A DNA stretch of 64,000 nt from a virus. A program made the translations under genes and the position numbers. Positions 1-64,000 of this stretch are shown piece after piece. The notes below the pieces were generated by a model. It saw nothing but the letters and a program-made list of their open reading frames with translations. It had not been told where the DNA came from and did not search any database. Position 1 is the first letter of the stretch. Every line of letters begins with the position of its first letter. The DNA lies in the IMG/VR virus record IMGVR_UViG_3300020187_000009, positions 84,785-148,784 of that record; one strand, given 5' to 3'.

Positions 1-14
1 TTAACTAATATTAT

Positions 15-41
15 AACCTGGACGCTAGTTCAGGTTTTTTT
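15..41 (+). terminator. Rho-independent terminator
   Basis: A hairpin with arms AACCTG (15-20) and CAGGTT (31-36) is followed at once by a T run. It probably ends a plus-strand gene left of the window. Confidence 0.75.
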
Positions 42-77
42 ATGTGAAATTGTTAATAACTTTTTTGAAAATAATTG

Positions 78-106
78 GCCAAACATTTTTTTGTTTGGCT
101 TTTTTT
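78..106 (+). terminator. Rho-independent terminator just before a promoter core
   Basis: GCCAAAC (78-84) pairs with GTTTGGC (93-99) around a T loop and is followed by seven T. It lies between the GTTAATAAC box (51-59) and the promoter core at 106-126, in the place of the AAAAGTTTT box of other module copies, so it insulates the downstream gene from read-through. Confidence 0.7.
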
Positions 107-126
107 GTTTATATTAGTACTGTAAC
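106..126 (+). promoter_or_regulatory. Early-type phage promoter core
   Basis: TGTTTATATTAGTACTGTAAC is a copy of the core repeated at about 14 places in the window. The upstream GTTAATAACTTTTTTGAAAA box is at 51-70. It sits 16 bases before the start codon at 142. Confidence 0.65.
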
Positions 127-141
127 TAAAACAAATCAAAC

Positions 142-357
142 ATGAATAAAATTAACACTGAAGAAATGCTAAAACAAAATATTCCACTTATCATTGCAGA
201 AGGGATGATAGTGAAAGAAGAATTAGAACGGCAAGGAGCAAAAGAATTAACAGCTCACAGCGATTTAGGAGTAGCTTTAACGGCTAAACAAATGGATTTG
301 GTATGTGAGTATAAAGAAGTAATTAAAACGCTTAAACAATTAAAAAAAGAGATATGA
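142..357 (+). CDS. Small unknown phage protein
   Basis: A 71-residue, charged, mostly helical protein with no recognised domain. It starts behind an A-rich leader and directly downstream of an early-type promoter core. It ends with TGA, which shows that TGA is used as a normal stop in this genome. Probably an early host-takeover or regulatory protein, judged only by promoter context. Confidence 0.7.
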   Translation: MNKINTEEMLKQNIPLIIAEGMIVKEELERQGAKELTAHSDLGVALTAKQMDLVCEYKEVIKTLKQLKKEI

Positions 358-403
358 TGATAAAAATCCCAAGTGGCAAACAGAATACAACTTTCTGTAA
401 AAT

Positions 404-456
404 ACTTCAATAAAAGTTTTTCCGATTCATAAAAAATGATTATATTTACTTATAAC
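404..456 (+). promoter_or_regulatory. Early-type phage promoter module
   Basis: Contains TTCAATAAAAGTTTTTCC (box B) followed by the core AATGATTATATTTACTTATAAC at 435-456. The start codon of the next gene is 17 bases downstream. Confidence 0.6.
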
Positions 457-473
457 AAATTAAAACATACACC

Positions 474-695
474 ATGAACCACGAATTAAATAGAGAAATT
501 GCAGAAAACATTATGAACACGAAGGAGTACCTTACAAAAGAGGAGTACGACTTTTGTTTCGCTCACACTGATGAGGTTAGAATTGATACTTCATATATTG
601 GAGATTATTCTAAGTACGGAGATTATTTAAATCTTAGACTCTATTCAGAGCATGAACACCATGAGGCTCAATACCAAATGGAGATTGGTTGTTAA
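474..695 (+). CDS. Small unknown phage protein
   Basis: A 73-residue acidic, tyrosine-rich protein without a recognised domain. It follows an early-type promoter and ends one base before the start codon of the ADP-ribosyltransferase-like gene (TAA, T, ATG), suggesting one mRNA and coupled translation. Confidence 0.6.
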   Translation: MNHELNREIAENIMNTKEYLTKEEYDFCFAHTDEVRIDTSYIGDYSKYGDYLNLRLYSEHEHHEAQYQMEIGC

Positions 696-696
696 T

Positions 697-1194
697 ATGA
701 GATATTCAAGTAGCGACAGGGGATTTATTAAAGCATGGGGAGACACTCTTTATTTAGGGTATCATGATCTACCATTAGAGGGTGCGACTCAATCTAGAGA
801 ACAGGTAATGTTAGATATGGAAGAACTCGATAGTGTTCCAGAAAATGGAGATGAATGGGAGGAGATACTTGATTGGTTAGTTGATGGTGGTTCTAGAAGT
901 GGAGTTCCTCTTTGGAATAAGACGACCCTTACTCAGTTCTATAAAGAAATTGCAGAGAAGTCCCCTTTGAAAGAGGACTTAATAGTATATAGAACTTCAG
1001 AAAAGGAATTGCCTGGTTTAAATTCATATACAGTAGACAAGGGAGCCTATTTGAATTGACATGTTGATAATTCAGTCGAAAGAGCCTATAAGATTCCTAA
1101 AGGAGAAACAATTATATATGCAAGTGGTCTAGCTGATGAAGGAGAAATGATATGGGCACCAACTGAGGATCAATTAAAAGAATACAAAGTATGA
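697..1194 (+). pseudogene. ADP-ribosyltransferase-like gene interrupted by an in-frame TGA
   Basis: The reading frame from ATG 697 encodes 120 residues to TGA at 1057-1059. The same frame then stays open for 44 more codons to a second TGA at 1192-1194. The part before the stop has an arginine in VYRTSE and an SYTVDKGAYL stretch. The part after it has a PKGETIIYA strand and an E-G-E triplet in DEGEMIWAP, which resemble the R, S and E-x-E parts of ADP-ribosyltransferases such as T4 Alt/ModA. The next gene starts at 1191 in an ATGA overlap with the second stop, which implies that the longer frame was the original gene. As read, the product lacks the E-x-E half and is probably inactive unless the stop is read through or is a sequencing error. 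An in-frame upstream ATG at 652 exists but overlaps the previous gene. Confidence 0.6.
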
Positions 1195-1472
1195 ATTTAC
1201 CAACCGATTATACAAAACTAAATGCTAAGCAGAAAAAGCTAGTTAGAGAATTGTATATTAAAGAACAAGATAATAAATGTTGGGCATGTGGTGAATCATT
1301 AAGTGGATCACCTAGACAAGATATAATGGAAGCTAAGATCAATTATAGATTATTCCCACCAGGTTTCTTAAAGAATCCTATTCATCTACAGCATGATCAC
1401 GACACTAATATGACCGAAGGTGTAGTACATGCAAAATGCAACGCCGTTCTTTGGGAATATTTCGGTAAGTAA
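1191..1472 (+). CDS. HNH-family endonuclease
   Basis: A 93-residue protein with a CWAC pair near residue 30 and an HLQHDHD...GVVHAKCNAVLW block, the pattern of small phage HNH/endonuclease-VII-type nucleases (His catalytic, Cys pairs binding zinc). It begins in an ATGA overlap with the end of the extended ADP-ribosyltransferase-like frame. Probably a free-standing homing-type or DNA-processing nuclease. The fold is fairly clear, the substrate unknown. Confidence 0.75.
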   Translation: MNLPTDYTKLNAKQKKLVRELYIKEQDNKCWACGESLSGSPRQDIMEAKINYRLFPPGFLKNPIHLQHDHDTNMTEGVVHAKCNAVLWEYFGK

Positions 1473-1518
1473 ACAAATATAGAATTCGATATATAAATCC
1501 TAATCTTCACGTCTTTCC

Positions 1519-1606
1519 TATTTAAGATATGTTTGTGGTGAACTTTCTTTGGAAAGCGTGGAGATTTTTTAAGATATATACTATAACCACAAATATATCT
1601 TAAATA
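1519..1606 (+). promoter_or_regulatory. 20-bp inverted repeat ending 2 bases before the GIY-YIG start codon
   Basis: Arm 1 (1519-1538) and arm 2 (1587-1606) are reverse complements with one G/A difference that still pairs as G-U in RNA. The loop is 48 bases. The ATG of the endonuclease is at 1609, so the folded arm covers the translation start region. In T4, hairpins hide the ribosome site of homing endonuclease I-TevI in early transcripts; a similar role is inferred. Confidence 0.6.
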
Positions 1607-1608
1607 CA

Positions 1609-2412
1609 ATGATCAATAACCCAACAAACCAACCCTATTTTTACGTAATTACCAACAAAGCAAATGGACGCTATTATTATGGTTCAGGCATATCTGATGG
1701 ATATGAAGGTTCTGGTAAAGTACTCAAAAGAGCTTATAAAAAATATGGTAAAGAATCATTCGAAGGAAAGATTCTAAGGCTATTCAATACAAGAGAGGAT
1801 GCTTTCGAATTCGAAGGTAGATTTCTATCACTCTATAAATTAGATCAGGATCCAATTGCATATAATGTATGTCGAAACGCTAATGGCGGGTATATCTCTG
1901 ATGAAGCCTATGTAAAGAACTCTAAGTTTATGAAAGAATATAGACAAACTAAAGAGGGCTCATTAGGTGGTCTTAAAAATCCACGTGCTAATCAAACAAT
2001 ATATGAATTCTACAATATAGATACTAGAGAATATCGGAAGGCGACTCAACATGAGATGAATCAAAGGGTTGGGGGTACTGGAGCTTCGATGTTTGGTTAT
2101 GTTGTACGAGGATCTTATAACATATATAAGGGTTGGATATTATTCTCGAACTTTGAGCTATTTGGTACGAGAGATAAGTTAAAGGCACAGACATCTAAGA
2201 ATATATCTAATGCCAATAAAGGTAAAAAGAGGCCTAAAACATCAGCCTTGAAGAAAGGAGTTAAATTATCTGAAGAACATAAACTCAACATAAGTAAGGG
2301 TATGCATGGACGTACTCAGGTAAAAGTAACATGTCCACACTGTGGTAAAGTTGGAGGAGCAACATTAATGACCAGATATCACTTTGAAAAATGTAAACAT
2401 AAACAATTATAG
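1609..2412 (+). CDS. GIY-YIG homing endonuclease with NUMOD3-like repeats
   Basis: A 267-residue protein. Residues 8-90 hold a GIY-YIG nuclease domain (YFYVIT..., RYYYGSG, ending with GRFLSLYKL, where an E in FEFEGRF is the expected metal-binding glutamate). Around residues 195-235 are NUMOD3-type segments (NISNANKGKKRPKTS, LSEEHKLNISKGMHG) that bind DNA in Seg/I-TevI-like enzymes. The C-terminus has a CPHCGK...HFEKC zinc finger. It is free-standing, not in a visible intron, and is a mobile gene. An inverted repeat ends just before its start codon. Confidence 0.92.
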   Translation: MINNPTNQPYFYVITNKANGRYYYGSGISDGYEGSGKVLKRAYKKYGKESFEGKILRLFNTREDAFEFEGRFLSLYKLDQDPIAYNVCRNANGGYISDEAYVKNSKFMKEYRQTKEGSLGGLKNPRANQTIYEFYNIDTREYRKATQHEMNQRVGGTGASMFGYVVRGSYNIYKGWILFSNFELFGTRDKLKAQTSKNISNANKGKKRPKTSALKKGVKLSEEHKLNISKGMHGRTQVKVTCPHCGKVGGATLMTRYHFEKCKHKQL

Positions 2413-2413
2413 A

Positions 2414-2430
2414 ATTCGATATATAATAAA
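2414..2430 (+). promoter_or_regulatory. Candidate late promoter (GATATATAA class)
   Basis: GAATTCGATATATAATA lies 25-41 bases before the HAD gene start. The same GAATTCGATATATAA word occurs at 1481-1495. Similar GATATATAA motifs precede many structural genes here. Confidence 0.4.
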
Positions 2431-2454
2431 TAGTAAAAAATATTGATTACGAGC

Positions 2455-3006
2455 ATGCTAAAAGAAAAATACACAACTGATAAAATCTTAATTTTCGACA
2501 TCGATGACACTATTTTTATCGGAAGCGCAAAAATCATAGTAACCGACTCTAAAACCGGTAAAACTTTCTCACTAACTCCAGAAGAATTTAATGATTATGA
2601 GAAAAATCCAAAGCATATAATTAATTTTGACCAATTCAAATCTTTAGAGATTATGAAGGCTGGAAAGTTAATCGACAAGTATTTTAGTATTCTTAAAAAG
2701 AATTATAATAAAGGAATTGCTATCGGAGTAATAACAGCACGTGATGATCAAAATATGATTTATGAATGGCTAAGGTATCATGTAGGATTTCATATTGATA
2801 AGAAATTAATTTGGGCAGTTAACGACCCAGTACATGGCCTAAAGGGAAATATACAAGAAAGAAAACAAGATGCAATGAAATGGTTCATTGAACAGGGATA
2901 CACTGATATCACTTTCTTCGATGATGATAAAAACAACATAAAATTAATAAAACAACTAGAGAAGGAATTAGGAGTTAATCTGAAGACCCATCTAGCTAAA
3001 AAGTAA
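2455..3006 (+). CDS. HAD-superfamily phosphatase
   Basis: Using ATG 2455 (the frame also opens at a TTG four codons earlier), the protein is 183 residues. It has FDIDDT at residues 14-19 (nucleophile Asp15, acid/base Asp17), VITARDD (motif II Thr) and FFDDDKNN (motif IV acids). These are HAD phosphatase motifs, as in polynucleotide 3'-phosphatases and 5'-nucleotidases of T4-like phages. Probably removes phosphate from nucleic acid ends or nucleotides; there is no kinase domain. It is followed 4 bases later by the next gene. Confidence 0.8.
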   Translation: MLKEKYTTDKILIFDIDDTIFIGSAKIIVTDSKTGKTFSLTPEEFNDYEKNPKHIINFDQFKSLEIMKAGKLIDKYFSILKKNYNKGIAIGVITARDDQNMIYEWLRYHVGFHIDKKLIWAVNDPVHGLKGNIQERKQDAMKWFIEQGYTDITFFDDDKNNIKLIKQLEKELGVNLKTHLAKK

Positions 3007-3010
3007 GAAC

Positions 3011-4618
3011 ATGAGTACATTTAACGACATCAGAACTAGATTTGAAATGGCAATGGATAAGAAAGCCATCAATGAGGCTAAAAAAGTGGTTTGGAAAGAA
3101 ACAATGAAAAAAGCTTATTTTAATCTATATCCTGAAGGTAAAGGAGGAAGATGGATTAATCCAAGCGGAACTGGAGAAATCATGAGAGCTTATTTTATAG
3201 GTGATAATCCTGAGGAAGAAATTGAGAAATTCTTAGAACTAAACGGAGTTAAAGCCGAATATTATGGTGGATATCTTAAAACTTCAAATGCTTCTGGTAG
3301 TTTCGATTCTTGGGAAATTACAATGAACACTAATTGTAATTGGTTTGGAAAAACCCTAGAATCTGGAGAAACTTACTATATAATTAACGCAAGAAAAACT
3401 TCATCAACAACTTCGGGAGACACTGTAGCCGCTATCGGCGATAAAGATACAACTCCGAATAAACTTGAAATTACCGATATTCAATATCCGACGAAATTAC
3501 AGGCAATAGATGCTACTAAACAATCTATAAAGGCTAAAATTAATGATCAGGATTGCGTTGCATTCATGAATGAATTAATTGATGTTGTTAATAATTTCAA
3601 AACAACAACTGTCAAAGAGGCTAAGGATTTAGCAAACAAAAACACTTCTTATACAATTACACATGATTTCTCAAAATATACAGATATTATTGATAGAGTA
3701 TCAGTATTAAATATTGCTAAAGATTTTGGAGAAGTCCTAGGAGGTATATTAATGTTTAATCTAACTGATAAACATGGAGCTGGTCTGTTATTTCCTGAAG
3801 CATCTAATGAAGCTGTTGTCGATTTTAGATTTGATAAAATGGATGTTTCTTCAAAGGCTGGTAAAAAAGGAGCAACTCCCTCAGCGTCAGGTTACTTGAA
3901 TAAACTGAATGACGCTATAGAAATGAAAGACTGGAAGCTTAATAAAAAAGAGGCTAACTTCATTGAAAACTTTAGCAAAGTTATTTTAGCTAAACAGAGC
4001 GAAGCTAGTAATACAAGATATTGTAAAAGAACTAGAGGTTCAGGTACGTTTAGTAGTACTGTAACTCTATTAAATAATTTTAAGATAAAATCTTGGAACT
4101 ATTGGGCTTCACAAAGTGGAATGCCAACTCAAAATATCGGAAGGGACGATATTATTCATTCGTTTGTTCAATTAAAAAAGGATAAAAAACTCCACGCAAC
4201 TTTAAACTCTTTTTCTAAAATGGTTGGAGGTTTAAAAGGTAACTCTGGAGAAAAATCATCAGCAGGAGCAAAAATGACTGCAAAGTTTTTGTCTACTAAA
4301 AACGAAGAAGAAGCTGTTAAAGTATTAGATGAGATATTAAAAATAGATAAAGCTCCAATATACGATGTGTTAGTAGGTACGGTAATTTATGGATCAACTA
4401 AAGAGTTAGTTCCATTATTAAACAAAGAATTTGGTGAAACTATGTCTGGATTAATTAACATGGCATTTTCAGCTAAACAATTATATCTAGATATGAACAT
4501 TAAAAAAGGATCTTTAATATTCACAATGAAATCTATGAAAACATCTGAATTTGAAATTAAAGGATTAAATGGAGTAGATTCTTGGATTACAAAGGGTCTA
4601 GGCATATCAATGAAGTAG
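3011..4618 (+). CDS. Unknown phage protein, 535 residues
   Basis: A large soluble protein I do not recognise. The first 45 residues are helical and charged. The middle (residues about 255-300) has a conserved-looking core, EAVVDFRFDKMDVSSK followed by AGKKGATPSASG, that might be a nuclease or nucleotide-binding centre but does not match a motif I can name. No signal peptide or membrane segment. It begins 4 bases after the HAD gene, so is probably in one operon with it. Confidence 0.8.
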   Translation: MSTFNDIRTRFEMAMDKKAINEAKKVVWKETMKKAYFNLYPEGKGGRWINPSGTGEIMRAYFIGDNPEEEIEKFLELNGVKAEYYGGYLKTSNASGSFDSWEITMNTNCNWFGKTLESGETYYIINARKTSSTTSGDTVAAIGDKDTTPNKLEITDIQYPTKLQAIDATKQSIKAKINDQDCVAFMNELIDVVNNFKTTTVKEAKDLANKNTSYTITHDFSKYTDIIDRVSVLNIAKDFGEVLGGILMFNLTDKHGAGLLFPEASNEAVVDFRFDKMDVSSKAGKKGATPSASGYLNKLNDAIEMKDWKLNKKEANFIENFSKVILAKQSEASNTRYCKRTRGSGTFSSTVTLLNNFKIKSWNYWASQSGMPTQNIGRDDIIHSFVQLKKDKKLHATLNSFSKMVGGLKGNSGEKSSAGAKMTAKFLSTKNEEEAVKVLDEILKIDKAPIYDVLVGTVIYGSTKELVPLLNKEFGETMSGLINMAFSAKQLYLDMNIKKGSLIFTMKSMKTSEFEIKGLNGVDSWITKGLGISMK

Positions 4619-4619
4619 C

Positions 4620-4787
4620 ATGAATTCAGAGGAATGGAAACATTATGTAGATGTTGGAGAAGTACCATATCATTTCTTTATATCTATGGTAAACACTATT
4701 AAAGAAGGAGGCAAACTAAATAGCCAACATATTGCAGTATACTCTTCACATGCCCGAATCATCGAATTTTTATTGAAACAAAAATAA
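4620..4787 (+). CDS. Small unknown protein
   Basis: A 55-residue frame starting MNSEEWKHYV and ending LLKQK. It starts one base after the stop of the 535-residue gene and has a normal coding look (YHFFISMVNTIKEGGKLN). No function recognised. Confidence 0.6.
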   Translation: MNSEEWKHYVDVGEVPYHFFISMVNTIKEGGKLNSQHIAVYSSHARIIEFLLKQK

Positions 4788-4827
4788 AAACGTAAATATA
4801 AGTTCTATAATACAAACAATATAAATT

Positions 4828-5037
4828 ATGGAAAGTATATTTAAAAAATTCTTGCTAGCAATAATAGCACTATCTGCAATATCTCTAATAATGGCATTAC
4901 CAACACAGTGGTTATGGAACAATTTTCTACTGAATGCTGTAAATGGAGTTAACCCAATTGGATTCTGGCAAGCGCTGGGAATTAATGTATTGTCTTCAAT
5001 TCTCTTTAAAGGCTCAAACAATAATTCTAAAGAATAA
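4828..5037 (+). CDS. Small two-pass membrane protein
   Basis: 69 residues with two hydrophobic segments: residues 7-24 (FLLAIIALSAISLIMALP) and 43-60 (PIGFWQALGINVLSSILF). The pattern PTQWLWN...FWQALG...SSILFK is shared by small membrane proteins I know from Bacteroidetes and their phages, of unknown function. An inner-membrane location is expected. Confidence 0.75.
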   Translation: MESIFKKFLLAIIALSAISLIMALPTQWLWNNFLLNAVNGVNPIGFWQALGINVLSSILFKGSNNNSKE

Positions 5038-5040
5038 AAA

Positions 5041-5361
5041 ATGGAAGCAGTATTAATACTTATAATGTCTTCGATTGCTGTTATTTTAGTAGTGTCTTCT
5101 ATGTCTAACATGTCAAAAAACACAGTACCTGGACATAAGACTTATAAATTCATAAGTACATCAAGTGAGACATATCTAATCCGTGCAGGATTGCTCTCAG
5201 ATGCAAAAAAAGAGGCTAAAAAGATTGAAAAGATGCACAGCGTCGAATGGGATTTAATCGATGAACTAGATGACAACGGAGATAAAATAAGAACTCTTTA
5301 TAAAAAACCAAAAACAAAGAAGACACTGAGTTTATCAAATAAACAGGGTAACGTTAGTTAA
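5041..5361 (+). CDS. Membrane-anchored small protein
   Basis: 106 residues. Residues 3-22 form one membrane helix (AVLILIMSSIAVILVVSSMS), followed by a charged, probably cytoplasmic tail. It starts 3 bases after the preceding membrane protein and probably shares its mRNA. No family recognised. Confidence 0.7.
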   Translation: MEAVLILIMSSIAVILVVSSMSNMSKNTVPGHKTYKFISTSSETYLIRAGLLSDAKKEAKKIEKMHSVEWDLIDELDDNGDKIRTLYKKPKTKKTLSLSNKQGNVS

Positions 5362-5428
5362 ATTAGATATATAGTATGTGAAATCATGTACGTTCACGCA
5401 TAACCTCAAAAAAAGCTAACTAAAAACA

Positions 5429-5614
5429 ATGAAAGAACCTATTTCAGAAGGCAAAATCACAATCGAAGAAAAGCAAATTGCGACGGAGCCTATTGGAATA
5501 GAAGAAACGAAAGTTTACGAGAAGAAAGCACAATACATCGTAAATCTAGAAGAACTTCTAGACACAACAGGCGAAGATGCACATTGGTATTTCGGAGTAG
5601 GTGGTCCAGCTTAA
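5429..5614 (+). CDS. Small acidic unknown protein
   Basis: 61 residues, Glu/Lys-rich N-terminal half, ending HWYFGVGGPA. It lies between a GATATATAG motif (5366-5374) and a strong terminator, so it may be a single-gene transcript. No function recognised. Confidence 0.6.
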   Translation: MKEPISEGKITIEEKQIATEPIGIEETKVYEKKAQYIVNLEELLDTTGEDAHWYFGVGGPA

Positions 5615-5624
5615 CCGCGGTATT

Positions 5625-5655
5625 AGGGTATCCCAAATGGGGTACCCTTTTTTTA
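5625..5655 (+). terminator. Rho-independent terminator
   Basis: AGGGTATCCC and GGGGTACCCT form a 10-bp stem with one G-U pair and an AAAT loop, followed by seven T. It separates the early-type genes from the head-cargo region. Confidence 0.85.
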
Positions 5656-5678
5656 TAAATAAATAGAAATAAATTAAA

Positions 5679-6275
5679 ATGAAAAAAGTAAAATTATTTG
5701 AAGATTTCATTAGTGAAGAATCTAGCGGAGATATATTTAATCCAAAGCGTAATAAGAAAGTCAAGTTTGATCATAAGAAACATCCAGAATTAGCGGGTGA
5801 ATTTTTTGATTTAATATCTACAGCGTACTCTGTAATTGGAGGCCATGCTAAAATTAAATCGCCAGAAGATGTATTCGCTGATCCAGAATGGAATTACTGG
5901 GAGGGCATCGATATACATGGTGATAATGACTTCGATATTATAATGTTTGGTAAGAAAACAAGATTCGGTATTAAATACTCAGGAGTTGGGCATGATGGAA
6001 CGCGAGATGCTAAAAGAAAATACATAGGAGAACGTGGAAAGGAATTAAATAATCTGGGATATTATATTGAAGTTTCAGGTAAACTAGCAGACATCTTAAT
6101 GGACTCATATGACGTACCTGTTGTTTCAGAACATGAAGTAGTTGAAAGTGTATTGGGTAAGAAAGTTAAATGGATTGGTAAAAAAGATGATGGAACTTCA
6201 GGTGCTGGCTGGTATTCAAGAAAGCTTGGAGGTTCTTTACATGATAAAATACTACTAGGAAGACCTAAAGTATAA
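5679..6275 (+). CDS. Putative capsid-internal protein with targeting-like N-terminus
   Basis: 198 residues. The N-terminus MKKVKLFEDFISEE matches the recurring KLFExFxNE leader seen in four other proteins nearby and resembles the T4 capsid-targeting peptide MKTYQEFIAEA, which the prohead protease removes. The rest is a soluble alpha/beta domain (WNYWEGIDIHGDNDFDIIMFG) I do not recognise. Inferred to be packaged in the head and released with DNA; its job in the host is unknown. Confidence 0.65.
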   Translation: MKKVKLFEDFISEESSGDIFNPKRNKKVKFDHKKHPELAGEFFDLISTAYSVIGGHAKIKSPEDVFADPEWNYWEGIDIHGDNDFDIIMFGKKTRFGIKYSGVGHDGTRDAKRKYIGERGKELNNLGYYIEVSGKLADILMDSYDVPVVSEHEVVESVLGKKVKWIGKKDDGTSGAGWYSRKLGGSLHDKILLGRPKV

Positions 6276-6280
6276 AGTAA

Positions 6281-6358
6281 ATTGTTAACAACTTTATAAA
6301 ATTAAATCACTAAACAGTTTTTTATATCAATTAAATTGTTTATATTTATACTATATAA
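6281..6358 (+). promoter_or_regulatory. Early-type phage promoter module
   Basis: Contains ATTGTTAACAACTTTATAAA (box A), ATCACTAAACAGTTTTTT (box B) and the core TTGTTTATATTTATACTATAT. The hydrolase start codon is 13 bases downstream. Confidence 0.65.
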
Positions 6359-6370
6359 TAATAACAGATA

Positions 6371-6856
6371 ATGAAGATAGCATATTTACATGGACTAGAG
6401 TCCTCAATTGATCCCAAAGATCCTAAAATAATATTTTTAAACGATAATTTTGATGAAGTATATACTCCTTCGATAAATTACAAGGATAATTCAACCTTTA
6501 GTAGATTATTAAATGATATTAGTAAAATGAAACCTGATATCATCGTGGGTTCTTCAATGGGCGGATATATTTCTTATTTAATAGGTTCTAAACTATCAAT
6601 ACCAACACTCTTATTTAATCCAGCAGTTGTTGGTAGAACATTCGAGCCTAATACCGATGACTCTATTGGTTCAACAGGAACAAAAAATTCAGTTTATTTT
6701 GGTAAATCTGACAAAATTATTGATAGATATGCAGTTAAAAAATACTTAGAAACTGAAGGAGTAGGTACCTTTAAGTACTCTAAATACACTGGAGGACATA
6801 GAGTTCCTGCTGATGTATTTATAGATGCAATTAAAAAGACAACAGGTATTAACTAG
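6371..6856 (+). CDS. Alpha/beta-hydrolase, YqiA/UPF0227-like esterase
   Basis: 161 residues. It has an N-terminal YLHGLESS (oxyanion-side strand), the nucleophile elbow GSSMGGY near residues 60-66 and a late GGHRVP histidine, the normal order of an alpha/beta-hydrolase. The short length fits the YqiA/UPF0227 family of small esterases. It lacks a targeting-like N-terminus and has its own early-type promoter, so it is probably expressed early although surrounded by head-cargo genes. Substrate unknown. Confidence 0.8.
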   Translation: MKIAYLHGLESSIDPKDPKIIFLNDNFDEVYTPSINYKDNSTFSRLLNDISKMKPDIIVGSSMGGYISYLIGSKLSIPTLLFNPAVVGRTFEPNTDDSIGSTGTKNSVYFGKSDKIIDRYAVKKYLETEGVGTFKYSKYTGGHRVPADVFIDAIKKTTGIN

Positions 6857-6866
6857 ATATATAATA
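6855..6866 (+). promoter_or_regulatory. Candidate late promoter (GATATATAA class)
   Basis: AGATATATAATA lies 25-36 bases upstream of the start of the long acidic polyprotein-like gene, overlapping the stop codon of the hydrolase. Confidence 0.45.
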
Positions 6867-6890
6867 AAGATAATAAAAAACAAACAACAA

Positions 6891-8798
6891 ATGAGTTTTA
6901 TCAATTTTAATAATAGAAAAGAGGATTCTTCGCCGACGTATAGCGCCGATGTGATTAAAGAGGCTCTTAATCTTGTAGAGACTAAGAACACTAACAGGAT
7001 TGAAAAAATGCTAGAAGGTGTTAATACACCTCTTTCCCTAAATGAAGCACTTACTTTTTTTACAACAGGTAAAATAAATGCTATGGTTGCATTAACAACA
7101 GCAGCTGTCGCTTTCGAAAGTGATCTTAACCTTCCAGCTGAAGAGCTAGAAAGCGATCTAGAAGATACTACACCAGAAGTTAAAGATGCTGATGGTAAAA
7201 AATACGTTAAGGCTGAAGACAGATCTGAAGAGACTGAAGAAGTTGAAGATGAGTTGGTTGATGGCGAAGATGGAGCTAAAGAAGTAGCTGAAGGTGATCT
7301 TAACCTTCCAGCTGAAGAGCTAGAAAGCGATCTAGAAGATACTACACCAGAAGTAGTTGACGCTGACGGTAAAAAATACGTTAAGGCTAAAGACAGATCT
7401 GAAGAGACTGAAGAAGTTGAAGATGATCTAGTTGATGGTGAAGATGGAGCTAAAGAAGTAGCTGAAGGTGATCTTAACCTTCCAGCTGAAGAGCTAGAAA
7501 GCGATCTAGAAGATACTACACCAGAAGTTAAAGATGCTGATGGTAAAAAATACGTTAAGGCTAAAGACAGATCTGAAGAGACTGAAGAAGTTGAAGATGA
7601 GTTGGTTGATGGTGAAGATGGAGCTAAAGAAGTAGCTGAAGGTAAGATATCATGGGATTCTTTAATAGAAAAAATTAAAGGAACTAGCGAACATCATACC
7701 GATGACCCGAACGATAAATATATTGTTAAGCCATGTGATGAAGAAGGAACTCCATGGGCTGTTTGGGAAGGAGATGTTAGAGTAGAATGTTTTAAAACTG
7801 AGGAAGAAGCTGAAGCTTATGCTACAGAACAAAATAAAGAACAAGGATTAGATGAAGCTAAACCTGCTGGTCTTTCTAAAAAGGAAACTCTAAAAGTTGC
7901 ACAGAAATTTGCAGATGCTCTTACGAAATTAGATGGTATGAAATATACTGTTAGTTCTGATTATGAAGAAGATTCATTTGATTTAGATATTGAAGATCAA
8001 GACGATGTAGATCCTAGAATAACTGGAGAATACGCTGGAGGTTCATATAATATCAATGATGATGGTTCAGTAGTTAACATGGCAACATGGAATCGTAAAA
8101 CGAATGTATCACCAGTTTATGGTAATATAGATGATGATGTTAAGACTATTATAAAGACTATTAAAAACTTAAAAGAATCAGTAGTTACTGAAGCTATTAA
8201 AGAGGTAACTCTTAGTAATGAGATATTAAATTTTTTAGAAGAACGCGGTGTAATAAAGGCATCAGATTCACAAAAAATTCATAAAGACTTAACAGCATTC
8301 TTAAAGAAAAACTTAAATGAATCAGTAGTTACTGAAGCTAAAGATGATTTTATGGCAAAACATTCCGGAACTAATATTACCCTAAAGAAAGGTTATAAAC
8401 ACCACACTGAAGATGAATTAACAGATTTATACAATAAGATTGGCGAATTAGTTAAAGATGATTTAAAGGTAAAGGATGTTACTATTGTTTTTGAAGCATT
8501 TTCTAGAATGGCTAGTGATACTGTAGAAAATGAATCAGTAGTTACTGAAGCTAAATTCTTTAGATTACCAAAACAATTAAATGCAATGTGGGAATTGAAA
8601 AACTCAGTTGATTATATGGTTGGTAAGCACGATGCTGGTGATGATTATAAACCAGCCGATATGAAAACTATTGAGGAATTTATTAAGAAAATAAAGCAAT
8701 CTGCTAAAGCATTTAAAGATGCAGAAGAAGTTAAAGGTACTGTATACGAAGAATTTGCTTCAGAAGTAAATGAAAGTAAAGTTACTAAAATTCAATAA
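6891..8798 (+). CDS. Acidic polyprotein-like head protein with ESVVTEA sites
   Basis: 635 residues from ATG 6891; an upstream in-frame ATG at 6825 would overlap the hydrolase and is less likely. Residues 78-251 are three near-identical 58-residue acidic repeats (LNLPAEELESDLEDTTPEV...). Then follows a globular segment with a WAVWEGDVRVECF strand pair. The motif ESVVTEA occurs at residues 429, 477 and 548 and divides the C-terminal third into segments of about 48, 71 and 82 residues. The T4 prohead protease cuts after (I/L)xE; a Val-Thr-Glu/Ala cut here is inferred. Likely a scaffold/core or internal protein precursor. Codons in the three repeats are almost identical, so the repeats are recent. 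Confidence 0.75.
   Translation: MSFINFNNRKEDSSPTYSADVIKEALNLVETKNTNRIEKMLEGVNTPLSLNEALTFFTTGKINAMVALTTAAVAFESDLNLPAEELESDLEDTTPEVKDADGKKYVKAEDRSEETEEVEDELVDGEDGAKEVAEGDLNLPAEELESDLEDTTPEVVDADGKKYVKAKDRSEETEEVEDDLVDGEDGAKEVAEGDLNLPAEELESDLEDTTPEVKDADGKKYVKAKDRSEETEEVEDELVDGEDGAKEVAEGKISWDSLIEKIKGTSEHHTDDPNDKYIVKPCDEEGTPWAVWEGDVRVECFKTEEEAEAYATEQNKEQGLDEAKPAGLSKKETLKVAQKFADALTKLDGMKYTVSSDYEEDSFDLDIEDQDDVDPRITGEYAGGSYNINDDGSVVNMATWNRKTNVSPVYGNIDDDVKTIIKTIKNLKESVVTEAIKEVTLSNEILNFLEERGVIKASDSQKIHKDLTAFLKKNLNESVVTEAKDDFMAKHSGTNITLKKGYKHHTEDELTDLYNKIGELVKDDLKVKDVTIVFEAFSRMASDTVENESVVTEAKFFRLPKQLNAMWELKNSVDYMVGKHDAGDDYKPADMKTIEEFIKKIKQSAKAFKDAEEVKGTVYEEFASEVNESKVTKIQ
7122..7643 (+). repeat. Three tandem 174-bp repeats in the acidic gene
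   Basis: Copies start at 7122, 7296 and 7470 with the same GATCTTAACCTTCCAGCTGA beginning and a few substitutions. Each encodes 58 residues rich in Glu and Asp. Confidence 0.95.
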
Positions 8799-8812
8799 AT
8801 ATTGAATATAAA

Positions 8813-9088
8813 ATGAAATACATTAAATTATTTGAACAATTTTTAAACGAAGCAACTATACCAAAGGGTATGAAAAAGCAAGACTTTAAAGATGTTATTG
8901 ACGGAGATCAGGTTGAGTTAATAGACAAAGGTGGTAAAAGATTTGGTTCAACTACCGAAGTTGATAATCATGAGGTTTTTTGGACTAACGGAAAGCAAAA
9001 TCGTGAACTACTCCAAAAGATAGGTGAAATGGAGTTTATTAAACAACTCAAGAAAATCTACGACATTGACGTAAAAGAAGTAATGTAA
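8813..9088 (+). CDS. Putative capsid-internal protein with targeting-like N-terminus
   Basis: 91 residues. MKYIKLFEQFLNEA at the start is nearly the same as in the next gene; cutting after FLNE would leave about 78 residues. The remainder (GMKKQDFKDVIDGDQVELIDKGG) looks like a small globular domain of unknown role. It follows the acidic polyprotein by 14 bases. Confidence 0.65.
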   Translation: MKYIKLFEQFLNEATIPKGMKKQDFKDVIDGDQVELIDKGGKRFGSTTEVDNHEVFWTNGKQNRELLQKIGEMEFIKQLKKIYDIDVKEVM

Positions 9089-9101
9089 ATAAAGATAAAT
9101 C

Positions 9102-9503
9102 ATGAAACATATTAAATTATTTGAACAATTTATAAACGAAGCTAAAATGCTCTCATTTAAAGATGCGGGTATAACAGATATGATGGATTTAAGTAAAGCT
9201 ATGGATGTACTTAGAGATTCTAAAATTGATTGGAATCAAAAAGGACAGGCATTTGTTTTTGTTTCCTCAAAAGAACATGCATCTGCAATAAAAGCATTAG
9301 GGCTTGATGAATCAGTAGTTGCTGAAGGCTTAAGAAGCGATTTAAAGAAATATATTAAATCTAATCAAAAGCATTTAGATAATTTTGCAGATAACGAAGA
9401 TTGGAACAGCTTGTATACTATGCTGCTGACTGATTTCGGAGTTGAAGACCACGAATCTAGTGAAGCCGATGAATTAAAGACTAATTTTAATATGGTATAC
9501 TAG
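9102..9503 (+). CDS. Putative capsid-internal protein with targeting-like N-terminus and one internal site
   Basis: 133 residues beginning MKHIKLFEQFINEAK. An internal ESVVAEG at residues 70-76 matches the ESVVTEA spacer of the long polyproteins, so two mature pieces of about 62 and 58 residues are expected. The first piece has an FVFVSSKEHASAIKALG segment; function unknown. It ends an operon with a terminator at 9532. Confidence 0.65.
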   Translation: MKHIKLFEQFINEAKMLSFKDAGITDMMDLSKAMDVLRDSKIDWNQKGQAFVFVSSKEHASAIKALGLDESVVAEGLRSDLKKYIKSNQKHLDNFADNEDWNSLYTMLLTDFGVEDHESSEADELKTNFNMVY

Positions 9504-9531
9504 ATCTTATTCTTAACTTAATATAAAACTT

Positions 9532-9560
9532 AATGCAGCCTAACAGCTGCATTTTTTTTT
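9532..9560 (+). terminator. Rho-independent terminator
   Basis: AATGCAGC (9532-9539) and GCTGCATT (9546-9553) flank a six-base loop and are followed by a long T run. Confidence 0.85.
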
Positions 9561-9622
9561 GCAAAATAAATCACTCTATATTTTTTTATGTCAATCTTTT
9601 TGTTTATATTAGTACTATAGTT
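9561..9622 (+). promoter_or_regulatory. Early-type phage promoter module
   Basis: ATCACT...TTTTTTTATGTCA (box B) and the core TTGTTTATATTAGTACTATAG at 9600-9620. A leader of about 95 bases without a gene separates it from the lytic enzyme start at 9718. Confidence 0.6.
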
Positions 9623-9717
9623 AAAGCAATCAAATTTGAAACATCTGTTAAATTACTCATATAAGCTATGTAAAAAATCAACATTTAAATATATTAATTA
9701 TAACCTAACGTAATATT

Positions 9718-10197
9718 ATGAAAAGAATTGTAATGATGACATTGTTTCTTCCTTCTATGTTAATGAATAGTACCGAATTAAACGATATTTTACCTATCTA
9801 TGAAACAGAATGCATAGATACTGTCGAGCAAATACAGCCACTTCTAGAAAAAGATTTAATAAATGCATTAATATATGTAGAATCTAGAGGTAATGATTCT
9901 GCAGTTGGAGATATACATCTCGGTGAACCCTCAGTTGGTGTATTACAAATAAGACCTGTTATGGTTAGAGAAGTAAATCGTATTTTAAAAAAAATGGGTT
10001 CAACTCAACGATATAAATTAAAAGATAGATTTGATAGACAGAGCTCAATTGAAATGTTTTTATTTTGGAAAAACTACCATCATCCGGAAGGCGGTTTTGA
10101 AGAAATAGCTCGTTGTTGGAATGGTGGTCCAAGAGGTTTAAAAAATAAAAGAACTGAAAAGTATTGGGCTAAGGTTCAAAATCAATTAGATATATAA
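9718..10197 (+). CDS. Lytic transglycosylase (SLT-like)
   Basis: 159 residues. The N-terminus (MKRIVMMTLFLPSMLMNS) looks like a signal peptide. Residues about 44-135 hold an SLT fold: ALIYVESRGNDSAVGD with the catalytic Glu, then PSVGVLQIRPVMV (the GxxQI block) and CWNGGP near the end. Such enzymes cut peptidoglycan between MurNAc and GlcNAc. A secreted endolysin is the simplest reading; its place among head-cargo genes also allows a virion enzyme. Confidence 0.82.
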   Translation: MKRIVMMTLFLPSMLMNSTELNDILPIYETECIDTVEQIQPLLEKDLINALIYVESRGNDSAVGDIHLGEPSVGVLQIRPVMVREVNRILKKMGSTQRYKLKDRFDRQSSIEMFLFWKNYHHPEGGFEEIARCWNGGPRGLKNKRTEKYWAKVQNQLDI

Positions 10198-10223
10198 AGT
10201 AATTAAATAATATTAAATATAAG

Positions 10224-11168
10224 ATGGCAAAATATTTTGGAAACAAATTTGTTAAGGGCATAACTCAGTTTATACCAAATGATAACTACGGAGCGATGGA
10301 TTTTATAGAATACCATTGTAACAGTCTTGGAATTACTCGAGATCAATACATGCAAACATATGGAGTCCGCGAATCAGTAAATGAGGATGGAGACCACGAA
10401 GTTGGAATGGCACAGGGTCAATTAAATGCAATGTATAAATCTTTATCAAGCATTCAACAAAAGGTAGGAACTACTGAAAAAGACTTACCTGGATGGATTC
10501 AATCGCATATAACATCAGCATATGAATACTTAAAACAAGTAGATGATAACTTTCATGAATTAAAAGAAGCTGATTCTCTTTCTAATAGTAACATTGTTAA
10601 CGTATGGGAAGCAACTCAAACGTTTCCGGAATACAACAACGGATTAGAACCAGGAGAATATAGAAAAGAGATTAAAAAAGTACTTATAAAATTAAAAAGT
10701 ATAGCACAATATAATGATTCAGATAGTTCAGGTATGTATGTTATTAAATCTGAACCAGACAACGCAAATAAAGATTTAACTACAGAAATTAAAAAAGTAC
10801 TAAAGGGATTTGATGATAATCTAGATTTAGATAATATCACCAGTAATATAGGCCAACCTAATAGAATCAGTGGAAACGACCAGGAAAAAGGAATTGTAAC
10901 ATATATCATTCCTAAAAAGGTTGATTGGTGGACGCTTAAGAGAGCCGATGGTATAGATAAACCGAGTAAAGAAACTAAGTTAACTCCTGAAATAATTGAT
11001 TCAATTCTAGACAGAATGGCTCAAGTTTCAACAACTCAGGACCAATTAGCTAATACAGAGTGGACTTCTTTAGAAGATTTACTTAAAGCTGCTGAAGATC
11101 ATATGAGCGCCCGTAATTATAAAAATATATATAAGGAATTTAAGAAAAAATACCCGAAAATAAATTAG
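10224..11168 (+). CDS. Putative virion protein with EVGMAQxQL helical domain
   Basis: 314 residues. Residues 50-113 carry RESVNEDGDHEVGMAQGQL followed by DLPGWIQSHITSAYEYL, a helical segment that recurs in head or prohead-core proteins of T4-like and marine phages in my experience. RESVNE resembles the ESVVTE spacers and could be a protease site. The C-terminal part is helical and charged and unrecognised. It precedes the next targeting-leader gene by one base. Confidence 0.6.
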   Translation: MAKYFGNKFVKGITQFIPNDNYGAMDFIEYHCNSLGITRDQYMQTYGVRESVNEDGDHEVGMAQGQLNAMYKSLSSIQQKVGTTEKDLPGWIQSHITSAYEYLKQVDDNFHELKEADSLSNSNIVNVWEATQTFPEYNNGLEPGEYRKEIKKVLIKLKSIAQYNDSDSSGMYVIKSEPDNANKDLTTEIKKVLKGFDDNLDLDNITSNIGQPNRISGNDQEKGIVTYIIPKKVDWWTLKRADGIDKPSKETKLTPEIIDSILDRMAQVSTTQDQLANTEWTSLEDLLKAAEDHMSARNYKNIYKEFKKKYPKIN

Positions 11169-11169
11169 T

Positions 11170-11820
11170 ATGAAAAAGGTAAAACTATTTGAAGAGTTTG
11201 TCAACGAAGAATCTATTTCATTTGATAAATCGGGTGTTAAATCTAAATTAAAAGACAAGGTTAGAATTGCCAAAATAGCTGTTGAAAAATGGGGCGGTAG
11301 TTATACAAAGGTTTTAAAGAACGCTGAAGCAGCTCTTAAGTCTGGTAAATTACCTAATTATAAAGAACCCTTAATGGTTCAAGGTGATGACAAACAAGAC
11401 GATTATGATATATTTCGAGGAAGAAATTCTGTTAAATTAGCAGAGAAGATTTCTAAAGTAATTAAGAAGTATAAAAAATATGAAGTTGATCAGTCTTCGA
11501 CTGGAGCAGCTGGTGGATGGTCTGGTACAATGAGTTCTACTGTTGGCGGAGAAATTCAAGGTAGAGCAAACTTTAATCCAGGTGGTAGGAGAACCTACTT
11601 AATAGCAGTAACATGTGGGAGTGGGATTGATTCAAAAATTAAAGATAAAATGTTCCAAGAATTATATGAGTTGTTTTTTGTGATGGATCAATATAATTCA
11701 TTAGATGGTGGAGTAATGTTTGACTATAGTGAAGGTACAAATTACGACACTATTGGATTAACTAATGATTCTTATCAATTTGGAAACGCTGCGTCACTAT
11801 CAGACATAATGAATAACTAA
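11170..11820 (+). CDS. Putative capsid-internal protein with targeting-like N-terminus
   Basis: 216 residues with N-terminus MKKVKLFEEFVNEES, the clearest match to the shared leader. The rest includes a Gly/Ser-rich stretch (TGAAGGWSGTMSSTVGGEIQG) and a FFVMDQYNSLDGGVMFDY region; no family recognised. It starts 1 base after the preceding stop. Confidence 0.65.
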   Translation: MKKVKLFEEFVNEESISFDKSGVKSKLKDKVRIAKIAVEKWGGSYTKVLKNAEAALKSGKLPNYKEPLMVQGDDKQDDYDIFRGRNSVKLAEKISKVIKKYKKYEVDQSSTGAAGGWSGTMSSTVGGEIQGRANFNPGGRRTYLIAVTCGSGIDSKIKDKMFQELYELFFVMDQYNSLDGGVMFDYSEGTNYDTIGLTNDSYQFGNAASLSDIMNN

Positions 11821-11824
11821 ATAT

Positions 11825-12037
11825 ATGAAACATACTACAGATTTTAACGAGTTTATTAATGAATCTAAAGAATCAGACGCATTAGCAAAGGGAATTAATA
11901 AAGCAATAATTAAAATCGACGATTCAATGTCATATGAGGATTTTGCTTTAGCAGTAGGTAAAGTATTAAAAGACGAATACGGGTCTCACAATTACAAGGG
12001 ATTTATGGAAGTCTTACATAAAAAATTAGGAATATAA
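11825..12037 (+). CDS. Small capsid-internal protein with targeting-like N-terminus
   Basis: 70 residues; MKHTTDFNEFINESK is a variant of the shared leader. After removal a helical domain of about 55 residues remains (SYEDFALAVGKVLKDEYG). It overlaps the next gene by one base (TAATG), which indicates coupled translation. Confidence 0.62.
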   Translation: MKHTTDFNEFINESKESDALAKGINKAIIKIDDSMSYEDFALAVGKVLKDEYGSHNYKGFMEVLHKKLGI

Positions 12038-14187
12038 TGAAATATATTAAGACAATAGAGGAACGAAGAGAAGATGTTGGTAAATACAACACTGTTAAGA
12101 AAGTAATTTCTAAATTAGGTAGAAGACCATCTGAACAAGATCTTGCAACATTTATTAATAATAACTATTATGATGTTACTGAAGTGGAACGAGGAGAAGA
12201 CGATCCATCGGCAAATGATAAAATAGCAGATTTAGTAGGATTTTACAAGTTTGATATTGATGATTGGGAAATTGCATGGGCTGATGCTCAAAACGAATCA
12301 GCAGTTACTGAAGCTAAGAATACTATTGGTCTAGCGTTTAAAGACGAAGATGATTATAATGGTTTTGTAGAATTTATTAAAGACGAAAAAGGTTCAATTA
12401 AAAAAGATTTTGGATGGGATTCTAAGACTAAGTCATGGGAAGTTATAATGGACGTTAAAGTTCTAGATAACATTTATGGTGAAGGAACTCCTAGTAATAA
12501 AGAGTCTGGATGGTACGGAGGATTACCTGGTGATTTTAAATCGGTAATAATCGAATCAGTAGTTACTGAAGCTAGATTTAATTATAAAGAAACCGGTCTT
12601 AGTGGTCAAAATTTGAAAGATGTAAAAGACGGAATTACTGGAATTAAGAATGCACTTAAAAGAGGTAATGAATCAGCGGTAATATCAAACTATGATTTAG
12701 TGCAACAAAGATTACAACAGTATGGTGGACCTAAGGCAAGTGAGTTTCTTAAAAAAATAAAACAACTAGCTGGACTGGATGAATCAGTAGTTACTGAAGG
12801 TAAAATGCCAAATAAATTCATTGGAAACGATGAAATAGTTTTTCTTAAAACAAAAGATAATTCAAGAGGAGCACACTATAACCTATATTACAAAGGACAC
12901 GATATTAATCTTGGTGGTCAATCATTTAAGAGTGAAAAGGATCTAAAGAGTTTTGCAGATAATTATATCCTGTCAATTCAGTGGTATAATAAACTAAAGT
13001 ATGAAGATGCAAAACCTTTACCAGAATCTGTAGTTACCGAAGCTAAAGCATATAAGTTAAAAGCTTCTGAATTTGGTTCAAATACATTCTCAGCGGCATA
13101 TAATGTAAAAGGCGAAACTACTTGGAGAGTTCATAGTACTTATGCTATCGATCAAGTATCTGGTGAAAACAACCCAGAAGAAAGAGATGTAGTTTTCTTT
13201 GAGGCAATGCCTATTAATAATGACATATACATTAAGATCGGTGGAATCAATAATCTTAAAAGAACCAATGGCGCTACAGTAGGTAATAACTTTGGTACTA
13301 CGATTGAAGAATGGAAAAAGGATCCAAAAGGAATTGCAAAAGAAGCTTCTGAATTTCTTACTGATGCAGCACACCTTAAATGGATAAACAAAAAAGCAAG
13401 AAGTGAAGGTCAAACAATTAAATGGGCCTTGAATGACGATTATTCTAGTGTTATTGAAGATCTAGTTAATAAATCATTAGGTCTTAGTGAATCAGGAGTT
13501 ACTACAATTGATCAGGACATAGAAAGGTATAATGTTATTAATAAAAATTCAGGTAAAGTAGTAGACAATAATTTGCCAATACATTTAGCTAAGAAATTTG
13601 CTGCAAAAAAGAAAGAATGGATTATCCAGAAAGTAGATGGATCGGTAGTTACTGAAGGTAAAACATCAGCAATATATACAGATCCTAAAACAGGAAAGGG
13701 ATATGATTTACAATATGTTTCTGGTAAAAAGAGATGGGAACTTGATGTAATGAAGAAAGATGCTAGCATATACTCTAATGCAATCACTACAATAAAAAGA
13801 GGTACTCTTGCTGAAATTCAAGAATGGTTAGATGGATATAAAATAGATTCTAGCTGGACTAAAGGTTTAAGTGAATCATTAAGTTTAAAACATGTTCTTA
13901 AACTAGATCAATTCTTGAATGAATCAAAAAGCGATTTTCAAGTTTATCACAATCAATATTCATCTGCAATTGATGAGGTTGAGAAATATGCTAATAAGAT
14001 GGGTTACGATCTAGACAATGGAGAGTATGGAAATGCATACGTTGATGGATTCTTTAAACCAAAAGATGGACAGACTAAGAAAGATACTCTAGCATTATAT
14101 AAAAACGGTAAAGAACAAAAGAAGGCAGTACACGTTCAAATATATGGTATGGGAAATAAATATGAATTAAACATGTACATTAACTAG
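12037..14187 (+). CDS. Polyprotein-like head protein: seven segments split by ESVVTE-type sites
   Basis: 716 residues. E-S-(V/A)-V-T-E-(A/G) or close variants occur at residues 87, 173, 249, 330 and 535 (the last GSVVTEG). A degenerate ESGVTT is at 485, and a complete leader-like LKHVLKLDQFLNESK ends at residue 631. The resulting segments are about 92, 86, 76, 81, 205 (or 155 plus 50), 89 and 87 residues, each looking like an independent small domain with different sequence. The N-terminus MKYIKTIEERRED is a weak form of the leader. Reading: a fusion of several internal proteins that the prohead protease separates inside the capsid. No segment has a recognised enzymatic motif. Confidence 0.75.
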   Translation: MKYIKTIEERREDVGKYNTVKKVISKLGRRPSEQDLATFINNNYYDVTEVERGEDDPSANDKIADLVGFYKFDIDDWEIAWADAQNESAVTEAKNTIGLAFKDEDDYNGFVEFIKDEKGSIKKDFGWDSKTKSWEVIMDVKVLDNIYGEGTPSNKESGWYGGLPGDFKSVIIESVVTEARFNYKETGLSGQNLKDVKDGITGIKNALKRGNESAVISNYDLVQQRLQQYGGPKASEFLKKIKQLAGLDESVVTEGKMPNKFIGNDEIVFLKTKDNSRGAHYNLYYKGHDINLGGQSFKSEKDLKSFADNYILSIQWYNKLKYEDAKPLPESVVTEAKAYKLKASEFGSNTFSAAYNVKGETTWRVHSTYAIDQVSGENNPEERDVVFFEAMPINNDIYIKIGGINNLKRTNGATVGNNFGTTIEEWKKDPKGIAKEASEFLTDAAHLKWINKKARSEGQTIKWALNDDYSSVIEDLVNKSLGLSESGVTTIDQDIERYNVINKNSGKVVDNNLPIHLAKKFAAKKKEWIIQKVDGSVVTEGKTSAIYTDPKTGKGYDLQYVSGKKRWELDVMKKDASIYSNAITTIKRGTLAEIQEWLDGYKIDSSWTKGLSESLSLKHVLKLDQFLNESKSDFQVYHNQYSSAIDEVEKYANKMGYDLDNGEYGNAYVDGFFKPKDGQTKKDTLALYKNGKEQKKAVHVQIYGMGNKYELNMYIN

Positions 14188-14214
14188 TTTACAACAAATT
14201 TAGTAGTATTATTT

Positions 14215-14243
14215 AAAGGACAGCAGAATATGCTGTCCTTTTT
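14215..14243 (+). terminator. Rho-independent terminator
   Basis: AAAGGACAGCA and TGCTGTCCTTT pair around a short loop and end in a T run; it closes the head-cargo operon. Confidence 0.85.
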
Positions 14244-14246
14244 CTT

Positions 14247-14257
14247 TGATATATAAA
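14247..14257 (+). promoter_or_regulatory. Candidate late promoter (GATATATAA class)
   Basis: TGATATATAAA stands 20-30 bases before the holin-like gene, directly after a terminator, where a new transcript must start. Confidence 0.5.
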
Positions 14258-14276
14258 AGAAAAGCAATATACTATT

Positions 14277-14663
14277 ATGTCGTCTAAAAGTAATGAAGAA
14301 TTAGTAAGCGAATTGATCGAATCGTTTTCTAGCCTAAAACAGAGAATGGAAGATCCTAATTACATTCAGCTAGACACTTCTATCCAACAGTTAATCAAAA
14401 ATCAGGAGGAGATGAAAGATAACATGACTGATCTTAAGTTAAGGTTATTAAACCCGTATGATGGTGCAATTGTTGAAATTAGAAAGAACACTGAGTTTAG
14501 ACAATTTCACGAAAAGAAGCAAAAAGAAATTGAAAAGGTACTAGAAGATCACAGAGACCTTGTAAAATGGAAGAGTAGTTTTTCTAAAGCGTTTTGGGTT
14601 CTATTTACTACAGGAGCTGGTCTTATTGCGTATATCTTAACTAATATTTTAGCTAAAAAATAA
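14277..14663 (+). CDS. Coiled-coil protein with C-terminal membrane anchor (holin-like)
   Basis: 128 residues. Residues 1-100 are charged and helical with coiled-coil character. Residues about 104-125 form a single membrane helix (AFWVLFTTGAGLIAYILTNIL) with a KK tail. This layout resembles XhlA-type holin partners. The lysis role is a guess from topology only. It overlaps the next gene by one base. Confidence 0.55.
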   Translation: MSSKSNEELVSELIESFSSLKQRMEDPNYIQLDTSIQQLIKNQEEMKDNMTDLKLRLLNPYDGAIVEIRKNTEFRQFHEKKQKEIEKVLEDHRDLVKWKSSFSKAFWVLFTTGAGLIAYILTNILAKK

Positions 14664-15220
14664 TGGTATTCGAACGTATAACTCTTATTAATATATACGA
14701 TGCCTTAAAGGAAATAGAGGCTAACGAAAGCAAAGTTAGCTCAGTTTTAATTAACATGGTATCTAAGCGTGGATCTAAAACTATACCTAGGTTTGATTCT
14801 ATTGATTCATTAAAAAAGTTCATAGTAGATAACTATCCATTTATAAAACTAGACAATCCGGAATGCGAATGCTATACATGTGATGAAAGTGTTGCTAGCT
14901 TATTAAATTTTACGATTACAAATGGAGAAGAAAAGATCTTTATTAATAATATTAGAGAGAATTTTCAATCTGCAAAAAGTAATAGAGTAAATGACATAAC
15001 AACAAATACGTTAAACACATTGTTTAAATTAACGTCAACTCTTAATGGTATTTTTGTCAAATATGTTTGTTTTACATATATTAATCCGAATTCAACATAT
15101 ATTAATCCATGTGATTATATAGATCAGACAAAGAATAAGGCATACGAAGATTTAATTGATAAATATTATATAAAAACCAAAAGACCTGATTTTCCAGGAA
15201 TAAAAAAGAAGAACTGCTAA
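14663..15220 (+). CDS. Unknown phage protein, 185 residues
   Basis: A soluble protein with a Cys-rich patch (PECECYTCDES near residue 75) and a terminal KKKNC. It is translationally coupled to the holin-like gene and followed 1 base later by the collagen-like fibre, so may be a virion or assembly factor. Not recognised. Confidence 0.65.
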   Translation: MVFERITLINIYDALKEIEANESKVSSVLINMVSKRGSKTIPRFDSIDSLKKFIVDNYPFIKLDNPECECYTCDESVASLLNFTITNGEEKIFINNIRENFQSAKSNRVNDITTNTLNTLFKLTSTLNGIFVKYVCFTYINPNSTYINPCDYIDQTKNKAYEDLIDKYYIKTKRPDFPGIKKKNC

Positions 15221-15221
15221 C

Positions 15222-17177
15222 ATGGCAAGAAAGACATTACAACAATACGCTATCTTATTTCAACAAAAGGGTATACCAGCATCTATGTATACTGGTATAA
15301 ATGGACAATGGATGCCACTTCTTCCGGGATTATTAGGAAGACCATTGTCGCATGATGAAATGGACTACAATTTAGAACTTTCAGACGAGACAATTAAAAA
15401 CTATAAAGTAGCTAATTTTATTGAATCTACACAGGTTGAAAAGTATCTAAAATTTACAGAAACTAATGGTACATATGAATGGACGTTAGATATTCCAAAC
15501 GCTGACGGAACTTCTGGAACTTCTGGAACGTCAGGAGTTGATGGAACTTTTTTTGGGACACATGGAACAAGCGGAACAGACGGAAGCGACGGTGCTGCTG
15601 GAAACGACGGTACTGATGGAACAAGCGGAACAGACGGTTCTGTCGGTGCTCCCGGATTACCTGGAGAGTTTTTTGGATCAAGTGGAACAAGCGGAACAGA
15701 TGGTGCACAAGGAGAACCGGGAATTGATGGAGCTTTTTTAGGTACTCATGGAACTTCAGGTACTGATGGAGAGCAGGGAGAGCAGGGAGAGCAGGGAGAG
15801 CCTGGAAAGCCTGGAGAGTTTTTTGGATCAAGTGGAACAAGCGGAACAAGCGGAACAGACGGAAGCGACGGTGCTAATGGAACAAGTGGTAAAACAGGAG
15901 TTGCAGGTACTTCAGGTAAAGATGGTACTTCAGGTACTTCAGGAGTTGATGGAACTTTTTTAGGTACTCATGGAACTTCTGGAATTGATGGAACTTCTGG
16001 AATTGATGGAACTTCTGGAATTGATGGAACTTCTGGAGTTGATGGAACTTCTGGAGTTGATGGAACTTCTGGAGTTGATGGAACTTCTGGAGTTGATGGA
16101 ACTTCTGGAGTTGATGGAACAAGTGGAATCCTAACAGGCGGCGTAGCATATGGTCAGATGTTTGAAATAAATGGAGCACCAAGACTTCTTGCCCTTAACA
16201 CGTATGAAGGTTGGAATACTGAAACTCTTGGAGAAGTAAGTGAATTAAAGCATGTTGCAGGTACTGGATCTGCAGCTTCAACGTTTGCTCCTAATATTAG
16301 GTATGCAGGAGTATATCAGATAAATGTTCAATTGTCTTTAGAAGTAGATACTAATAATACAGATGTTTGGTGCGTAATTGAATTAAATGGTCTTCCGATA
16401 GCTTCAACTGAAGTTAGACGCGAGTTTGATTCTGGTAAAATTGGTTCGTTTGGTATAACGGAGCTAGTTGACTTAGCGGTAGGTGATACATTAGGAGTTT
16501 ACTTTAAAAGAACATCTCCAGGAGCTGCAGTTAATTTTACTCCTATTAACTTTTCGTTTGACGTAGTTAAGGTTGTTGGTGTAGGAACACCTGGAACTAG
16601 CGGAACTAGCGGAGGATCTGGATCTCCGGCAGGAGGAACTAGTGGACAAATACTTGAAAAAATAGACAGTATTGACTATAACACACAATGGTCTACCATA
16701 AACAAGTTAACGGGAGTTCCAACTATAATGGTACTTACGGAGCCGCTTGAGGTAACAGGAGATACTGATGTAATATTCGATTCATGGATTGACCATGATA
16801 GCCTTGGTAACAACGTCCGAACCGTACTGAATGGTGGTAACTTTAGAGCCCTTAACCTTATGGAAGCTGGAGAGTACATGATAGAATATTCATTTAAAAT
16901 TGAAACACCAAGTGGAACAGTGCCTACAAATTCTGCAATGCAGCTAAAGGAACTTAATGCGGGCAATGTATTCTCAACTGATCTACACGCTGTATCATCT
17001 GACACAAATTCCGACATCAGACATGGTAGATTCATTTTTAGGGCAATTGGTGTAGGTAGTTGGCTAGTATACATGAACTTTCAGAAAGATGCAACAGGTA
17101 TAAATGATGGTGTTAACTATGTAATTTCAGAGCTATATCTTACAGCAAGCCATTTTAAACATGGTTTTACTACGTAG
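15222..17177 (+). CDS. Collagen-like fibre protein with C1q/TNF-like domains
   Basis: 651 residues. Residues 1-90 are a non-repetitive virion-attachment part ([19 protein letters not shown]). Residues about 92-305 are Gly-X-Y triplets dominated by GTSGTDG, with non-collagen breaks such as GTFFGTHG and GEFFGSSG. Then come a beta-rich domain (residues 310-460, [12 protein letters not shown]...[19 protein letters not shown]) like a C1q/TNF jelly roll, a short [10 protein letters not shown] hinge, a [20 protein letters not shown] linker typical of phage fibres, and a second jelly-roll-like domain to the end. Expected to form a homotrimeric tail or head fibre. Thr/Ser-rich triplets could carry sugars added by the glycosyltransferases downstream. 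Confidence 0.85.
15500..16130 (+). repeat. Collagen-coding triplet repeats
   Basis: DNA repeats of GGAACTTCTGGA(G/A)TTGATGGAAC (15-bp unit, most regular at 15976-16115) and GGAACAAGCGGAACAGACGG. Serine is written both AGC and TCT/TCA in blocks, showing expansion by duplication of blocks. Confidence 0.9.
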
Positions 17178-17224
17178 CTGAAACATTCTTAATAATATAC
17201 ATATAATAGTTAAATAGCTATTGT

Positions 17225-18544
17225 ATGATTAAAACTTTACTTCCTACTGCAATAATATACGGAACTGGGAATAGTGGGTTTTCGCAAATTAAATCGGACG
17301 TATATTATGAAGAAAACTTACAAGAGCTTGTAAATGTACACAGGCTTGAGTTTTCTAACGAGTCTGATATTAGATACCAAATATCGAAAGTTAATGCTGA
17401 TTTAATTATAGTTATTGGAGAAAACTCACAGAGATTAATACAGCAGACACTTGACTATAGGGATACATTAATTAACAATGCAACTATTTTCTATCAAGAG
17501 GAGCCACCTCAGAATATACTAGCAAATGATATAGTATGTCAATCGACTAATAGCAGTTGCAGAATCAATCAGAGTGTTTTCTGCAATACAGATTTACCAT
17601 ATTTTAGCGCTTTCACTGGTACATACAAAACCGAAGAAAGGTTAACGCGGGCATATCAAGGATTGCTTAACCAGACCTATCCAAACTGGGAATGGATAAT
17701 AGTTGACGACTCTCCTTTAGACCATAATAAGACATGGGAAATTGCAACGGAAATTGCAAAATCTGATAATCGAGTAAAAATATATCGAATTACTCCATCT
17801 AGTGGAGGGAATGTCGGAGAGGTAAAACATCGGGCAGCGAGTATCTGTAACGGAAATTGGTTATTTGAGCTAGATCATGACGATATGGCAATTTCTACTC
17901 TATTTGAAGATTGCGCATTGGCTATTAAAAAACACCCAGATTCAGGATTTATTTACACTGATGTCTGTGAGCTTTATGAAAATGGAGAGATGAGAACGTA
18001 TGGGTTAACCGCTCCTAATAGAGAATGGTATGGAAATCCTGACAATATGTTTAATTGGGGATATAGCGGACATGATTGGGTAGAGGCTGATGGACAAAGA
18101 TATTTAACACATTACTATCCTGAAATAAATCCAAAAACAATTAGGTTTAATATTGGTATGCCAAATCATGCTCGGCTTTGGAGAAAAGATGTGTATTCTA
18201 AAGTTGGAGGTCATAATCGACAAGTATCAGTAGCCGATGATTATGAATTAATTGTAAAGACCTTTCTTGAAACGAAGTTTATACATATTCGAAAGATGCT
18301 GTATTTACAATTTAATAATCATAACTCAACCGTTGATAATAACTCAACTGATATTAATAGAAGGTCTAGACTAATTAAGGATTACTATGATCCATTGATT
18401 CATAAAAGAATAGAAGAACTTGGTAAGCACGATAGCTGCTGGATTGATAAATTAAATAGAGCCGGAAAATTACAAAATGATATGACTGGTGTTTTAATGG
18501 GAGATAATGAACAAATTTTAAATTATATAGTAGATGAAAAATAA
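17225..18544 (+). CDS. Glycosyltransferase family 2
   Basis: 439 residues. An N-terminal stretch of about 120 residues is unrecognised. From residue about 130 a GT-A fold of the GT2 family appears: SAFTGTYKTEERLTRAYQGL, WEWIIVDDSP (nucleotide-binding Asp pair), and FELDHDD as the metal-binding DxD. It probably transfers a sugar to phage fibres or host surface glycans. First gene of a five-gene sugar operon with overlapping starts; begins 47 bases after the fibre gene. Confidence 0.88.
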   Translation: MIKTLLPTAIIYGTGNSGFSQIKSDVYYEENLQELVNVHRLEFSNESDIRYQISKVNADLIIVIGENSQRLIQQTLDYRDTLINNATIFYQEEPPQNILANDIVCQSTNSSCRINQSVFCNTDLPYFSAFTGTYKTEERLTRAYQGLLNQTYPNWEWIIVDDSPLDHNKTWEIATEIAKSDNRVKIYRITPSSGGNVGEVKHRAASICNGNWLFELDHDDMAISTLFEDCALAIKKHPDSGFIYTDVCELYENGEMRTYGLTAPNREWYGNPDNMFNWGYSGHDWVEADGQRYLTHYYPEINPKTIRFNIGMPNHARLWRKDVYSKVGGHNRQVSVADDYELIVKTFLETKFIHIRKMLYLQFNNHNSTVDNNSTDINRRSRLIKDYYDPLIHKRIEELGKHDSCWIDKLNRAGKLQNDMTGVLMGDNEQILNYIVDEK

Positions 18545-19823
18545 TAAGCATACAATTAATATTGAAGAATGGGACCAGCTTTCAGAAAAGGAGCAAAAGA
18601 AAGTTACTAAAATTATATTTACAGGAACTAAAAAAGTAAGTGATGTAAAGGATAGGCCAAGTATGGCTTTTGCTACTATGTGTAAAAATGAGGAACATTG
18701 TATAGGTGTTACATTAGCACATGCCGGTAAGCACTGTGACTATGTAGTAGTAGCTGATAATGGTTCTACCGATGGCACATTTGATGTAGTAAGAAAATTC
18801 TTTGATGAATCAGGGTTGCCTGGTTCATGGCATGTTGATCCTTGGGATGGTTATGCAATTAATAAAACAAAGATGCTATCTTATGTAAAAGATAAAACTG
18901 AATACCTTTTACACCTAGATGCAGATGATCGGGTTTCTGAAGATTTTTATTTTACTAATGAAGACGCTGGTTTTGATTATTACATGATGACAATGTACCG
19001 TGGTTTATCTACATGGAAAGCAACTGTAGTTTATAAAAATGATCTTACTTGGAGATTTTTAGGAACGGCGCATACGATTGTTAAAGCTAATAAAGAAAAT
19101 CTGACGCAAGGAGATCTTACCGAAAGAGGTCATTGTAATTGTGATGGTATTGGATCCCGCGCGTTTGATCCAAAAAAATATTGGTATGATGGTGAAAGAT
19201 TAACAAAACAATTCTGGGATTGTTTAATAGATGATCCTGATGGTTTATTGACCAGATCTGCATTTTACGCAGGGCAAAGCTATATGGATTACCAAGTAGA
19301 TGGTTGTACGGAAAAAGCACTACAGTGGTATAGATTGTTTTTAAGATTTAAAGATACGTGGATTGAAGAGCAGTATGAAGCTCAAATGAGATTAAGTAGA
19401 ATCTTAATGAGATTAGACGATCATGAAAATAGATTTGAAGAAATTAAAAATGAAATGGACAAAGCAATTGATATATTTAGCGATAGGGCAGAAGCTTATT
19501 ATTTCTTTGGGGAATATTGCTGTCAACAAAATAGACATGATTTAGCATATGATTATTTAAAGAAAGCAAAAGAATGCAACTTAGAATATGCTGAAAAAAA
19601 CTATCAGTTATTTGTTAATAGAACTGTTTATGGAGTTTATACTAATAATTGGCTTTCTGTTGCGTGCTATTGGACAAATCGAATAGATGAAGGTAAAGGT
19701 TACATAAATGAAATTTTAGAAAATGATGAACATTGCGAAACCTTTAAGGATGTGTTAGATCATTATAAAACCAATCTAGAACATTTTAATAATTTAGAAA
19801 AAGAAATATTAAATAATGCGTAA
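18534..19823 (+). CDS. Glycosyltransferase family 2 with C-terminal TPR-like helices
   Basis: 429 residues. Residues 43-150 match GT2: MAFATMCKNEEHCIGVTL, VVVADNGSTDGT, LLHLDADDRV (DxD). The C-terminal 200 residues are helical repeats (YYFFGEYCCQQNRHDLAYDYL) of TPR type, a layout common in SunS-like protein glycosyltransferases. It overlaps the preceding gene by 11 bases and the next by 8. Confidence 0.88.
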   Translation: MKNNKHTINIEEWDQLSEKEQKKVTKIIFTGTKKVSDVKDRPSMAFATMCKNEEHCIGVTLAHAGKHCDYVVVADNGSTDGTFDVVRKFFDESGLPGSWHVDPWDGYAINKTKMLSYVKDKTEYLLHLDADDRVSEDFYFTNEDAGFDYYMMTMYRGLSTWKATVVYKNDLTWRFLGTAHTIVKANKENLTQGDLTERGHCNCDGIGSRAFDPKKYWYDGERLTKQFWDCLIDDPDGLLTRSAFYAGQSYMDYQVDGCTEKALQWYRLFLRFKDTWIEEQYEAQMRLSRILMRLDDHENRFEEIKNEMDKAIDIFSDRAEAYYFFGEYCCQQNRHDLAYDYLKKAKECNLEYAEKNYQLFVNRTVYGVYTNNWLSVACYWTNRIDEGKGYINEILENDEHCETFKDVLDHYKTNLEHFNNLEKEILNNA

Positions 19824-21060
19824 CGTAGATACATTGATTATTGGAGGTGGAATTACTGGATTATCAACAGCTGCGTTCTTAGGAAAAGATTCTGATTACC
19901 TAATTCTTGAGGGAGCTAGCGAATTAGGAGGCTACTGCAAAACCACGAAAAGAAATGGTTTTGTTTGGGATTATAGCGGACATTTCTTTCATTTTAGAAA
20001 TAATGAAATAAAAAAGTATATGATGTCAGAAATGGCATGTGAAGTCGTAACCGTTAAAAAAATAACCGATATTGATTACAAAGGTACTGTTATTGATTTT
20101 CCATTTCAGTACAATATTCACCAATTACCAAAAGAAGATTTCTTAGAATGTTTAAGGGACATGTATCATTTGGGTGATATAGATAATGAAAATTTTAAAT
20201 CATTTGTTAATTCTACATCAGGTAAATCAATTTCTGAAAAGTTTCTAATACCATACAATGAAAAATTATATGCATGCGATCTTAATAAATTAGATGCGGA
20301 TGCTATGGGTAGATTCTTTCCAAAGCCAATTAAGTTTGACGAACTTATGAAAAAAATAACAGTTCCTGACGACTATGAATCATATAATGGAACATTTATT
20401 TATCCAGTAGACGGTAGTTTTGAATTTATTAAATCTATATTAAAAAGAGTAGATGAAAATAAAATATGGTTAAATTCTAAGGCTAATAAAATCGACTCTG
20501 ATAAAAAAATAGTCTATACAGATAATGGAGAAGTTCATTATAATACTTTAATTAGTACTATGCCTTTCAATAAAATATTACCTATGGTTTCAGGTGATTC
20601 TACTTCAGAATTATCATCAAATAAAGTAGCAGTTTTTAATTTAGGGTTCGATAAAGGTACCGATATAAAAACTCATTGGAGGTATTTTCCAGGTGACGAA
20701 ATATTTTATCGTATAGGTTTTTATAATAATATTTTAGGTACTGATAAGTTAAGTTTGTACGTTGAAATCGGCGCACAGAGTGGTGAATTGTTAGAAGAAA
20801 AAGTATTATTAGATAAAATTATAAAGGATCTTAGTAAAGCTGGAGTAATTACAAATCATAATCTAATAGATCATCAATTCATTATTATGGATCCTGCGTA
20901 TGTTCACATAACAAAAGAAAGTGAAAAATCATATAAAACATTTTGTAAAAATTTTAATAAAAAAGGAATATATTCTATAGGAAGGTATGGTTCGTGGACT
21001 TATTGTTCTATTGAAGATAATATAATACAGGCTAGAGAATTAATTAATAATATTACATGA
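19816..21060 (+). CDS. FAD-dependent oxidoreductase, UDP-galactopyranose mutase-like
   Basis: 414 residues. The N-terminus has the Rossmann dinucleotide fold LIIGGGITGLSTA (GxGxxG) and ELGGYCKT, followed by WDYSGHFFHF. This layout belongs to the amine-oxidase/UDP-galactopyranose mutase superfamily, where an FAD isomerises or oxidises a nucleotide sugar. A role in making the sugar donor used by the neighbouring transferases is inferred. It ends in an ATGA overlap with the pyruvyltransferase gene. Confidence 0.8.
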   Translation: MRNVDTLIIGGGITGLSTAAFLGKDSDYLILEGASELGGYCKTTKRNGFVWDYSGHFFHFRNNEIKKYMMSEMACEVVTVKKITDIDYKGTVIDFPFQYNIHQLPKEDFLECLRDMYHLGDIDNENFKSFVNSTSGKSISEKFLIPYNEKLYACDLNKLDADAMGRFFPKPIKFDELMKKITVPDDYESYNGTFIYPVDGSFEFIKSILKRVDENKIWLNSKANKIDSDKKIVYTDNGEVHYNTLISTMPFNKILPMVSGDSTSELSSNKVAVFNLGFDKGTDIKTHWRYFPGDEIFYRIGFYNNILGTDKLSLYVEIGAQSGELLEEKVLLDKIIKDLSKAGVITNHNLIDHQFIIMDPAYVHITKESEKSYKTFCKNFNKKGIYSIGRYGSWTYCSIEDNIIQARELINNIT

Positions 21061-21848
21061 AGTCATACTTTTATAAAAACCCAAACGATTGTTCAATGAA
21101 TTGGGGAGACATAATAGCTCCCGATATCATATCTCACTTTTCAAAAAGTACTAATATTCAAGAGACTAACGAAAATAATGATTCTCCAAAATTAGTAAGT
21201 GTTGGAAGCGTCATGAACGCTGTAAAACCAAATGACATGGTTTGGGGTACTGGAATCATAACACCAGGTGTAATAGGAAATGCTGGACTAGCGCGAATCT
21301 TTGCAGTTAGAGGACCTAAAACTAGAGATGAACTATTAAAACATAAGATAGAATGTCCAGAAATATATGGAGATCCAGCACTTTTATATCCACAAATTTA
21401 TACTCCAGAAAATATAGAGAAAACACATGAATGGGGAGTAATAGCTCATTATGTTGATAAATATCACCCAGGTGTGATCCAGTTACAAAAGAGAGGATTT
21501 AAAGTTATCAATATATTAGCTGGTAAAAAGCAATTCGTGGATCAATTACACAGAGTAGAAAAGGTTTTAAGTTCAAGTCTACATGGATTAATAGCAGCAG
21601 ACGCATATGGAATTCCTAATGCTAGGATTAGGTTTTCTAATAAAGTAGTAGGTGGAGACTTTAAATTTATGGATTACGCGCTTAGCGTAAATAGAAACGA
21701 TTGGAGAGCTATTGATGGAAATACAGATCAAATACAATATCCGGGTTATAATAGCGTAGAACTTTCTACACAAATTGAATGGGATTCTCAAAAACTATTA
21801 GATGCTGCACCATGGGTCCACAGTGACTATACTGGATTGTTTTATTAA
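21057..21848 (+). CDS. Polysaccharide pyruvyl transferase
   Basis: 263 residues with the family's blocks in order: NWGDIIAPDII (residues 14-25), VWGTGI, FAVRGPKTRDELL, IYGDPALLYP and SSSLHGLIAADAYGIPN. These proteins add a pyruvate ketal to sugar residues using PEP. It overlaps the flavoenzyme gene (ATGA). Confidence 0.88.
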   Translation: MKSYFYKNPNDCSMNWGDIIAPDIISHFSKSTNIQETNENNDSPKLVSVGSVMNAVKPNDMVWGTGIITPGVIGNAGLARIFAVRGPKTRDELLKHKIECPEIYGDPALLYPQIYTPENIEKTHEWGVIAHYVDKYHPGVIQLQKRGFKVINILAGKKQFVDQLHRVEKVLSSSLHGLIAADAYGIPNARIRFSNKVVGGDFKFMDYALSVNRNDWRAIDGNTDQIQYPGYNSVELSTQIEWDSQKLLDAAPWVHSDYTGLFY

Positions 21849-21880
21849 TCAGATAAATAGATTAAAATATAGTTACGAAG

Positions 21881-23962
21881 GTGGCAAGAGCAAATCACAC
21901 AAGACATTTCGGAGACAACTCTGATAAATCTAAAATAATAGAATTACATAAACAGCTTGCAGACAGCAAGTTAGTAGTTGCTACTTTAGGAGAAAGGGTT
22001 GCTGATAGAAATGCTGAAATCAATGATCTGCAAATTAAAATGGCTGCTAATAATGCTGAAATAAAAAAGCTAAGGACCGATCTAGAATCAATAGGTAGTT
22101 ATAAAGATGCCAGGCTTAAAGAACTTGAGCTACAGAAGATAAAGGACGATATTTCCATAAAAAAATTACAGGCTGCGCTCCAAAAGAAAAAGACAGAAAT
22201 CTTGAAAAAACAACAAGATGTAAAAACGACAACTGTAATTGAAAGTACTCTACCCGAAACACCTAAGAAGATAATAGCTAACAAAATAGCTCTATTTACT
22301 TCAATTAATGCAAATTACGTAAAATACGCGGTAACAAGTTATGCATCGTACGAGAAACAAAATCCTGGAAAGTTTGATTTCTTTATTATTACTGCAGATA
22401 GATTAACAGATGCCGAAGATGCACTATGCGAAAGAAGTAATATTACTGTAATTTATCAAGACCTAAGTACTGTATTTAAAATTGGAAAAGATTGGCCCTA
22501 TCCAAGTGAATGTTTTTGGATCTATAAAGGACCAGAGATATTTAATCAACTTGGTTATAAATATTCAATGAGTGTTGATGTTGATACCTATTGCGTACAA
22601 CCATTAAACTTGAAGTGGCTTAACAACATTAAAATGATTGGTGCCGCAGAAAGAAGACAGGGAAGACTCTATCCAAATCAAAAAGTAACGTGCTATGGAT
22701 TTCTAGAGCAGGTTGGTAAGGTTTCGGAAATAGAAAAACACTTCAATAGAAAATACAATCGAGAAATACTAGGAGTAAACAGCGGAGTACTATTCTTTAA
22801 TAACCAATCATGTGTAGATAATAAGTTCTACGAGGGAATGGTATCCCTATTTAATAAGACTAAACAGCTTGGATATCCAAGAAAGGGTGATGATTCTCTA
22901 CTAAGCATGTATTTAATGCTCATGGATCCTGAATTATTAACCCATGTTGGGCCTGAATGGAACTATTATTATCTATATGAAGAGGACGAACAAAATGATA
23001 TTCTTCAAACAATAAACATCGCACATCTGCATCGACACAAACCATGGGATTTCTCCAGAATCGGGCATATTAGAAACCAAAACATTCTCAAAATACTGGA
23101 GAATTGGAAACAACTAACATTAGATATGAAACATAAAGAACCCCAACTAGAACAATCAGTATGGTGGTACAGACCCCAGAAAGGATATAACTTTGGAGAT
23201 GAAATAACTCCATGGCTAGTACAAAAGATCTTTGGAGTACATCTTAAAAAACCATGTAATCTTAGTGATCCAAATGTAGTACTTGGTGTAGGTTCTATTA
23301 TGAGATTAGCCAATCCAAATACAACAGTTTGGGGATCAGGTATCCGTAATATTGATCAAGCTGATTTTGGTCAGGCAAAGGAATGGGTAGCAGTACGTGG
23401 AAGATTCTCCCAGAAACAAATAGAAAACCTGGGATGGAAATGTCCAAAGGTATTCGGTGATCCTGGAATGCTCTTACCCCTATACTATAATCCCAAACCC
23501 CCTAAGAAATATAAGATAGGAATTGTACCCCATCTGGTAGACTGGGAACAAATTAACCGAATGTGGGGCAATCTACCCGATGTAAAGATAATTGACCTTA
23601 ATACAAATGATATCGAGAGTGTAGTAGATCAAATGATGGAGTGCGAACATATAGCATCGACAAGTCTACATGGTATAATTACAGCAGTAGCATATAAACT
23701 ACCAGTAGTATGGCTTAGAGCCTCTGATATGATTAACGGAGACGACATTAAGTTCTACGATTTCTGGTCCTCTATAGACTATACAGTATTTACACGTTGG
23801 AACGATCAACCAAACAGTCATAAACCCCACTTCAACCCAATCCCAATCAATCAAATACAAGATCCACTCCAAATCCAACAACTAACACATCAACACGACC
23901 TACAGCAATTTAATACTAAACGACTCCTAAAAGCAATACCCCTCAAGATTCAAAGGTCGTAG
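21881..23962 (+). CDS. Fusion: coiled coil, GT8-like glycosyltransferase and polysaccharide pyruvyl transferase
   Basis: 693 residues; the frame begins with GTG at 21881, the only good start. Residues 18-115 are a long coiled coil. Residues about 133-400 are a GT-A transferase like family 8 (ALFTSINANYVKYAVTSY; SVDVDTYCV with DxD; GVNSGVLFFNNQ; H-rich end NIAHLHRHKPWDF). Residues 425-650 are a second pyruvyl transferase (YNFGDEITPWLV, VWGSGIR, AVRGRFSQK, VFGDPGMLLPLYY, STSLHGIITAVAYKLP). One chain that adds a sugar and then pyruvylates it is inferred. The last third uses many CCC/CCA codons, unlike earlier genes. Confidence 0.87.
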   Translation: MARANHTRHFGDNSDKSKIIELHKQLADSKLVVATLGERVADRNAEINDLQIKMAANNAEIKKLRTDLESIGSYKDARLKELELQKIKDDISIKKLQAALQKKKTEILKKQQDVKTTTVIESTLPETPKKIIANKIALFTSINANYVKYAVTSYASYEKQNPGKFDFFIITADRLTDAEDALCERSNITVIYQDLSTVFKIGKDWPYPSECFWIYKGPEIFNQLGYKYSMSVDVDTYCVQPLNLKWLNNIKMIGAAERRQGRLYPNQKVTCYGFLEQVGKVSEIEKHFNRKYNREILGVNSGVLFFNNQSCVDNKFYEGMVSLFNKTKQLGYPRKGDDSLLSMYLMLMDPELLTHVGPEWNYYYLYEEDEQNDILQTINIAHLHRHKPWDFSRIGHIRNQNILKILENWKQLTLDMKHKEPQLEQSVWWYRPQKGYNFGDEITPWLVQKIFGVHLKKPCNLSDPNVVLGVGSIMRLANPNTTVWGSGIRNIDQADFGQAKEWVAVRGRFSQKQIENLGWKCPKVFGDPGMLLPLYYNPKPPKKYKIGIVPHLVDWEQINRMWGNLPDVKIIDLNTNDIESVVDQMMECEHIASTSLHGIITAVAYKLPVVWLRASDMINGDDIKFYDFWSSIDYTVFTRWNDQPNSHKPHFNPIPINQIQDPLQIQQLTHQHDLQQFNTKRLLKAIPLKIQRS

Positions 23963-24687
23963 GGTCCGCTCGTGGAGGGGAATCCCCCACCCAAAACAAC
24001 ATTAATAATAAAGACCAAGATAGAGTTAAAGAAGGAGCTAAACAACTAAGTAACAAGGATAATAGAATAAGAATAGTATATAAGATAGAGCTAACCAAAC
24101 TCCTCCCCATACCCCAATACCCCCTAAAAAGATATACAGGAAGATCCAAGCTCACCCAGTCCACCCCCAATACACGCGCGCGTAGGGGCTGCAACCCCCA
24201 ATGTTCAAAAGTTATCCATTTGAGCGGGTTACCTATTAAACCCCTCCATCCATACGCACACAGAACGCAGACGGGCCGGAGCCTATTGCCCACATGGTTT
24301 GCACCCGTTGCACCGGAATTAATTGGGATCCAAAAGTATCCAATAACCGGAGTTACCCTGCTTACCGATCAAAATATTTCATTATCCGGTGATCCAGTAA
24401 GTAACCCCAACCCCTCACACAGGCCAAAATGGCTTATAGTATACCAATAGGACCACACCAGTGTCAAGGATTGAGCCAAGAGGGTCCAAAACTCTTGGTA
24501 CCCTGCTACAGATTTGAAACAATTCAACCTGGCTCACTACTAGGGTGAATACCATTCTTTCGTACCCTGCTACAGATTTGAAATATCCACCTGACTGTGG
24601 TGCATAGAAAAGGGAGGACACCACGACCTCCCAATTCCTTCTATAATTAAAAAGCTGGTTTAAACCTTATCCAGCAGGTTGTAGTTC
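23963..24687 (+). other. Non-coding C-rich convergent region
   Basis: 725 bases between convergent operons. The plus strand is unusually C-rich (CCCCATACCCCAATACCCCC type runs) and holds a GTGGAGGGGAATCCCCCAC hairpin near 23972, a CACGCGCGCG run near 24173 and short direct repeats at 24354-24583. No convincing frame is present; a 76-codon frame at 24220 has no family look. Candidate replication, packaging or structured-RNA region. Confidence 0.6.
24354..24583 (+). repeat. Direct repeats TACCCTGCTACAGATTTGAA
   Basis: A 21-bp sequence is found exactly at 24499-24519 and 24563-24583 (64 bases apart). A partial copy, TACCCTGCTTACCGAT, is at 24354-24369. Possible protein-binding iterons. Confidence 0.75.
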
Positions 24688-25803
24688 TTATTTGTCTACT
24701 ATAATGGTAGGGGTTTCATTTAGGGCTTCTACTGTTTCTGCTTCTGATTGTAGGTTACCGAATAATCTGTCGAATGCATCTTCCTCAGTCTTTAGCTTTT
24801 CTACCTCTTCTTTAACCATCTCCTCGTTGAGTAGGTCTCTTTTGTATCTTGCCTCATCGTATTGAACTCCATTATCGAAGTTAAAGAATAATTTCTTACC
24901 TACATCTCCTACTCGGTTCTTGCTGAATTCCATGTATCTTTGGCCTGAGTTTTCTGTACCTTTCCAGTCCATCTTCATCATTGCTGTGGTCATGTGCTTT
25001 AGCTTATTACTTCCAACGAATGTACCACCTTTAGATAACTGTAGAATAGTTAGGAACGTAGTGTACTTTTTTAGTTTGTTGTTACCTTTATTCTGTAGGG
25101 TCATTTGAGTTAACCACCACTTTTCAGTTTTACCTCTTGACATACCAGACTGCTCTTTTACGGTATCGTTTACTTCAGTATAGGAGTCAGTTAGTACTAG
25201 GTCCCAACCTTGATTAAGAGTGGCTTCCAAAACTTCTTTAGAGTTATCGTCAGTGTAGTCGCTAAGGAATAAGATAGGTAACTGTCCCCAATGTGGGAAA
25301 CGTTTTAGGTAGCGCGCCATATCCAATTGGTTCATTTCAGCAGAGATAAACAAGACTTTACGTTTTGGATTACTCTTTTGTACGTTGTATATAGCTTCAA
25401 GTAGTACAGTTGTTTTACCGACTCCTGGAGCTCCAGTGATCATGTTGTTAGTTCCTGGTAGGAAACCGCCTTCGTTTGAAAGAAAATTGTCGATTGAGGT
25501 TCCAGTAGACATTGGAATGAATAACTCGTCAGAGAAAGCAAGATCGTCCAGTTTGGTAAGGTTAATCTTAAGGTCTCCTGCCTCTTTTCTCTTTTGTGAG
25601 TTCTCTTGAGCATAGTAACCCTCGTAGTCTTTGCGACCTGACCAGGTTCCACGATCTGAGATTGATAAGAGTTTTCCGTCGTTGAGGTATCTCTCTACTG
25701 CTCCATAGCGATCGTGATTTGTTAGGATTTCGATTACCTCGTTTGTTTCAACACTGTTAAGGTGGATTAAGTCTGGGCGTACTCTTTGAATTTTGTATAT
25801 CAT
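24688..25803 (-). CDS. RecA/RadA-like P-loop ATPase
   Basis: 371 residues. Walker A GAPGVGKTT lies near residue 126, preceded by GGFLPGTNNMITG as in KaiC/RadA/DnaB cores. VLFISAEMNQLDMARYL is the RadA-like sensor strand, WDLVLTDSY the Walker B strand, and FSKNRVGDVGKKLFFNFD resembles the RadA KNRFG motif. There is no zinc finger or Lon-like domain. Probably a recombination or branch-migration/helicase-type ATPase in phage replication. Last gene of the minus-strand early block; own promoter module upstream. Confidence 0.8.
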   Translation of the reverse strand: MIYKIQRVRPDLIHLNSVETNEVIEILTNHDRYGAVERYLNDGKLLSISDRGTWSGRKDYEGYYAQENSQKRKEAGDLKINLTKLDDLAFSDELFIPMSTGTSIDNFLSNEGGFLPGTNNMITGAPGVGKTTVLLEAIYNVQKSNPKRKVLFISAEMNQLDMARYLKRFPHWGQLPILFLSDYTDDNSKEVLEATLNQGWDLVLTDSYTEVNDTVKEQSGMSRGKTEKWWLTQMTLQNKGNNKLKKYTTFLTILQLSKGGTFVGSNKLKHMTTAMMKMDWKGTENSGQRYMEFSKNRVGDVGKKLFFNFDNGVQYDEARYKRDLLNEEMVKEEVEKLKTEEDAFDRLFGNLQSEAETVEALNETPTIIVDK

Positions 25804-25817
25804 ATGTGGTGTATTAA

Positions 25818-25896
25818 TTAATTATAGTATAAATATAAACATTTTAATTCTATCCTGAAAACTTTTAGTGAAGTATTTTCAAGAAGTTATTAACAA
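25818..25896 (-). promoter_or_regulatory. Early-type phage promoter module
   Basis: Read on the minus strand: AATTGTTAATAACTTCTTGA, then TTCACTAAAAGTTTTC, then AATGTTTATATTTATACTAT and AATTA. It begins at the stop of the upstream gene and drives the RadA-like ATPase. Confidence 0.75.
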
Positions 25897-26082
25897 TTAA
25901 AAGGCTTTAGTTCCTTTACACTTAAACTTCTCCTCATATACCTTTACGATATCTTTGAATTTTTGATCTACCTCTTGTGGACGGTAAACTTTTGCTTTTA
26001 ATAGATCTCTAGACTTAGCGTCTTTGATCATGATTGTGTCATTTGATTGTTCGATGAGGTACTGTGCTACGATTATTTTCAT
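25897..26082 (-). CDS. Small unknown early protein
   Basis: 61 residues, basic, starting MKIIVAQYLIEQSND; no domain recognised. It sits between two copies of the promoter module, so is transcribed from its own promoter. Confidence 0.65.
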   Translation of the reverse strand: MKIIVAQYLIEQSNDTIMIKDAKSRDLLKAKVYRPQEVDQKFKDIVKVYEEKFKCKGTKAF

Positions 26083-26095
26083 TTTGTTTTTCTTT

Positions 26096-26175
26096 TAATT
26101 ATAGTATAAATATAAACAATTTATTTGATATAGGAAACTGTTTGGTGAATTCTTTTTGAAAAGTTATTAACAATT
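26096..26175 (-). promoter_or_regulatory. Early-type phage promoter module
   Basis: Minus-strand order: AATTGTTAATAACTTTTCAA, GAATTCACCAAACAGTTTCC, then the core ATTGTTTATATTTATACTAT followed by AATTAA. Confidence 0.75.
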
Positions 26176-26177
26176 GA

Positions 26178-26465
26178 TTACATTGGGATAATCATAGAGA
26201 TAGGAGCCTGCATGTTACGACCTTTAGAATCTGTTATAACCAGCTTAGTTCTATTGATTTTCTTAATAGTGAACACTGTACTCTTATGTGAAGGGTGATC
26301 AACCATTACTGGCATACCAACTGAAAGAGATTGTTTAATCGATCGGGATTTAATTGATCTAAGATTCTTTGATTCTTGGATTACAAGTTCGTTTAGGTCT
26401 CTTAATTCTTGAGAAGTTAAATCGGTTGTTTTGATGAGGTTCGCAATTTTTGTGTAGTTCGACAT
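26178..26465 (-). CDS. Small early protein, SH3/KOW-like C-terminus
   Basis: 95 residues. The N-terminal half is helical (LTSQELRDLNELVIQES). The C-terminal half, LSVGMPVMVDHPSHKSTVFTIKKINRTKLVI, looks like a small beta-barrel of KOW/SH3 type as in nucleic-acid-binding proteins. Exact function unknown. Confidence 0.7.
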   Translation of the reverse strand: MSNYTKIANLIKTTDLTSQELRDLNELVIQESKNLRSIKSRSIKQSLSVGMPVMVDHPSHKSTVFTIKKINRTKLVITDSKGRNMQAPISMIIPM

Positions 26466-26485
26466 AGTGTATGTTATTTAGTTAT

Positions 26486-26566
26486 TTAATTATAGTATAA
26501 ATATAATCATTTAAAATGAATCGGGAAAACTTTCGGTGATTTATTTTCAAAAAGTTATTAACAATT
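26486..26566 (-). promoter_or_regulatory. Early-type phage promoter module
   Basis: Minus-strand order: AATTGTTAATAACTTTTTGA, AAATCACCGAAAGTTTTCCC, core AATGATTATATTTATACTAT then AATTAA. It drives the 95-residue gene. Confidence 0.75.
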
Positions 26567-26750
26567 AATAACGGTAGGAATGAGCAATTTCTTCTATGTA
26601 CATTAGATCATCGTCTAATTGTTTAGTGCTAGCAACCATTTCCTCGGCGGCTTTATAAGAATAGGCTCCAGTTGCAACTGCTTTCGCAACTTTCCATGCA
26701 TCTTCTCCTGTTAGGTTTTTAGGTTTTTCGAATAATTCTAATTGTGTCAT
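26565..26750 (-). CDS. Small unknown early protein
   Basis: 61 residues (MTQLELFEKPKNLTGEDAWK...), acidic, helical, unrecognised. Flanked on both sides by promoter modules. Confidence 0.65.
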   Translation of the reverse strand: MTQLELFEKPKNLTGEDAWKVAKAVATGAYSYKAAEEMVASTKQLDDDLMYIEEIAHSYRY

Positions 26751-26763
26751 GGTGTTTGTTATT

Positions 26764-26848
26764 TAATTAATTATAGTATAAATATAATCATTTTTATTGA
26801 CATAAAAAAACTTTTGTGCACTTATTTTCAAAAAAGTTATTAACAATA
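26764..26848 (-). promoter_or_regulatory. Early-type phage promoter module
   Basis: Minus-strand order: ATTGTTAATAACTTTTTTGA, GTGCACAAAAGTTTTTTTAT, GTCA, then the core AATGATTATATTTATACTAT and AATTAA. Box A joins the terminator of the upstream tRNA unit. Confidence 0.75.
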
Positions 26849-26872
26849 AAAGAGCTACCCGAAGGTAGCTCT
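26843..26872 (-). terminator. Rho-independent terminator of the tRNA transcript
   Basis: A 10-bp perfect stem AAGAGCTACC / GGTAGCTCTT with a TTCG tetraloop on the minus strand, followed by TTTATT. It ends transcription about 125 bases after the tRNA. Confidence 0.85.
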
Positions 26873-26997
26873 TAAGAGGGACTTAGAACATGAGACTTAA
26901 GCTTTGTCTAGAATTAAGTGCTGCTCTATTCATACTCCCTAATGATCCTGTGTGTCTGTTATAGTTTATGATAGTTATATTAGTTAATCAATTTCAG

Positions 26998-27069
26998 TGA
27001 CCCCACCAAGATTCGAACTTGGAATATAGGTTTAGAAAACCCAGGTTATATCCCTTTAACTATGGGGCC
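26998..27069 (-). tRNA. tRNA-Arg (anticodon TCT)
   Basis: The minus-strand sequence folds as a 72-base cloverleaf: acceptor GGCCCCA/TGGGGTC with discriminator A, D stem GTTA/TAAC, anticodon arm TGGGT-TTTCTAA-ACCTA and T arm CCAAG-TTCGAAT-CTTGG. The anticodon TCT reads AGA, which is the main arginine codon of the genes around it. The CCA end is not encoded. Flanked by two terminators. Confidence 0.93.
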
Positions 27070-27111
27070 ATCAATCTAGTTATGCTACTGGTCCGTCCCT
27101 TAAAATGTTCA

Positions 27112-27141
27112 TTAAAAAGGGCCCCAATAAAGGGACCCTTT
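27112..27141 (-). terminator. Rho-independent terminator after the DUF932-like gene
   Basis: On the minus strand AAAGGGTCCC and GGGGCCCTTT pair (one mismatch) around TTTATT, and a T run follows. It lies 19 bases after the stop at 27160. Confidence 0.75.
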
Positions 27142-27159
27142 AGAATTCATAATCAATTG

Positions 27160-28290
27160 TTAGTTAAGTAGAGCTCCTACTTGCGCACTAGCATCTAACT
27201 TCGCAGCGAATGGACTTGGCATTTCGTTTGATAAATTCCAATTGGAACCTAAGATGTTTCCAGCTCTAACCATTAAGTTAGTGTTGTCAGCATCAGTCAT
27301 ATCGAATGCTAGTTCTTCTGCAGCATGTGTACCAACGTGTGTGATACCATTAACAAGAGACCATATTGATTGATTGGAACGTGCTCGTTTCTTTTGATCG
27401 GCTGATAGGTTATTAACATCTGTTCCTAGTTGAGAGTATGCTAATTGGTTTTCAGTTAGTGGAATATATGAATCAGCTCTTTCTCCAACGTGCTTTTTGA
27501 TAATGTTATGACCTCTCTCTAATTCCCATAGAGATGCTGGAGTATCAATAGCTCGTTTAACAGTGTTGGTAAAGTCGGTTGGGACAAAACCATTCTTACG
27601 TAATTCAGACATATGTTGGTAGAAGTTCTCCATAGATTCAGGGGTTAAGTTCTGTAACTTGTAGTTATCTTCAGCAAAGTTGGTGGTTAAACCATTAGAA
27701 CACCATAGTCGATTAACGTAAGGTGAAACCTCGATACCAGTTAGTGGACCGTTTTTCATAGTTAAACCAGCAGTAAATACCTCATCATTAAGTCCAACTT
27801 CGAATTGGGCTTTAGGATTAAAAGCATTTATTGTTACACTTCCATCAGGAGATATTCCCCAATTTGAAATTGAGAAACCATGTTGGTCTACTAATTGATC
27901 AGCGATACCAAGGAATCGGTCATGACTAATCATTTCAGTAGCAGTCTTAGAGAACCCAACAACCTTACGTTGTATTGGAGAAACTATCATCGTTAAATCA
28001 TTCATCTGGGCTGCCATCGCATTTTTCATTTGATTAATGAATTTTGCTTTAGTAGTAGAATCGAATAGTCTTTCGAATTTATTAGCAAATGTCTGAGACA
28101 TTCCAATGATTTGCATTAAGCTCTTAAATGCGACTGAAGTCATCTCTAAACGTTTACCATCAAACTCTAGAGTTTTGTCATCGATGATATTTATTTGTCT
28201 AACTGGAACGGTCTTACGTAAAGCTTGAGCGTTCATTGTTTGTTTTCTGCGATCTGTTAAGACCTGTGCTGATAGTGTTTGTATTGACAT
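27160..28290 (-). CDS. DUF932-like phage protein
   Basis: 376 residues, soluble. Middle segments (DGSVTINAFNPKAQFEVGL, SPYVNRLWCSNGLTT, then a helical C-terminal half with LWELERGHNIIKKHVG) match the general layout of DUF932/phage-plasmid-like proteins, which are common in phages and plasmids but have no defined role. Unlike its neighbours it has no clear copy of the promoter module directly upstream; an AT-rich TATAATAATAAATAAATC stretch is there instead. Probably abundant early protein. Confidence 0.65.
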   Translation of the reverse strand: MSIQTLSAQVLTDRRKQTMNAQALRKTVPVRQINIIDDKTLEFDGKRLEMTSVAFKSLMQIIGMSQTFANKFERLFDSTTKAKFINQMKNAMAAQMNDLTMIVSPIQRKVVGFSKTATEMISHDRFLGIADQLVDQHGFSISNWGISPDGSVTINAFNPKAQFEVGLNDEVFTAGLTMKNGPLTGIEVSPYVNRLWCSNGLTTNFAEDNYKLQNLTPESMENFYQHMSELRKNGFVPTDFTNTVKRAIDTPASLWELERGHNIIKKHVGERADSYIPLTENQLAYSQLGTDVNNLSADQKKRARSNQSIWSLVNGITHVGTHAAEELAFDMTDADNTNLMVRAGNILGSNWNLSNEMPSPFAAKLDASAQVGALLN

Positions 28291-28345
28291 AAATTAAGAT
28301 TTATTTATTATTATATGAGATTAATTGAATTTGTTTCAGTATGTA

Positions 28346-28660
28346 TTAGGCTAATTCAGGATTAAGTTCTGAATTAACCTTTAAGAACTCTTCAGAAGTA
28401 CCTAACTCGGTAGGCTTATTCCATTGGATATCGTGATGTGAATATTCGAAGCGCTCATAATCATTGTTATGCTCTGCGCACATTTTAGAAAATACTGCTT
28501 CCGCGTCTCTACAGTACATTAATATATCAGAATCTAGTTCGATACTGAATAGGTGAGACCCTTTGTTTTTCCAATGTTGTGGACAACTTCCAGTTCCGTC
28601 CCAATCGTGAGCTCCGTAATTTTCTTGGTACTGCGTTGTAATGATGATAGTGTTTTTCAT
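28346..28660 (-). CDS. Small conserved phage protein
   Basis: 104 residues. The beginning IIITTQYQENYGAHDWDG with CPQHWKNKG is a pattern I know from phage and plasmid proteins of unknown function. Own promoter module upstream. Confidence 0.7.
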   Translation of the reverse strand: MKNTIIITTQYQENYGAHDWDGTGSCPQHWKNKGSHLFSIELDSDILMYCRDAEAVFSKMCAEHNNDYERFEYSHHDIQWNKPTELGTSEEFLKVNSELNPELA

Positions 28661-28672
28661 GTGGTATGTTTT

Positions 28673-28753
28673 TTAATTATAGTATAAATATAAACAATTT
28701 CTTTGATATAGGAAACTGTTTGGTGAATTATTTTCAAAAAGTTATTAACAATT
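28673..28753 (-). promoter_or_regulatory. Early-type phage promoter module
   Basis: Minus-strand order: AATTGTTAATAACTTTTTGA, AATTCACCAAACAGTTTCC, core ATTGTTTATATTTATACTAT then AATTAA. Confidence 0.75.
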
Positions 28754-28916
28754 ACGAGACAGCCAACTGACGGTTAACGAAATATGTAAGTTTACCTGCA
28801 AAGAAATTGATCCTGTCGATATTAAGATCATCGACAGCATTAGATAACTGTGCTTGATAATATTCAATCTTAGTAGAGTAATCAGGAGTAGAACGGTCGT
28901 AAGTGTAATTTTTCAT
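28752..28916 (-). CDS. Small unknown early protein
   Basis: 54 residues (MKNYTYDRSTPDYSTKIEYY..., ending FVNRQLAVS). The frame sits exactly between two promoter modules, starts 15 bases after one and its stop abuts the next, just like the recognised neighbours. No function recognised. Confidence 0.68.
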   Translation of the reverse strand: MKNYTYDRSTPDYSTKIEYYQAQLSNAVDDLNIDRINFFAGKLTYFVNRQLAVS

Positions 28917-28931
28917 GGTGTTATTTAGTTA

Positions 28932-29013
28932 TTTAATTATAGTATAAATATAATCATTTAAAATGAATCGGAAAAACTTTTAGTGATTTATTTTCAAAAA
29001 GTTATTAACAATT
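28932..29013 (-). promoter_or_regulatory. Early-type phage promoter module
   Basis: Minus-strand order: AATTGTTAATAACTTTTTGA, AAATCACTAAAAGTTTTTCC, core AATGATTATATTTATACTAT then AATTAA. Its upstream edge overlaps the end of the next gene. Confidence 0.75.
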
Positions 29014-29241
29014 TTTACTATCTAATCTAGTTGCAGCTTCGTTAACCAGCATTCCAGCAATAAATGATCCTGATATAATAATAGCCATTATAGGATTCTC
29101 CATAGAGTATAGTAACCCAGTAAAGAACATTTTAATTAGGAACGGTATTGCTATTGCAGCTGTAAATAAGATTGCGATTACAGCTAGCGCGAGTTGGCCA
29201 ACTCGTAATTTAAGGATAGACTTCTTAAGGATAGACTTCAT
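29005..29241 (-). CDS. Small two-pass membrane protein
   Basis: 78 residues: a basic N-terminus (MKSILKKSILKLRVG), membrane segments at residues 16-44 (LALAVIAILFTAAIAIPFLI...) and 50-67 (IMAIIISGSFIAGMLV), then a charged tail. Family unknown; probable inner-membrane early protein. Confidence 0.68.
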   Translation of the reverse strand: MKSILKKSILKLRVGQLALAVIAILFTAAIAIPFLIKMFFTGLLYSMENPIMAIIISGSFIAGMLVNEAATRLDSKNC

Positions 29242-29252
29242 ATTGTATGTTT

Positions 29253-29332
29253 TTTAATTATAGTTAAATATAATCATTTTAATTCAATCGGAAAAACTTT
29301 TAGTGATTTATTTTCAAAAAGTTATTAACAAT
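29253..29332 (-). promoter_or_regulatory. Early-type phage promoter module (variant core)
   Basis: Minus-strand order: ATTGTTAATAACTTTTTGA, AAATCACTAAAAGTTTTTCC, then AATGATTATATTTAACTATA and ATTAA, three bases shorter in the core than other copies. First promoter of the minus-strand block. Confidence 0.65.
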
Positions 29333-29413
29333 CATATTCACCCTCGAAAATAGTGCGTCAATACAAATATAAACAAAATCCATGAAACAAAAAAATAAAA
29401 TGGCAACTATTTT

Positions 29414-29428
29414 TGTGAAACTTTCACA
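29414..29428. promoter_or_regulatory. Perfect palindrome in the divergent control region (candidate operator)
   Basis: TGTGAAACTTTCACA is a 7-bp perfect inverted repeat with a one-base centre, placed between the divergent promoters at 29253-29332 and 29515-29573. This is the form of a dimeric repressor site. Confidence 0.45.
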
Positions 29429-29514
29429 GGAACGGACCTATAATATAAGCCATAGATAGGCAAGTAGAGAGCCTCCCCCTATATCTATAGACCGAAGCGG
29501 AAAAGTTTTTTAAA

Positions 29515-29573
29515 AATAAATCACTAAAAGTTTTTTTATGTCATGGATTTTGTTTATATTAGTACTATAATTA
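29515..29573 (+). promoter_or_regulatory. Early-type phage promoter module
   Basis: AATAAATCACTAAAAGTTTT, TTTATGTCATGG, then the core TTGTTTATATTAGTACTATA and ATTAA. Start codon 14 bases downstream. Confidence 0.72.
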
Positions 29574-29586
29574 AAAAACATACAAT

Positions 29587-29874
29587 ATGAAAAGCGAGAA
29601 ACACTACGAGGCATGGCCACTTGCCGAATCAAAACAATTTATCGAATCCTATTTAAAAGGAGTTACCCGAATAGACCAATCAGTTCTATGTAAGCAGATA
29701 GCGGTAGATCTTGGAAGATCCACAGCAGCTGTTAAGCTCAGGGTATTAGAAGTCAAGAGAATCCTTGATAGGACTAATGAATATCCTATCATAACTCCTA
29801 ATATGGAATTAGCCGTTGATTGGGCAATAAGCGAATTAGGATATTCAAAGAATAGAATTTTAAATTTATGCTAA
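29587..29874 (+). CDS. Putative DNA-binding regulator, SANT/Myb-like
   Basis: 95 residues. WPLAESKQFIESYLKG...LCKQIAVDLGRSTAAVKLRVLEVKRIL has the spacing of a SANT/Myb-type helix-turn-helix (tryptophan, then a recognition helix after GRS). As the first plus-strand gene beside the divergent control region it could control the switch. Confidence 0.6.
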   Translation: MKSEKHYEAWPLAESKQFIESYLKGVTRIDQSVLCKQIAVDLGRSTAAVKLRVLEVKRILDRTNEYPIITPNMELAVDWAISELGYSKNRILNLC

Positions 29875-29933
29875 AATAAGTGCACAAAAGTTTTTTTATG
29901 TCAAATAAAATGATTATATTTATACTATAATTA
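29874..29933 (+). promoter_or_regulatory. Early-type phage promoter module
   Basis: AAATAAGTGCACAAAAGTTT, TTTTATGTCAA, then the core AATGATTATATTTATACTAT and AATTAA. Start codon 14 bases downstream. Confidence 0.75.
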
Positions 29934-29946
29934 AAAAACAAACAAC

Positions 29947-30303
29947 ATGAACATTTCAATTACACTAGCAGAAGAACAGCTAATTAAAGAAGCCCTAACT
30001 GATCTACAGGACGCTCTAGTAGGTCAAGGCGTTAAGCACAATACTATCTCTGATATTCTTAATAAGATTAATAATGCCGGAATAATTAAGTCAGAGCGCA
30101 CACCTAGAGTCTTTGTTAATAAGCAATATATGTTTACATTCGAAGGAGGAGGTTGGAATACTATATGGGCTAAAACCAAAAAGGGAGCTATTAAAGCAGC
30201 TCTAATAGAATATAAAGGGAGTCCTAATTTAAACCCCCGCCTGGACTCATTTCATATAGCAACTGAAAGGGGATTAGAATCAGCAATGTCACTCTTTTAC
30301 TAA
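29947..30303 (+). CDS. Unknown early protein
   Basis: 118 residues. The N-terminal half is helical (LAEEQLIKEALTDLQDALVG). The second half, VFVNKQYMFTFEGGGWNTIWAKTKKGAIKAA, looks like a small alpha/beta domain. No family recognised. Own promoter; the next microprotein overlaps its stop (TAATG). Confidence 0.68.
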   Translation: MNISITLAEEQLIKEALTDLQDALVGQGVKHNTISDILNKINNAGIIKSERTPRVFVNKQYMFTFEGGGWNTIWAKTKKGAIKAALIEYKGSPNLNPRLDSFHIATERGLESAMSLFY

Positions 30304-30386
30304 TGATACTACTAATCAAACTGGCATTTATCGCAGCAGTAGCATTTGTTGTTATAAACAGGATCTTCCACTATTGGGACAAGTAA
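30303..30386 (+). CDS. 27-residue membrane microprotein
   Basis: MILLIKLAFIAAVAFVVINR then IFHYWDK: one membrane helix with a short polar tail. The ATG overlaps the preceding stop in TAATG, and the stop directly abuts the next promoter module. Small but well-placed. Confidence 0.5.
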   Translation: MILLIKLAFIAAVAFVVINRIFHYWDK

Positions 30387-30466
30387 TTGTTAATAACTTT
30401 TTTGAAAATAAGTGCACAAAAGTTTTTTTATGTCAATAAAAATGATTATATTTATACTATAATTAA
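30386..30466 (+). promoter_or_regulatory. Early-type phage promoter module (complete copy)
   Basis: ATTGTTAATAACTTTTTTGA, then AAATAAGTGCACAAAAGTTT, TTTTATGTCAA, then the core AATGATTATATTTATACTAT and AATTAA. The fullest plus-strand copy; start codon 20 bases downstream. Confidence 0.8.
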
Positions 30467-30486
30467 ATAACTAAATAACATACACC

Positions 30487-30933
30487 ATGAAGAACAAAAA
30501 CATTATCAACAGGACAGGAATCCAATCAGTAGACATCATTAATAACCTCCACTATCCTACCGGAGCAGGTAAATTCAGATTTATAACTAAATGTCAAGCG
30601 GGTTATATGACCTGTAACGACGCAAGAGACTTCGATGATCAAAGATTATACGAAAACCCAGCAGGAGTATTAAGTAGCTATAAGAAAGGAGCCCTACATA
30701 CAGTAGAATATAAGCCAGTTGGATCCGATACATACTTCACAGTATTCGCGAAAAGGGGAAATAAGATCCTTATAATGGACGAAGCAATCATGATGGGATT
30801 AGATATAGGAACAGTTAACCAATTATGGTTCAACACAAACCTATATAACCAAGACCAATATAGAGCAGTTAATAGCAAGACTTGGGCTGACAAAGTATTC
30901 GTTATGAACCAACCCCAAATGGAATTAGCATAA
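30487..30933 (+). CDS. Unknown early protein
   Basis: 148 residues, mixed alpha/beta (KFRFITKCQAGYMTCNDARDF...YFTVFAKRGNKILIMDEAIM). No domain recognised. Overlaps the next gene by one base (TAATG). Confidence 0.7.
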   Translation: MKNKNIINRTGIQSVDIINNLHYPTGAGKFRFITKCQAGYMTCNDARDFDDQRLYENPAGVLSSYKKGALHTVEYKPVGSDTYFTVFAKRGNKILIMDEAIMMGLDIGTVNQLWFNTNLYNQDQYRAVNSKTWADKVFVMNQPQMELA

Positions 30934-31535
30934 TGATCCCATTTAAAGATATAGATACTAAACTACTTGACGGGTTGGAACGGGTTAACTACTCAGACCT
31001 TCCCCAGTTAAAGATCTGTCCCCATATATTAGATTATGTTACACAAGATATAGCGTACCACCTAGAGAGTGGCAGACCCCATAACTACATTCGAGAAAGA
31101 ATTAACAAACATATACTATGGGATCTAAGCAACAAGAGGTGGACCCCAAATGGCGTAATAAATCAGAAATTTCTAGGACAGAGCATATGGACCAGGGAGG
31201 CACTACTTCAATATCTACATAATAAGACCCAAAAGGGTAGTAACAACGAGAAGGGTATCCAGCTAGAACATACTAACGAACGCATATGGTACACTAACCA
31301 ACTACAGGCTCTAGACACTAGTAGTCCAAACCTACTAGGCACTATAAAGACACTGCTCCAAACAACACTCTGCGTAGTAGTAACTCCCGAGTTCCATAGA
31401 TTACTACCTAGTGGAACTACTGATCCACTAGATCCCTGGTTAAGATACAGACCCCAAGCTCCCCAGCTACTCTGGATCGATTGGCACAAGGAGCGTCAAT
31501 GGAGCATACGGAACATCAGATCTATAGTTATATAG
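30933..31535 (+). CDS. Putative HNH-like nuclease
   Basis: 200 residues. GIQLEHTNERIWYTNQL, then LCVVVTPEFHRLLPSG and DPWLRYR resemble HNH-type nucleases in which the His of EHT and the His of EFHRL act with a bound metal. The match is loose. The DNA is markedly C-rich (many CCC and CTA codons), like the non-coding stretch that follows and unlike most genes here, which suggests a recent arrival with its flank. Confidence 0.5.
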   Translation: MIPFKDIDTKLLDGLERVNYSDLPQLKICPHILDYVTQDIAYHLESGRPHNYIRERINKHILWDLSNKRWTPNGVINQKFLGQSIWTREALLQYLHNKTQKGSNNEKGIQLEHTNERIWYTNQLQALDTSSPNLLGTIKTLLQTTLCVVVTPEFHRLLPSGTTDPLDPWLRYRPQAPQLLWIDWHKERQWSIRNIRSIVI

Positions 31536-32708
31536 CACACCGATCCCCGAGCACCCCCAGTAATTGATGACCCCCAATCCCTCTACCCCTTGGAGTACCC
31601 GCCACCCCATTTTCTAACCCATGAAACAAAAGGGGAAACCTTACATATAACAGAGTATAAGGGTCTGAGGGAGATAAGGTACCCAAAGGGGTAGAAGGCC
31701 CCCTAGCACCCCACTCCACAGACCCACAGGGCCAATCCTCCCCTCATGGGGACACTACAACAAAGGGGGATCACACCCAACCCATGGACTCCACTCCATC
31801 CTGGCCTATAGGGATTGGCCCTGTGGGCAAGGTCGACCCAGTATAATATTTGCGATTAACTTTAAGTCATAGACATAACATTAATAATAGCTATGGTCAG
31901 CAAAAAGTGTTAAAGATGTGCGCATACTATTCACGGTCCGGGACAGCACTCCAGGCCTTTGAAGAGACAGAGTACTCAGTATCCTATATAGTACCCTACG
32001 GGACGAAACAATGTTGCCCCTATCCAAAAATATTCCCGGAACCGGATAGAGGTATCTGGAGCCTTAAAGAGGAATGGACATGTATACTCTAATTACCTCA
32101 CAGAAATAAGAGTACATAGAGTACCATTACCTCGATGTGTGAGTGTTAACCTCGAAGAGGTACACTCTATTCAACAGGTCTAGTTGGTTGGTACAACCCA
32201 CAAGGGTACATTGGAGTACTCCCATTTGGGTAGGTGGTCGACCCCTAGTGGGGAATTCCCCAATTTGGGAGGGTGAGTGTGCGCGAATGCATGCTCTATT
32301 AAAGGGAGTTTTATTTCTTATAGAGACTACAACAACTCATAGAGGATTTAAAATGGAATTCTTAGAGTTCTGGAGAGTGTTAAACGGATTATAACTACAC
32401 ATTGATTCTAATTAATCTATTAAAAGAGAGTTAGAGAATTGTGACTGGTTAGTAACCCCATTGACCTAACTGCCTCGGAAGGGACTCAAAGAATCATGGT
32501 ACTCCCCAATAGAAAATGCTGGTACCCTCCAACCTTCAGGGTACTAATAATACTGCGGGTTACCCCATCCATGAACCTGAGTGTAATAAAATAAATAGGA
32601 TATATAGTGTTCGATGTTGTAGAAACAAAAATTTCCCCTAAGGTCCTCTCCAAATTCTCTGAAACAAATAGAATAAAGCTTCTATAAGATCTATAAAACA
32701 TCAAAATC
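31536..32708 (+). other. Non-coding C-rich region, 1.17 kb
   Basis: No convincing frame on either strand; the longest open frames (80-90 codons) look like random translations. The first 300 bases are very C-rich on the plus strand. It contains a perfect 16-bp inverted repeat (31723-31738 with 31812-31827) and about 13 GTAC words where 4-5 are expected. Candidates are a replication origin, a structured RNA or remnants of lost genes. Confidence 0.6.
31723..31827. repeat. Perfect 16-bp inverted repeat with 73-base loop
   Basis: CCCACAGGGCCAATCC (31723-31738) and GGATTGGCCCTGTGGG (31812-31827) are exact reverse complements. A CCCCTCATGGGG mini-hairpin starts at the foot of the first arm. Confidence 0.85.
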
Positions 32709-32918
32709 ATGGCAACATTTAAATCAAGAAGTAAAGAGCAGACTCTAATGAACTGCATGAATCATAATCCAGCAACAAGTAGATGGCAGGATTGGGCACC
32801 AGAAGGCGGTTGTAAAAACAAGGTAATGGTTGGATCCGAAGTAGCAAAGGTTCTTTGTTCAACCTGCACTTTAAAAACTACAATTGAGCCTGGGGAATAT
32901 CGCAAAGATTTAAGATAG
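32709..32918 (+). CDS. Small Cys-rich (zinc ribbon-like) protein
   Basis: 69 residues with C-H and C...C pairs: NCMNHNP, EGGCKNKV, VLCSTC. The spacing suits a zinc ribbon, found in transcription or translation-related small proteins. No named family. Confidence 0.65.
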   Translation: MATFKSRSKEQTLMNCMNHNPATSRWQDWAPEGGCKNKVMVGSEVAKVLCSTCTLKTTIEPGEYRKDLR

Positions 32919-33016
32919 TTAGTTAAAAATTTTCCGAAATTTCCTTAGAACCCATTGAGACAATGAAACAATTCGTTCAATCTATCTATAATAATATAAT
33001 AACTAATAATAAAAAA

Positions 33017-33280
33017 ATGAGTATTCTTAACGAAGCAGATCAAATTGTAAATAACCGCAGTGAAGAGGCAGATCGTAACTATGGTCCATTCTCAGAGGGT
33101 ATGGAGCGTGCAGCAATGATTTTTAATGGCATGACTGGGCACGATGTTTCTGGTGGTGACATGTTTAAGGCGCTAGTAGCACTTAAATTCTCACGTGAGA
33201 GTTACAATCATAAACGTGATAATCTATTAGATGCTGTCGCATATATTCAAGGTTTAGAAAACTGGGAAAACGGACTATAA
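33017..33280 (+). CDS. DUF6378-like phage protein
   Basis: 87 residues from ATG 33017 (an in-frame ATG at 32963 would add 18 residues of atypical sequence). The pattern ILNEADQIVNNR...DRNYGPFSEGMERAAMIF...GGDMFKALVALKFSRE...DNLLDAVAYI is that of a common small phage protein of unknown role, sometimes linked to nucleotide metabolism. Confidence 0.72.
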   Translation: MSILNEADQIVNNRSEEADRNYGPFSEGMERAAMIFNGMTGHDVSGGDMFKALVALKFSRESYNHKRDNLLDAVAYIQGLENWENGL

Positions 33281-33294
33281 CTTATTAGTGCATT

Positions 33295-34332
33295 ATGAAA
33301 AATATCCAAGATCTTAAAGGTAAGAAAATAGCAATTGATGATGTAGTCACAACATACAGCCAAAAAAAGGCATCACATAAGAGTGCGTGGTCTTATCTTC
33401 TACAGGCTCAATTGAAACATCATGGATTAGACGTTGATGTCTTAGATAAATCCGGAAATATACATGATTATGATGTATGGTTAATTGCGATGCCAATGGA
33501 GTTTCAAGGAACTTATAATCTATTTGGAGGAGCTGGAGACGAACCAGCTGCCAGAATTGCTAGATTCTTAGATTTCAATGGCGATATATTTTGTTTGAAT
33601 AGAGAAATGCCAGATGTTGGCGAGTTCGTGAGAAGCAGATCAAAGAGCTGTACTGAAAATTGGAAAGCTCTTGACGATTTAGCAATCAGCGAGAAATGTA
33701 AAAACCTAAAAACAATAAACCTAAAAACAGATACAGGAACTTTTGTATTAGGAGACAGTCACTCAGTATCGGTAATGCCATTAGGATCTGATATTAGTAG
33801 AAACGACGGAAAAACATTATTTGGCGCGTTAAAAGAAGGATTTAGTACATATATACCAGAAGGAACAACCCATTTGATATCCTATTTTGGCAATATCGAC
33901 GTTCGACATCATATGTGCAGGCAAGCTGATCCAGTAATGTCTATCCGCAGAATTGCAATGGACTATATAGACCATCTTAAATCTCTAGATGTTCCTAATA
34001 TAACTGTGCATAAATTATTACCTATAGAATTTGAAGGTAGAAGAATTCCTAAAACAGGATGGTATAAAAAAGCTCCATTCTTTGGAACAAGAGAAGAAAG
34101 AGCAAACCTAGTTAAAATATTTAACAGAACTATACAGGATTTAGGAGAATCTGCAGGATTTACAATATTAGGATGGCCTGATCATTGGTATTCTGAAAAC
34201 CCAGAATCTTTTGCAAAAAACTATATGGAAAAGCCTGGTTCGGTACATCTAAGTAGAGAATTCTATTATTGGGATTGGAATACTGGAAATAAAAACTCGA
34301 ACCTCATTCAAAAGACAGCCAGCCTGTTTTAG
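33295..34332 (+). CDS. SGNH-hydrolase-like phage protein
   Basis: 345 residues. GDSHSVSVMPLG (block I Ser, near residue 152), YFGNIDVRHH (block III Asn) and GSVHLSREF (block V His) appear in SGNH order, but the first 140 residues are an added domain (DYDVWLIAMPMEFQGTYN). Function unknown; SGNH enzymes remove acyl or acetyl groups. It is followed by an AT-rich gap of 119 bases before the inositol synthase. Confidence 0.6.
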   Translation: MKNIQDLKGKKIAIDDVVTTYSQKKASHKSAWSYLLQAQLKHHGLDVDVLDKSGNIHDYDVWLIAMPMEFQGTYNLFGGAGDEPAARIARFLDFNGDIFCLNREMPDVGEFVRSRSKSCTENWKALDDLAISEKCKNLKTINLKTDTGTFVLGDSHSVSVMPLGSDISRNDGKTLFGALKEGFSTYIPEGTTHLISYFGNIDVRHHMCRQADPVMSIRRIAMDYIDHLKSLDVPNITVHKLLPIEFEGRRIPKTGWYKKAPFFGTREERANLVKIFNRTIQDLGESAGFTILGWPDHWYSENPESFAKNYMEKPGSVHLSREFYYWDWNTGNKNSNLIQKTASLF

Positions 34333-34451
34333 CCCCCACCAAACTGTATATATATCACTCAGCACACCTAAAGTGAAAATATTTTTTAATATCTTGAAAC
34401 TTTTTTAAACTGTGTTGTATAACTATTATAAACAAAAAATAAAGGTTTAAA

Positions 34452-35630
34452 ATGAAGCAAAAAATTAAAGTTGGGATCATTGGAACAGGAAATTGCGCCA
34501 AGTCCCTAGTAGAAGGAGTTCAGTACTATACTGAAAACAAAGAAGCAACCACCGGTATGATGAAATTCGATATTGGAGGTTATACTGCAGAAGATATCGA
34601 ATTCGTAGTTGGATTTGATATCGATGAGAGAAAGGTTAATCTGCCATTAGGCGAAGCACTAAAGCAAAAACCTAACTGTTCTTGGAATATTGTTGAAGAT
34701 ATTAAATCAACAGCACCTGTATTTGAAGGTCCTGTAATTGATGGATATGCACAACTAATGGACCGTTACCCAGAATCAAATAGATTTTTAATATCTGAAG
34801 AATTAAGAAATTCAACTGATATGGGTAGAGTTTCATGGACCTCTAAATTAGAGAGATCTTGGAAAGATTCAATCATTGCGAAATTAAAAGAACTTGAAGT
34901 AGAGGTATTAATAAACTACTTACCTGTAGGTTCTCAAAAAACTACTGAATTTTGGGCTGAAATCTGCCTAGAAACTGGAATTTCCTTTGTAAACTGTATT
35001 CCAGTATTTATTGCTTCTGACCCAGCATGGGAACAGAGATTTATTGATGCTGGTATTCCAATTATTGGAGATGATATGCGCTCGCAGTTTGGAGCATCGA
35101 TTCTTTCTCAAATGCTACAGGAGCTAGCTTTTGAAAGAGGACACCATGTTAAAGCACACATTCAGCGTAATGTTGGAGGTAACACAGATTTCTTAAACAT
35201 GGAAGACAAAACAAGATTAGCTTCTAAGAAGATTTCTAAAGAAAACGTAATTCGTGCTCAAAATGAAATTCGTGGAATCTCTACAGAGGATTCTTTCTTA
35301 CATGCTGGGCCATCTGAATATATTTCATTTTATGGAGATAATAAAGTAGCAAACTTTAGACTTGAAATGGAAGGATTTGGAGGAGCACCTGTATTACTTG
35401 ATGCTCAATTAAGTGTTCAAGATTCTCCAAACTCAGCAGGTGTTGTAATTGATGCTTTGCGATACGTAAAAGTAGCTCGTGAAATGGGAATAGTAGGAGC
35501 TCTTCGTGGACCATCTGCATTTACTCAAAAAACACCACCTCAACAAATGATGTTTAGGGATGCTGTTAAAGAATGCGACGCATTAGCAGTTCGTGAATTA
35601 ACCAATGTAACTAAAAAGCAACTCAAATAA
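34452..35630 (+). CDS. myo-Inositol-1-phosphate synthase
   Basis: 392 residues. The N-terminal NAD-binding motif VGIIGTGNCAKSLVEG, then VNCIPVFIASDP, GDDMRSQFGASILSQ, NVGGNTDFLNM, GPSEYISFYGDNKVAN, GFGGAPVLLDAQLSVQDSPN and AGVVIDALRYVK give all the blocks of the prokaryotic-type enzyme, at normal full length. It converts glucose 6-phosphate to inositol 1-phosphate using bound NAD. Own transcript: AT-rich upstream region with TATAACTATTATAAAC, terminator downstream. Carried by a phage it probably alters host inositol phosphate or inositol lipid supply. Confidence 0.93.
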   Translation: MKQKIKVGIIGTGNCAKSLVEGVQYYTENKEATTGMMKFDIGGYTAEDIEFVVGFDIDERKVNLPLGEALKQKPNCSWNIVEDIKSTAPVFEGPVIDGYAQLMDRYPESNRFLISEELRNSTDMGRVSWTSKLERSWKDSIIAKLKELEVEVLINYLPVGSQKTTEFWAEICLETGISFVNCIPVFIASDPAWEQRFIDAGIPIIGDDMRSQFGASILSQMLQELAFERGHHVKAHIQRNVGGNTDFLNMEDKTRLASKKISKENVIRAQNEIRGISTEDSFLHAGPSEYISFYGDNKVANFRLEMEGFGGAPVLLDAQLSVQDSPNSAGVVIDALRYVKVAREMGIVGALRGPSAFTQKTPPQQMMFRDAVKECDALAVRELTNVTKKQLK

Positions 35631-35649
35631 ACCTTTATTTATAGTTGTT

Positions 35650-35676
35650 AAGGGAGTCTTCGGACTCCCTTTTATA
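35650..35676 (+). terminator. Rho-independent terminator after inositol-phosphate synthase
   Basis: AAGGGAGTC / GACTCCCTT with a TTCG tetraloop, followed by TTTAT. Confidence 0.85.
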
Positions 35677-35701
35677 GATCATAATAATATAATAATAAAA
35701 A

Positions 35702-36070
35702 ATGGATATATTTGCATACGATTTTGATGGTGTAGTTTCAATCGGAATTACCCCTCGATGGAGTGATGATATCATTATTACAGGAAGATGTCAAGAAGAG
35801 GCGCCTTACGTTTTTGATAAATTATCAGAGATGGGGGTTACTACTAAAGTTTATTTTAACCAAATGACACTAGCAGAAAGAGGAGACCATACTGTCAATG
35901 CTAGAACATACTCAGGAAAACATAAAGCTAAAACTATAAGTGAATTAGCCGAACAGGGCATTAACGTTGTTAGATTTTTTGAAGACGACCCTGTACAAAA
36001 GGCGATTATTGAAGAGAATCATCCAAACCTAGACGTGGTACATGTAGTATCAAACTTAGTACAAAAATAA
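35702..36070 (+). CDS. Small HAD-like protein
   Basis: 122 residues. AYDFDGVVS gives the DxD nucleophile motif (Asp7, Asp9), IITGRCQE the second motif, and RFFEDDPVQ the acidic motif IV. There is no cap domain. The protein resembles short polynucleotide phosphatase-like HADs of phages. Its place after the inositol synthase tempts one to think of inositol phosphate dephosphorylation, but a terminator separates them. Confidence 0.72.
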   Translation: MDIFAYDFDGVVSIGITPRWSDDIIITGRCQEEAPYVFDKLSEMGVTTKVYFNQMTLAERGDHTVNARTYSGKHKAKTISELAEQGINVVRFFEDDPVQKAIIEENHPNLDVVHVVSNLVQK

Positions 36071-36077
36071 AATAAGA

Positions 36078-36746
36078 ATGCTAGACCCAAAACAAAGATC
36101 AATCTTAAAAAAGAGATATGTTAAAGAATTAAATGCACAGGAAAGTGTAGATAAAGATATGATTTCAGAATCAATTAAAAACTACATCAAGCCAGAAGTA
36201 GATTATCTAAATAAAGTATGTTTAGATCTAGGTACTAATATAGGAGCTTTTACTAAAATAGCAATAGAAGGAGGAGCAAAGAGAGTGTATGGTATCGAAT
36301 GCGACTTTAGAAACTACAACATAGCTGCTAATAATTTTGCAGCTTCGATTCATGCTAATATAATTCATGCTGCAGTATCTGGATCTACAGAAGATACTCT
36401 TAAAATATACAAATCAAACGCTAAAAGTAACCATAGCTCAACATCTATTATTAAAAGAAGAGGTACCTTTAATGAATATGACGACGTTAAAAATTACCAT
36501 ATTGACCATCTGTTAGAAGAGATTAAGCCAGATATTATTAAAATTGACATCGAAGGAGCAGAGTATGATATAATAGAAAGCGTGCTCGAATATAAACCAA
36601 GTATATTGTTTATTGAACTACATGGAAACCATGATCAAGCAAAGTCTGCAGTACAGAGGTTTACCGAAGCTTATAAAACATCAAACATAGAAGAGATCAT
36701 TATATTTCAAAAAGTTGGAGGATATGATTGTCTATTTATAGATTAA
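36078..36746 (+). CDS. FkbM-family methyltransferase
   Basis: 222 residues. LDLGTNIGAFTKIA (SAM-binding loop, residues about 49-62), VYGIECDFRN, IKIDIEGAEYDIIE and ILFIELHG are the FkbM blocks. These enzymes O-methylate sugars or other small groups. It lies 7 bases after the HAD gene. Confidence 0.88.
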   Translation: MLDPKQRSILKKRYVKELNAQESVDKDMISESIKNYIKPEVDYLNKVCLDLGTNIGAFTKIAIEGGAKRVYGIECDFRNYNIAANNFAASIHANIIHAAVSGSTEDTLKIYKSNAKSNHSSTSIIKRRGTFNEYDDVKNYHIDHLLEEIKPDIIKIDIEGAEYDIIESVLEYKPSILFIELHGNHDQAKSAVQRFTEAYKTSNIEEIIIFQKVGGYDCLFID

Positions 36747-36760
36747 AATATTAATATAAT

Positions 36761-37813
36761 ATGGCAGATAATATGAGAGCTCTTGTTAACATGGAGGTTG
36801 TCGATCGAATAGGTTATTTTTTTAACAAAGTTAATGAGAGATCTGAATTAAATTATGGATATAGAGATTCATATGACAGTGAAGGTGATGCAGCTCTTGG
36901 AGAAACTGTAGAGTATTTTCATCCTCATATATTATATGATGATCGTATGAGATATATTATGGATAATATCGTGTTATCTGATATGTCGATGAATAATATT
37001 ATTTGCAACACGATAATATCCCACTTTTATGGAGCTAGAGGAATTCACCAGATTCTAACAAGAAACTCAGATCCAAAAACAGCTCTAGTAGATTTTGAAA
37101 GACTTTTAAAAGACAAGGAATACGAAACTGAAATCAGAAAGAATATTGATGACGCAATATCACTAGGACTTGGAGTATACGGAACAACTGAACTTAGAAC
37201 CAGCCTATATGGAGCTTCAAATACTTGGGTTTCTGAAACCAGACAAACTGAACGTAATGCAGATAAGATTAACATATTACTTTGGGTTGCTGGATTTATA
37301 CCTAGAGGAATTACTAGACGAATGGCTGGCGTTAACTCTTTATCGGAAATGTTCGATATATTAACAACAATTGAAGGAGTAGGATCCTATTATGGATATC
37401 ATTGCTCAACTTCTAATTCAGTTAACCCAAATATATCAATAAACCATGACGAAAGATTCTGTGTACCTGGACCTGGTGCTAGAATGGCGCTAGACATGAT
37501 GTTTGGAGAGGGTTGTAAAGTACCACATGGTGATAGAGTAATTTGGTTTAGAGAAAACTATAAAGATCTTATTGGAGAAATTCCACTTAACGAAAATGAA
37601 TGGAATAAGGTGGTTAATGGAGTGAAGATATTTGCTGATGATCAGAACGAGCTCAAAACATATGGATGCGAAGTTGGTCTATGTCAGTTTGGAGTTTATA
37701 CTAGACTAAGTAACAATTCTAATTTAATTAACAAACGAAAAGTTGCTAGGGTTGATGAAAACATAATGCAATATTTTTTTAACAATAACTTCTCACAGGG
37801 TAGTTTGTTCTAA
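36761..37813 (+). CDS. Hypermodified-base pathway protein, HMUDK helical-domain/aGPT-PPlase-like
   Basis: 350 residues, mostly helical. The C-terminal half (TTIEGVGSYYGYHCSTSNSV, then ERFCVPGPGARMALDMMFGE and YGCEVGLCQFGVYTRL) resembles the DNA-glycosylase-fold helical domain seen in 5-hydroxymethyl-dU DNA kinases and thymine pyrophosphorylase-like proteins of phages with hypermodified DNA. No P-loop kinase domain is attached. With two TS-family enzymes and a dUTPase nearby it suggests the phage alters pyrimidines in its DNA. The family call rests on my memory of this pattern. Confidence 0.55.
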   Translation: MADNMRALVNMEVVDRIGYFFNKVNERSELNYGYRDSYDSEGDAALGETVEYFHPHILYDDRMRYIMDNIVLSDMSMNNIICNTIISHFYGARGIHQILTRNSDPKTALVDFERLLKDKEYETEIRKNIDDAISLGLGVYGTTELRTSLYGASNTWVSETRQTERNADKINILLWVAGFIPRGITRRMAGVNSLSEMFDILTTIEGVGSYYGYHCSTSNSVNPNISINHDERFCVPGPGARMALDMMFGEGCKVPHGDRVIWFRENYKDLIGEIPLNENEWNKVVNGVKIFADDQNELKTYGCEVGLCQFGVYTRLSNNSNLINKRKVARVDENIMQYFFNNNFSQGSLF

Positions 37814-38223
37814 TGAACTTATTTTTAGATGATTCTAAATTACCTAAGGACGTATTAAATAATATGCTCCTTAGGATTGGTAATGATGCAAACATTTATT
37901 GTAATTTAGAATGGGAAATTGTAAAGGATTTTAGGGAATTTGTAAAATTTGTAGAAAATAACGGAATTCCTAAAGTAGTTTCATTCGCACATGATCTAGT
38001 CGATGAACATTACGAAATAATGTGTGCATGTGGTTCTAGTGAAGATTTTCCAGAAACATTTAATGAAAAGACCGGATTAGATTGTGCAAAATGGCTAGTA
38101 GGACATCACATATTAAAGGGTGGAGCCTTTCCAAAAATACTAGTACACTCTATGAATCCGTATGGAAGCGAAAGAATTAAAAATTATATTAGCAAATATA
38201 CGAAACAATTTGTAAATTTATAA
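37813..38223 (+). CDS. Cyclic-phosphate-processing receiver domain protein
   Basis: 136 residues. NLFLDDSKLP at the start, IVKDFREFVKFVENNGIP, VVSFAHDLVDEHYE, DCAKWLV and ILVHSMNPYGSERI follow the single-domain receiver fold found in phages and proposed to act on cyclic-phosphate RNA ends. Where related proteins usually have FDHDL this one has FAHDL. It overlaps the preceding stop (TAATG). Confidence 0.75.
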   Translation: MNLFLDDSKLPKDVLNNMLLRIGNDANIYCNLEWEIVKDFREFVKFVENNGIPKVVSFAHDLVDEHYEIMCACGSSEDFPETFNEKTGLDCAKWLVGHHILKGGAFPKILVHSMNPYGSERIKNYISKYTKQFVNL

Positions 38224-38248
38224 TACAATAATAAAGTAACACAATAAT

Positions 38249-38716
38249 ATGGCAAATATAGATAACGAATGTAAAGATCTAGAAGTACAAGACTTTTATG
38301 ATCAGTCAACGACTCATCTAGATGATATAATGACTCATCAGAAAGAGATGCAAGAAAAAACTTACGGTTTTAATTTTGAAGAGATGTCAATCAGGGACAT
38401 CATGAATTTCTGGCATGTTAACACACATGCTGTAGTAGATGAGATACACGAGATGACGGATGCACTTGGAGGTATCAAAGACGGTAGTGGAAACGCAGTA
38501 TGGAAATATTGGAAAAAAGACTTTTCTAAATTTGAGACTATGAAAATTTCTGATATGTCTGAAGGAGACAAAAAAGAATTATATATGGAATGGGTAGATA
38601 TTCTACACTTTTTTATTAATTACGCTGCATCTATTGGACTTGACGCAAAGACCGCTTATAATTACTATTTTGCTAAAGCGGAAGAGAATAAAAACCGCCA
38701 AAAAAGAGGCTACTAA
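38249..38716 (+). CDS. Dimeric all-alpha dUTPase (MazG-like fold)
   Basis: 155 residues. VVDEIHEMTDAL gives the first acidic metal-binding helix, VWKYWKKDF the spacing element, EWVDILHFFINYAASIGL the second ExxD helix, and NKNRQKRGY the C-terminal basic tail. This is the phage/trypanosome-type dUTP diphosphatase layout: dUTP to dUMP, feeding TS and keeping dU out of DNA. Overlaps the next gene. Confidence 0.85.
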   Translation: MANIDNECKDLEVQDFYDQSTTHLDDIMTHQKEMQEKTYGFNFEEMSIRDIMNFWHVNTHAVVDEIHEMTDALGGIKDGSGNAVWKYWKKDFSKFETMKISDMSEGDKKELYMEWVDILHFFINYAASIGLDAKTAYNYYFAKAEENKNRQKRGY

Positions 38717-39036
38717 TGCTAGCAGATAAAGATTTACGTAGAATAGACCAGGATATGGTGCGCCTTAAATATGTTCTAAATATACAAGAAGAGCTTCCAA
38801 CATATCCTGATCATTTTGATGTGCTATGGGTAATTATTAATGAAGCAATTAAGAGACCAGACCGCCAAAAAGACACGTTCGGACAGTTAGGTTTTTTTAA
38901 TTATCATTCATGCGGAAATGTCGAAAACGCAAAGCAATCAATACAGAAACTATTAGAACTAGGATGGATCGAGCCCGCAAAAACAAAAGCAGGGCACGAA
39001 TCATACCGAATATTACATAACCCCTTTATTAAATAG
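38716..39036 (+). CDS. Unknown protein, winged-helix-like
   Basis: 106 residues: VLWVIINEAIKRPDR, then AKQSIQKLLELGWIEPAKTKAGHESYRIL, which could form a winged helix with its beta-wing. Possibly a transcription modulator. No named family. Confidence 0.55.
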   Translation: MLADKDLRRIDQDMVRLKYVLNIQEELPTYPDHFDVLWVIINEAIKRPDRQKDTFGQLGFFNYHSCGNVENAKQSIQKLLELGWIEPAKTKAGHESYRILHNPFIK

Positions 39037-39038
39037 AA

Positions 39039-39260
39039 ATGAACGAGAATTATAAACACCCAGACAAAGACCAGCTAATTAGCTCAATTCAACCAAAGAA
39101 ACTAGTAGGATACTTTGGTGGAGATATTAATGAAATTAAACAATGGTCTGAGTTAAGCTCGAAGCAAGAATTAATTAATACGATTAAAGCATTTGAGCAT
39201 GAGGGTCTAAATGAGTATGTTGGAATACTTAAAGAATCTCTTTTAACCAAAAGAGATTAA
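39039..39260 (+). CDS. Small unknown protein
   Basis: 73 residues, helical (ELSSKQELINTIKAFEHEGLNEYVGIL). It starts 2 bases after the previous gene and overlaps the next (TAATG). No function recognised. Confidence 0.6.
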   Translation: MNENYKHPDKDQLISSIQPKKLVGYFGGDINEIKQWSELSSKQELINTIKAFEHEGLNEYVGILKESLLTKRD

Positions 39261-39556
39261 TGAATCCATTTTCAAAAAAACACAATCATACACAACCGCC
39301 TGATATGAGGAATAACCCTATCTCATTTAAACAGGGTGTAGAAACAGTAAAACACACATACACGCCAACATCTGATATGAGAACTAACCCGCTTTCTAAA
39401 ACATGCGGTGGAGAAAACATTACTATTATTAGAGGAGGATATAATACCGAATATACTAATATTAAAAATATAAGTGCGTATTTAGAAGCATGTATTAAAA
39501 ACGATCCTACTATTATTGGGTATATTTACAAGGGTAGGGTATCTATGATTAATTAA
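39260..39556 (+). CDS. Small unknown protein
   Basis: 98 residues with an internal duplication: PPDMRNNPISFKQG and TSDMRTNPLSKTCG. The rest is unrecognised. It lies 6 bases before thymidylate synthase. Confidence 0.6.
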   Translation: MNPFSKKHNHTQPPDMRNNPISFKQGVETVKHTYTPTSDMRTNPLSKTCGGENITIIRGGYNTEYTNIKNISAYLEACIKNDPTIIGYIYKGRVSMIN

Positions 39557-39562
39557 TAAGAA

Positions 39563-40534
39563 ATGAATAGAATAGAAGAACAATACCGAGCGTTACTTGG
39601 AACCCTATTAGAAAACTCAACAGAAAAATCAGATCGCACTGGAACTGGAACACTATCAGTATTCGGTCGCCAGATCAGACACAACATGAAGGATGGATTT
39701 CCTCTGCTAACTACCAAGAGGATGGCGGTTAAGACAATGTTAGTGGAGTTAAAATGGTTTCTAAGAGGTGATACTAACATTAAATATCTTGTTGATAATG
39801 GGTGTAACATCTGGAATGGCGATGCTTATAAGAAATACTGTAAAGCACACCCCTCTGAATATCAAGATGATATGTTTACCCAAGAGGAATTCGTAGAGCA
39901 TATTAAAGAAGATGAATCATTCGCTAAAAATTGGGGTGAGTTAGGTCCTATCTATGGTAAACAATGGAGAGAATGGGGTTCTAGAAGTTCTTATAATAAA
40001 ATCACAGGTGAAAATAATATAATGAATCCTGGACATGATCAAATCGCAAACCTAATCAATGAACTTAAAACAAATCCAGATTCACGTAGACTTATGGTCA
40101 ATGCTTGGAATGTTGGTGAGTTAGATCAAATGACACTTCCACCATGTCACTATGGATTCCAAGTTTATACACGATTAACTACTAGAGAAGAAAAGATTGT
40201 AAATCCTGGAAAATACAGAGCAATCTCTTTAATGTGGAACCAAAGAAGTTGCGATTTATTTCTCGGACTTCCGTTTAATATTGCAAGCTATGCAGCACTT
40301 CTTTGTTTAATAGCAGAAGAGGTTAATATGGTTCCAGATCAATTAATTGGAAACTTAGGTGATGTTCACTTATATAAGAATCATATTGAACAAGCAAGAG
40401 AACAATTAACTAGGGAAATGTATGATTTACCAACAGTTGAATTTAGTAACGTAGATTTATTAGGTGGTGAATTCGATATTGAAGTAAAGGATTATAAATA
40501 TCATCCAAGTATTAAAGCGCCTCTATCAAATTAA
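39563..40534 (+). CDS. thyA: Thymidylate synthase
   Basis: 323 residues. DRTGTGTLSVFGRQIRHNM (folate/phosphate loop), MTLPPCHYGFQVYTRL with the catalytic Cys195, MWNQRSCDLFLGLPFNIASYA with Asn239 that selects dUMP, and GDVHLYKNH. It makes dTMP from dUMP and methylene-tetrahydrofolate. A dUMP hydroxymethylase cannot be excluded from sequence alone, since these share the residues named. Confidence 0.92.
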   Translation: MNRIEEQYRALLGTLLENSTEKSDRTGTGTLSVFGRQIRHNMKDGFPLLTTKRMAVKTMLVELKWFLRGDTNIKYLVDNGCNIWNGDAYKKYCKAHPSEYQDDMFTQEEFVEHIKEDESFAKNWGELGPIYGKQWREWGSRSSYNKITGENNIMNPGHDQIANLINELKTNPDSRRLMVNAWNVGELDQMTLPPCHYGFQVYTRLTTREEKIVNPGKYRAISLMWNQRSCDLFLGLPFNIASYAALLCLIAEEVNMVPDQLIGNLGDVHLYKNHIEQAREQLTREMYDLPTVEFSNVDLLGGEFDIEVKDYKYHPSIKAPLSN

Positions 40535-40588
40535 AACAATGAAAGGGCAATATATAATTATAGACAGGAAATAAAGAAGAAGATTAAT

Positions 40589-41269
40589 ATGAAAGAGAAG
40601 AGAGATAAAGCAGAAGATGCATGGCAGATTATGAGAATTCAAGGAGAATTTACAAAAGGGTTCGATACATTTAGCGAATTAGGACCTTGTATTTCAGTAT
40701 TCGGTTCTGCAAGAACTAAACAAGGAAGCAAATGGTATAATGAAGCACGTGAATTTGGCAAGCTAATTGCATGTGAAGGTTTTGGAGTTATTACAGGGGG
40801 TGGTCCAGGCATTATGGCAGCCGCAAATCATGGAGCGCATGAAGTTAGTGGTAAATCTATCGGTATCGGTATAGAATTACCGTTCGAGGCAGGTATGAAT
40901 AAGTACGTAGATCTTGGTATTGAATGTAGATACTTTTTTACAAGAAAGGTTATGTTCTTAAAATACTCACAGGCATTCGTAGTATTTCCAGGAGGAGTTG
41001 GAACATTAGATGAAACATTTGAAGCGATAACATTAGCGCAATGTGGGCATAACATAAAATATCCAATAGTTCTTGTAGGTAAAGAATACTGGAGTGGTTT
41101 AATAGATTGGCTAAGAGGCACTGTTCTAAAAAATAATAAAATGAGTCCAGAAGATTTTGATTTATTTAGAATAGTAGACAGCGCAGAAGAAGCAAGAGAT
41201 AAATTAATGGAATACCATAACAAATATATGACGAACCCCGATTATTTAGGACCTAAAACAAACTTTTAA
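40589..41269 (+). CDS. LOG-family (lysine decarboxylase-like) nucleotide phosphoribohydrolase
   Basis: 226 residues. SVFGSARTKQGSKWY at the start, GVITGGGPGIMAAANHGA and FPGGVGTLDETFE (the PGGxGTxxE motif) define the LOG family, which cleaves the base from nucleoside 5'-monophosphates. In a phage it could recycle host nucleotides or destroy a nucleotide signal; both are inference. A late-type CAATATATAATTAT motif lies at 40550. Confidence 0.88.
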   Translation: MKEKRDKAEDAWQIMRIQGEFTKGFDTFSELGPCISVFGSARTKQGSKWYNEAREFGKLIACEGFGVITGGGPGIMAAANHGAHEVSGKSIGIGIELPFEAGMNKYVDLGIECRYFFTRKVMFLKYSQAFVVFPGGVGTLDETFEAITLAQCGHNIKYPIVLVGKEYWSGLIDWLRGTVLKNNKMSPEDFDLFRIVDSAEEARDKLMEYHNKYMTNPDYLGPKTNF

Positions 41270-41270
41270 G

Positions 41271-42356
41271 ATGAAAAACAATAAAATCTTTCTACACAAT
41301 TATTTAAACGCATATGCACCAGTAGCACAAGAGACTGAAGGTCAGCAAATCTGGACAGATTATATTAAACAGTATGTTGATTTTTTAAAGCAGGATGCAT
41401 ATGGAACTTCGTATGGTGTGCTTAAGCGTAAATTAAGGAAATATGAGACTCTTGATGTAAATACACATAAAGTAGTTATTGAAGCACACTGTGATGAGAT
41501 TGCATGGATTATTACACACATTGAAAGTGATGGTATGATCAGAGTAAAGCGACACGGAGGCAGTGATAATATGATCGCACCTTCTAAGACTGTAATGATC
41601 CATACACATGACGGTAGGAAATTACGTGGTCTTTTTGGATGGCCAGCAATTCATACTCGTGAAAAGTACACATCAATGGGCTATGAACAACATGAGCTTT
41701 GGGTAGATATGGGTCTTAAAGATAAAGAAGCAGTACTTAAAGCTGGAGTTGAGATTGGTAACCTTATAACATTCGACACTCAATTAGAAGAGATCGGAGA
41801 CTATTATGTTGGTCGATCATTAGATAATAAGATAGGCGGATATATTATAGCAGAGGCACTTAGAAAGATCTCAGAAGATAATGTTAACTTACCATATGAT
41901 TTATATGTTGTTAATAGCGTTCAAGAAGAGGTTGGTCTTCATGGTGCTAAAAAGATTGCTAAACACTTAAAGGCTGATTTGGCCCTGGTACATGATGTGT
42001 GTCACAATACAAATACACCTAAGATTGACAAGGCAAAGGATGGAGATAATAAAGGTGGAGATGGTCCATGCTTAGAATATACTGCACAAAATCATAGAGA
42101 CATTAATAAAATGTTAAGAGAGGTTGCAAAGGATAATAAGATTCCAGTTCAACTAACAGCTGGGTCGATGGGCAATGATACAATGGCATTCTTTATGGAG
42201 AATACACCAACTGCCATCATCGCTTCACCGCTTAAATACATGCACACAACCGTTGAGTCAGTACACCGTCGAGACGTAAAGTATGCTATTAAATTATTTG
42301 TTGAGTTTTTAAAGGCATTAACCCCAGAAAAAATCAATAAAATTAATAATAGATAA
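41271..42356 (+). CDS. M42-family metallo-aminopeptidase
   Basis: 361 residues. VVIEAHCDEIAWII (His and Asp/Glu ligands), GRSLDNKIGGYI (bridging Asp), NSVQEEVGLHGAKK (catalytic Glu pair), LVHDVCH and KYMHTTVESVHRRD (last His ligand) are complete, so it should be an active two-zinc aminopeptidase/deblocking enzyme. It starts 1 base after the LOG gene. Together with ClpC and ClpP downstream it could finish protein degradation to amino acids. Confidence 0.9.
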   Translation: MKNNKIFLHNYLNAYAPVAQETEGQQIWTDYIKQYVDFLKQDAYGTSYGVLKRKLRKYETLDVNTHKVVIEAHCDEIAWIITHIESDGMIRVKRHGGSDNMIAPSKTVMIHTHDGRKLRGLFGWPAIHTREKYTSMGYEQHELWVDMGLKDKEAVLKAGVEIGNLITFDTQLEEIGDYYVGRSLDNKIGGYIIAEALRKISEDNVNLPYDLYVVNSVQEEVGLHGAKKIAKHLKADLALVHDVCHNTNTPKIDKAKDGDNKGGDGPCLEYTAQNHRDINKMLREVAKDNKIPVQLTAGSMGNDTMAFFMENTPTAIIASPLKYMHTTVESVHRRDVKYAIKLFVEFLKALTPEKINKINNR

Positions 42357-42379
42357 AACAAAATTACAGTAAGTAATCT

Positions 42380-42407
42380 AAGGGAGCCTGTATTGGCTCC
42401 TTTTTTG
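42380..42407 (+). terminator. Rho-independent terminator
   Basis: AAGGGAGCC and GGCTCCTTT pair around TGTATT and end in a T run. Confidence 0.85.
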
Positions 42408-42510
42408 TGCCTAAAGAAATGTGTAATGATGATTTCAGTATGTAAACTAAATCAAAAATGTATATATAATTAAAGAAATAAATACAATAAGAAATTAAAC
42501 AAAACAATAT

Positions 42511-44526
42511 ATGTCATTAGCAGACGGATACGAAAATGAAAAGGGCCGAAATAAAAAGACCAAGACTAATACGCCATTCTTAGATGAGTATGGTGAAGAT
42601 ATGACTAAATTAGCAGCAGACGGTAAATTAGACCCTATTATTGGTAGAGATAAAGAGATCTATAGAATTTGTCAGATTCTTGCTCGTAGGAAAAAGAATA
42701 ATCCTATTATATTAGGAGATCCTGGTGTAGGTAAAACTGCAATTGTTGAAGCGATTGCACAGCGAATTGTCAGTAAAAAAGTTGCAAGAGTGCTACTAAA
42801 CAAAAGAGTAATTTCTATCAGCATGACAAATATAGTCGCAGGTACAAAATATCGTGGCGAATTTGAAGAGAGAATGAAAAGCATTGTAGATGAACTCAAA
42901 TCTGCTAAAAACATTATCGTATTCATCGATGAGTTACATACAATAGTAGGAGCAGGCGGTGTAAGTGGTGCATTAGACGCTTCTAACATTTTAAAACCAG
43001 CATTAGCAAGAGGCCAAGTACAATGTATTGGAGCAACGACACTAGATGAATATAGAGAAAACATCGAAGACGATGGTGCACTAACTCGTAGATTTCAAGA
43101 AGTTTTCGTGGATCCTCCTTCGGTTGATGATACTATTGAGATTCTTAATAGAATTAAAGGACAGTATGAAGAACACCACTCAGTTGAATATACTGACGAT
43201 GCAATAATAGCATGCGTAAAAATGAGCGAGCGATATATTAAATCTAGAGAATTGCCAGATAAAGCAATTGATCTATTAGACGAATCTGGTGCAAGAACTC
43301 ATTTGCTAGAAGTTAAAATACCTGCAAAAATTAAAAACCTTGAAAGAGATGCTGAAATTGTAAGATTAAAAAAAGAATCAGCAGTATCCGGACAAGATTA
43401 TGAATTAGCAGCACAGCTGCGCGATGAGCAGCTTGTAATCGATGACAAGGTAATAGTTGAAACTGAAAAGTGGGAAGATTCTCTTAAAAAAACAAAGAGA
43501 AAGGTAGATGTTGAAGATATTGCAGAAACTATTTCTATGCAAACTGGAATTCCAGTACAGCGACTAGGCCTTGATGAAAAGAAACTCATCATATCTATGG
43601 CTAAGGAGATAAAAAAACAAATTATAGGACAAGACGCTGCGGTTGATGCTCTTTCTACTGTAATTAAGAGATCTCGAACAGGAGTAAGCAGTCATAAAAA
43701 GCCAGTAGGTTCATTTATGTTCTTGGGTCCTACTGGTGTAGGTAAAACTGAGACCGTTAAGGCACTTGCTGAATATATGTTTGGGGATACTGACGCTATG
43801 GTTAGAATAGATATGTCAGAATACCAAGAAAAGTTTAATGTTTCTCGTCTAATTGGTTCTCCTCCAGGATACGTAGGACATGAAGATGGTGGACAATTAA
43901 CAGAGGCAGTTCGTAGAAAGCCGCACTCTGTGATTCTATTCGATGAGGTTGAAAAGGCACATCCTGATGTATTTAACACATTGTTGCAAGTTTTAGATGA
44001 TGGTAGATTAACGGATTCTAGTGGAAGGATTGTTGATTTTACAAATACAATTATTGTAATGACTTCAAATATAGGTGCTCGTAAGGTAGCAGACTTTGGA
44101 ACAGGAGTAGGATTTCAAAGCGATAGTATATTGCTACAACAAAGCGCTAAGATTGAAGGTATAATTAAGAAAGAATTAAAGAATAAATTTAGTCCTGAAT
44201 TTTTAAACAGACTAGACGATATTATTCTATTTGATCACCTAACGATCGAAAATGTAATTAAGATAGTAGACATTGAGTTGTCAACATTTAACGAAAGAAT
44301 GATAGAAGAAGGATATAATTTTAAATTCATGAAAAGCGCCAAAGAGTTTATAGCAAATGAAGGATACGACAAGGCATACGGTGCTCGACCTGTAAAAAGA
44401 GCAATTCAAAAATATGTAGAGGACCTAATTGCAGACCTAATATTAACTGAAGAAATTACTCCAAGAGAAGATGCGTATACTCTTAGTAAACTTAAGTCAG
44501 ATAATAAACTAAACCTTAAATCCTAA
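42511..44526 (+). CDS. ClpC-like AAA+ unfoldase without N-domain
   Basis: 671 residues. Two AAA+ modules: GDPGVGKT (residues 69-76) with FIDELHT and the pore loop GTKYRGEFEERMK, then GPTGVGKTE (about 406-414) with LFDEVEKAHPDV and the second pore region PGYVGHEDG. Between them is a UVR-like helix pair (YELAAQLRDEQ) as in ClpC. A GVGFQ near residue 533 sits where ClpP-docking loops (LGF/IGF) are. The usual Clp N-domain is missing; about 35 unstructured residues replace it, so substrate choice may differ from the host's. A clpP-like gene lies two genes downstream. Confidence 0.92.
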   Translation: MSLADGYENEKGRNKKTKTNTPFLDEYGEDMTKLAADGKLDPIIGRDKEIYRICQILARRKKNNPIILGDPGVGKTAIVEAIAQRIVSKKVARVLLNKRVISISMTNIVAGTKYRGEFEERMKSIVDELKSAKNIIVFIDELHTIVGAGGVSGALDASNILKPALARGQVQCIGATTLDEYRENIEDDGALTRRFQEVFVDPPSVDDTIEILNRIKGQYEEHHSVEYTDDAIIACVKMSERYIKSRELPDKAIDLLDESGARTHLLEVKIPAKIKNLERDAEIVRLKKESAVSGQDYELAAQLRDEQLVIDDKVIVETEKWEDSLKKTKRKVDVEDIAETISMQTGIPVQRLGLDEKKLIISMAKEIKKQIIGQDAAVDALSTVIKRSRTGVSSHKKPVGSFMFLGPTGVGKTETVKALAEYMFGDTDAMVRIDMSEYQEKFNVSRLIGSPPGYVGHEDGGQLTEAVRRKPHSVILFDEVEKAHPDVFNTLLQVLDDGRLTDSSGRIVDFTNTIIVMTSNIGARKVADFGTGVGFQSDSILLQQSAKIEGIIKKELKNKFSPEFLNRLDDIILFDHLTIENVIKIVDIELSTFNERMIEEGYNFKFMKSAKEFIANEGYDKAYGARPVKRAIQKYVEDLIADLILTEEITPREDAYTLSKLKSDNKLNLKS

Positions 44527-44548
44527 TATAATATTAAAATAATATAAT

Positions 44549-45388
44549 ATGAGTTTTTCACAAACATTTATAGATTTAGTCAATGAGATCGAAGACAACG
44601 GTACTGAATCTTCTCCAAGAGATATGAAAGTAAAAGAAGCAATGATGGCTTCTTTTGATATAGATCCAACGCATCCAATTGCAGATTTTAAAGACCGTCC
44701 ATTTAACTTTAAATATTTTACAGGAGAGCTTGCATGGTATCTCCACAGAGATAATGATGTTGATTACATTTCTAACTTTTCTAAATTTTGGAAAAACTTA
44801 ACAAATGAAGGAACTAATGAAATTAATTCTAATTATGGAAGTTTAGTACTTAACGATAAGCAAGTTGGATGGGTTGTTGATTCTTTAGTAAATGATAAGA
44901 ATTCAAGACAGGCAATTATGTTTTTTAATCAGCCTAAATTTCAAGTAGAAGGAAATAAAGATTTTGTATGTACTCTATACGCAAACTTTTTTATTAGAAA
45001 TAATACGCTATATATGAAGGTTCAGATGAGATCAAATGATATATTCTTTGGACTTACATTTGATGCACCATTCTTTTCATTCCTTCATCAATCTATTTTT
45101 TTAATACTAAAAGATAAATATAAAGACCTTGAACTTGGTCACTATTTCCATAATTCAGATAACCTACATTTTTATGAAAGACATTTTAATCTAGCATCAG
45201 AAATTAAAGAAAATGGAATCGGAAGCGAATACTCATTAATACTAAAAAACAAATTACTAGATTATAATAGTGATAATGGAGTATATCTAACTGACCAGGG
45301 ATTAGAATTTTTGCAAAGAGTTGATAATTCAATTAAGATGAAGGACGCAAATTACAAGAATATATTAAACGATTATTTCGAAATATAA
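44549..45388 (+). CDS. TS-superfamily enzyme, candidate dCMP hydroxymethylase
   Basis: 279 residues. A divergent thymidylate synthase fold: ESSPRDMKVKEAMMASFDI, RPFNFKYFTGELAWYLHRD, FVCTLYANFFIRNN with catalytic Cys141, and MRSNDIFFGLTFDAP with Asp172. The Asn of thymidylate synthase (GLPFN) is Asp here, the change that makes T4 gp42-type enzymes accept dCMP. A 5-hydroxymethyl-dCMP synthase is therefore likely. It lies between clpC-like and clpP-like genes. Confidence 0.75.
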   Translation: MSFSQTFIDLVNEIEDNGTESSPRDMKVKEAMMASFDIDPTHPIADFKDRPFNFKYFTGELAWYLHRDNDVDYISNFSKFWKNLTNEGTNEINSNYGSLVLNDKQVGWVVDSLVNDKNSRQAIMFFNQPKFQVEGNKDFVCTLYANFFIRNNTLYMKVQMRSNDIFFGLTFDAPFFSFLHQSIFLILKDKYKDLELGHYFHNSDNLHFYERHFNLASEIKENGIGSEYSLILKNKLLDYNSDNGVYLTDQGLEFLQRVDNSIKMKDANYKNILNDYFEI

Positions 45389-45389
45389 G

Positions 45390-45710
45390 ATGGAAGAATA
45401 TACTGAAGATAATATACCAATAATTAGAATAGATCCACTAAAAATTTCAAAGGCAGATCTAGATCTAAATTTAATGGCAAAATATGATGTTTTCTACCGA
45501 AGAATAGTCGAATACACTCTAGCATACATTGAAGATATGCCAGTAACCGAAATACTAGTTATATTAATAGACGATGAAGGAATAGAATATGAAATGTGCC
45601 TTCCTCCTCAAGGATTTTCTAAGTCTCTTAATAAGTCAATGGAATACTTTAAACAAATAGAAGAATACGAAACCTGCGATTTAATAAAGCAAATTTTAAA
45701 AAACATATGA
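45390..45710 (+). CDS. Unknown acidic protein
   Basis: 106 residues, acidic (NIPIIRIDPLKISKADLDLN; VTEILVILIDDEGIEYEMC). It starts 1 base after the hydroxymethylase-like gene and overlaps clpP in ATGA. Possibly an adaptor or inhibitor of the Clp proteins by position only. Confidence 0.6.
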   Translation: MEEYTEDNIPIIRIDPLKISKADLDLNLMAKYDVFYRRIVEYTLAYIEDMPVTEILVILIDDEGIEYEMCLPPQGFSKSLNKSMEYFKQIEEYETCDLIKQILKNI

Positions 45711-46384
45711 ATTATTTCCCAAAAGATAAAGAATTTAACAGGTTTGCACAGAGTGAACTTAACATTGGATCCTCAAAAATAGACATGTATTCGAAGCATA
45801 TACAAGGATCGATGACACCTTATATCCTAGAAGAGAGAGAATTAAGAGCTACTCAAATGGATATTTTTAGTAGATTAATGATGGACAGATTACTGTGGGT
45901 TGCTGGTCCAGTAAATGATCAAATGTCAACTGTAGTACAAGCACAGCTGATGTTTTTAGATACCACATCATCTGATGATATTACAATGCATATTGATTCT
46001 CCAGGAGGCTCAGTTAAGTCAGGACTATCTATGGTAGATGTAATGGACTACATTAAAGCTGATATTAGAACCATTAATACTGGAATGGCCGCCTCAATGG
46101 GTTCAGTATTATTAGGCGCTGGAACTAAAGGTAAGAGGATGTCACTAAAACACTCAACAACAATGCTACATCAATCTTCTGGAGGATTCAGTGGTAATAT
46201 ACAAGACGCTGAAATTGATTGGAAAAATTGGAAAGAAGTAAACCGCGAACTTTTTGTACTTCTAGGAGAATATTGCGGAAAACCAGCAGACGTAGTTATG
46301 AATGACGCTACTAGAGATTTCTGGCTTAGCGCTGAACAGGCAGTCGAGTACGGTATTATTGATGAAATAATTAAAAAAAGATAA
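45707..46384 (+). CDS. ClpP-family serine protease
   Basis: 225 residues. VAGPVNDQMSTVVQAQLMFLD, MHIDSPGGSVKSGLSM, NTGMAASMGSVLLGAG with catalytic Ser130, STTMLHQSSGG with His155 and NDATRDFWLSAEQAVEYGIID with the Asp. All catalytic parts are present. About 30 extra N-terminal residues may be a propeptide. With the upstream ClpC-like unfoldase it forms a phage-borne Clp protease; a prohead protease role, known for other S14 proteases, is the alternative. Confidence 0.93.
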   Translation: MNYFPKDKEFNRFAQSELNIGSSKIDMYSKHIQGSMTPYILEERELRATQMDIFSRLMMDRLLWVAGPVNDQMSTVVQAQLMFLDTTSSDDITMHIDSPGGSVKSGLSMVDVMDYIKADIRTINTGMAASMGSVLLGAGTKGKRMSLKHSTTMLHQSSGGFSGNIQDAEIDWKNWKEVNRELFVLLGEYCGKPADVVMNDATRDFWLSAEQAVEYGIIDEIIKKR

Positions 46385-46390
46385 TAAGCA

Positions 46391-46699
46391 ATGAGTAGAA
46401 GAGATTTAGAAAGCGAAGTGTTTTTAACACTCGTAAACAAGCAGTTAGAGCCATTCAATGTAAAATTTGAAGAAGTTAAAAATAATCCAGACTGGTACAT
46501 GGAGTATCAAACAACTACAGAAAAAGAATCTGAATTTATTAAATGGGGAGCTGACATCATTAAAACTAAACTGAAGCTGACTAAGTCTGCTGCAAATCAA
46601 GAGATGAACTGGTTTATTCTTCAATGGGGACTGACCACTGCATCGCCAAGCAGCGTATCTCAAAAAATAAATAAGCCAAAAAAAATAAATAAGGCTTAG
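46391..46699 (+). CDS. Small conserved phage protein
   Basis: 102 residues. NPDWYMEYQTTTEKESEFIKW, then QEMNWFILQWGLTTA is a pattern I know from T4-like and marine phage genomes without known function. It lies 6 bases after clpP. Confidence 0.65.
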   Translation: MSRRDLESEVFLTLVNKQLEPFNVKFEEVKNNPDWYMEYQTTTEKESEFIKWGADIIKTKLKLTKSAANQEMNWFILQWGLTTASPSSVSQKINKPKKINKA

Positions 46700-46735
46700 G
46701 ATAACATTCTTAGAATCATATGGATAGATAACCAT

Positions 46736-47446
46736 ATGAGCAACTCTAATAATATTCCAGATTGGGCAACAGAAGGCCCAGAGGACTTCGAATACAGAAG
46801 ATATCGAATGCTCTCACATGTTTCTGAAACTAGAAAAAAATTAAAATTAGGTAAGTTGTGGGAATCTCTACAAGAAACCGATGCAGCCCTAGATTTTTTA
46901 TACCAATATGATGCCGAAAGGTATCTCATCGAAGAAAATACCAAATCTACGCAATTAACGAACGTTAATTGGAACAACATAGAATCCCTTTACAATACAG
47001 GATCTCAGATAATTTCACATGAAATTATAGACGATCTAATAGATGATGCTATTGACGCATACGAGACACTTCACTCTGATATTAGAGAAAACTGGAGAAC
47101 TATAGACCAACAAATGTCTATTGGACATGCTGGCACTAAACCATATCTTATAACTAGCGGCTTTGTATTAATATACACTCCAGATAAAAAGTTACATACA
47201 TATTCTTTTAATAATCCTAAAATAAATAATAATATTGACTGGAAGGGGTTTACGCTGTATAAAATATCTACTCAAAAATACGATAAAAAATCAACAATCG
47301 AGTATATCAGTGAGATTAAAGATAAAGATTCAGAAAAAATAATATATAATGTACATATAAAAAACGTAGTAATGCTGGATGAGGGTCCAATTAATGTAAT
47401 TGCTTCAAATATTTTTATGCAGCTCCGGAAAGATTACGGAATTTAA
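46736..47446 (+). CDS. Unknown phage protein, 236 residues
   Basis: A soluble, helical N-terminal half (ARYRRYRMLSHVSETRK-like region near residue 20-35) and a beta-rich C-terminal half (LITSGFVLIYTPDKKLHTYSF). Ends just before a GATATATAA motif at 47452. No family recognised. Confidence 0.65.
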   Translation: MSNSNNIPDWATEGPEDFEYRRYRMLSHVSETRKKLKLGKLWESLQETDAALDFLYQYDAERYLIEENTKSTQLTNVNWNNIESLYNTGSQIISHEIIDDLIDDAIDAYETLHSDIRENWRTIDQQMSIGHAGTKPYLITSGFVLIYTPDKKLHTYSFNNPKINNNIDWKGFTLYKISTQKYDKKSTIEYISEIKDKDSEKIIYNVHIKNVVMLDEGPINVIASNIFMQLRKDYGI

Positions 47447-47450
47447 CTCG

Positions 47451-47462
47451 ATATATAATAAG
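47451..47462 (+). promoter_or_regulatory. Candidate late promoter (GATATATAA class)
   Basis: CGATATATAATA lies 32-43 bases upstream of the first gene of the adhesin block. Confidence 0.45.
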
Positions 47463-47493
47463 AACAAAACAATACTAAAAATAAAATTAAACG

Positions 47494-49239
47494 ATGCCAC
47501 AAGTTTCTAGAAACAACCTAATTGGATATATCCCACAGGTTTATCAACTTACAAAAGGACAATCACACAGTATTACGGTAATCCTTTATCAAAATGCAGT
47601 AGGAAACCAGATCGAAGCGTACACTGCTGATTTAATTGAAGTTAAAATCTTCGATAAAGACCTAGTATACAAGCAATCATATACTACAGATGCTAGCCAA
47701 ATTATTTTTGGCTCAACACAAGCTGGAACTGAAGGGCATATTACATTTGCGATTCCACAGTCACTTGGTGATCTACTAGCAGACGGTTCAGTATACGCTG
47801 AAATTAAATATGTAACTGTTAACAATAGCATAATATTACCTAAACTTAGAATGGCTTCTATTAGCGCTTCTGGAGGATCTTCTTCGAGCGGAGCAGTAGT
47901 TGGTAACACATTTACCATTCCAGCACCGATATACAACGTACAGTCATTTTTACACTCATCAAACGATTTACCAACAGCTGGTAAAATAGTATTAGATAGC
48001 TCTAACCCAGCATCAGTTACTAAAATTGTTTTTAATAATACTGACACAAGAGGCAAAAGAAATTCTTATCTAGAAAACTTTTTAGTTAAACGATTTACAG
48101 CTGAGTCTGCTGCAGTATCAATTGCAATTACCGATACTTCTGATACTAGCATTTACAATATTTATAAAATTACAGGTTGGATTAGAAAAGATTTAGATCT
48201 AGATGGTAATACAACTGGAATAACAGATGGTATTGAAATAACAGTAACTCACGAATCAAGCGCTGTTTCTGCAACAGAATCATTTCCATTTACAGTTGGA
48301 CAAAGAGTTGGTCTTCTTTTAGACGCAGTTGGAGTTAACGTTAACAACCCATCTGGCGGAAGTATTTCTGTCATAGACACAGACACTACAGTATCTACAG
48401 TATCTACAATCGATTTTGGTGATAGTGCATCAGTAGTTGACGGTGGAAACGGAATAGCAATCGTTACAGTATCTGGCGGAGGTTCAATATCTGCAACAGA
48501 TGGAACAACATCAATTGACCCAATAACTGGGCTAAGCTTTTCTACTGGATTTACAATTACCAATTTAGGTAGTGATTTAGCACAAATCGAACATGTTGCT
48601 AACTTTAACACAAATCAAGTTGGTAGATTAAAAGAATTAGTATATGAAAATGGAGTTGCAAGTTTATCTGTATCTCCTACTTCTTTCGAGAAAAACCTAA
48701 CTTCTGGAGTAACTCTAACATTTAACTATTCAACAACAGCGAACGATGATACAGTACAGAGTGCAACTTATGATGGCAGCAACGTAACATCAAATCCTAC
48801 TGGAAGTTCACAATATGTAAATCAAAAAACGACATTATCAAAAAACTTTGGAGTAACGTTTTTAAATGCAGATGGAATAACAACTAGAATTGACAACAAC
48901 GGTGCAGGATCAATTGCTATAAACCCACAATGGTATGGCGCAAGTTCTACTGCAGATTTTAATTCTTCATCTTATTCTAATCTAAACTCAAATTTTACAA
49001 AGTTTGTTTCTAGTAGCCCTGCAAAAACTGCAGCTTTTACAGCAACGAATGAATATGTATACTTCTTAAGTACTAAGAGCAACGCTACTATCTACGATGG
49101 TAACAATTTTAATAATACTTCTGATTTTACTAAAACGACAGTATCTGTAACGTATGAAGATGGTACTGCGCTTACGCTTTATCAGTACAGAACGAATTTG
49201 CCCAAAACATTATCAGCGTTTACATACAGAATCGCTTAA
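47494..49239 (+). CDS. Structural/adhesion protein, BppU-like N-terminus, shared C-terminal module
   Basis: 581 residues. Residues 1-130 (NNLIGYIPQVYQLTKGQSHS, IFDKDLVYKQSYTTDAS) look like the N-terminal domain of baseplate upper proteins. The middle is Ser/Thr/Gly-rich beta sequence. Residues about 375-581 are nearly identical to the C-terminus of the next gene, ending LSAFTYRIA in both. A receptor-binding or fibre-tip role is inferred for the shared module. Confidence 0.7.
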   Translation: MPQVSRNNLIGYIPQVYQLTKGQSHSITVILYQNAVGNQIEAYTADLIEVKIFDKDLVYKQSYTTDASQIIFGSTQAGTEGHITFAIPQSLGDLLADGSVYAEIKYVTVNNSIILPKLRMASISASGGSSSSGAVVGNTFTIPAPIYNVQSFLHSSNDLPTAGKIVLDSSNPASVTKIVFNNTDTRGKRNSYLENFLVKRFTAESAAVSIAITDTSDTSIYNIYKITGWIRKDLDLDGNTTGITDGIEITVTHESSAVSATESFPFTVGQRVGLLLDAVGVNVNNPSGGSISVIDTDTTVSTVSTIDFGDSASVVDGGNGIAIVTVSGGGSISATDGTTSIDPITGLSFSTGFTITNLGSDLAQIEHVANFNTNQVGRLKELVYENGVASLSVSPTSFEKNLTSGVTLTFNYSTTANDDTVQSATYDGSNVTSNPTGSSQYVNQKTTLSKNFGVTFLNADGITTRIDNNGAGSIAINPQWYGASSTADFNSSSYSNLNSNFTKFVSSSPAKTAAFTATNEYVYFLSTKSNATIYDGNNFNNTSDFTKTTVSVTYEDGTALTLYQYRTNLPKTLSAFTYRIA

Positions 49240-50246
49240 ATTAAATATAAATTAAATATAAAATAATGGCTAAATCATATAATGGTGGTATTGGAATCGC
49301 AACAGGTTTCAACTTACAAGATCCACAACCAATAGACGATAGATTAGTAGTTGGACTACTTGCAGATTTAATAAGTAATGCTGCGTTACCAAATCCGTAT
49401 CCGGGTATTGTTGTTTCAGTACAAGCTGAAGGTTACGATCTTTATAGATGGAACGGTACCGATAGAACACAATCATCAAACTGGATTCTAGTAGGATCAG
49501 GAGCAGGAGGTAGTTTACCAAATGGAGGTACTGAAGATCAGTTATTAGTAAAAAATACAGCGACTAATGGAGATGCCGATTGGGAAACTGTACCTGCTAT
49601 AGGTTTTAGCAGTAATCATGTTTCTAGACTAATTGCATTAGTATACGAAAATGGAGTTGCAAGTTTATCTGTATCTCCTACTTCTTTCGAGAAAAACCTA
49701 ACAGCTGGAACGAATCTAACATTTACGTATTCTACAACAGCGAACGATGATACAGTACAGGCAGTAACGTGGAACGGAACCAATGTTCCAACTGTATTAT
49801 CTCCAAATGGTTCTGAAACATTTACAGCACAGTCTGATAGTTTAGGTAAAAACTATAATGTTACATTCTTAAATGCAGATGGAATAACAACTAGAACTGA
49901 TAGTAATCCAAGAACATCGGTAGCGTATAACCCACAATGGTATGGCGCAAGTTCTACTGCAGATTTCGATTCTTCATCTTATTCTAATCTAAACTCAAAT
50001 TTTACAAAGTTTGTTTCTGGTAGCCCTGCAAAAACTGCAGCTTTTACCGCAACTAATGAATATGTATACTTCTTAAGTACTAAGAGCAACGCTACTATCT
50101 ACGATGGTAACAATTTTAATAATACTTCTGATTTTACTAAAACTACGGTAACCGTAGCATATGAAAATGGAGATCCGTTAACGCTTTATCAGTACAGAAC
50201 GAATACAGTTAAAACATTATCAGCGTTTACATACAGAATCGCTTAA
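48629..50246 (+). repeat. Long direct repeat: shared adhesin C-terminal module
   Basis: 48629-49239 and 49637-50246 are direct repeats with blocks of identity (for example GAAAATGGAGTTGCAAGTTT) separated by a divergent central part. Confidence 0.85.
49266..50246 (+). CDS. Mosaic adhesion protein
   Basis: 326 residues made of two recycled parts. Residues 1-76 (NGGIGIATGFNLQDPQPIDD, YDLYRWNGTDRTQSSNWIL) match the start of the next gene; residues about 120-326 match the end of the previous gene. The module joint is the GGTEDQLLVKNTATNGDADW linker. Probably a short fibre or decoration protein. Confidence 0.72.
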   Translation: MAKSYNGGIGIATGFNLQDPQPIDDRLVVGLLADLISNAALPNPYPGIVVSVQAEGYDLYRWNGTDRTQSSNWILVGSGAGGSLPNGGTEDQLLVKNTATNGDADWETVPAIGFSSNHVSRLIALVYENGVASLSVSPTSFEKNLTAGTNLTFTYSTTANDDTVQAVTWNGTNVPTVLSPNGSETFTAQSDSLGKNYNVTFLNADGITTRTDSNPRTSVAYNPQWYGASSTADFDSSSYSNLNSNFTKFVSGSPAKTAAFTATNEYVYFLSTKSNATIYDGNNFNNTSDFTKTTVTVAYENGDPLTLYQYRTNTVKTLSAFTYRIA

Positions 50247-50502
50247 TATATAAAGAAAATATAAATAAAAATTATGCCTAAGGAATTTAACGGTGGTATT
50301 GGAATCGCAACAGGTTTCAACTTACAAGATCCACAACCAATAGACGATAGATTAGTAGTTGGACTACTGGCCGATTTAATAAGTAATGCTGCGTTACCAA
50401 ATCCTTACCCGGGTATGGTTGTTTCTGTAGCTTCAGAAGGTTACGATCTTTATAGATGGAACGGTACCGATAGAACACAATCATCAAACTGGATTCTAGT
50501 AG
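49284..50502 (+). repeat. Long direct repeat: shared fibre N-terminal module
   Basis: 49284-49494 and 50292-50502 are nearly identical (same GGTGGTATTGGAATCGCAAC beginning), encoding the first roughly 75 residues of two neighbouring proteins. Confidence 0.88.
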
Positions 50503-51938
50503 GAAGTAGCGAATCAGGAACTTCAGGAATAAACGGAACTTCAGGAACAGATGGAACAGATGGAGATACTGGAGCTAATGGTTTACCAGGAGAAAACGGA
50601 ACTTCAGGAATAAACGGAACTTCAGGAACAGATGGAGCTGATGGAGCTAATGGTTTACCAGGAAACAACGGAACTGATGGAGAAAACGGAACTTCAGGAA
50701 TAAACGGAACTTCAGGAACAGATGGAGCTGATGGAGCTAATGGTTTACCAGGAAACGACGGTGCTGCTGGAACTTCAGGAACAGACGGAAACGACGGTGC
50801 TGCTGGAAACGACGGTGCTGATGGAACTTCAGGAACAGACGGAAACGACGGCGCTGCTGGAAACGATGGTGCTGATGGAACAAGCGGAACAGACGGAAAC
50901 GATGGTGCTGCTGGAAACGACGGTGCTGATGGAACTTCAGGAACAGACGGAAACGATGGTGCTGCTGGAAACGACGGTGCTGATGGAACAAGCGGAACAG
51001 ACGGAAACGATGGTGCTGCTGGAAACGACGGTGCTGATGGAACTTCAGGAACAGACGGAAACGACGGTGCTGCTGGAAACGACGGTGCTGATGGAACAAG
51101 CGGAACAGACGGAAACGACGGTGCTGATGGAACAAGCGGAACAGACGGAAACGACGGTGCTGCTGGAAACGACGGTGCTGATGGAACTTCAGGAACAGAC
51201 GGAAACGACGGTGCTGCTGGAAACGACGGTGCTGATGGAACTTCAGGAACAGACGGTGCTGCTGGAAACGACGGTGCTGATGGAACTTCAGGAACAGACG
51301 GAAACGACGGTGCTGATGGAACTTCAGGAACAGACGGAAACGACGGTGCTGATGGAACAAGCGGAACAAGCGGAACTTCAGGTCCAGGAGTACCTTCGGG
51401 AGGAGCTACTGGAGAAACTCTTGTAAAAATAGACGGCACTGATTATAATACACAATGGGCTACTGCTGCTAGTGGATCCGGAGTTAATAGCTATTTACTT
51501 AGACTTGATTATGACACTAGTAATCACTTAGTAAATAATTTAACTCAGAATACTTTTATAGGAGCAACTGGTTACGAGACAACTGGAGCAAGTGTATCAA
51601 GTGTTAGTGTTAATACTGGAACTGCAGTATATACAGCAACTATATCATTTGCTAATGAATCAAATCCACCACAAAATATTTTAATATATGCATGGAACCC
51701 TGTTACATATACATATCAAGTGCATCCATATAGAGTAGACGCTGCTGACCTAAAAATAGACACAGTAGCTGGCGACTTTACGTCGTCCTCTAACCAATAC
51801 ACACCGGATATTTTTGGATCATTTGATGGAGTCACCACTACTATTGATGTGAGACAGGATTTTATTAAATATGGAAATGCAACTGGTTTAGGAGCTGGTA
51901 GAAGATTTGCACATGCATATGTTGTATTCACATTTTAA
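50274..51938 (+). CDS. Collagen-like fibre protein
   Basis: 554 residues. Residues 1-77 are the shared N-terminal module. Residues about 78-375 are uninterrupted Gly-X-Y triplets, mainly [38 protein letters not shown] linker follows, as in the first collagen-like fibre, and then a beta-rich tip of about 155 residues. No Pro-rich triplets, so stability must come from Thr/Asn/Asp and trimer contacts. Expected trimeric fibre. Confidence 0.85.
   Translation: MPKEFNGGIGIATGFNLQDPQPIDDRLVVGLLADLISNAALPNPYPGMVVSVASEGYDLYRWNGTDRTQSSNWILVGSSESGTSGINGTSGTDGTDGDTGANGLPGENGTSGINGTSGTDGADGANGLPGNNGTDGENGTSGINGTSGTDGADGANGLPGNDGAAGTSGTDGNDGAAGNDGADGTSGTDGNDGAAGNDGADGTSGTDGNDGAAGNDGADGTSGTDGNDGAAGNDGADGTSGTDGNDGAAGNDGADGTSGTDGNDGAAGNDGADGTSGTDGNDGADGTSGTDGNDGAAGNDGADGTSGTDGNDGAAGNDGADGTSGTDGAAGNDGADGTSGTDGNDGADGTSGTDGNDGADGTSGTSGTSGPGVPSGGATGETLVKIDGTDYNTQWATAASGSGVNSYLLRLDYDTSNHLVNNLTQNTFIGATGYETTGASVSSVSVNTGTAVYTATISFANESNPPQNILIYAWNPVTYTYQVHPYRVDAADLKIDTVAGDFTSSSNQYTPDIFGSFDGVTTTIDVRQDFIKYGNATGLGAGRRFAHAYVVFTF
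50506..51383 (+). repeat. Collagen-coding repeat array, 54-bp units
   Basis: From 50767 on, units of about 54 bp (GGAACAGACGGAAACGACGG...) alternate two spellings of Thr-Ser-Gly (ACTTCAGGA and ACAAGCGGA) and of Asp (GAC/GAT), which marks block duplications. Confidence 0.92.
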
Positions 51939-51970
51939 TTAACGAAATATAAAACAAAATATAAAACAAA

Positions 51971-53893
51971 ATGGCGATATACGATCCAACAAACCCACCT
52001 CTTTTTTTATCAGGTACAATAAGTTCAGTTATTTCGGGCAATACATATCCATACATTGATGATACTGGCCTAAACGCTGCGGGAGCTAAAATAGAATATA
52101 CTATATCAGTATCTACAATAGGACAACAGAGTGTTGGTACTGCTGATGTACGAACAGGTAACCAAAAGAAATATACAGCAATCGATATTAAAACAGGAGA
52201 TTGGGTATCTAGTACTAACGGTCAAATTTGTTTACAGATAACAAGTGTTATTTCAAAGACCGATAGCTCAATAGAGTTTGTCGCAAAGGATGTTGATATG
52301 ATTACATATAAGACATATGCTAGTAGCACGTTTTCTAATGGTAGTCAAATTGCATTCTTTGAGGCTTCTGACAACGGACAGCCCTTAATAACTACTTCTG
52401 GAACAAGTACGTTCTTTCAACCTGGTGCAATTGATAGGATACAAGGTAGATTTGCCGCTGTTGAGGAAACTGAAAGATACAGATTTGAATTTGAAACAGA
52501 TCAGACTGTAATTGATAAAGGAGACACTATATCAATAAACGAGACTTCTGGAGACTTTGTTCAGTTTGGATCAGCAGGTGCATCAAATATACCGCTAGGT
52601 ATTGTACTTGAAAAAACAATGGGAGGCAGGGTAGTTTATATAAAACCCTTTAATACTATTATTGATAACCATTCAAACCCTGAACTTTTAACAGGTTCTG
52701 CTGGAGATGTATATTACACAGATCCTTCAAATCCTGGTAAAATGACAACAACTAGTTCCGTGGGATCTCAAGCTATATTGTTACATATAAAAGATGCAGT
52801 ACCTACTATAATAGAATCGACAGTCGCTGGTTATCTTCCGACATCAGGAGATTCACTAATAATAAATGATGTTGTTTCATACACTGGCGGAGTAGACCCT
52901 ACGCCAACAAGCACTCAGATCTTTGCAGATCTAATTAACCTAGGAACGGCATCACACTCAGTAGTAGCATCTAAGAATTCTATATTCGCTGCTACCACAA
53001 CAGGTGATGGAACTGGACCTACAAATGGAGTAGTTATTGTTACTATAACAGACGATAATGGCTCTAGTTATACTCCAGTAGACGTAACAATTGGCGACGG
53101 AACTACTAGTACTACTGTTACATTTGATGAAAATACAGGACAGCCTCTATTAGCTCTTTCTGCGCTTGGCGCTTCAAACTATGAGGCGTTTACTGCAACT
53201 GAAATTGCAACAATACTTAATAGTGAGTTTATAGCAAACAGTATTAATTTATTAGCATCTACTGTAGATTCTGGAAACATTGATTTCCCTAACTTAAAAA
53301 TATCAGCAACTAATCCTACCGCAACTATTAACGTAACAGGTACTGGAGCTGACGTACTTGGAGATACTTTCTTAACCGGTACTGGAGTTGCAACTTCTAC
53401 GTCAGCGTCGAGTTCTGACTTTTTAGTTTTAACCAGGTCAGATGGTGGAGATGTTTTAATAACTTCAAGTCAGGGATCTTACATTAATACTAACGGAATA
53501 ACTTCTTCGTCATCGGGTTCTCCTGCATCATTATTAATGCTTGAAGGAGCAGTATCTGCTAGTAGCGAAACTGGTGTTGGAAGTGCTAATGATCTAGATC
53601 AAGTTCCTTTAAATACTACACTAGACGGAGATGCATCTGGTGTATTCATTACATATACTCCATATCAAGATTCAAACGTACAGATTCATATTAATGGAAT
53701 TGGCTCAAATCTAGGAAACGGTATTAAAACAAAAGACTGCTGGTTTTCTGGAGACGGAGGAACAACAGCTAGACTTGTTGCTGACATCACATCTGGTGAT
53801 GAATTACATTGGAATGGTTCTATAGCAGGTTACCAACTAGAAACAACAGATGAGGTAGATGTGATATACGATGCATCTAGTGACGATGTATAA
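51971..53893 (+). CDS. Large structural/adhesion protein
   Basis: 640 residues, Ser/Thr/Asp-rich and beta-rich without membrane segments. The first part (NPPLFLSGTISSVISGNTYP) and middle (GDTISINETSGDFVQFGSAG; then GSAGDVYYTDPSNPGKMTTT) look like phage fibre or particle-decorating beta domains. The C-terminal about 90 residues (VQIHINGIGSNLGNG...TTDEVDVIYDA) resemble the end of the next gene. No enzyme motif seen. Confidence 0.72.
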   Translation: MAIYDPTNPPLFLSGTISSVISGNTYPYIDDTGLNAAGAKIEYTISVSTIGQQSVGTADVRTGNQKKYTAIDIKTGDWVSSTNGQICLQITSVISKTDSSIEFVAKDVDMITYKTYASSTFSNGSQIAFFEASDNGQPLITTSGTSTFFQPGAIDRIQGRFAAVEETERYRFEFETDQTVIDKGDTISINETSGDFVQFGSAGASNIPLGIVLEKTMGGRVVYIKPFNTIIDNHSNPELLTGSAGDVYYTDPSNPGKMTTTSSVGSQAILLHIKDAVPTIIESTVAGYLPTSGDSLIINDVVSYTGGVDPTPTSTQIFADLINLGTASHSVVASKNSIFAATTTGDGTGPTNGVVIVTITDDNGSSYTPVDVTIGDGTTSTTVTFDENTGQPLLALSALGASNYEAFTATEIATILNSEFIANSINLLASTVDSGNIDFPNLKISATNPTATINVTGTGADVLGDTFLTGTGVATSTSASSSDFLVLTRSDGGDVLITSSQGSYINTNGITSSSSGSPASLLMLEGAVSASSETGVGSANDLDQVPLNTTLDGDASGVFITYTPYQDSNVQIHINGIGSNLGNGIKTKDCWFSGDGGTTARLVADITSGDELHWNGSIAGYQLETTDEVDVIYDASSDDV

Positions 53894-53935
53894 GGTATAA
53901 TACTACTTTAATAATAATATATAGGTATATTTATG

Positions 53936-53965
53936 AGCCCGGTGATTAATTTTCATCGGGCTTTG
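53936..53965 (+). terminator. Rho-independent terminator
   Basis: AGCCCGGTGA and TCATCGGGCT pair (one G-U) around TTAATTTT, followed by TTTG. It overlaps the beginning of a TGATATATAATATC late-type motif. Confidence 0.75.
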
Positions 53966-53975
53966 ATATATAATA
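53963..53975 (+). promoter_or_regulatory. Candidate late promoter (GATATATAA class)
   Basis: TTGATATATAATA directly follows a terminator and lies about 50 bases before the DSKDAS-repeat gene. Confidence 0.45.
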
Positions 53976-54025
53976 TCAAGGTACAATAATGTAACCTTAG
54001 GCCTAAAAATAAACAAATATAAATT

Positions 54026-55108
54026 ATGGCACAAATTTTTCAAAAACAAGTATCCGGTTTAATATCGGCATTAGCAGCAAAAGACACTATCACTAGTGTT
54101 GATTCTAAAGATGCAAGTGTATTAGCAGCTGCAAACTCAGTTGGTACTAATCTTTCTGTAGATTCTAAAGATGCAAGTGTAATAGCGTTGGCTACTGCAG
54201 CTAACACTGCTCTTTCTGTAGATTCTAAAGATACAAGTGTATTAACAGCTGCAAACGGTTATACAGATGGTGAAATCACTGACGCTTCTATTGATTCTAA
54301 AGATGCAAGCGTAATAGCGTTGGCTACTGCAGCTAACACTGCTCAATCTGTAGATTCTAAAGATGCAAGTGTATTAACAGCTGCAAACGGTTATACAGAT
54401 GGTGAAATCACTGACGCTTCTATTGATTCTAAAGATGCAAGTGTATTAGCAGCTGCAAACTCAGTTGGTACTAATCTTTCTGTAGATTCTAAAGATGCAA
54501 GTGTATTAGTATCTGCAAACGGTTATACAGATGGTGAAATCACTGACGCTTCTATTGATTCTAAAGATGCAAGTGTATTAGCAGCTGCAAACGCAGTTGG
54601 TACTAATCTTTCTGTAGATTCTAAAGATGCAAGTGTATTAGTATCTGCAAACGGTTATACAGATGGTGAAATCACTGACGCTTCTATTGATTCTAAAGAT
54701 GCAAGCGTAATAGCGTTGGCTACTGCAGCTAACACTGCTCAATCTGTAGATTCTAAAGATGCAAGTGTATTAGCAGCTGCAAACTCAGTTGGTACTAATC
54801 TTTCTGTAGATTCTAAAGATGCAAGTGTATTAGTAGCTGCTGAAGCTTACGCCGATAATATAGAATCAGGACTTCACAATTACTTAGAAGAAGCAGGAAC
54901 TTATAATACAACTAACGTATTTGGTCTCGCTGGTAACTTCGATGTAGCTGGAGGAGATTTTGAAGTGTACATTAACGGAATGCGTATAGCAAAAAAGTAC
55001 TTTACGCTAACTCCAGGATCTGATGTATCGTTTAACAGCACAGGATCTAACTTAGGTTATGATGTTGAAGCAACTGATGAAGTATCAATACACGGACACA
55101 TTGCTTAA
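54026..55108 (+). CDS. DSKDAS-repeat fibre protein
   Basis: 360 residues. Residues 25-270 repeat SVDSKDASVLAAANSVGTNL and close variants (IALATAANTA; SANGYTDGEITDAS) about 17 times with a period near 15-17 residues, the form of a long triple-helical or coiled-coil shaft. A 90-residue C-terminal tip (GLHNYLEEAGTYNTTNVFGL, VYINGMRIAKKYFTL) resembles phage fibre ends. No catalytic motif. Confidence 0.8.
   Translation: MAQIFQKQVSGLISALAAKDTITSVDSKDASVLAAANSVGTNLSVDSKDASVIALATAANTALSVDSKDTSVLTAANGYTDGEITDASIDSKDASVIALATAANTAQSVDSKDASVLTAANGYTDGEITDASIDSKDASVLAAANSVGTNLSVDSKDASVLVSANGYTDGEITDASIDSKDASVLAAANAVGTNLSVDSKDASVLVSANGYTDGEITDASIDSKDASVIALATAANTAQSVDSKDASVLAAANSVGTNLSVDSKDASVLVAAEAYADNIESGLHNYLEEAGTYNTTNVFGLAGNFDVAGGDFEVYINGMRIAKKYFTLTPGSDVSFNSTGSNLGYDVEATDEVSIHGHIA
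54100..54840 (+). repeat. DSKDAS-coding tandem repeats
   Basis: GTAGATTCTAAAGATGCAAG and GGTTATACAGATGGTGAAAT blocks recur many times with identical codons; two larger blocks of about 135 bp are duplicated. Confidence 0.9.
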
Positions 55109-55139
55109 TTAAATATCATTTAATTTTAATGATTAAACT

Positions 55140-55167
55140 AGAGGAGCCTTATGGCTCCTCTTTTTTT
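55140..55167 (+). terminator. Rho-independent terminator
   Basis: AGAGGAGCC / GGCTCCTCT with a TTAT loop and seven T. Followed at once by TGATATATAG. Confidence 0.88.
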
Positions 55168-55198
55168 GATATATAGACTATAAACATAATAAGATACA

Positions 55199-56404
55199 AT
55201 GGTAGTAGGAGTAACTATAAAACTATATAAAGATATAAATATATTTGGCAACGGTCTAGGGCAAAATGCGCTAATGGTATATGACTTGCTTTCTAAAATA
55301 GACTTTATTGAAAAAGTACATCTCGTTCATTTCAATCATGAGATAACATATGATGACATGCAAGACCTTAATTTTTTACACGGGTACGATGTTGTAAAAT
55401 GGAAAGACGATGAATCTGAAAAAATAGATTTATTGATAACATTAGGAATGTTCCCTGATACTAATGAATTAAAAACATGGAAAGGCAAAGACTCAAACCG
55501 AAGAGTAGTTACATATAAGGGTGGAAACAACATGGTTTTATTAACCGAAGACATACTATTTCACAGAAAATGGATAAATAGAGAAGAAGAAGATGTAGGA
55601 AAGGGTGCTGTATTATATAGTGAAGATGTCGATGAAGTATGGATGGTACCTCAACAAGAGTTTCACAACAAAGACTTTTTTGAAATGACGTTTAACGCTC
55701 CTTCAAAATCTGTTCCATTTATATGGAACCCTAAATTTGTTGAACTTGAGTATTCTCTTAAAAAGTTAAAAATTCCAGAACTTGAAATAGAATTTGATAA
55801 AAAGAATTTTGATAAGTGGAGGGTTGCATCAATGGAACCAAACCAAAGTATTCTTAAAAATATGGTACCTATTCTATATTTTATGAATGAAGCGTATACT
55901 CAAAATCCAGAAGCATTTAAACAATTTAATATTACTAATGGTAACGGATTTTTAACAAATCCTCTTTTAACAGAAGTCGTAAATCAACTTCAAATCCAAA
56001 AGGATGGTAAACTAGGATTTGATCCTAGGTGGGCTGTTGAATCGCTACTCACTACATTTGCAGAGATGATAGTATCTCATCAGTGGGGAAATCCATTAAA
56101 CTATGCGTATTTGGATGTAGTATATTATGGATATCCTTTAGTACATAACGCTCATTTATGTCCAGACATTGGATATTACTACAAAGATTACAAATTAAAA
56201 GACGCTGCAAAACTAATATTAAAAGTAGTTGACGAAAGAAAACAGGATTTAGATTATATGCAACGCAATAGAGAAATTCTTAAAAGATATCAGGCAGAAC
56301 ATAACCAAGCGATGGTAGATCAATATGCAATGTTGATTAAAAGCCTTTGGGGAGGACCTAAAGTAGAAGGAGAATGGAATTGGAAGACAAACCTAATAGA
56401 GTAA
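55199..56404 (+). CDS. DUF2827-like glycosyltransferase
   Basis: 401 residues. NIFGNGLGQNALMVYDLLSK at the start, YSEDVDEVWMVPQQEF and SKSVPFIWNPKFVE in the middle, and GNPLNYAYLDVVYYGYPLVHNAHL at the C-terminal sugar-nucleotide side match the DUF2827 family, which has a GT-B-like layout. Probably adds a sugar to phage fibres or surface glycans. Confidence 0.75.
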   Translation: MVVGVTIKLYKDINIFGNGLGQNALMVYDLLSKIDFIEKVHLVHFNHEITYDDMQDLNFLHGYDVVKWKDDESEKIDLLITLGMFPDTNELKTWKGKDSNRRVVTYKGGNNMVLLTEDILFHRKWINREEEDVGKGAVLYSEDVDEVWMVPQQEFHNKDFFEMTFNAPSKSVPFIWNPKFVELEYSLKKLKIPELEIEFDKKNFDKWRVASMEPNQSILKNMVPILYFMNEAYTQNPEAFKQFNITNGNGFLTNPLLTEVVNQLQIQKDGKLGFDPRWAVESLLTTFAEMIVSHQWGNPLNYAYLDVVYYGYPLVHNAHLCPDIGYYYKDYKLKDAAKLILKVVDERKQDLDYMQRNREILKRYQAEHNQAMVDQYAMLIKSLWGGPKVEGEWNWKTNLIE

Positions 56405-56405
56405 T

Positions 56406-57767
56406 ATGTTCAATACGGAAAGTTGGAATTATGACGGCGTAGAATTTATAGAATTCTATGGCTTAAGAAAGAGCGGCAACATCGAAGTAATAGAATGGTT
56501 GATGTCAAACATGAGCGATTCTAATCTTCCTGTTGACGTATTAATAGCACCAAATCCAGAAACCGGATTTATGGTAAGTAGATGTGGAAACATTTATCAT
56601 TTAAACGATGTAGGATCTTTATGGGGAGTTGGACATCCCGAATATATTTCTGGATTAATTGATGCATATGTCTCAATGGGCGCTAAAAAGATAATTATAT
56701 CCTATAGAGACTATGACCACAATGTAAGTCTAACACATACTTTCCCCGAGAACAGCACGTTCCATAAATTAAAAGGATGTAGGCAGATTATATTACTTAG
56801 AGATATTGTTAATCTTTTGCCGATTAGATATGCTGCGCAATTAAACAGCAATGATCTTAAGTTATTTGACATAGATATTAACAAAATAAACTCTTGGATA
56901 GTTTCTGCAATTTCTGAAAATACAATTAAAATAAGACATGAGGACTTAAAGTCTTCTAGAGAATATCAAACTGAGATATGCGTCACATTAGGTATTAATA
57001 ACACTACAAAGTTTAACAGTCTAGAATCAATAGATGATATTAAAGTACCAAAACATTGGAGTGACTTGCTACATGAACTTCCAGTAATTAGAGCTAGAAG
57101 AAAGGCTGGATTTATTAAACCAAAAAAGACTGCTGAATTAATTAAAGCAATTGGAGATTCTCATACTTCAATATTTGATGCGTATACGGGTTCAGATTAT
57201 ATCTTTGAACAAACAAGAGTACATGGTGCAACTGCAAGAGGTGCAATTAATCCAAAAACAAAAACAGACTCTCTTAGAATTTTTAAGGAAGGTCTTTCAG
57301 GTACTATTGCGAATAGGGTAATCATAGGATTAGGAGAGGTAGATTGCGGATATATTATATGGTACAAAAATAAACACGATGGAATTTCTCTTGAGGATGG
57401 AATAAAACAGAGCATGGATGGATTATTTACTTTTGTTAAGCAAGAGGTAGAAAAGATCTATCAGCCATCTCAAATAATATTGATGGCTTCAATTCCTCCT
57501 ACGATTGAAGATAATACTGATCCTAGATTTTTAGAAGGTAGGAGATCTGATGTTAATCCAACACTTAAGCAAAGGGCGGATTTAACCAGAGATTGGAATA
57601 GATTACTAGAAAAAAGGTGTAAGGACGAAGGATATCGATGTATGAATATAAATAATTATATAATAGACTCGAATGATAGAGTAAAAAACACTTATCGAAA
57701 TAATAATCCATGGGATCATCACCTATTAGAGCACGCTGCGCTACCAATAATATTAGATATTTTATAA
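56406..57767 (+). CDS. P-loop-like domain plus SGNH-hydrolase-like domain
   Basis: 453 residues. Residues 12-30 ([20 protein letters not shown]) resemble a sulfotransferase-type P-loop; [19 protein letters not shown] fits that fold. Residues about 247-453 are SGNH-like: [14 protein letters not shown] (Ser), [13 protein letters not shown] (block III) and [11 protein letters not shown] (Asp/His). A two-domain sugar-modifying enzyme is inferred; both calls are by motif only. Confidence 0.62.
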
Positions 57768-57768
57768 C

Positions 57769-58365
57769 ATGAACTACGGACATTTAGATACTTTAAAGAG
57801 AATTAATATTGAATCTCCAGGAAGCTTTAATTGGATTGAAATACATCCTGAAACACAAATAACTTCAAGCGATAGAGAATCTTCTAAAAGTATAGTTTGG
57901 GCGTCTGCTGATTTTGAAACAAAGTTAGTTATTAAAAGCTATTCTTCAATTGCAAACGGATGTAACTTTTTTCTAGGATCTAATCATGACTGGAAAAATA
58001 TAACAACTTATTTGTTTGTTGGTAAAAGAGATTCTTTAAAGAATCTAAAATCAAATGGAAATATTGTAGTAGGACATGACGTTTGGATAGGATATGGAGC
58101 AACTATTCTATCAGGAGTAACTATAGGCGACGGAGCAGTTGTTGCAGGCGGATCGGTCGTTACAAAAGACGTTGAACCTTATTCAATAGTTGGAGGAAAC
58201 CCAGCAAAACCAATATCTAAAAGATTTAGCGATGAAATTATAGATTTGTTAATTGAAGTCAAATGGTGGAATTGGCCAGCCGATTTAATAAATCAAAATA
58301 TGGAAGTTTTATCATCGACAATTGTCGATGAAATTAAAAAAATACATGATTCTCTAAAACAATAA
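57769..58365 (+). CDS. Hexapeptide-repeat acetyltransferase (CatB/XAT type)
   Basis: 198 residues. The left-handed beta-helix is clear: [35 protein letters not shown], then [16 protein letters not shown] and KWWNWP at the end, which are the marks of xenobiotic/sugar O-acetyltransferases. It lacks the lid insertion of antibiotic enzymes as far as I can see, so sugar acetylation is more likely. It starts 1 base after the SGNH-like gene. Confidence 0.88.
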
Positions 58366-59562
58366 AGGGTATCCATATCTTATACAGTATTCGTTAATTA
58401 ATCTTCTAAAAGTATAAGGAACAAGCTCTATTTCTTCTTTAATTAATTTATCAATTGCTGGATGAATTCTAACGTTATGTTTTACTCCAATAAGACTATC
58501 ATCAAATGAAGCATTAATATTATTAGATTCTAAATATTCAAAAAGTTTATTAGATTGATCTTCAATTCTAAATACTAAATTTGGATTAATTTTTCTAATA
58601 AGGCCGTCCCATGCAAGTATTGAACTAATAGCGTTGAATAGCTTAGACTCTTTAGTTCGCATACCGGTAGATTTTATTCTAAACTCAAGAGATTTATCTT
58701 CAGTATATGCAATAGATGCTATACTTTCTTTAGGATCTCTAACACAATATATAATGTGATCCCAATTAAACTTAGAAATTTCTATAGACTGCCACGTTGA
58801 TTTTCCAGAAACAATACTCCAATCTACAGTTCCATGCTCTCCCATTGTTTCGTGTCCAACATCTAGCCCCCAGCTTTGTAATAATTTAGCAGTATATCCA
58901 GTTCCAGTTCTTGGATGGCCTACTCCTAATATTAACTTACTATTTTTAAGTTCTTCTGTTTGTTCCTCTACTAATTCTACGTCTTTATTAAGTTTTTCTA
59001 GCTTGGCTAACTTAATTAAGTTTATATAATTTTGTACTAATATTTCTTTAGCTTCTTTATCTGAATGTAAATATGCCCAATACGTAGAACTGCTAGCATT
59101 TGCAATCTTTTCTTCTAGTTTATTAGCCTCTTCACTGATAGTTTCAATCATCGATTCTGCCTCTTCTGGTAACTCAACATCTAGCTTAATGGCTATCATA
59201 ACCATCAACGCCCAATTCTTATCACCATGTGCACTAACTGCTCGCTCATATAAAGAAATACGCCTAATTCGCTCAAGTTCTGAGATGTCACCTATGAGTT
59301 TGTCAGGATGACATTTTATTACTACCTTGCGAAATAATTTTTTTAATACTTTATCACTTTCAGTATCTTTAGTACGTTCTTTTTCTTCTTTAGTAGGATT
59401 AACTAAATAGTCAGACTGCTTAATTTCAGGAGGCAAGTTATTGCCAACATCTGCTAAAAAATCAGACATTGCATTACTAAATGTTTCTTCTACATCTTCC
59501 CAATCTTCTAATAGGAATTCATATTTTCTAATTAGTCTTTTAAATGATTGTGAATTTTCCAA
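58354..59562 (-). CDS. J-domain fused to a sulfotransferase-like P-loop domain
   Basis: 402 residues on the minus strand. Residues about 70-125 contain [19 protein letters not shown] with the HPD motif of DnaJ proteins in its helix pair. A coiled coil follows (about 140-200). From residue about 210, [18 protein letters not shown] is a P-loop of sulfotransferase type, then [13 protein letters not shown] and [14 protein letters not shown]. The only minus-strand gene of this half; its end overlaps the acetyltransferase gene by 12 bases. The HPD motif suggests recruitment of Hsp70; the combination with a sulfotransferase fold is unusual. Confidence 0.72.
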
Positions 59563-59658
59563 AAAGTTAGTGTTTTTTTTACAAGATATATATTAAAATA
59601 AACCACGATACTAATAAATTATTGTAGTACATGAGAAAGAACCCTATTATTTCTATGA

Positions 59659-59670
59659 TATATATTAAGT
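59659..59670 (+). promoter_or_regulatory. Candidate late promoter (GATATATA class)
   Basis: ATGATATATATT lies 32-43 bases before the S74 fibre gene in the divergent region 59563-59701, which otherwise contains no gene. Confidence 0.4.
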
Positions 59671-59701
59671 CATAAGATAAGCCTTAAATATAATATAAAC
59701 G

Positions 59702-61354
59702 ATGTCAAGAATTAAATCTAAACAAATTGATGAGTTAAAACTCGCCGGCGGTGCAGCAAATGGCGAATATCTAGCATGGAATTCTTCAGCTAGTAGCTAT
59801 GAGCCACTTCCTCAACCGATCGGAGCTCAAGGAGCTCAAGGAGCAACAGGAAATCCAGGTACCCCAGGTACCCCAGGTGCTATAGGAGCACAAGGTACCA
59901 CAGGAGCACAAGGATTACAAGGACTTACAGGTACCCCAGGTGCTATAGGAGCACAAGGTACCACAGGAGCTCAAGGAGCACAAGGACTTACAGGTGCCGT
60001 AGGAGCACAAGGAGCACAAGGTACCACAGGAGCTCAAGGAGCACAAGGATTACAAGGACTTACAGGTGCCGTAGGAGCACAAGGAGCACAAGGAGCTGTA
60101 GGAGCACAAGGAATCACTGGAACTAGAGGAGCAACTGGAGGATATACTATAGAGTATGACAATTCGACACTGAATGCGATTACTGAAGTTCCAGGTGATC
60201 TAGCATACACCAACCCTACTTTTATTATAAATGGTGGTACTCTATTTGTAAGTGGTACTGACCGACATGGTAATACAATACAAGCTGTTGGAGGAGCAAC
60301 AGTTCTTGATAATATACAAGAACTAGGATATGATGGATCGTTAGGACATCGAATATTAATATTTGAACAAGGAGATAGAAGTAAGGTTAATCATTATTCA
60401 TATGATTTTGTGCTTGGAGATGCCGGAATCTCAGGACAAAATACCTTTATTTATTTTGAAAGTTTACAATATGAAGGAGGTTCTGGAGAAACTACATTTA
60501 TAGATCCTTGTATATCATTTAATTTAGTTGGAGCTCAAGGAACAGATGGACCTACAGGTACTCCAGGTACTCCAGGAGCATCAGGTCTATCAGGAGCTCA
60601 AGGAGCTCAAGGAGCTCAAGGAGCAGCGGGACCAAGAGGTGCTCAAGGTAATATAGGCAATACTGGATCCACAGGAGCACAAGGTGCTGCTGGTACCGGA
60701 TTCAATACTGTATTAAACGCAGGTGACAATAGGATTTTAACTGCGTTATCACCATTTATTCCAGGATATCAAAACCAGGCGCAAGCAGAATCATCATTAC
60801 TGTTTGATGGGCCAGCAGGTACATTCAATGCAAATGATATCATGACCGCTGACTGGAAAATGCAGGAAGAGTTTCGGATATCTAATTCAAATAATTCAAT
60901 TGAAGCTTGGATTTTTCAAACAGCAGCGCAAAATTACCCCAATCCTAACAACGGCGGCCAGCTACAAGGTTGTCTTATGATAGAACCATCATTAATGGTT
61001 GAGGATGTCTTAATGCAAGAACCTGTACCAATGGTATATGATCTTGCAGCACCATATGGCATTGGATATCAAGTTTCTTCTCTTCGATTTAAAGAAAATG
61101 TTAAAACGTTAGACGTAGACACTGATCTTTTATTTAAAGAGGTACGAGGTGTTTCGTATACTGGAAAGGGCGCGAAAAAGGTTCAAATTGGTTTTATTGC
61201 TGAAGAAGTTGAAAAATATGATCCTAATAATGTAATACATGACGAAGAAGGAGAACCATTTTCTTTAGATTATGGTAGAATGGTTCCGATATTGTTTGAA
61301 GTAATTAGAGATTTAAGAACTAGAATAGAATTATTAGAACAAAAAATAAAATAA
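59702..61354 (+). CDS. Collagen-like tail fibre with C-terminal S74 chaperone domain
   Basis: 550 residues. Residues 1-40 (IKSKQIDELKLAGGAANGEY) are an attachment part. Residues 41-145 and 280-335 are Gly-X-Y collagen triplets (GAQGAQGATG). Between them is a beta-rich insert. The last about 100 residues (SLRFKENVKTLDVDTDLLF, VQIGFIAEEVEKYDP, ELLEQKIK) are a peptidase_S74/intramolecular chaperone domain, which trims itself after fibre trimerisation. Expected late virion protein. Confidence 0.9.
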   Translation: MSRIKSKQIDELKLAGGAANGEYLAWNSSASSYEPLPQPIGAQGAQGATGNPGTPGTPGAIGAQGTTGAQGLQGLTGTPGAIGAQGTTGAQGAQGLTGAVGAQGAQGTTGAQGAQGLQGLTGAVGAQGAQGAVGAQGITGTRGATGGYTIEYDNSTLNAITEVPGDLAYTNPTFIINGGTLFVSGTDRHGNTIQAVGGATVLDNIQELGYDGSLGHRILIFEQGDRSKVNHYSYDFVLGDAGISGQNTFIYFESLQYEGGSGETTFIDPCISFNLVGAQGTDGPTGTPGTPGASGLSGAQGAQGAQGAAGPRGAQGNIGNTGSTGAQGAAGTGFNTVLNAGDNRILTALSPFIPGYQNQAQAESSLLFDGPAGTFNANDIMTADWKMQEEFRISNSNNSIEAWIFQTAAQNYPNPNNGGQLQGCLMIEPSLMVEDVLMQEPVPMVYDLAAPYGIGYQVSSLRFKENVKTLDVDTDLLFKEVRGVSYTGKGAKKVQIGFIAEEVEKYDPNNVIHDEEGEPFSLDYGRMVPILFEVIRDLRTRIELLEQKIK

Positions 61355-61408
61355 TATGGCTAGAGTATATTTAAAAAAACATTTAAAATTTAAAAAAATA
61401 ACATTAAT

Positions 61409-64000
61409 ATGTCAAGAGTATCATTAAAAGACTTAGCATCACTTGTATCTAACCTTAGGATGCAAGGACAAGATATTTCAGCCAAAAAGCTAAAATATAA
61501 AGATTCGCTGTTTACAGGTGCAAACAAACCAAGCGGGTATTCCTCAGACGAAGAATATACAAAACTCAATAAGCTAGGACCTATTGTTGATGATCTAATA
61601 GATGGACTAAAGGCAGTAGAAGATGAACTTTCTGATATTCACCAATATATTGAGGGTCAATTAGGAAATGCGGCAGATGAGATGGTTCTTCCTCCTAACT
61701 TGACCTTTTTAGATCCTGTAGGTAATAAACATTCTATTATCTCTTTTGATGAAAATTCAAAGAAGAAGCAAATTCATATTGATGAAGTAACGGCAGCAGC
61801 AGATTTAACATTAACATCTGGTGGAAACATCATAGTAGGAAGCGAACCTATAATAAACAGATCTGGCCAATGGGTTGGCCCTAATAGTGGTCTAAAGGGT
61901 AATACTGGCTCTACTGGAGCACAAGGTAATACTGGAGCACAAGGTACTGTAGGTCAAAAAGGACAGACTGGTAATACTGGAGCACAAGGTAATACTGGAG
62001 CACAAGGTAATACTGGAGCACAAGGTACTGTAGGTCAAAAAGGACAGACTGGTAATACTGGAGCACAAGGTTCTACTGGAGCACAAGGTACTGTAGGTCA
62101 AAAAGGACAGACTGGTAATACTGGAGCACAGGGTAATACTGGAGCACAAGGTAATACTGGAGCACAAGGTACTGTAGGTCAAAAAGGACAGACTGGTAAT
62201 ACTGGAGCACAAGGTAATACTGGAGCACAAGGAGCTTCTGTACTTGACGCAAGATTAGAAGGTGCAAATCTAGTAATTGAAGGAGAAGCATTCGGTGCAT
62301 TAAACGTAGGTAGGGTATATGGTAATACAGGTTCTACTGGAGCACAAGGTACTTTAGGTCAAAAAGGACAGACTGGTAATACTGGAGCACAAGGTAATAC
62401 TGGAGCTACTGGAGCAAGAGGAGCACAAGGTAATACTGGAGCACAAGGTAATGTAGGTCAAAAAGGACAGACTGGTAATACTGGAGCACAAGGTAATGTA
62501 GGTCAAAAAGGACAGACTGGTAATACTGGAGCACAAGGTAATACTGGAGCACAAGGTACTTTAGGTCAAAAAGGACAGACTGGTAATACTGGAGCACAAG
62601 GTAATACTGGAGCTACTGGAGCAAGAGGAGCACAAGGTAATACTGGAGCACAAGGTAATACTGGAGCACAAGGTACTGTAGGTCAAAAAGGACAGACTGG
62701 TAATACTGGAGCACAAGGTAATACTGGAGCAAGAGGAGCACAAGGTAATACTGGAGCTACTGGAGCTTCTGTACTTGACGCAAGATTAGAAGGTGCAAAT
62801 CTAGTAATTGAAGGAGAAGCATTCGGTGCATTAAACGTAGGTAGGGTATATGGTAATACTGGAGCACAAGGTAATGTAGGTCAAAAAGGACAGACTGGTA
62901 ATACTGGAGCACAAGGTAATACTGGAGCTACTGGAGCAAGAGGAGCACAAGGTAATACTGGAGCACAAGGTAATACTGGAGCTACTGGAGCAAGAGGAGC
63001 ACAAGGTAATACTGGAGCACAAGGTAATACTGGAGCTGCTGGATCAAATGGTTCAAATGGTTCTAGAGGAGCACAAGGTAATACTGGAGCACAAGGTAAT
63101 ACTGGAGCACAAGGTAATGTAGGTCAAAAAGGACAGACTGGTAATACTGGAGCACAAGGTAATACTGGAGCTTCTGTACTTGACGCAAGATTAGAAGGTG
63201 CAAATCTAGTAATTGAAGGAGAAGCATTCGGTGCATTAAACGTAGGTAGGGTATATGGTAATACAGGTTCTACTGGAGCACAAGGTAATACTGGAGCTAC
63301 TGGAGCAAGAGGAGCACAAGGTAATACTGGAGCTGCTGGATCAAATGGTTCAAATGGTTCTAGAGGAGCACAAGGTAATACTGGAGCACAAGGTAATACT
63401 GGAGCTACTGGAGCAAGAGGAGCACAAGGTAATACTGGAGCTACTGGAGCAAGAGGAGCACAAGGTAATACTGGAGCACAAGGTAATGTAGGTCAAAAAG
63501 GACAGACTGGTAATACAGGTTCTACTGGAGCACAAGGTAATACTGGAGCTACTGGAGCAAGAGGAGCACAAGGTAATACTGGAGCTACTGGAGCAAGAGG
63601 AGCACAAGGTAATACTGGAGCACAAGGTAATGTAGGTCAAAAAGGACAGACTGGTAATACAGGTTCTACTGGAGCACAAGGTAATACTGGAGCTACTGGA
63701 GCAAGAGGAGCACAAGGTAATACTGGAGCTACTGGAGCAAGAGGAGCACAAGGTAATACTGGAGCACAAGGTAATGTAGGTCAAAAAGGACAGACTGGTA
63801 ATACTGGAGCACAAGGTAATGTAGGTCAAAAAGGACAGACTGGTAATACTGGAGCACAAGGTAATACTGGAGCTACTGGAGCAAGAGGAGCACAAGGTAA
63901 TACTGGAGCTACTGGAGCTTCTGTACTTGACGCAAGATTAGAAGGTGCAAATCTAGTAATTGAAGGAGAAGCATTCGGTGCATTAAACGTAGGTAGGGTA
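61409..64000 (+). CDS. Collagen-like fibre protein, 3' end outside the window
   Basis: ATG at 61409; open for at least 864 codons to the window edge. Residues 1-165 ([40 protein letters not shown]) are a globular attachment part. From residue about 166 collagen triplets [24 protein letters not shown] run to the edge, broken four times by an almost identical spacer of about 30 residues ([20 protein letters not shown] then [10 protein letters not shown]). With over 690 repeat residues it is already the longest collagen array in the window. Confidence 0.88.
61892..64000 (+). repeat. Collagen-coding repeat array with four spacer copies
   Basis: 9-18 bp units GGAGCACAAGGTAATACT, GGAGCTACTGGAGCAAGAGG and GGTCAAAAAGGACAGACTGG are mixed over more than 2.1 kb. 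The spacer GCTTCTGTACTTGACGCAAG... starts at 62234, 62765, 63171 and 63917 with essentially identical DNA. Confidence 0.95.

Follow-up and report, generated by a model that had tools for sequence, protein, structure and literature searches.

The 64,000-nucleotide window analysed here runs from base 84785 to base 148784, the last base of its viral record, which is T4-like since it bears portal, gp23-type capsid and contractile-sheath genes. On the plus strand of the window lies a run of five genes. It opens with a clpC-like gene (42511..44526), whose 671-aa product has Pfam, PHROG and PDB matches that describe an unfoldase with two AAA+ modules, an M-domain and no N-domain. After a 22-nt gap comes a dCMP-hydroxymethylase-like enzyme of the T4 gp42 type (44549..45388; closest solved structure T4 dCMP hydroxymethylase 1b49, E 1.4e-17), followed 1 nt later by a 106-aa open reading frame (ORF) (45390..45710) whose stop overlaps the start of clpP by 4 nt. 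The clpP gene (45707..46384) encodes 225 aa, and a 102-aa ORF (46391..46699) stands 3′ of it; the latter recurs in related contigs and is often conserved, and it found no family match in Pfam and PHROG profile searches. The initial annotation had placed both clp genes at these same positions and, rightly, two genes apart; the two intervening genes belong to the same run.

Upstream, on the same strand, is a gene for a TET-type M42 aminopeptidase (41271..42356; PF05343, E 2e-65), an accessory neighbor outside the conserved cassette. Between it and clpC we found a terminator-like hairpin with a U-run (42380..42403, plus strand; RNA fold -14.8 kcal/mol, z -3.7), which a simple terminator scan missed, probably since the U-run begins within the stem. 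Scans for the T4 late promoter (TATAAATA) and for Bacteroidota promoters gave matches not above chance. The 106-aa ORF returned no PDB fold match below E 0.001; we rejected a UVR-type adaptor identity for it, given this result and no Pfam support even at E 10, and by position alone it is a candidate regulator, adaptor or activator. A fold search with a 236-aa ORF yielded a weak, partial DUF1491-type match only. Elsewhere in the window, a full thymidylate synthase gene (39563-40534) exists besides the separate dCMP-hydroxymethylase-like gene, which hints that the phage DNA contains modified cytosine, and a collagen-like protein with long Gly-rich repeats is encoded at 50274-51938.

The unfoldase has the anatomy of a ClpC from which the N-domain is missing. 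Its domain matches are AAA (6e-26), AAA_2 (5e-69), AAA_lid_9 and ClpB_D2-small (2e-22), and among solved structures it comes closest to S. aureus ClpC (6em8, E 2e-222), in a match that begins at chain residue 151. Alignment with bacterial ClpC bears out the two full AAA+ modules reported from the sequence at first sight: both Walker A/B pairs and Arg-finger regions are in place, with the D1 Walker A GDPGVGKT at 42715..42738, the D2 Walker A GPTGVGKT at 43726..43749, and the pore loops KYRG and GYVG. A ClpC-type M-domain occupies aa 277-327 (43339..43491), a short coiled coil with a UVR motif match at aa 285-310, in which Tyr297 takes the position of S. aureus Phe436. The putative ClpP loop noticed at the outset also aligns as such: VGF (aa 533-535, 44107..44115) is the predicted ClpP-docking tripeptide, conforms to the [LIV]GF form of ClpC, and appears as [VI]GF in the aligned phage and Bacteroidota sequences. 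We considered and ruled out a ClpB disaggregase, for which the protein scores 832 bits against an NCBIfam cut-off of 1232 bits and in which the ClpP loop would be out of place.

The absence of the N-domain is a property of the whole group. There is no Clp_N match, and the frame is too short to hold such a domain in 51 of 51 distinct relatives, the stop-to-stop frame never exceeding 695 aa among these cassette unfoldases. By comparison, the best ClpC match in 60 of 61 sampled Bacteroidota genomes sits in an open frame of 832 aa or more, the remaining genome giving partial ClpC matches only. In a quick tree, phage ClpC groups with Bacteroidota ClpC (100% SH-aLRT), and the ClpC of huge phages nests among Bacteroidota as well. 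Independent N-domain losses are not claimed, since a single origin of the N-less ClpC was not rejected (AU p 0.26). A loss at the M-domain tip like that of F436 was rejected: the aromatic is retained as Tyr in 55/55 phage enzymes, and Tyr holds this position in 10 of 30 Bacteroidota sequences too.

The partner peptidase is catalytically intact and altered elsewhere. ClpP passes the PF00574 cut-off (E 7e-57), and the intact triad proposed for it (Ser130-His155-Asp204) is retained in all 55 phage relatives. In S. aureus ClpP, activation proceeds through a switch in which changes at Y63, M31 and N42 create new contacts with G33 and N65 (PMC9035409); Y63A renders that enzyme constitutively active, and E. 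coli ClpP is likewise activated by the corresponding substitution (PMC9035409, PMC6853987). Comparison with this network places W64, A66, T75, H95 and D97 of the phage protein (45896..45997) at the switch positions. The S. aureus residues M31, G33, N42, Y63 and N65 are replaced by W, A, T, H and D in 53/55 cassette ClpPs (W, A, H and D each in 55, T in 53). The conserved Tyr63 network, a regulatory feature outside the catalytic definition of ClpP, is thus not kept. The W-A-T-H-D set was absent from the 36 bacterial ClpPs sampled and likewise from 37 further viral ones, 25 of which have the host-type FGNYN; it recurred in 14 of 15 ClpPs from a later collection, two of which (L327, L329) come from records already within the first set. 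All five switch positions fall among the 37 of 192 clade-fixed positions, with a chance of 2e-4 (1e-3 without Y63), figures that are partly post hoc because Y63 had caught our attention before the set of positions was consulted. Substitutions fixed in the clade occupy 17% of positions in ClpP versus about 5% in ClpC, a threefold difference in density.

Huge phages carry related combinations. A 634-kb phage record (LR745206) combines a WATHD ClpP with an N-less ClpC, and LR756502 pairs an N-less ClpC with FGNYN, so that N-domain loss and WATHD can part. Huge-phage and intermediate ClpPs (L316/L321, L317/L322, L338, L357) show WATHD, FGNYN, WSDYQ and WAVYD; WAVYD (L357) and WSDYQ (L338) may be intermediate gate forms, and such proteins could reveal in what sequence the gate changed.

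Unfoldase and peptidase travel together. ClpP lies in the same locus for 50 of 51 distinct cassette unfoldases, and the clpC to clpP order repeats in many viral contigs. Within 50 cassettes, the dCMP-hydroxymethylase-like gene is universal, the 106-aa ORF is found in 35 and M42 in one other lineage (L007/L008). When 31 ClpP-bearing records were searched whole, 30 contained a ClpC-type D2 domain; one of these sits in a broken frame, the others in frames of 659-687 aa. We also searched for ClpP in the 18 records of a second group of viral unfoldases, which are more distant and almost always too short to include an N-domain: 13 contain it, and those lacking it are all shorter than 112 kb. A 60-kb fragment (L048) has ClpC and no ClpP. 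The pairing does not depend on adjacency, because several records near 270 kb in length have clpC and clpP far apart. The initial annotation had treated a paired unfoldase as unusual; the pairing, like the missing N-domain, is conserved across dozens of phages, but it is less rare than supposed: among other ClpP-bearing phage records of very large size, every one of the six tested has an unfoldase gene.

Purifying selection acts strongly on both genes, whose median pairwise dN/dS is 0.043 for ClpC and 0.041 for ClpP; the 106-aa ORF gives 0.33, from seven pairs only. Because both proteins branch with Bacteroidota homologues, gene relatedness, the one line of evidence here, suggests Bacteroidota hosts.

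We next considered the proposal that ClpP matures the head by cutting at ESVVTE sites. A dedicated enzyme contradicts it: a Peptidase_S77 (gp21-type) gene, the other prohead protease that might be sought near the capsid gene, stands between the portal and capsid genes (record bases 24337-26184). S77 is present in 23 of 31 related records, and of the 13 records from a second phage class, 10 have a relative of this record's S77 protein. SVVTE sites, two to four per ORF and mostly ESVVTEA, occur in three large ORFs (window 6825-8798 and 12037-14187; record bases 29066-30814), a pattern suggestive of head proteins that resemble polyproteins and are cleaved by the S77 protease; we take the sites to fit the gp21-like form hydrophobic-x-Glu. 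The best PHROG matches of ClpP are head-maturation profiles, which is explained by the ClpP fold that ClpP-like head proteases share. Against the NCBIfam model of a ClpP-related head maturation protease (NF045542), the phage protein reaches 67.9 bits, below the cut-off of 120; its best match is bacterial ClpP, and the clpC and clpP genes are far from the head cluster. Given the S77/gp21 gene in the genome and the gp21-like sites, a head-protease role for ClpP is very unlikely. As a separate observation, some eleven ORFs have in common a leader like MKHIKLFEQFINEA, similar to the sequences that target T4 internal proteins to the capsid (among them window 5679-6275, 8813-9503 and 11170-11820; record bases 9783-10521, 26203-26781, 56442-57492 and 62829-63584).

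The sequence shows the gene pair and its domain anatomy, active sites that are intact, conservation, the action of purifying selection and the changed switch residues. On this basis we consider it likely that the phage encodes an ATP-dependent protease of the ClpCP type, with a naturally occurring delta-N ClpC as its unfoldase. We infer that ClpC hexamers would dock onto phage ClpP via their VGF loops, forming a complex in which the pore loops draw proteins into the ClpP chamber. An unfoldase of this build could rely neither on host adaptors that require the N-domain nor on phospho-arginine tags, and should bind ClpP adaptor-free. In S. aureus, removal of the N-domain from ClpC makes the resting state less stable and lets ClpC bind ClpP with no adaptor present; with the M-domain tip intact, such ClpC did not degrade test substrates, and proteolysis also needed loss of F436 (PMC12583610). 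Since the M-domain aromatic is kept, the phage enzymes should resemble delta-N ClpC and not the fully deregulated double mutant. The retained aromatic would still permit control, and the phage enzyme may need an activator, given that the S. aureus construct with an intact tip degraded none of the test substrates. The replaced switch network probably gives the machine a gating that differs from the host enzyme's and is adapted to its own partner, although the Tyr-to-His change could also be neutral or inhibitory. The protease would be used early in infection, remodelling the host proteome; degradation of host defence or transcription proteins, as first proposed for this pair, is plausible. A stronger version, in which N-domain loss frees the unfoldase from host control and ClpP opens without a host-type switch, would make the pair an orthogonal, pre-activated protease, a private degradation channel closed to host ClpX and ClpC; this we regard as possible but doubtful.

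Three other explanations compete with that of a ClpCP protease remodelling the host proteome. The pair might act mainly on phage proteins, in quality control, in turnover of scaffold or aborted assemblies, or in unfolding during assembly. Large phages make many structural and internal proteins, and one study proposes that unfoldases aid virion assembly (PMC7824862). The gene run, however, has a dCMP-hydroxymethylase-like gene and not head genes, and we judge such a role unlikely. In T4, the dCMP hydroxymethylase gene is an early gene. Bulk recycling, with ClpCP cutting host proteins to peptides and the M42 aminopeptidase releasing amino acids for virion synthesis, draws on the TET-type enzyme directly upstream of clpC; yet M42 is rare among cassettes and set off from clpC by the hairpin, so it cannot explain the conserved pair, and recycling is unlikely.

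The two proteins might instead work separately with host partners, phage ClpC feeding host ClpP or phage ClpP docking host ClpX or ClpC. The host-like VGF loop, the L048 fragment and the records with distant genes agree with this. ClpC and ClpP nevertheless co-occur near-obligately, and the docking pocket and gate of phage ClpP are unlike those of every sampled host ClpP, which leaves separate work quite unlikely.

Compared with known systems, the phage-encoded ClpCP-type protease is closest to the housekeeping ClpCP of Bacteroidota, the nearest cellular relatives found (up to 57% identity for ClpC and 50% for ClpP). The two share AAA+ modules, M-domain, [VI]GF loop and triad; they differ in the N-domain, absent from phage ClpC, and in the five gate-switch residues of phage ClpP. 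The S. aureus delta-N ClpC laboratory construct likewise has two AAA+ modules and an M-domain without the N-domain (PMC12583610), whereas phage ClpC is natural and conserved, carries Tyr and not Phe at the M-domain tip, and is paired with its own altered ClpP. SPO1 Gp53 also exemplifies phage control of ClpCP, but as an adaptor-like protein on host ClpC (PMC6873191); here the phage encodes the whole protease. Phage-encoded Clp ATPases are known from jumbo phages, where several Clp parts including ClpP are annotated (Atu_ph07, PMC6102473; PMC7824862), and from Bacteroidota-associated moraphages, with a core gene annotated ClpA (PMC12619734). The accessible portions of these three sources do not describe N-domain loss, a fixed cassette or gate-switch changes, and in the open-access literature we found no earlier account of this cassette, of the missing N-domain or of the gate signature. 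Clp sets in phages had thus already been annotated (PMC6102473); what is new here is the WATHD change at the activation-switch positions of ClpP.

The pair is a compact candidate tool for protein degradation outside host control, and as a natural variant it makes the ClpP activation network testable. If our reading is true, large phages would own, beyond scattered Clp parts, a conserved, co-encoded protease from which evolution has removed the regulatory domain and in which it has altered the gate.
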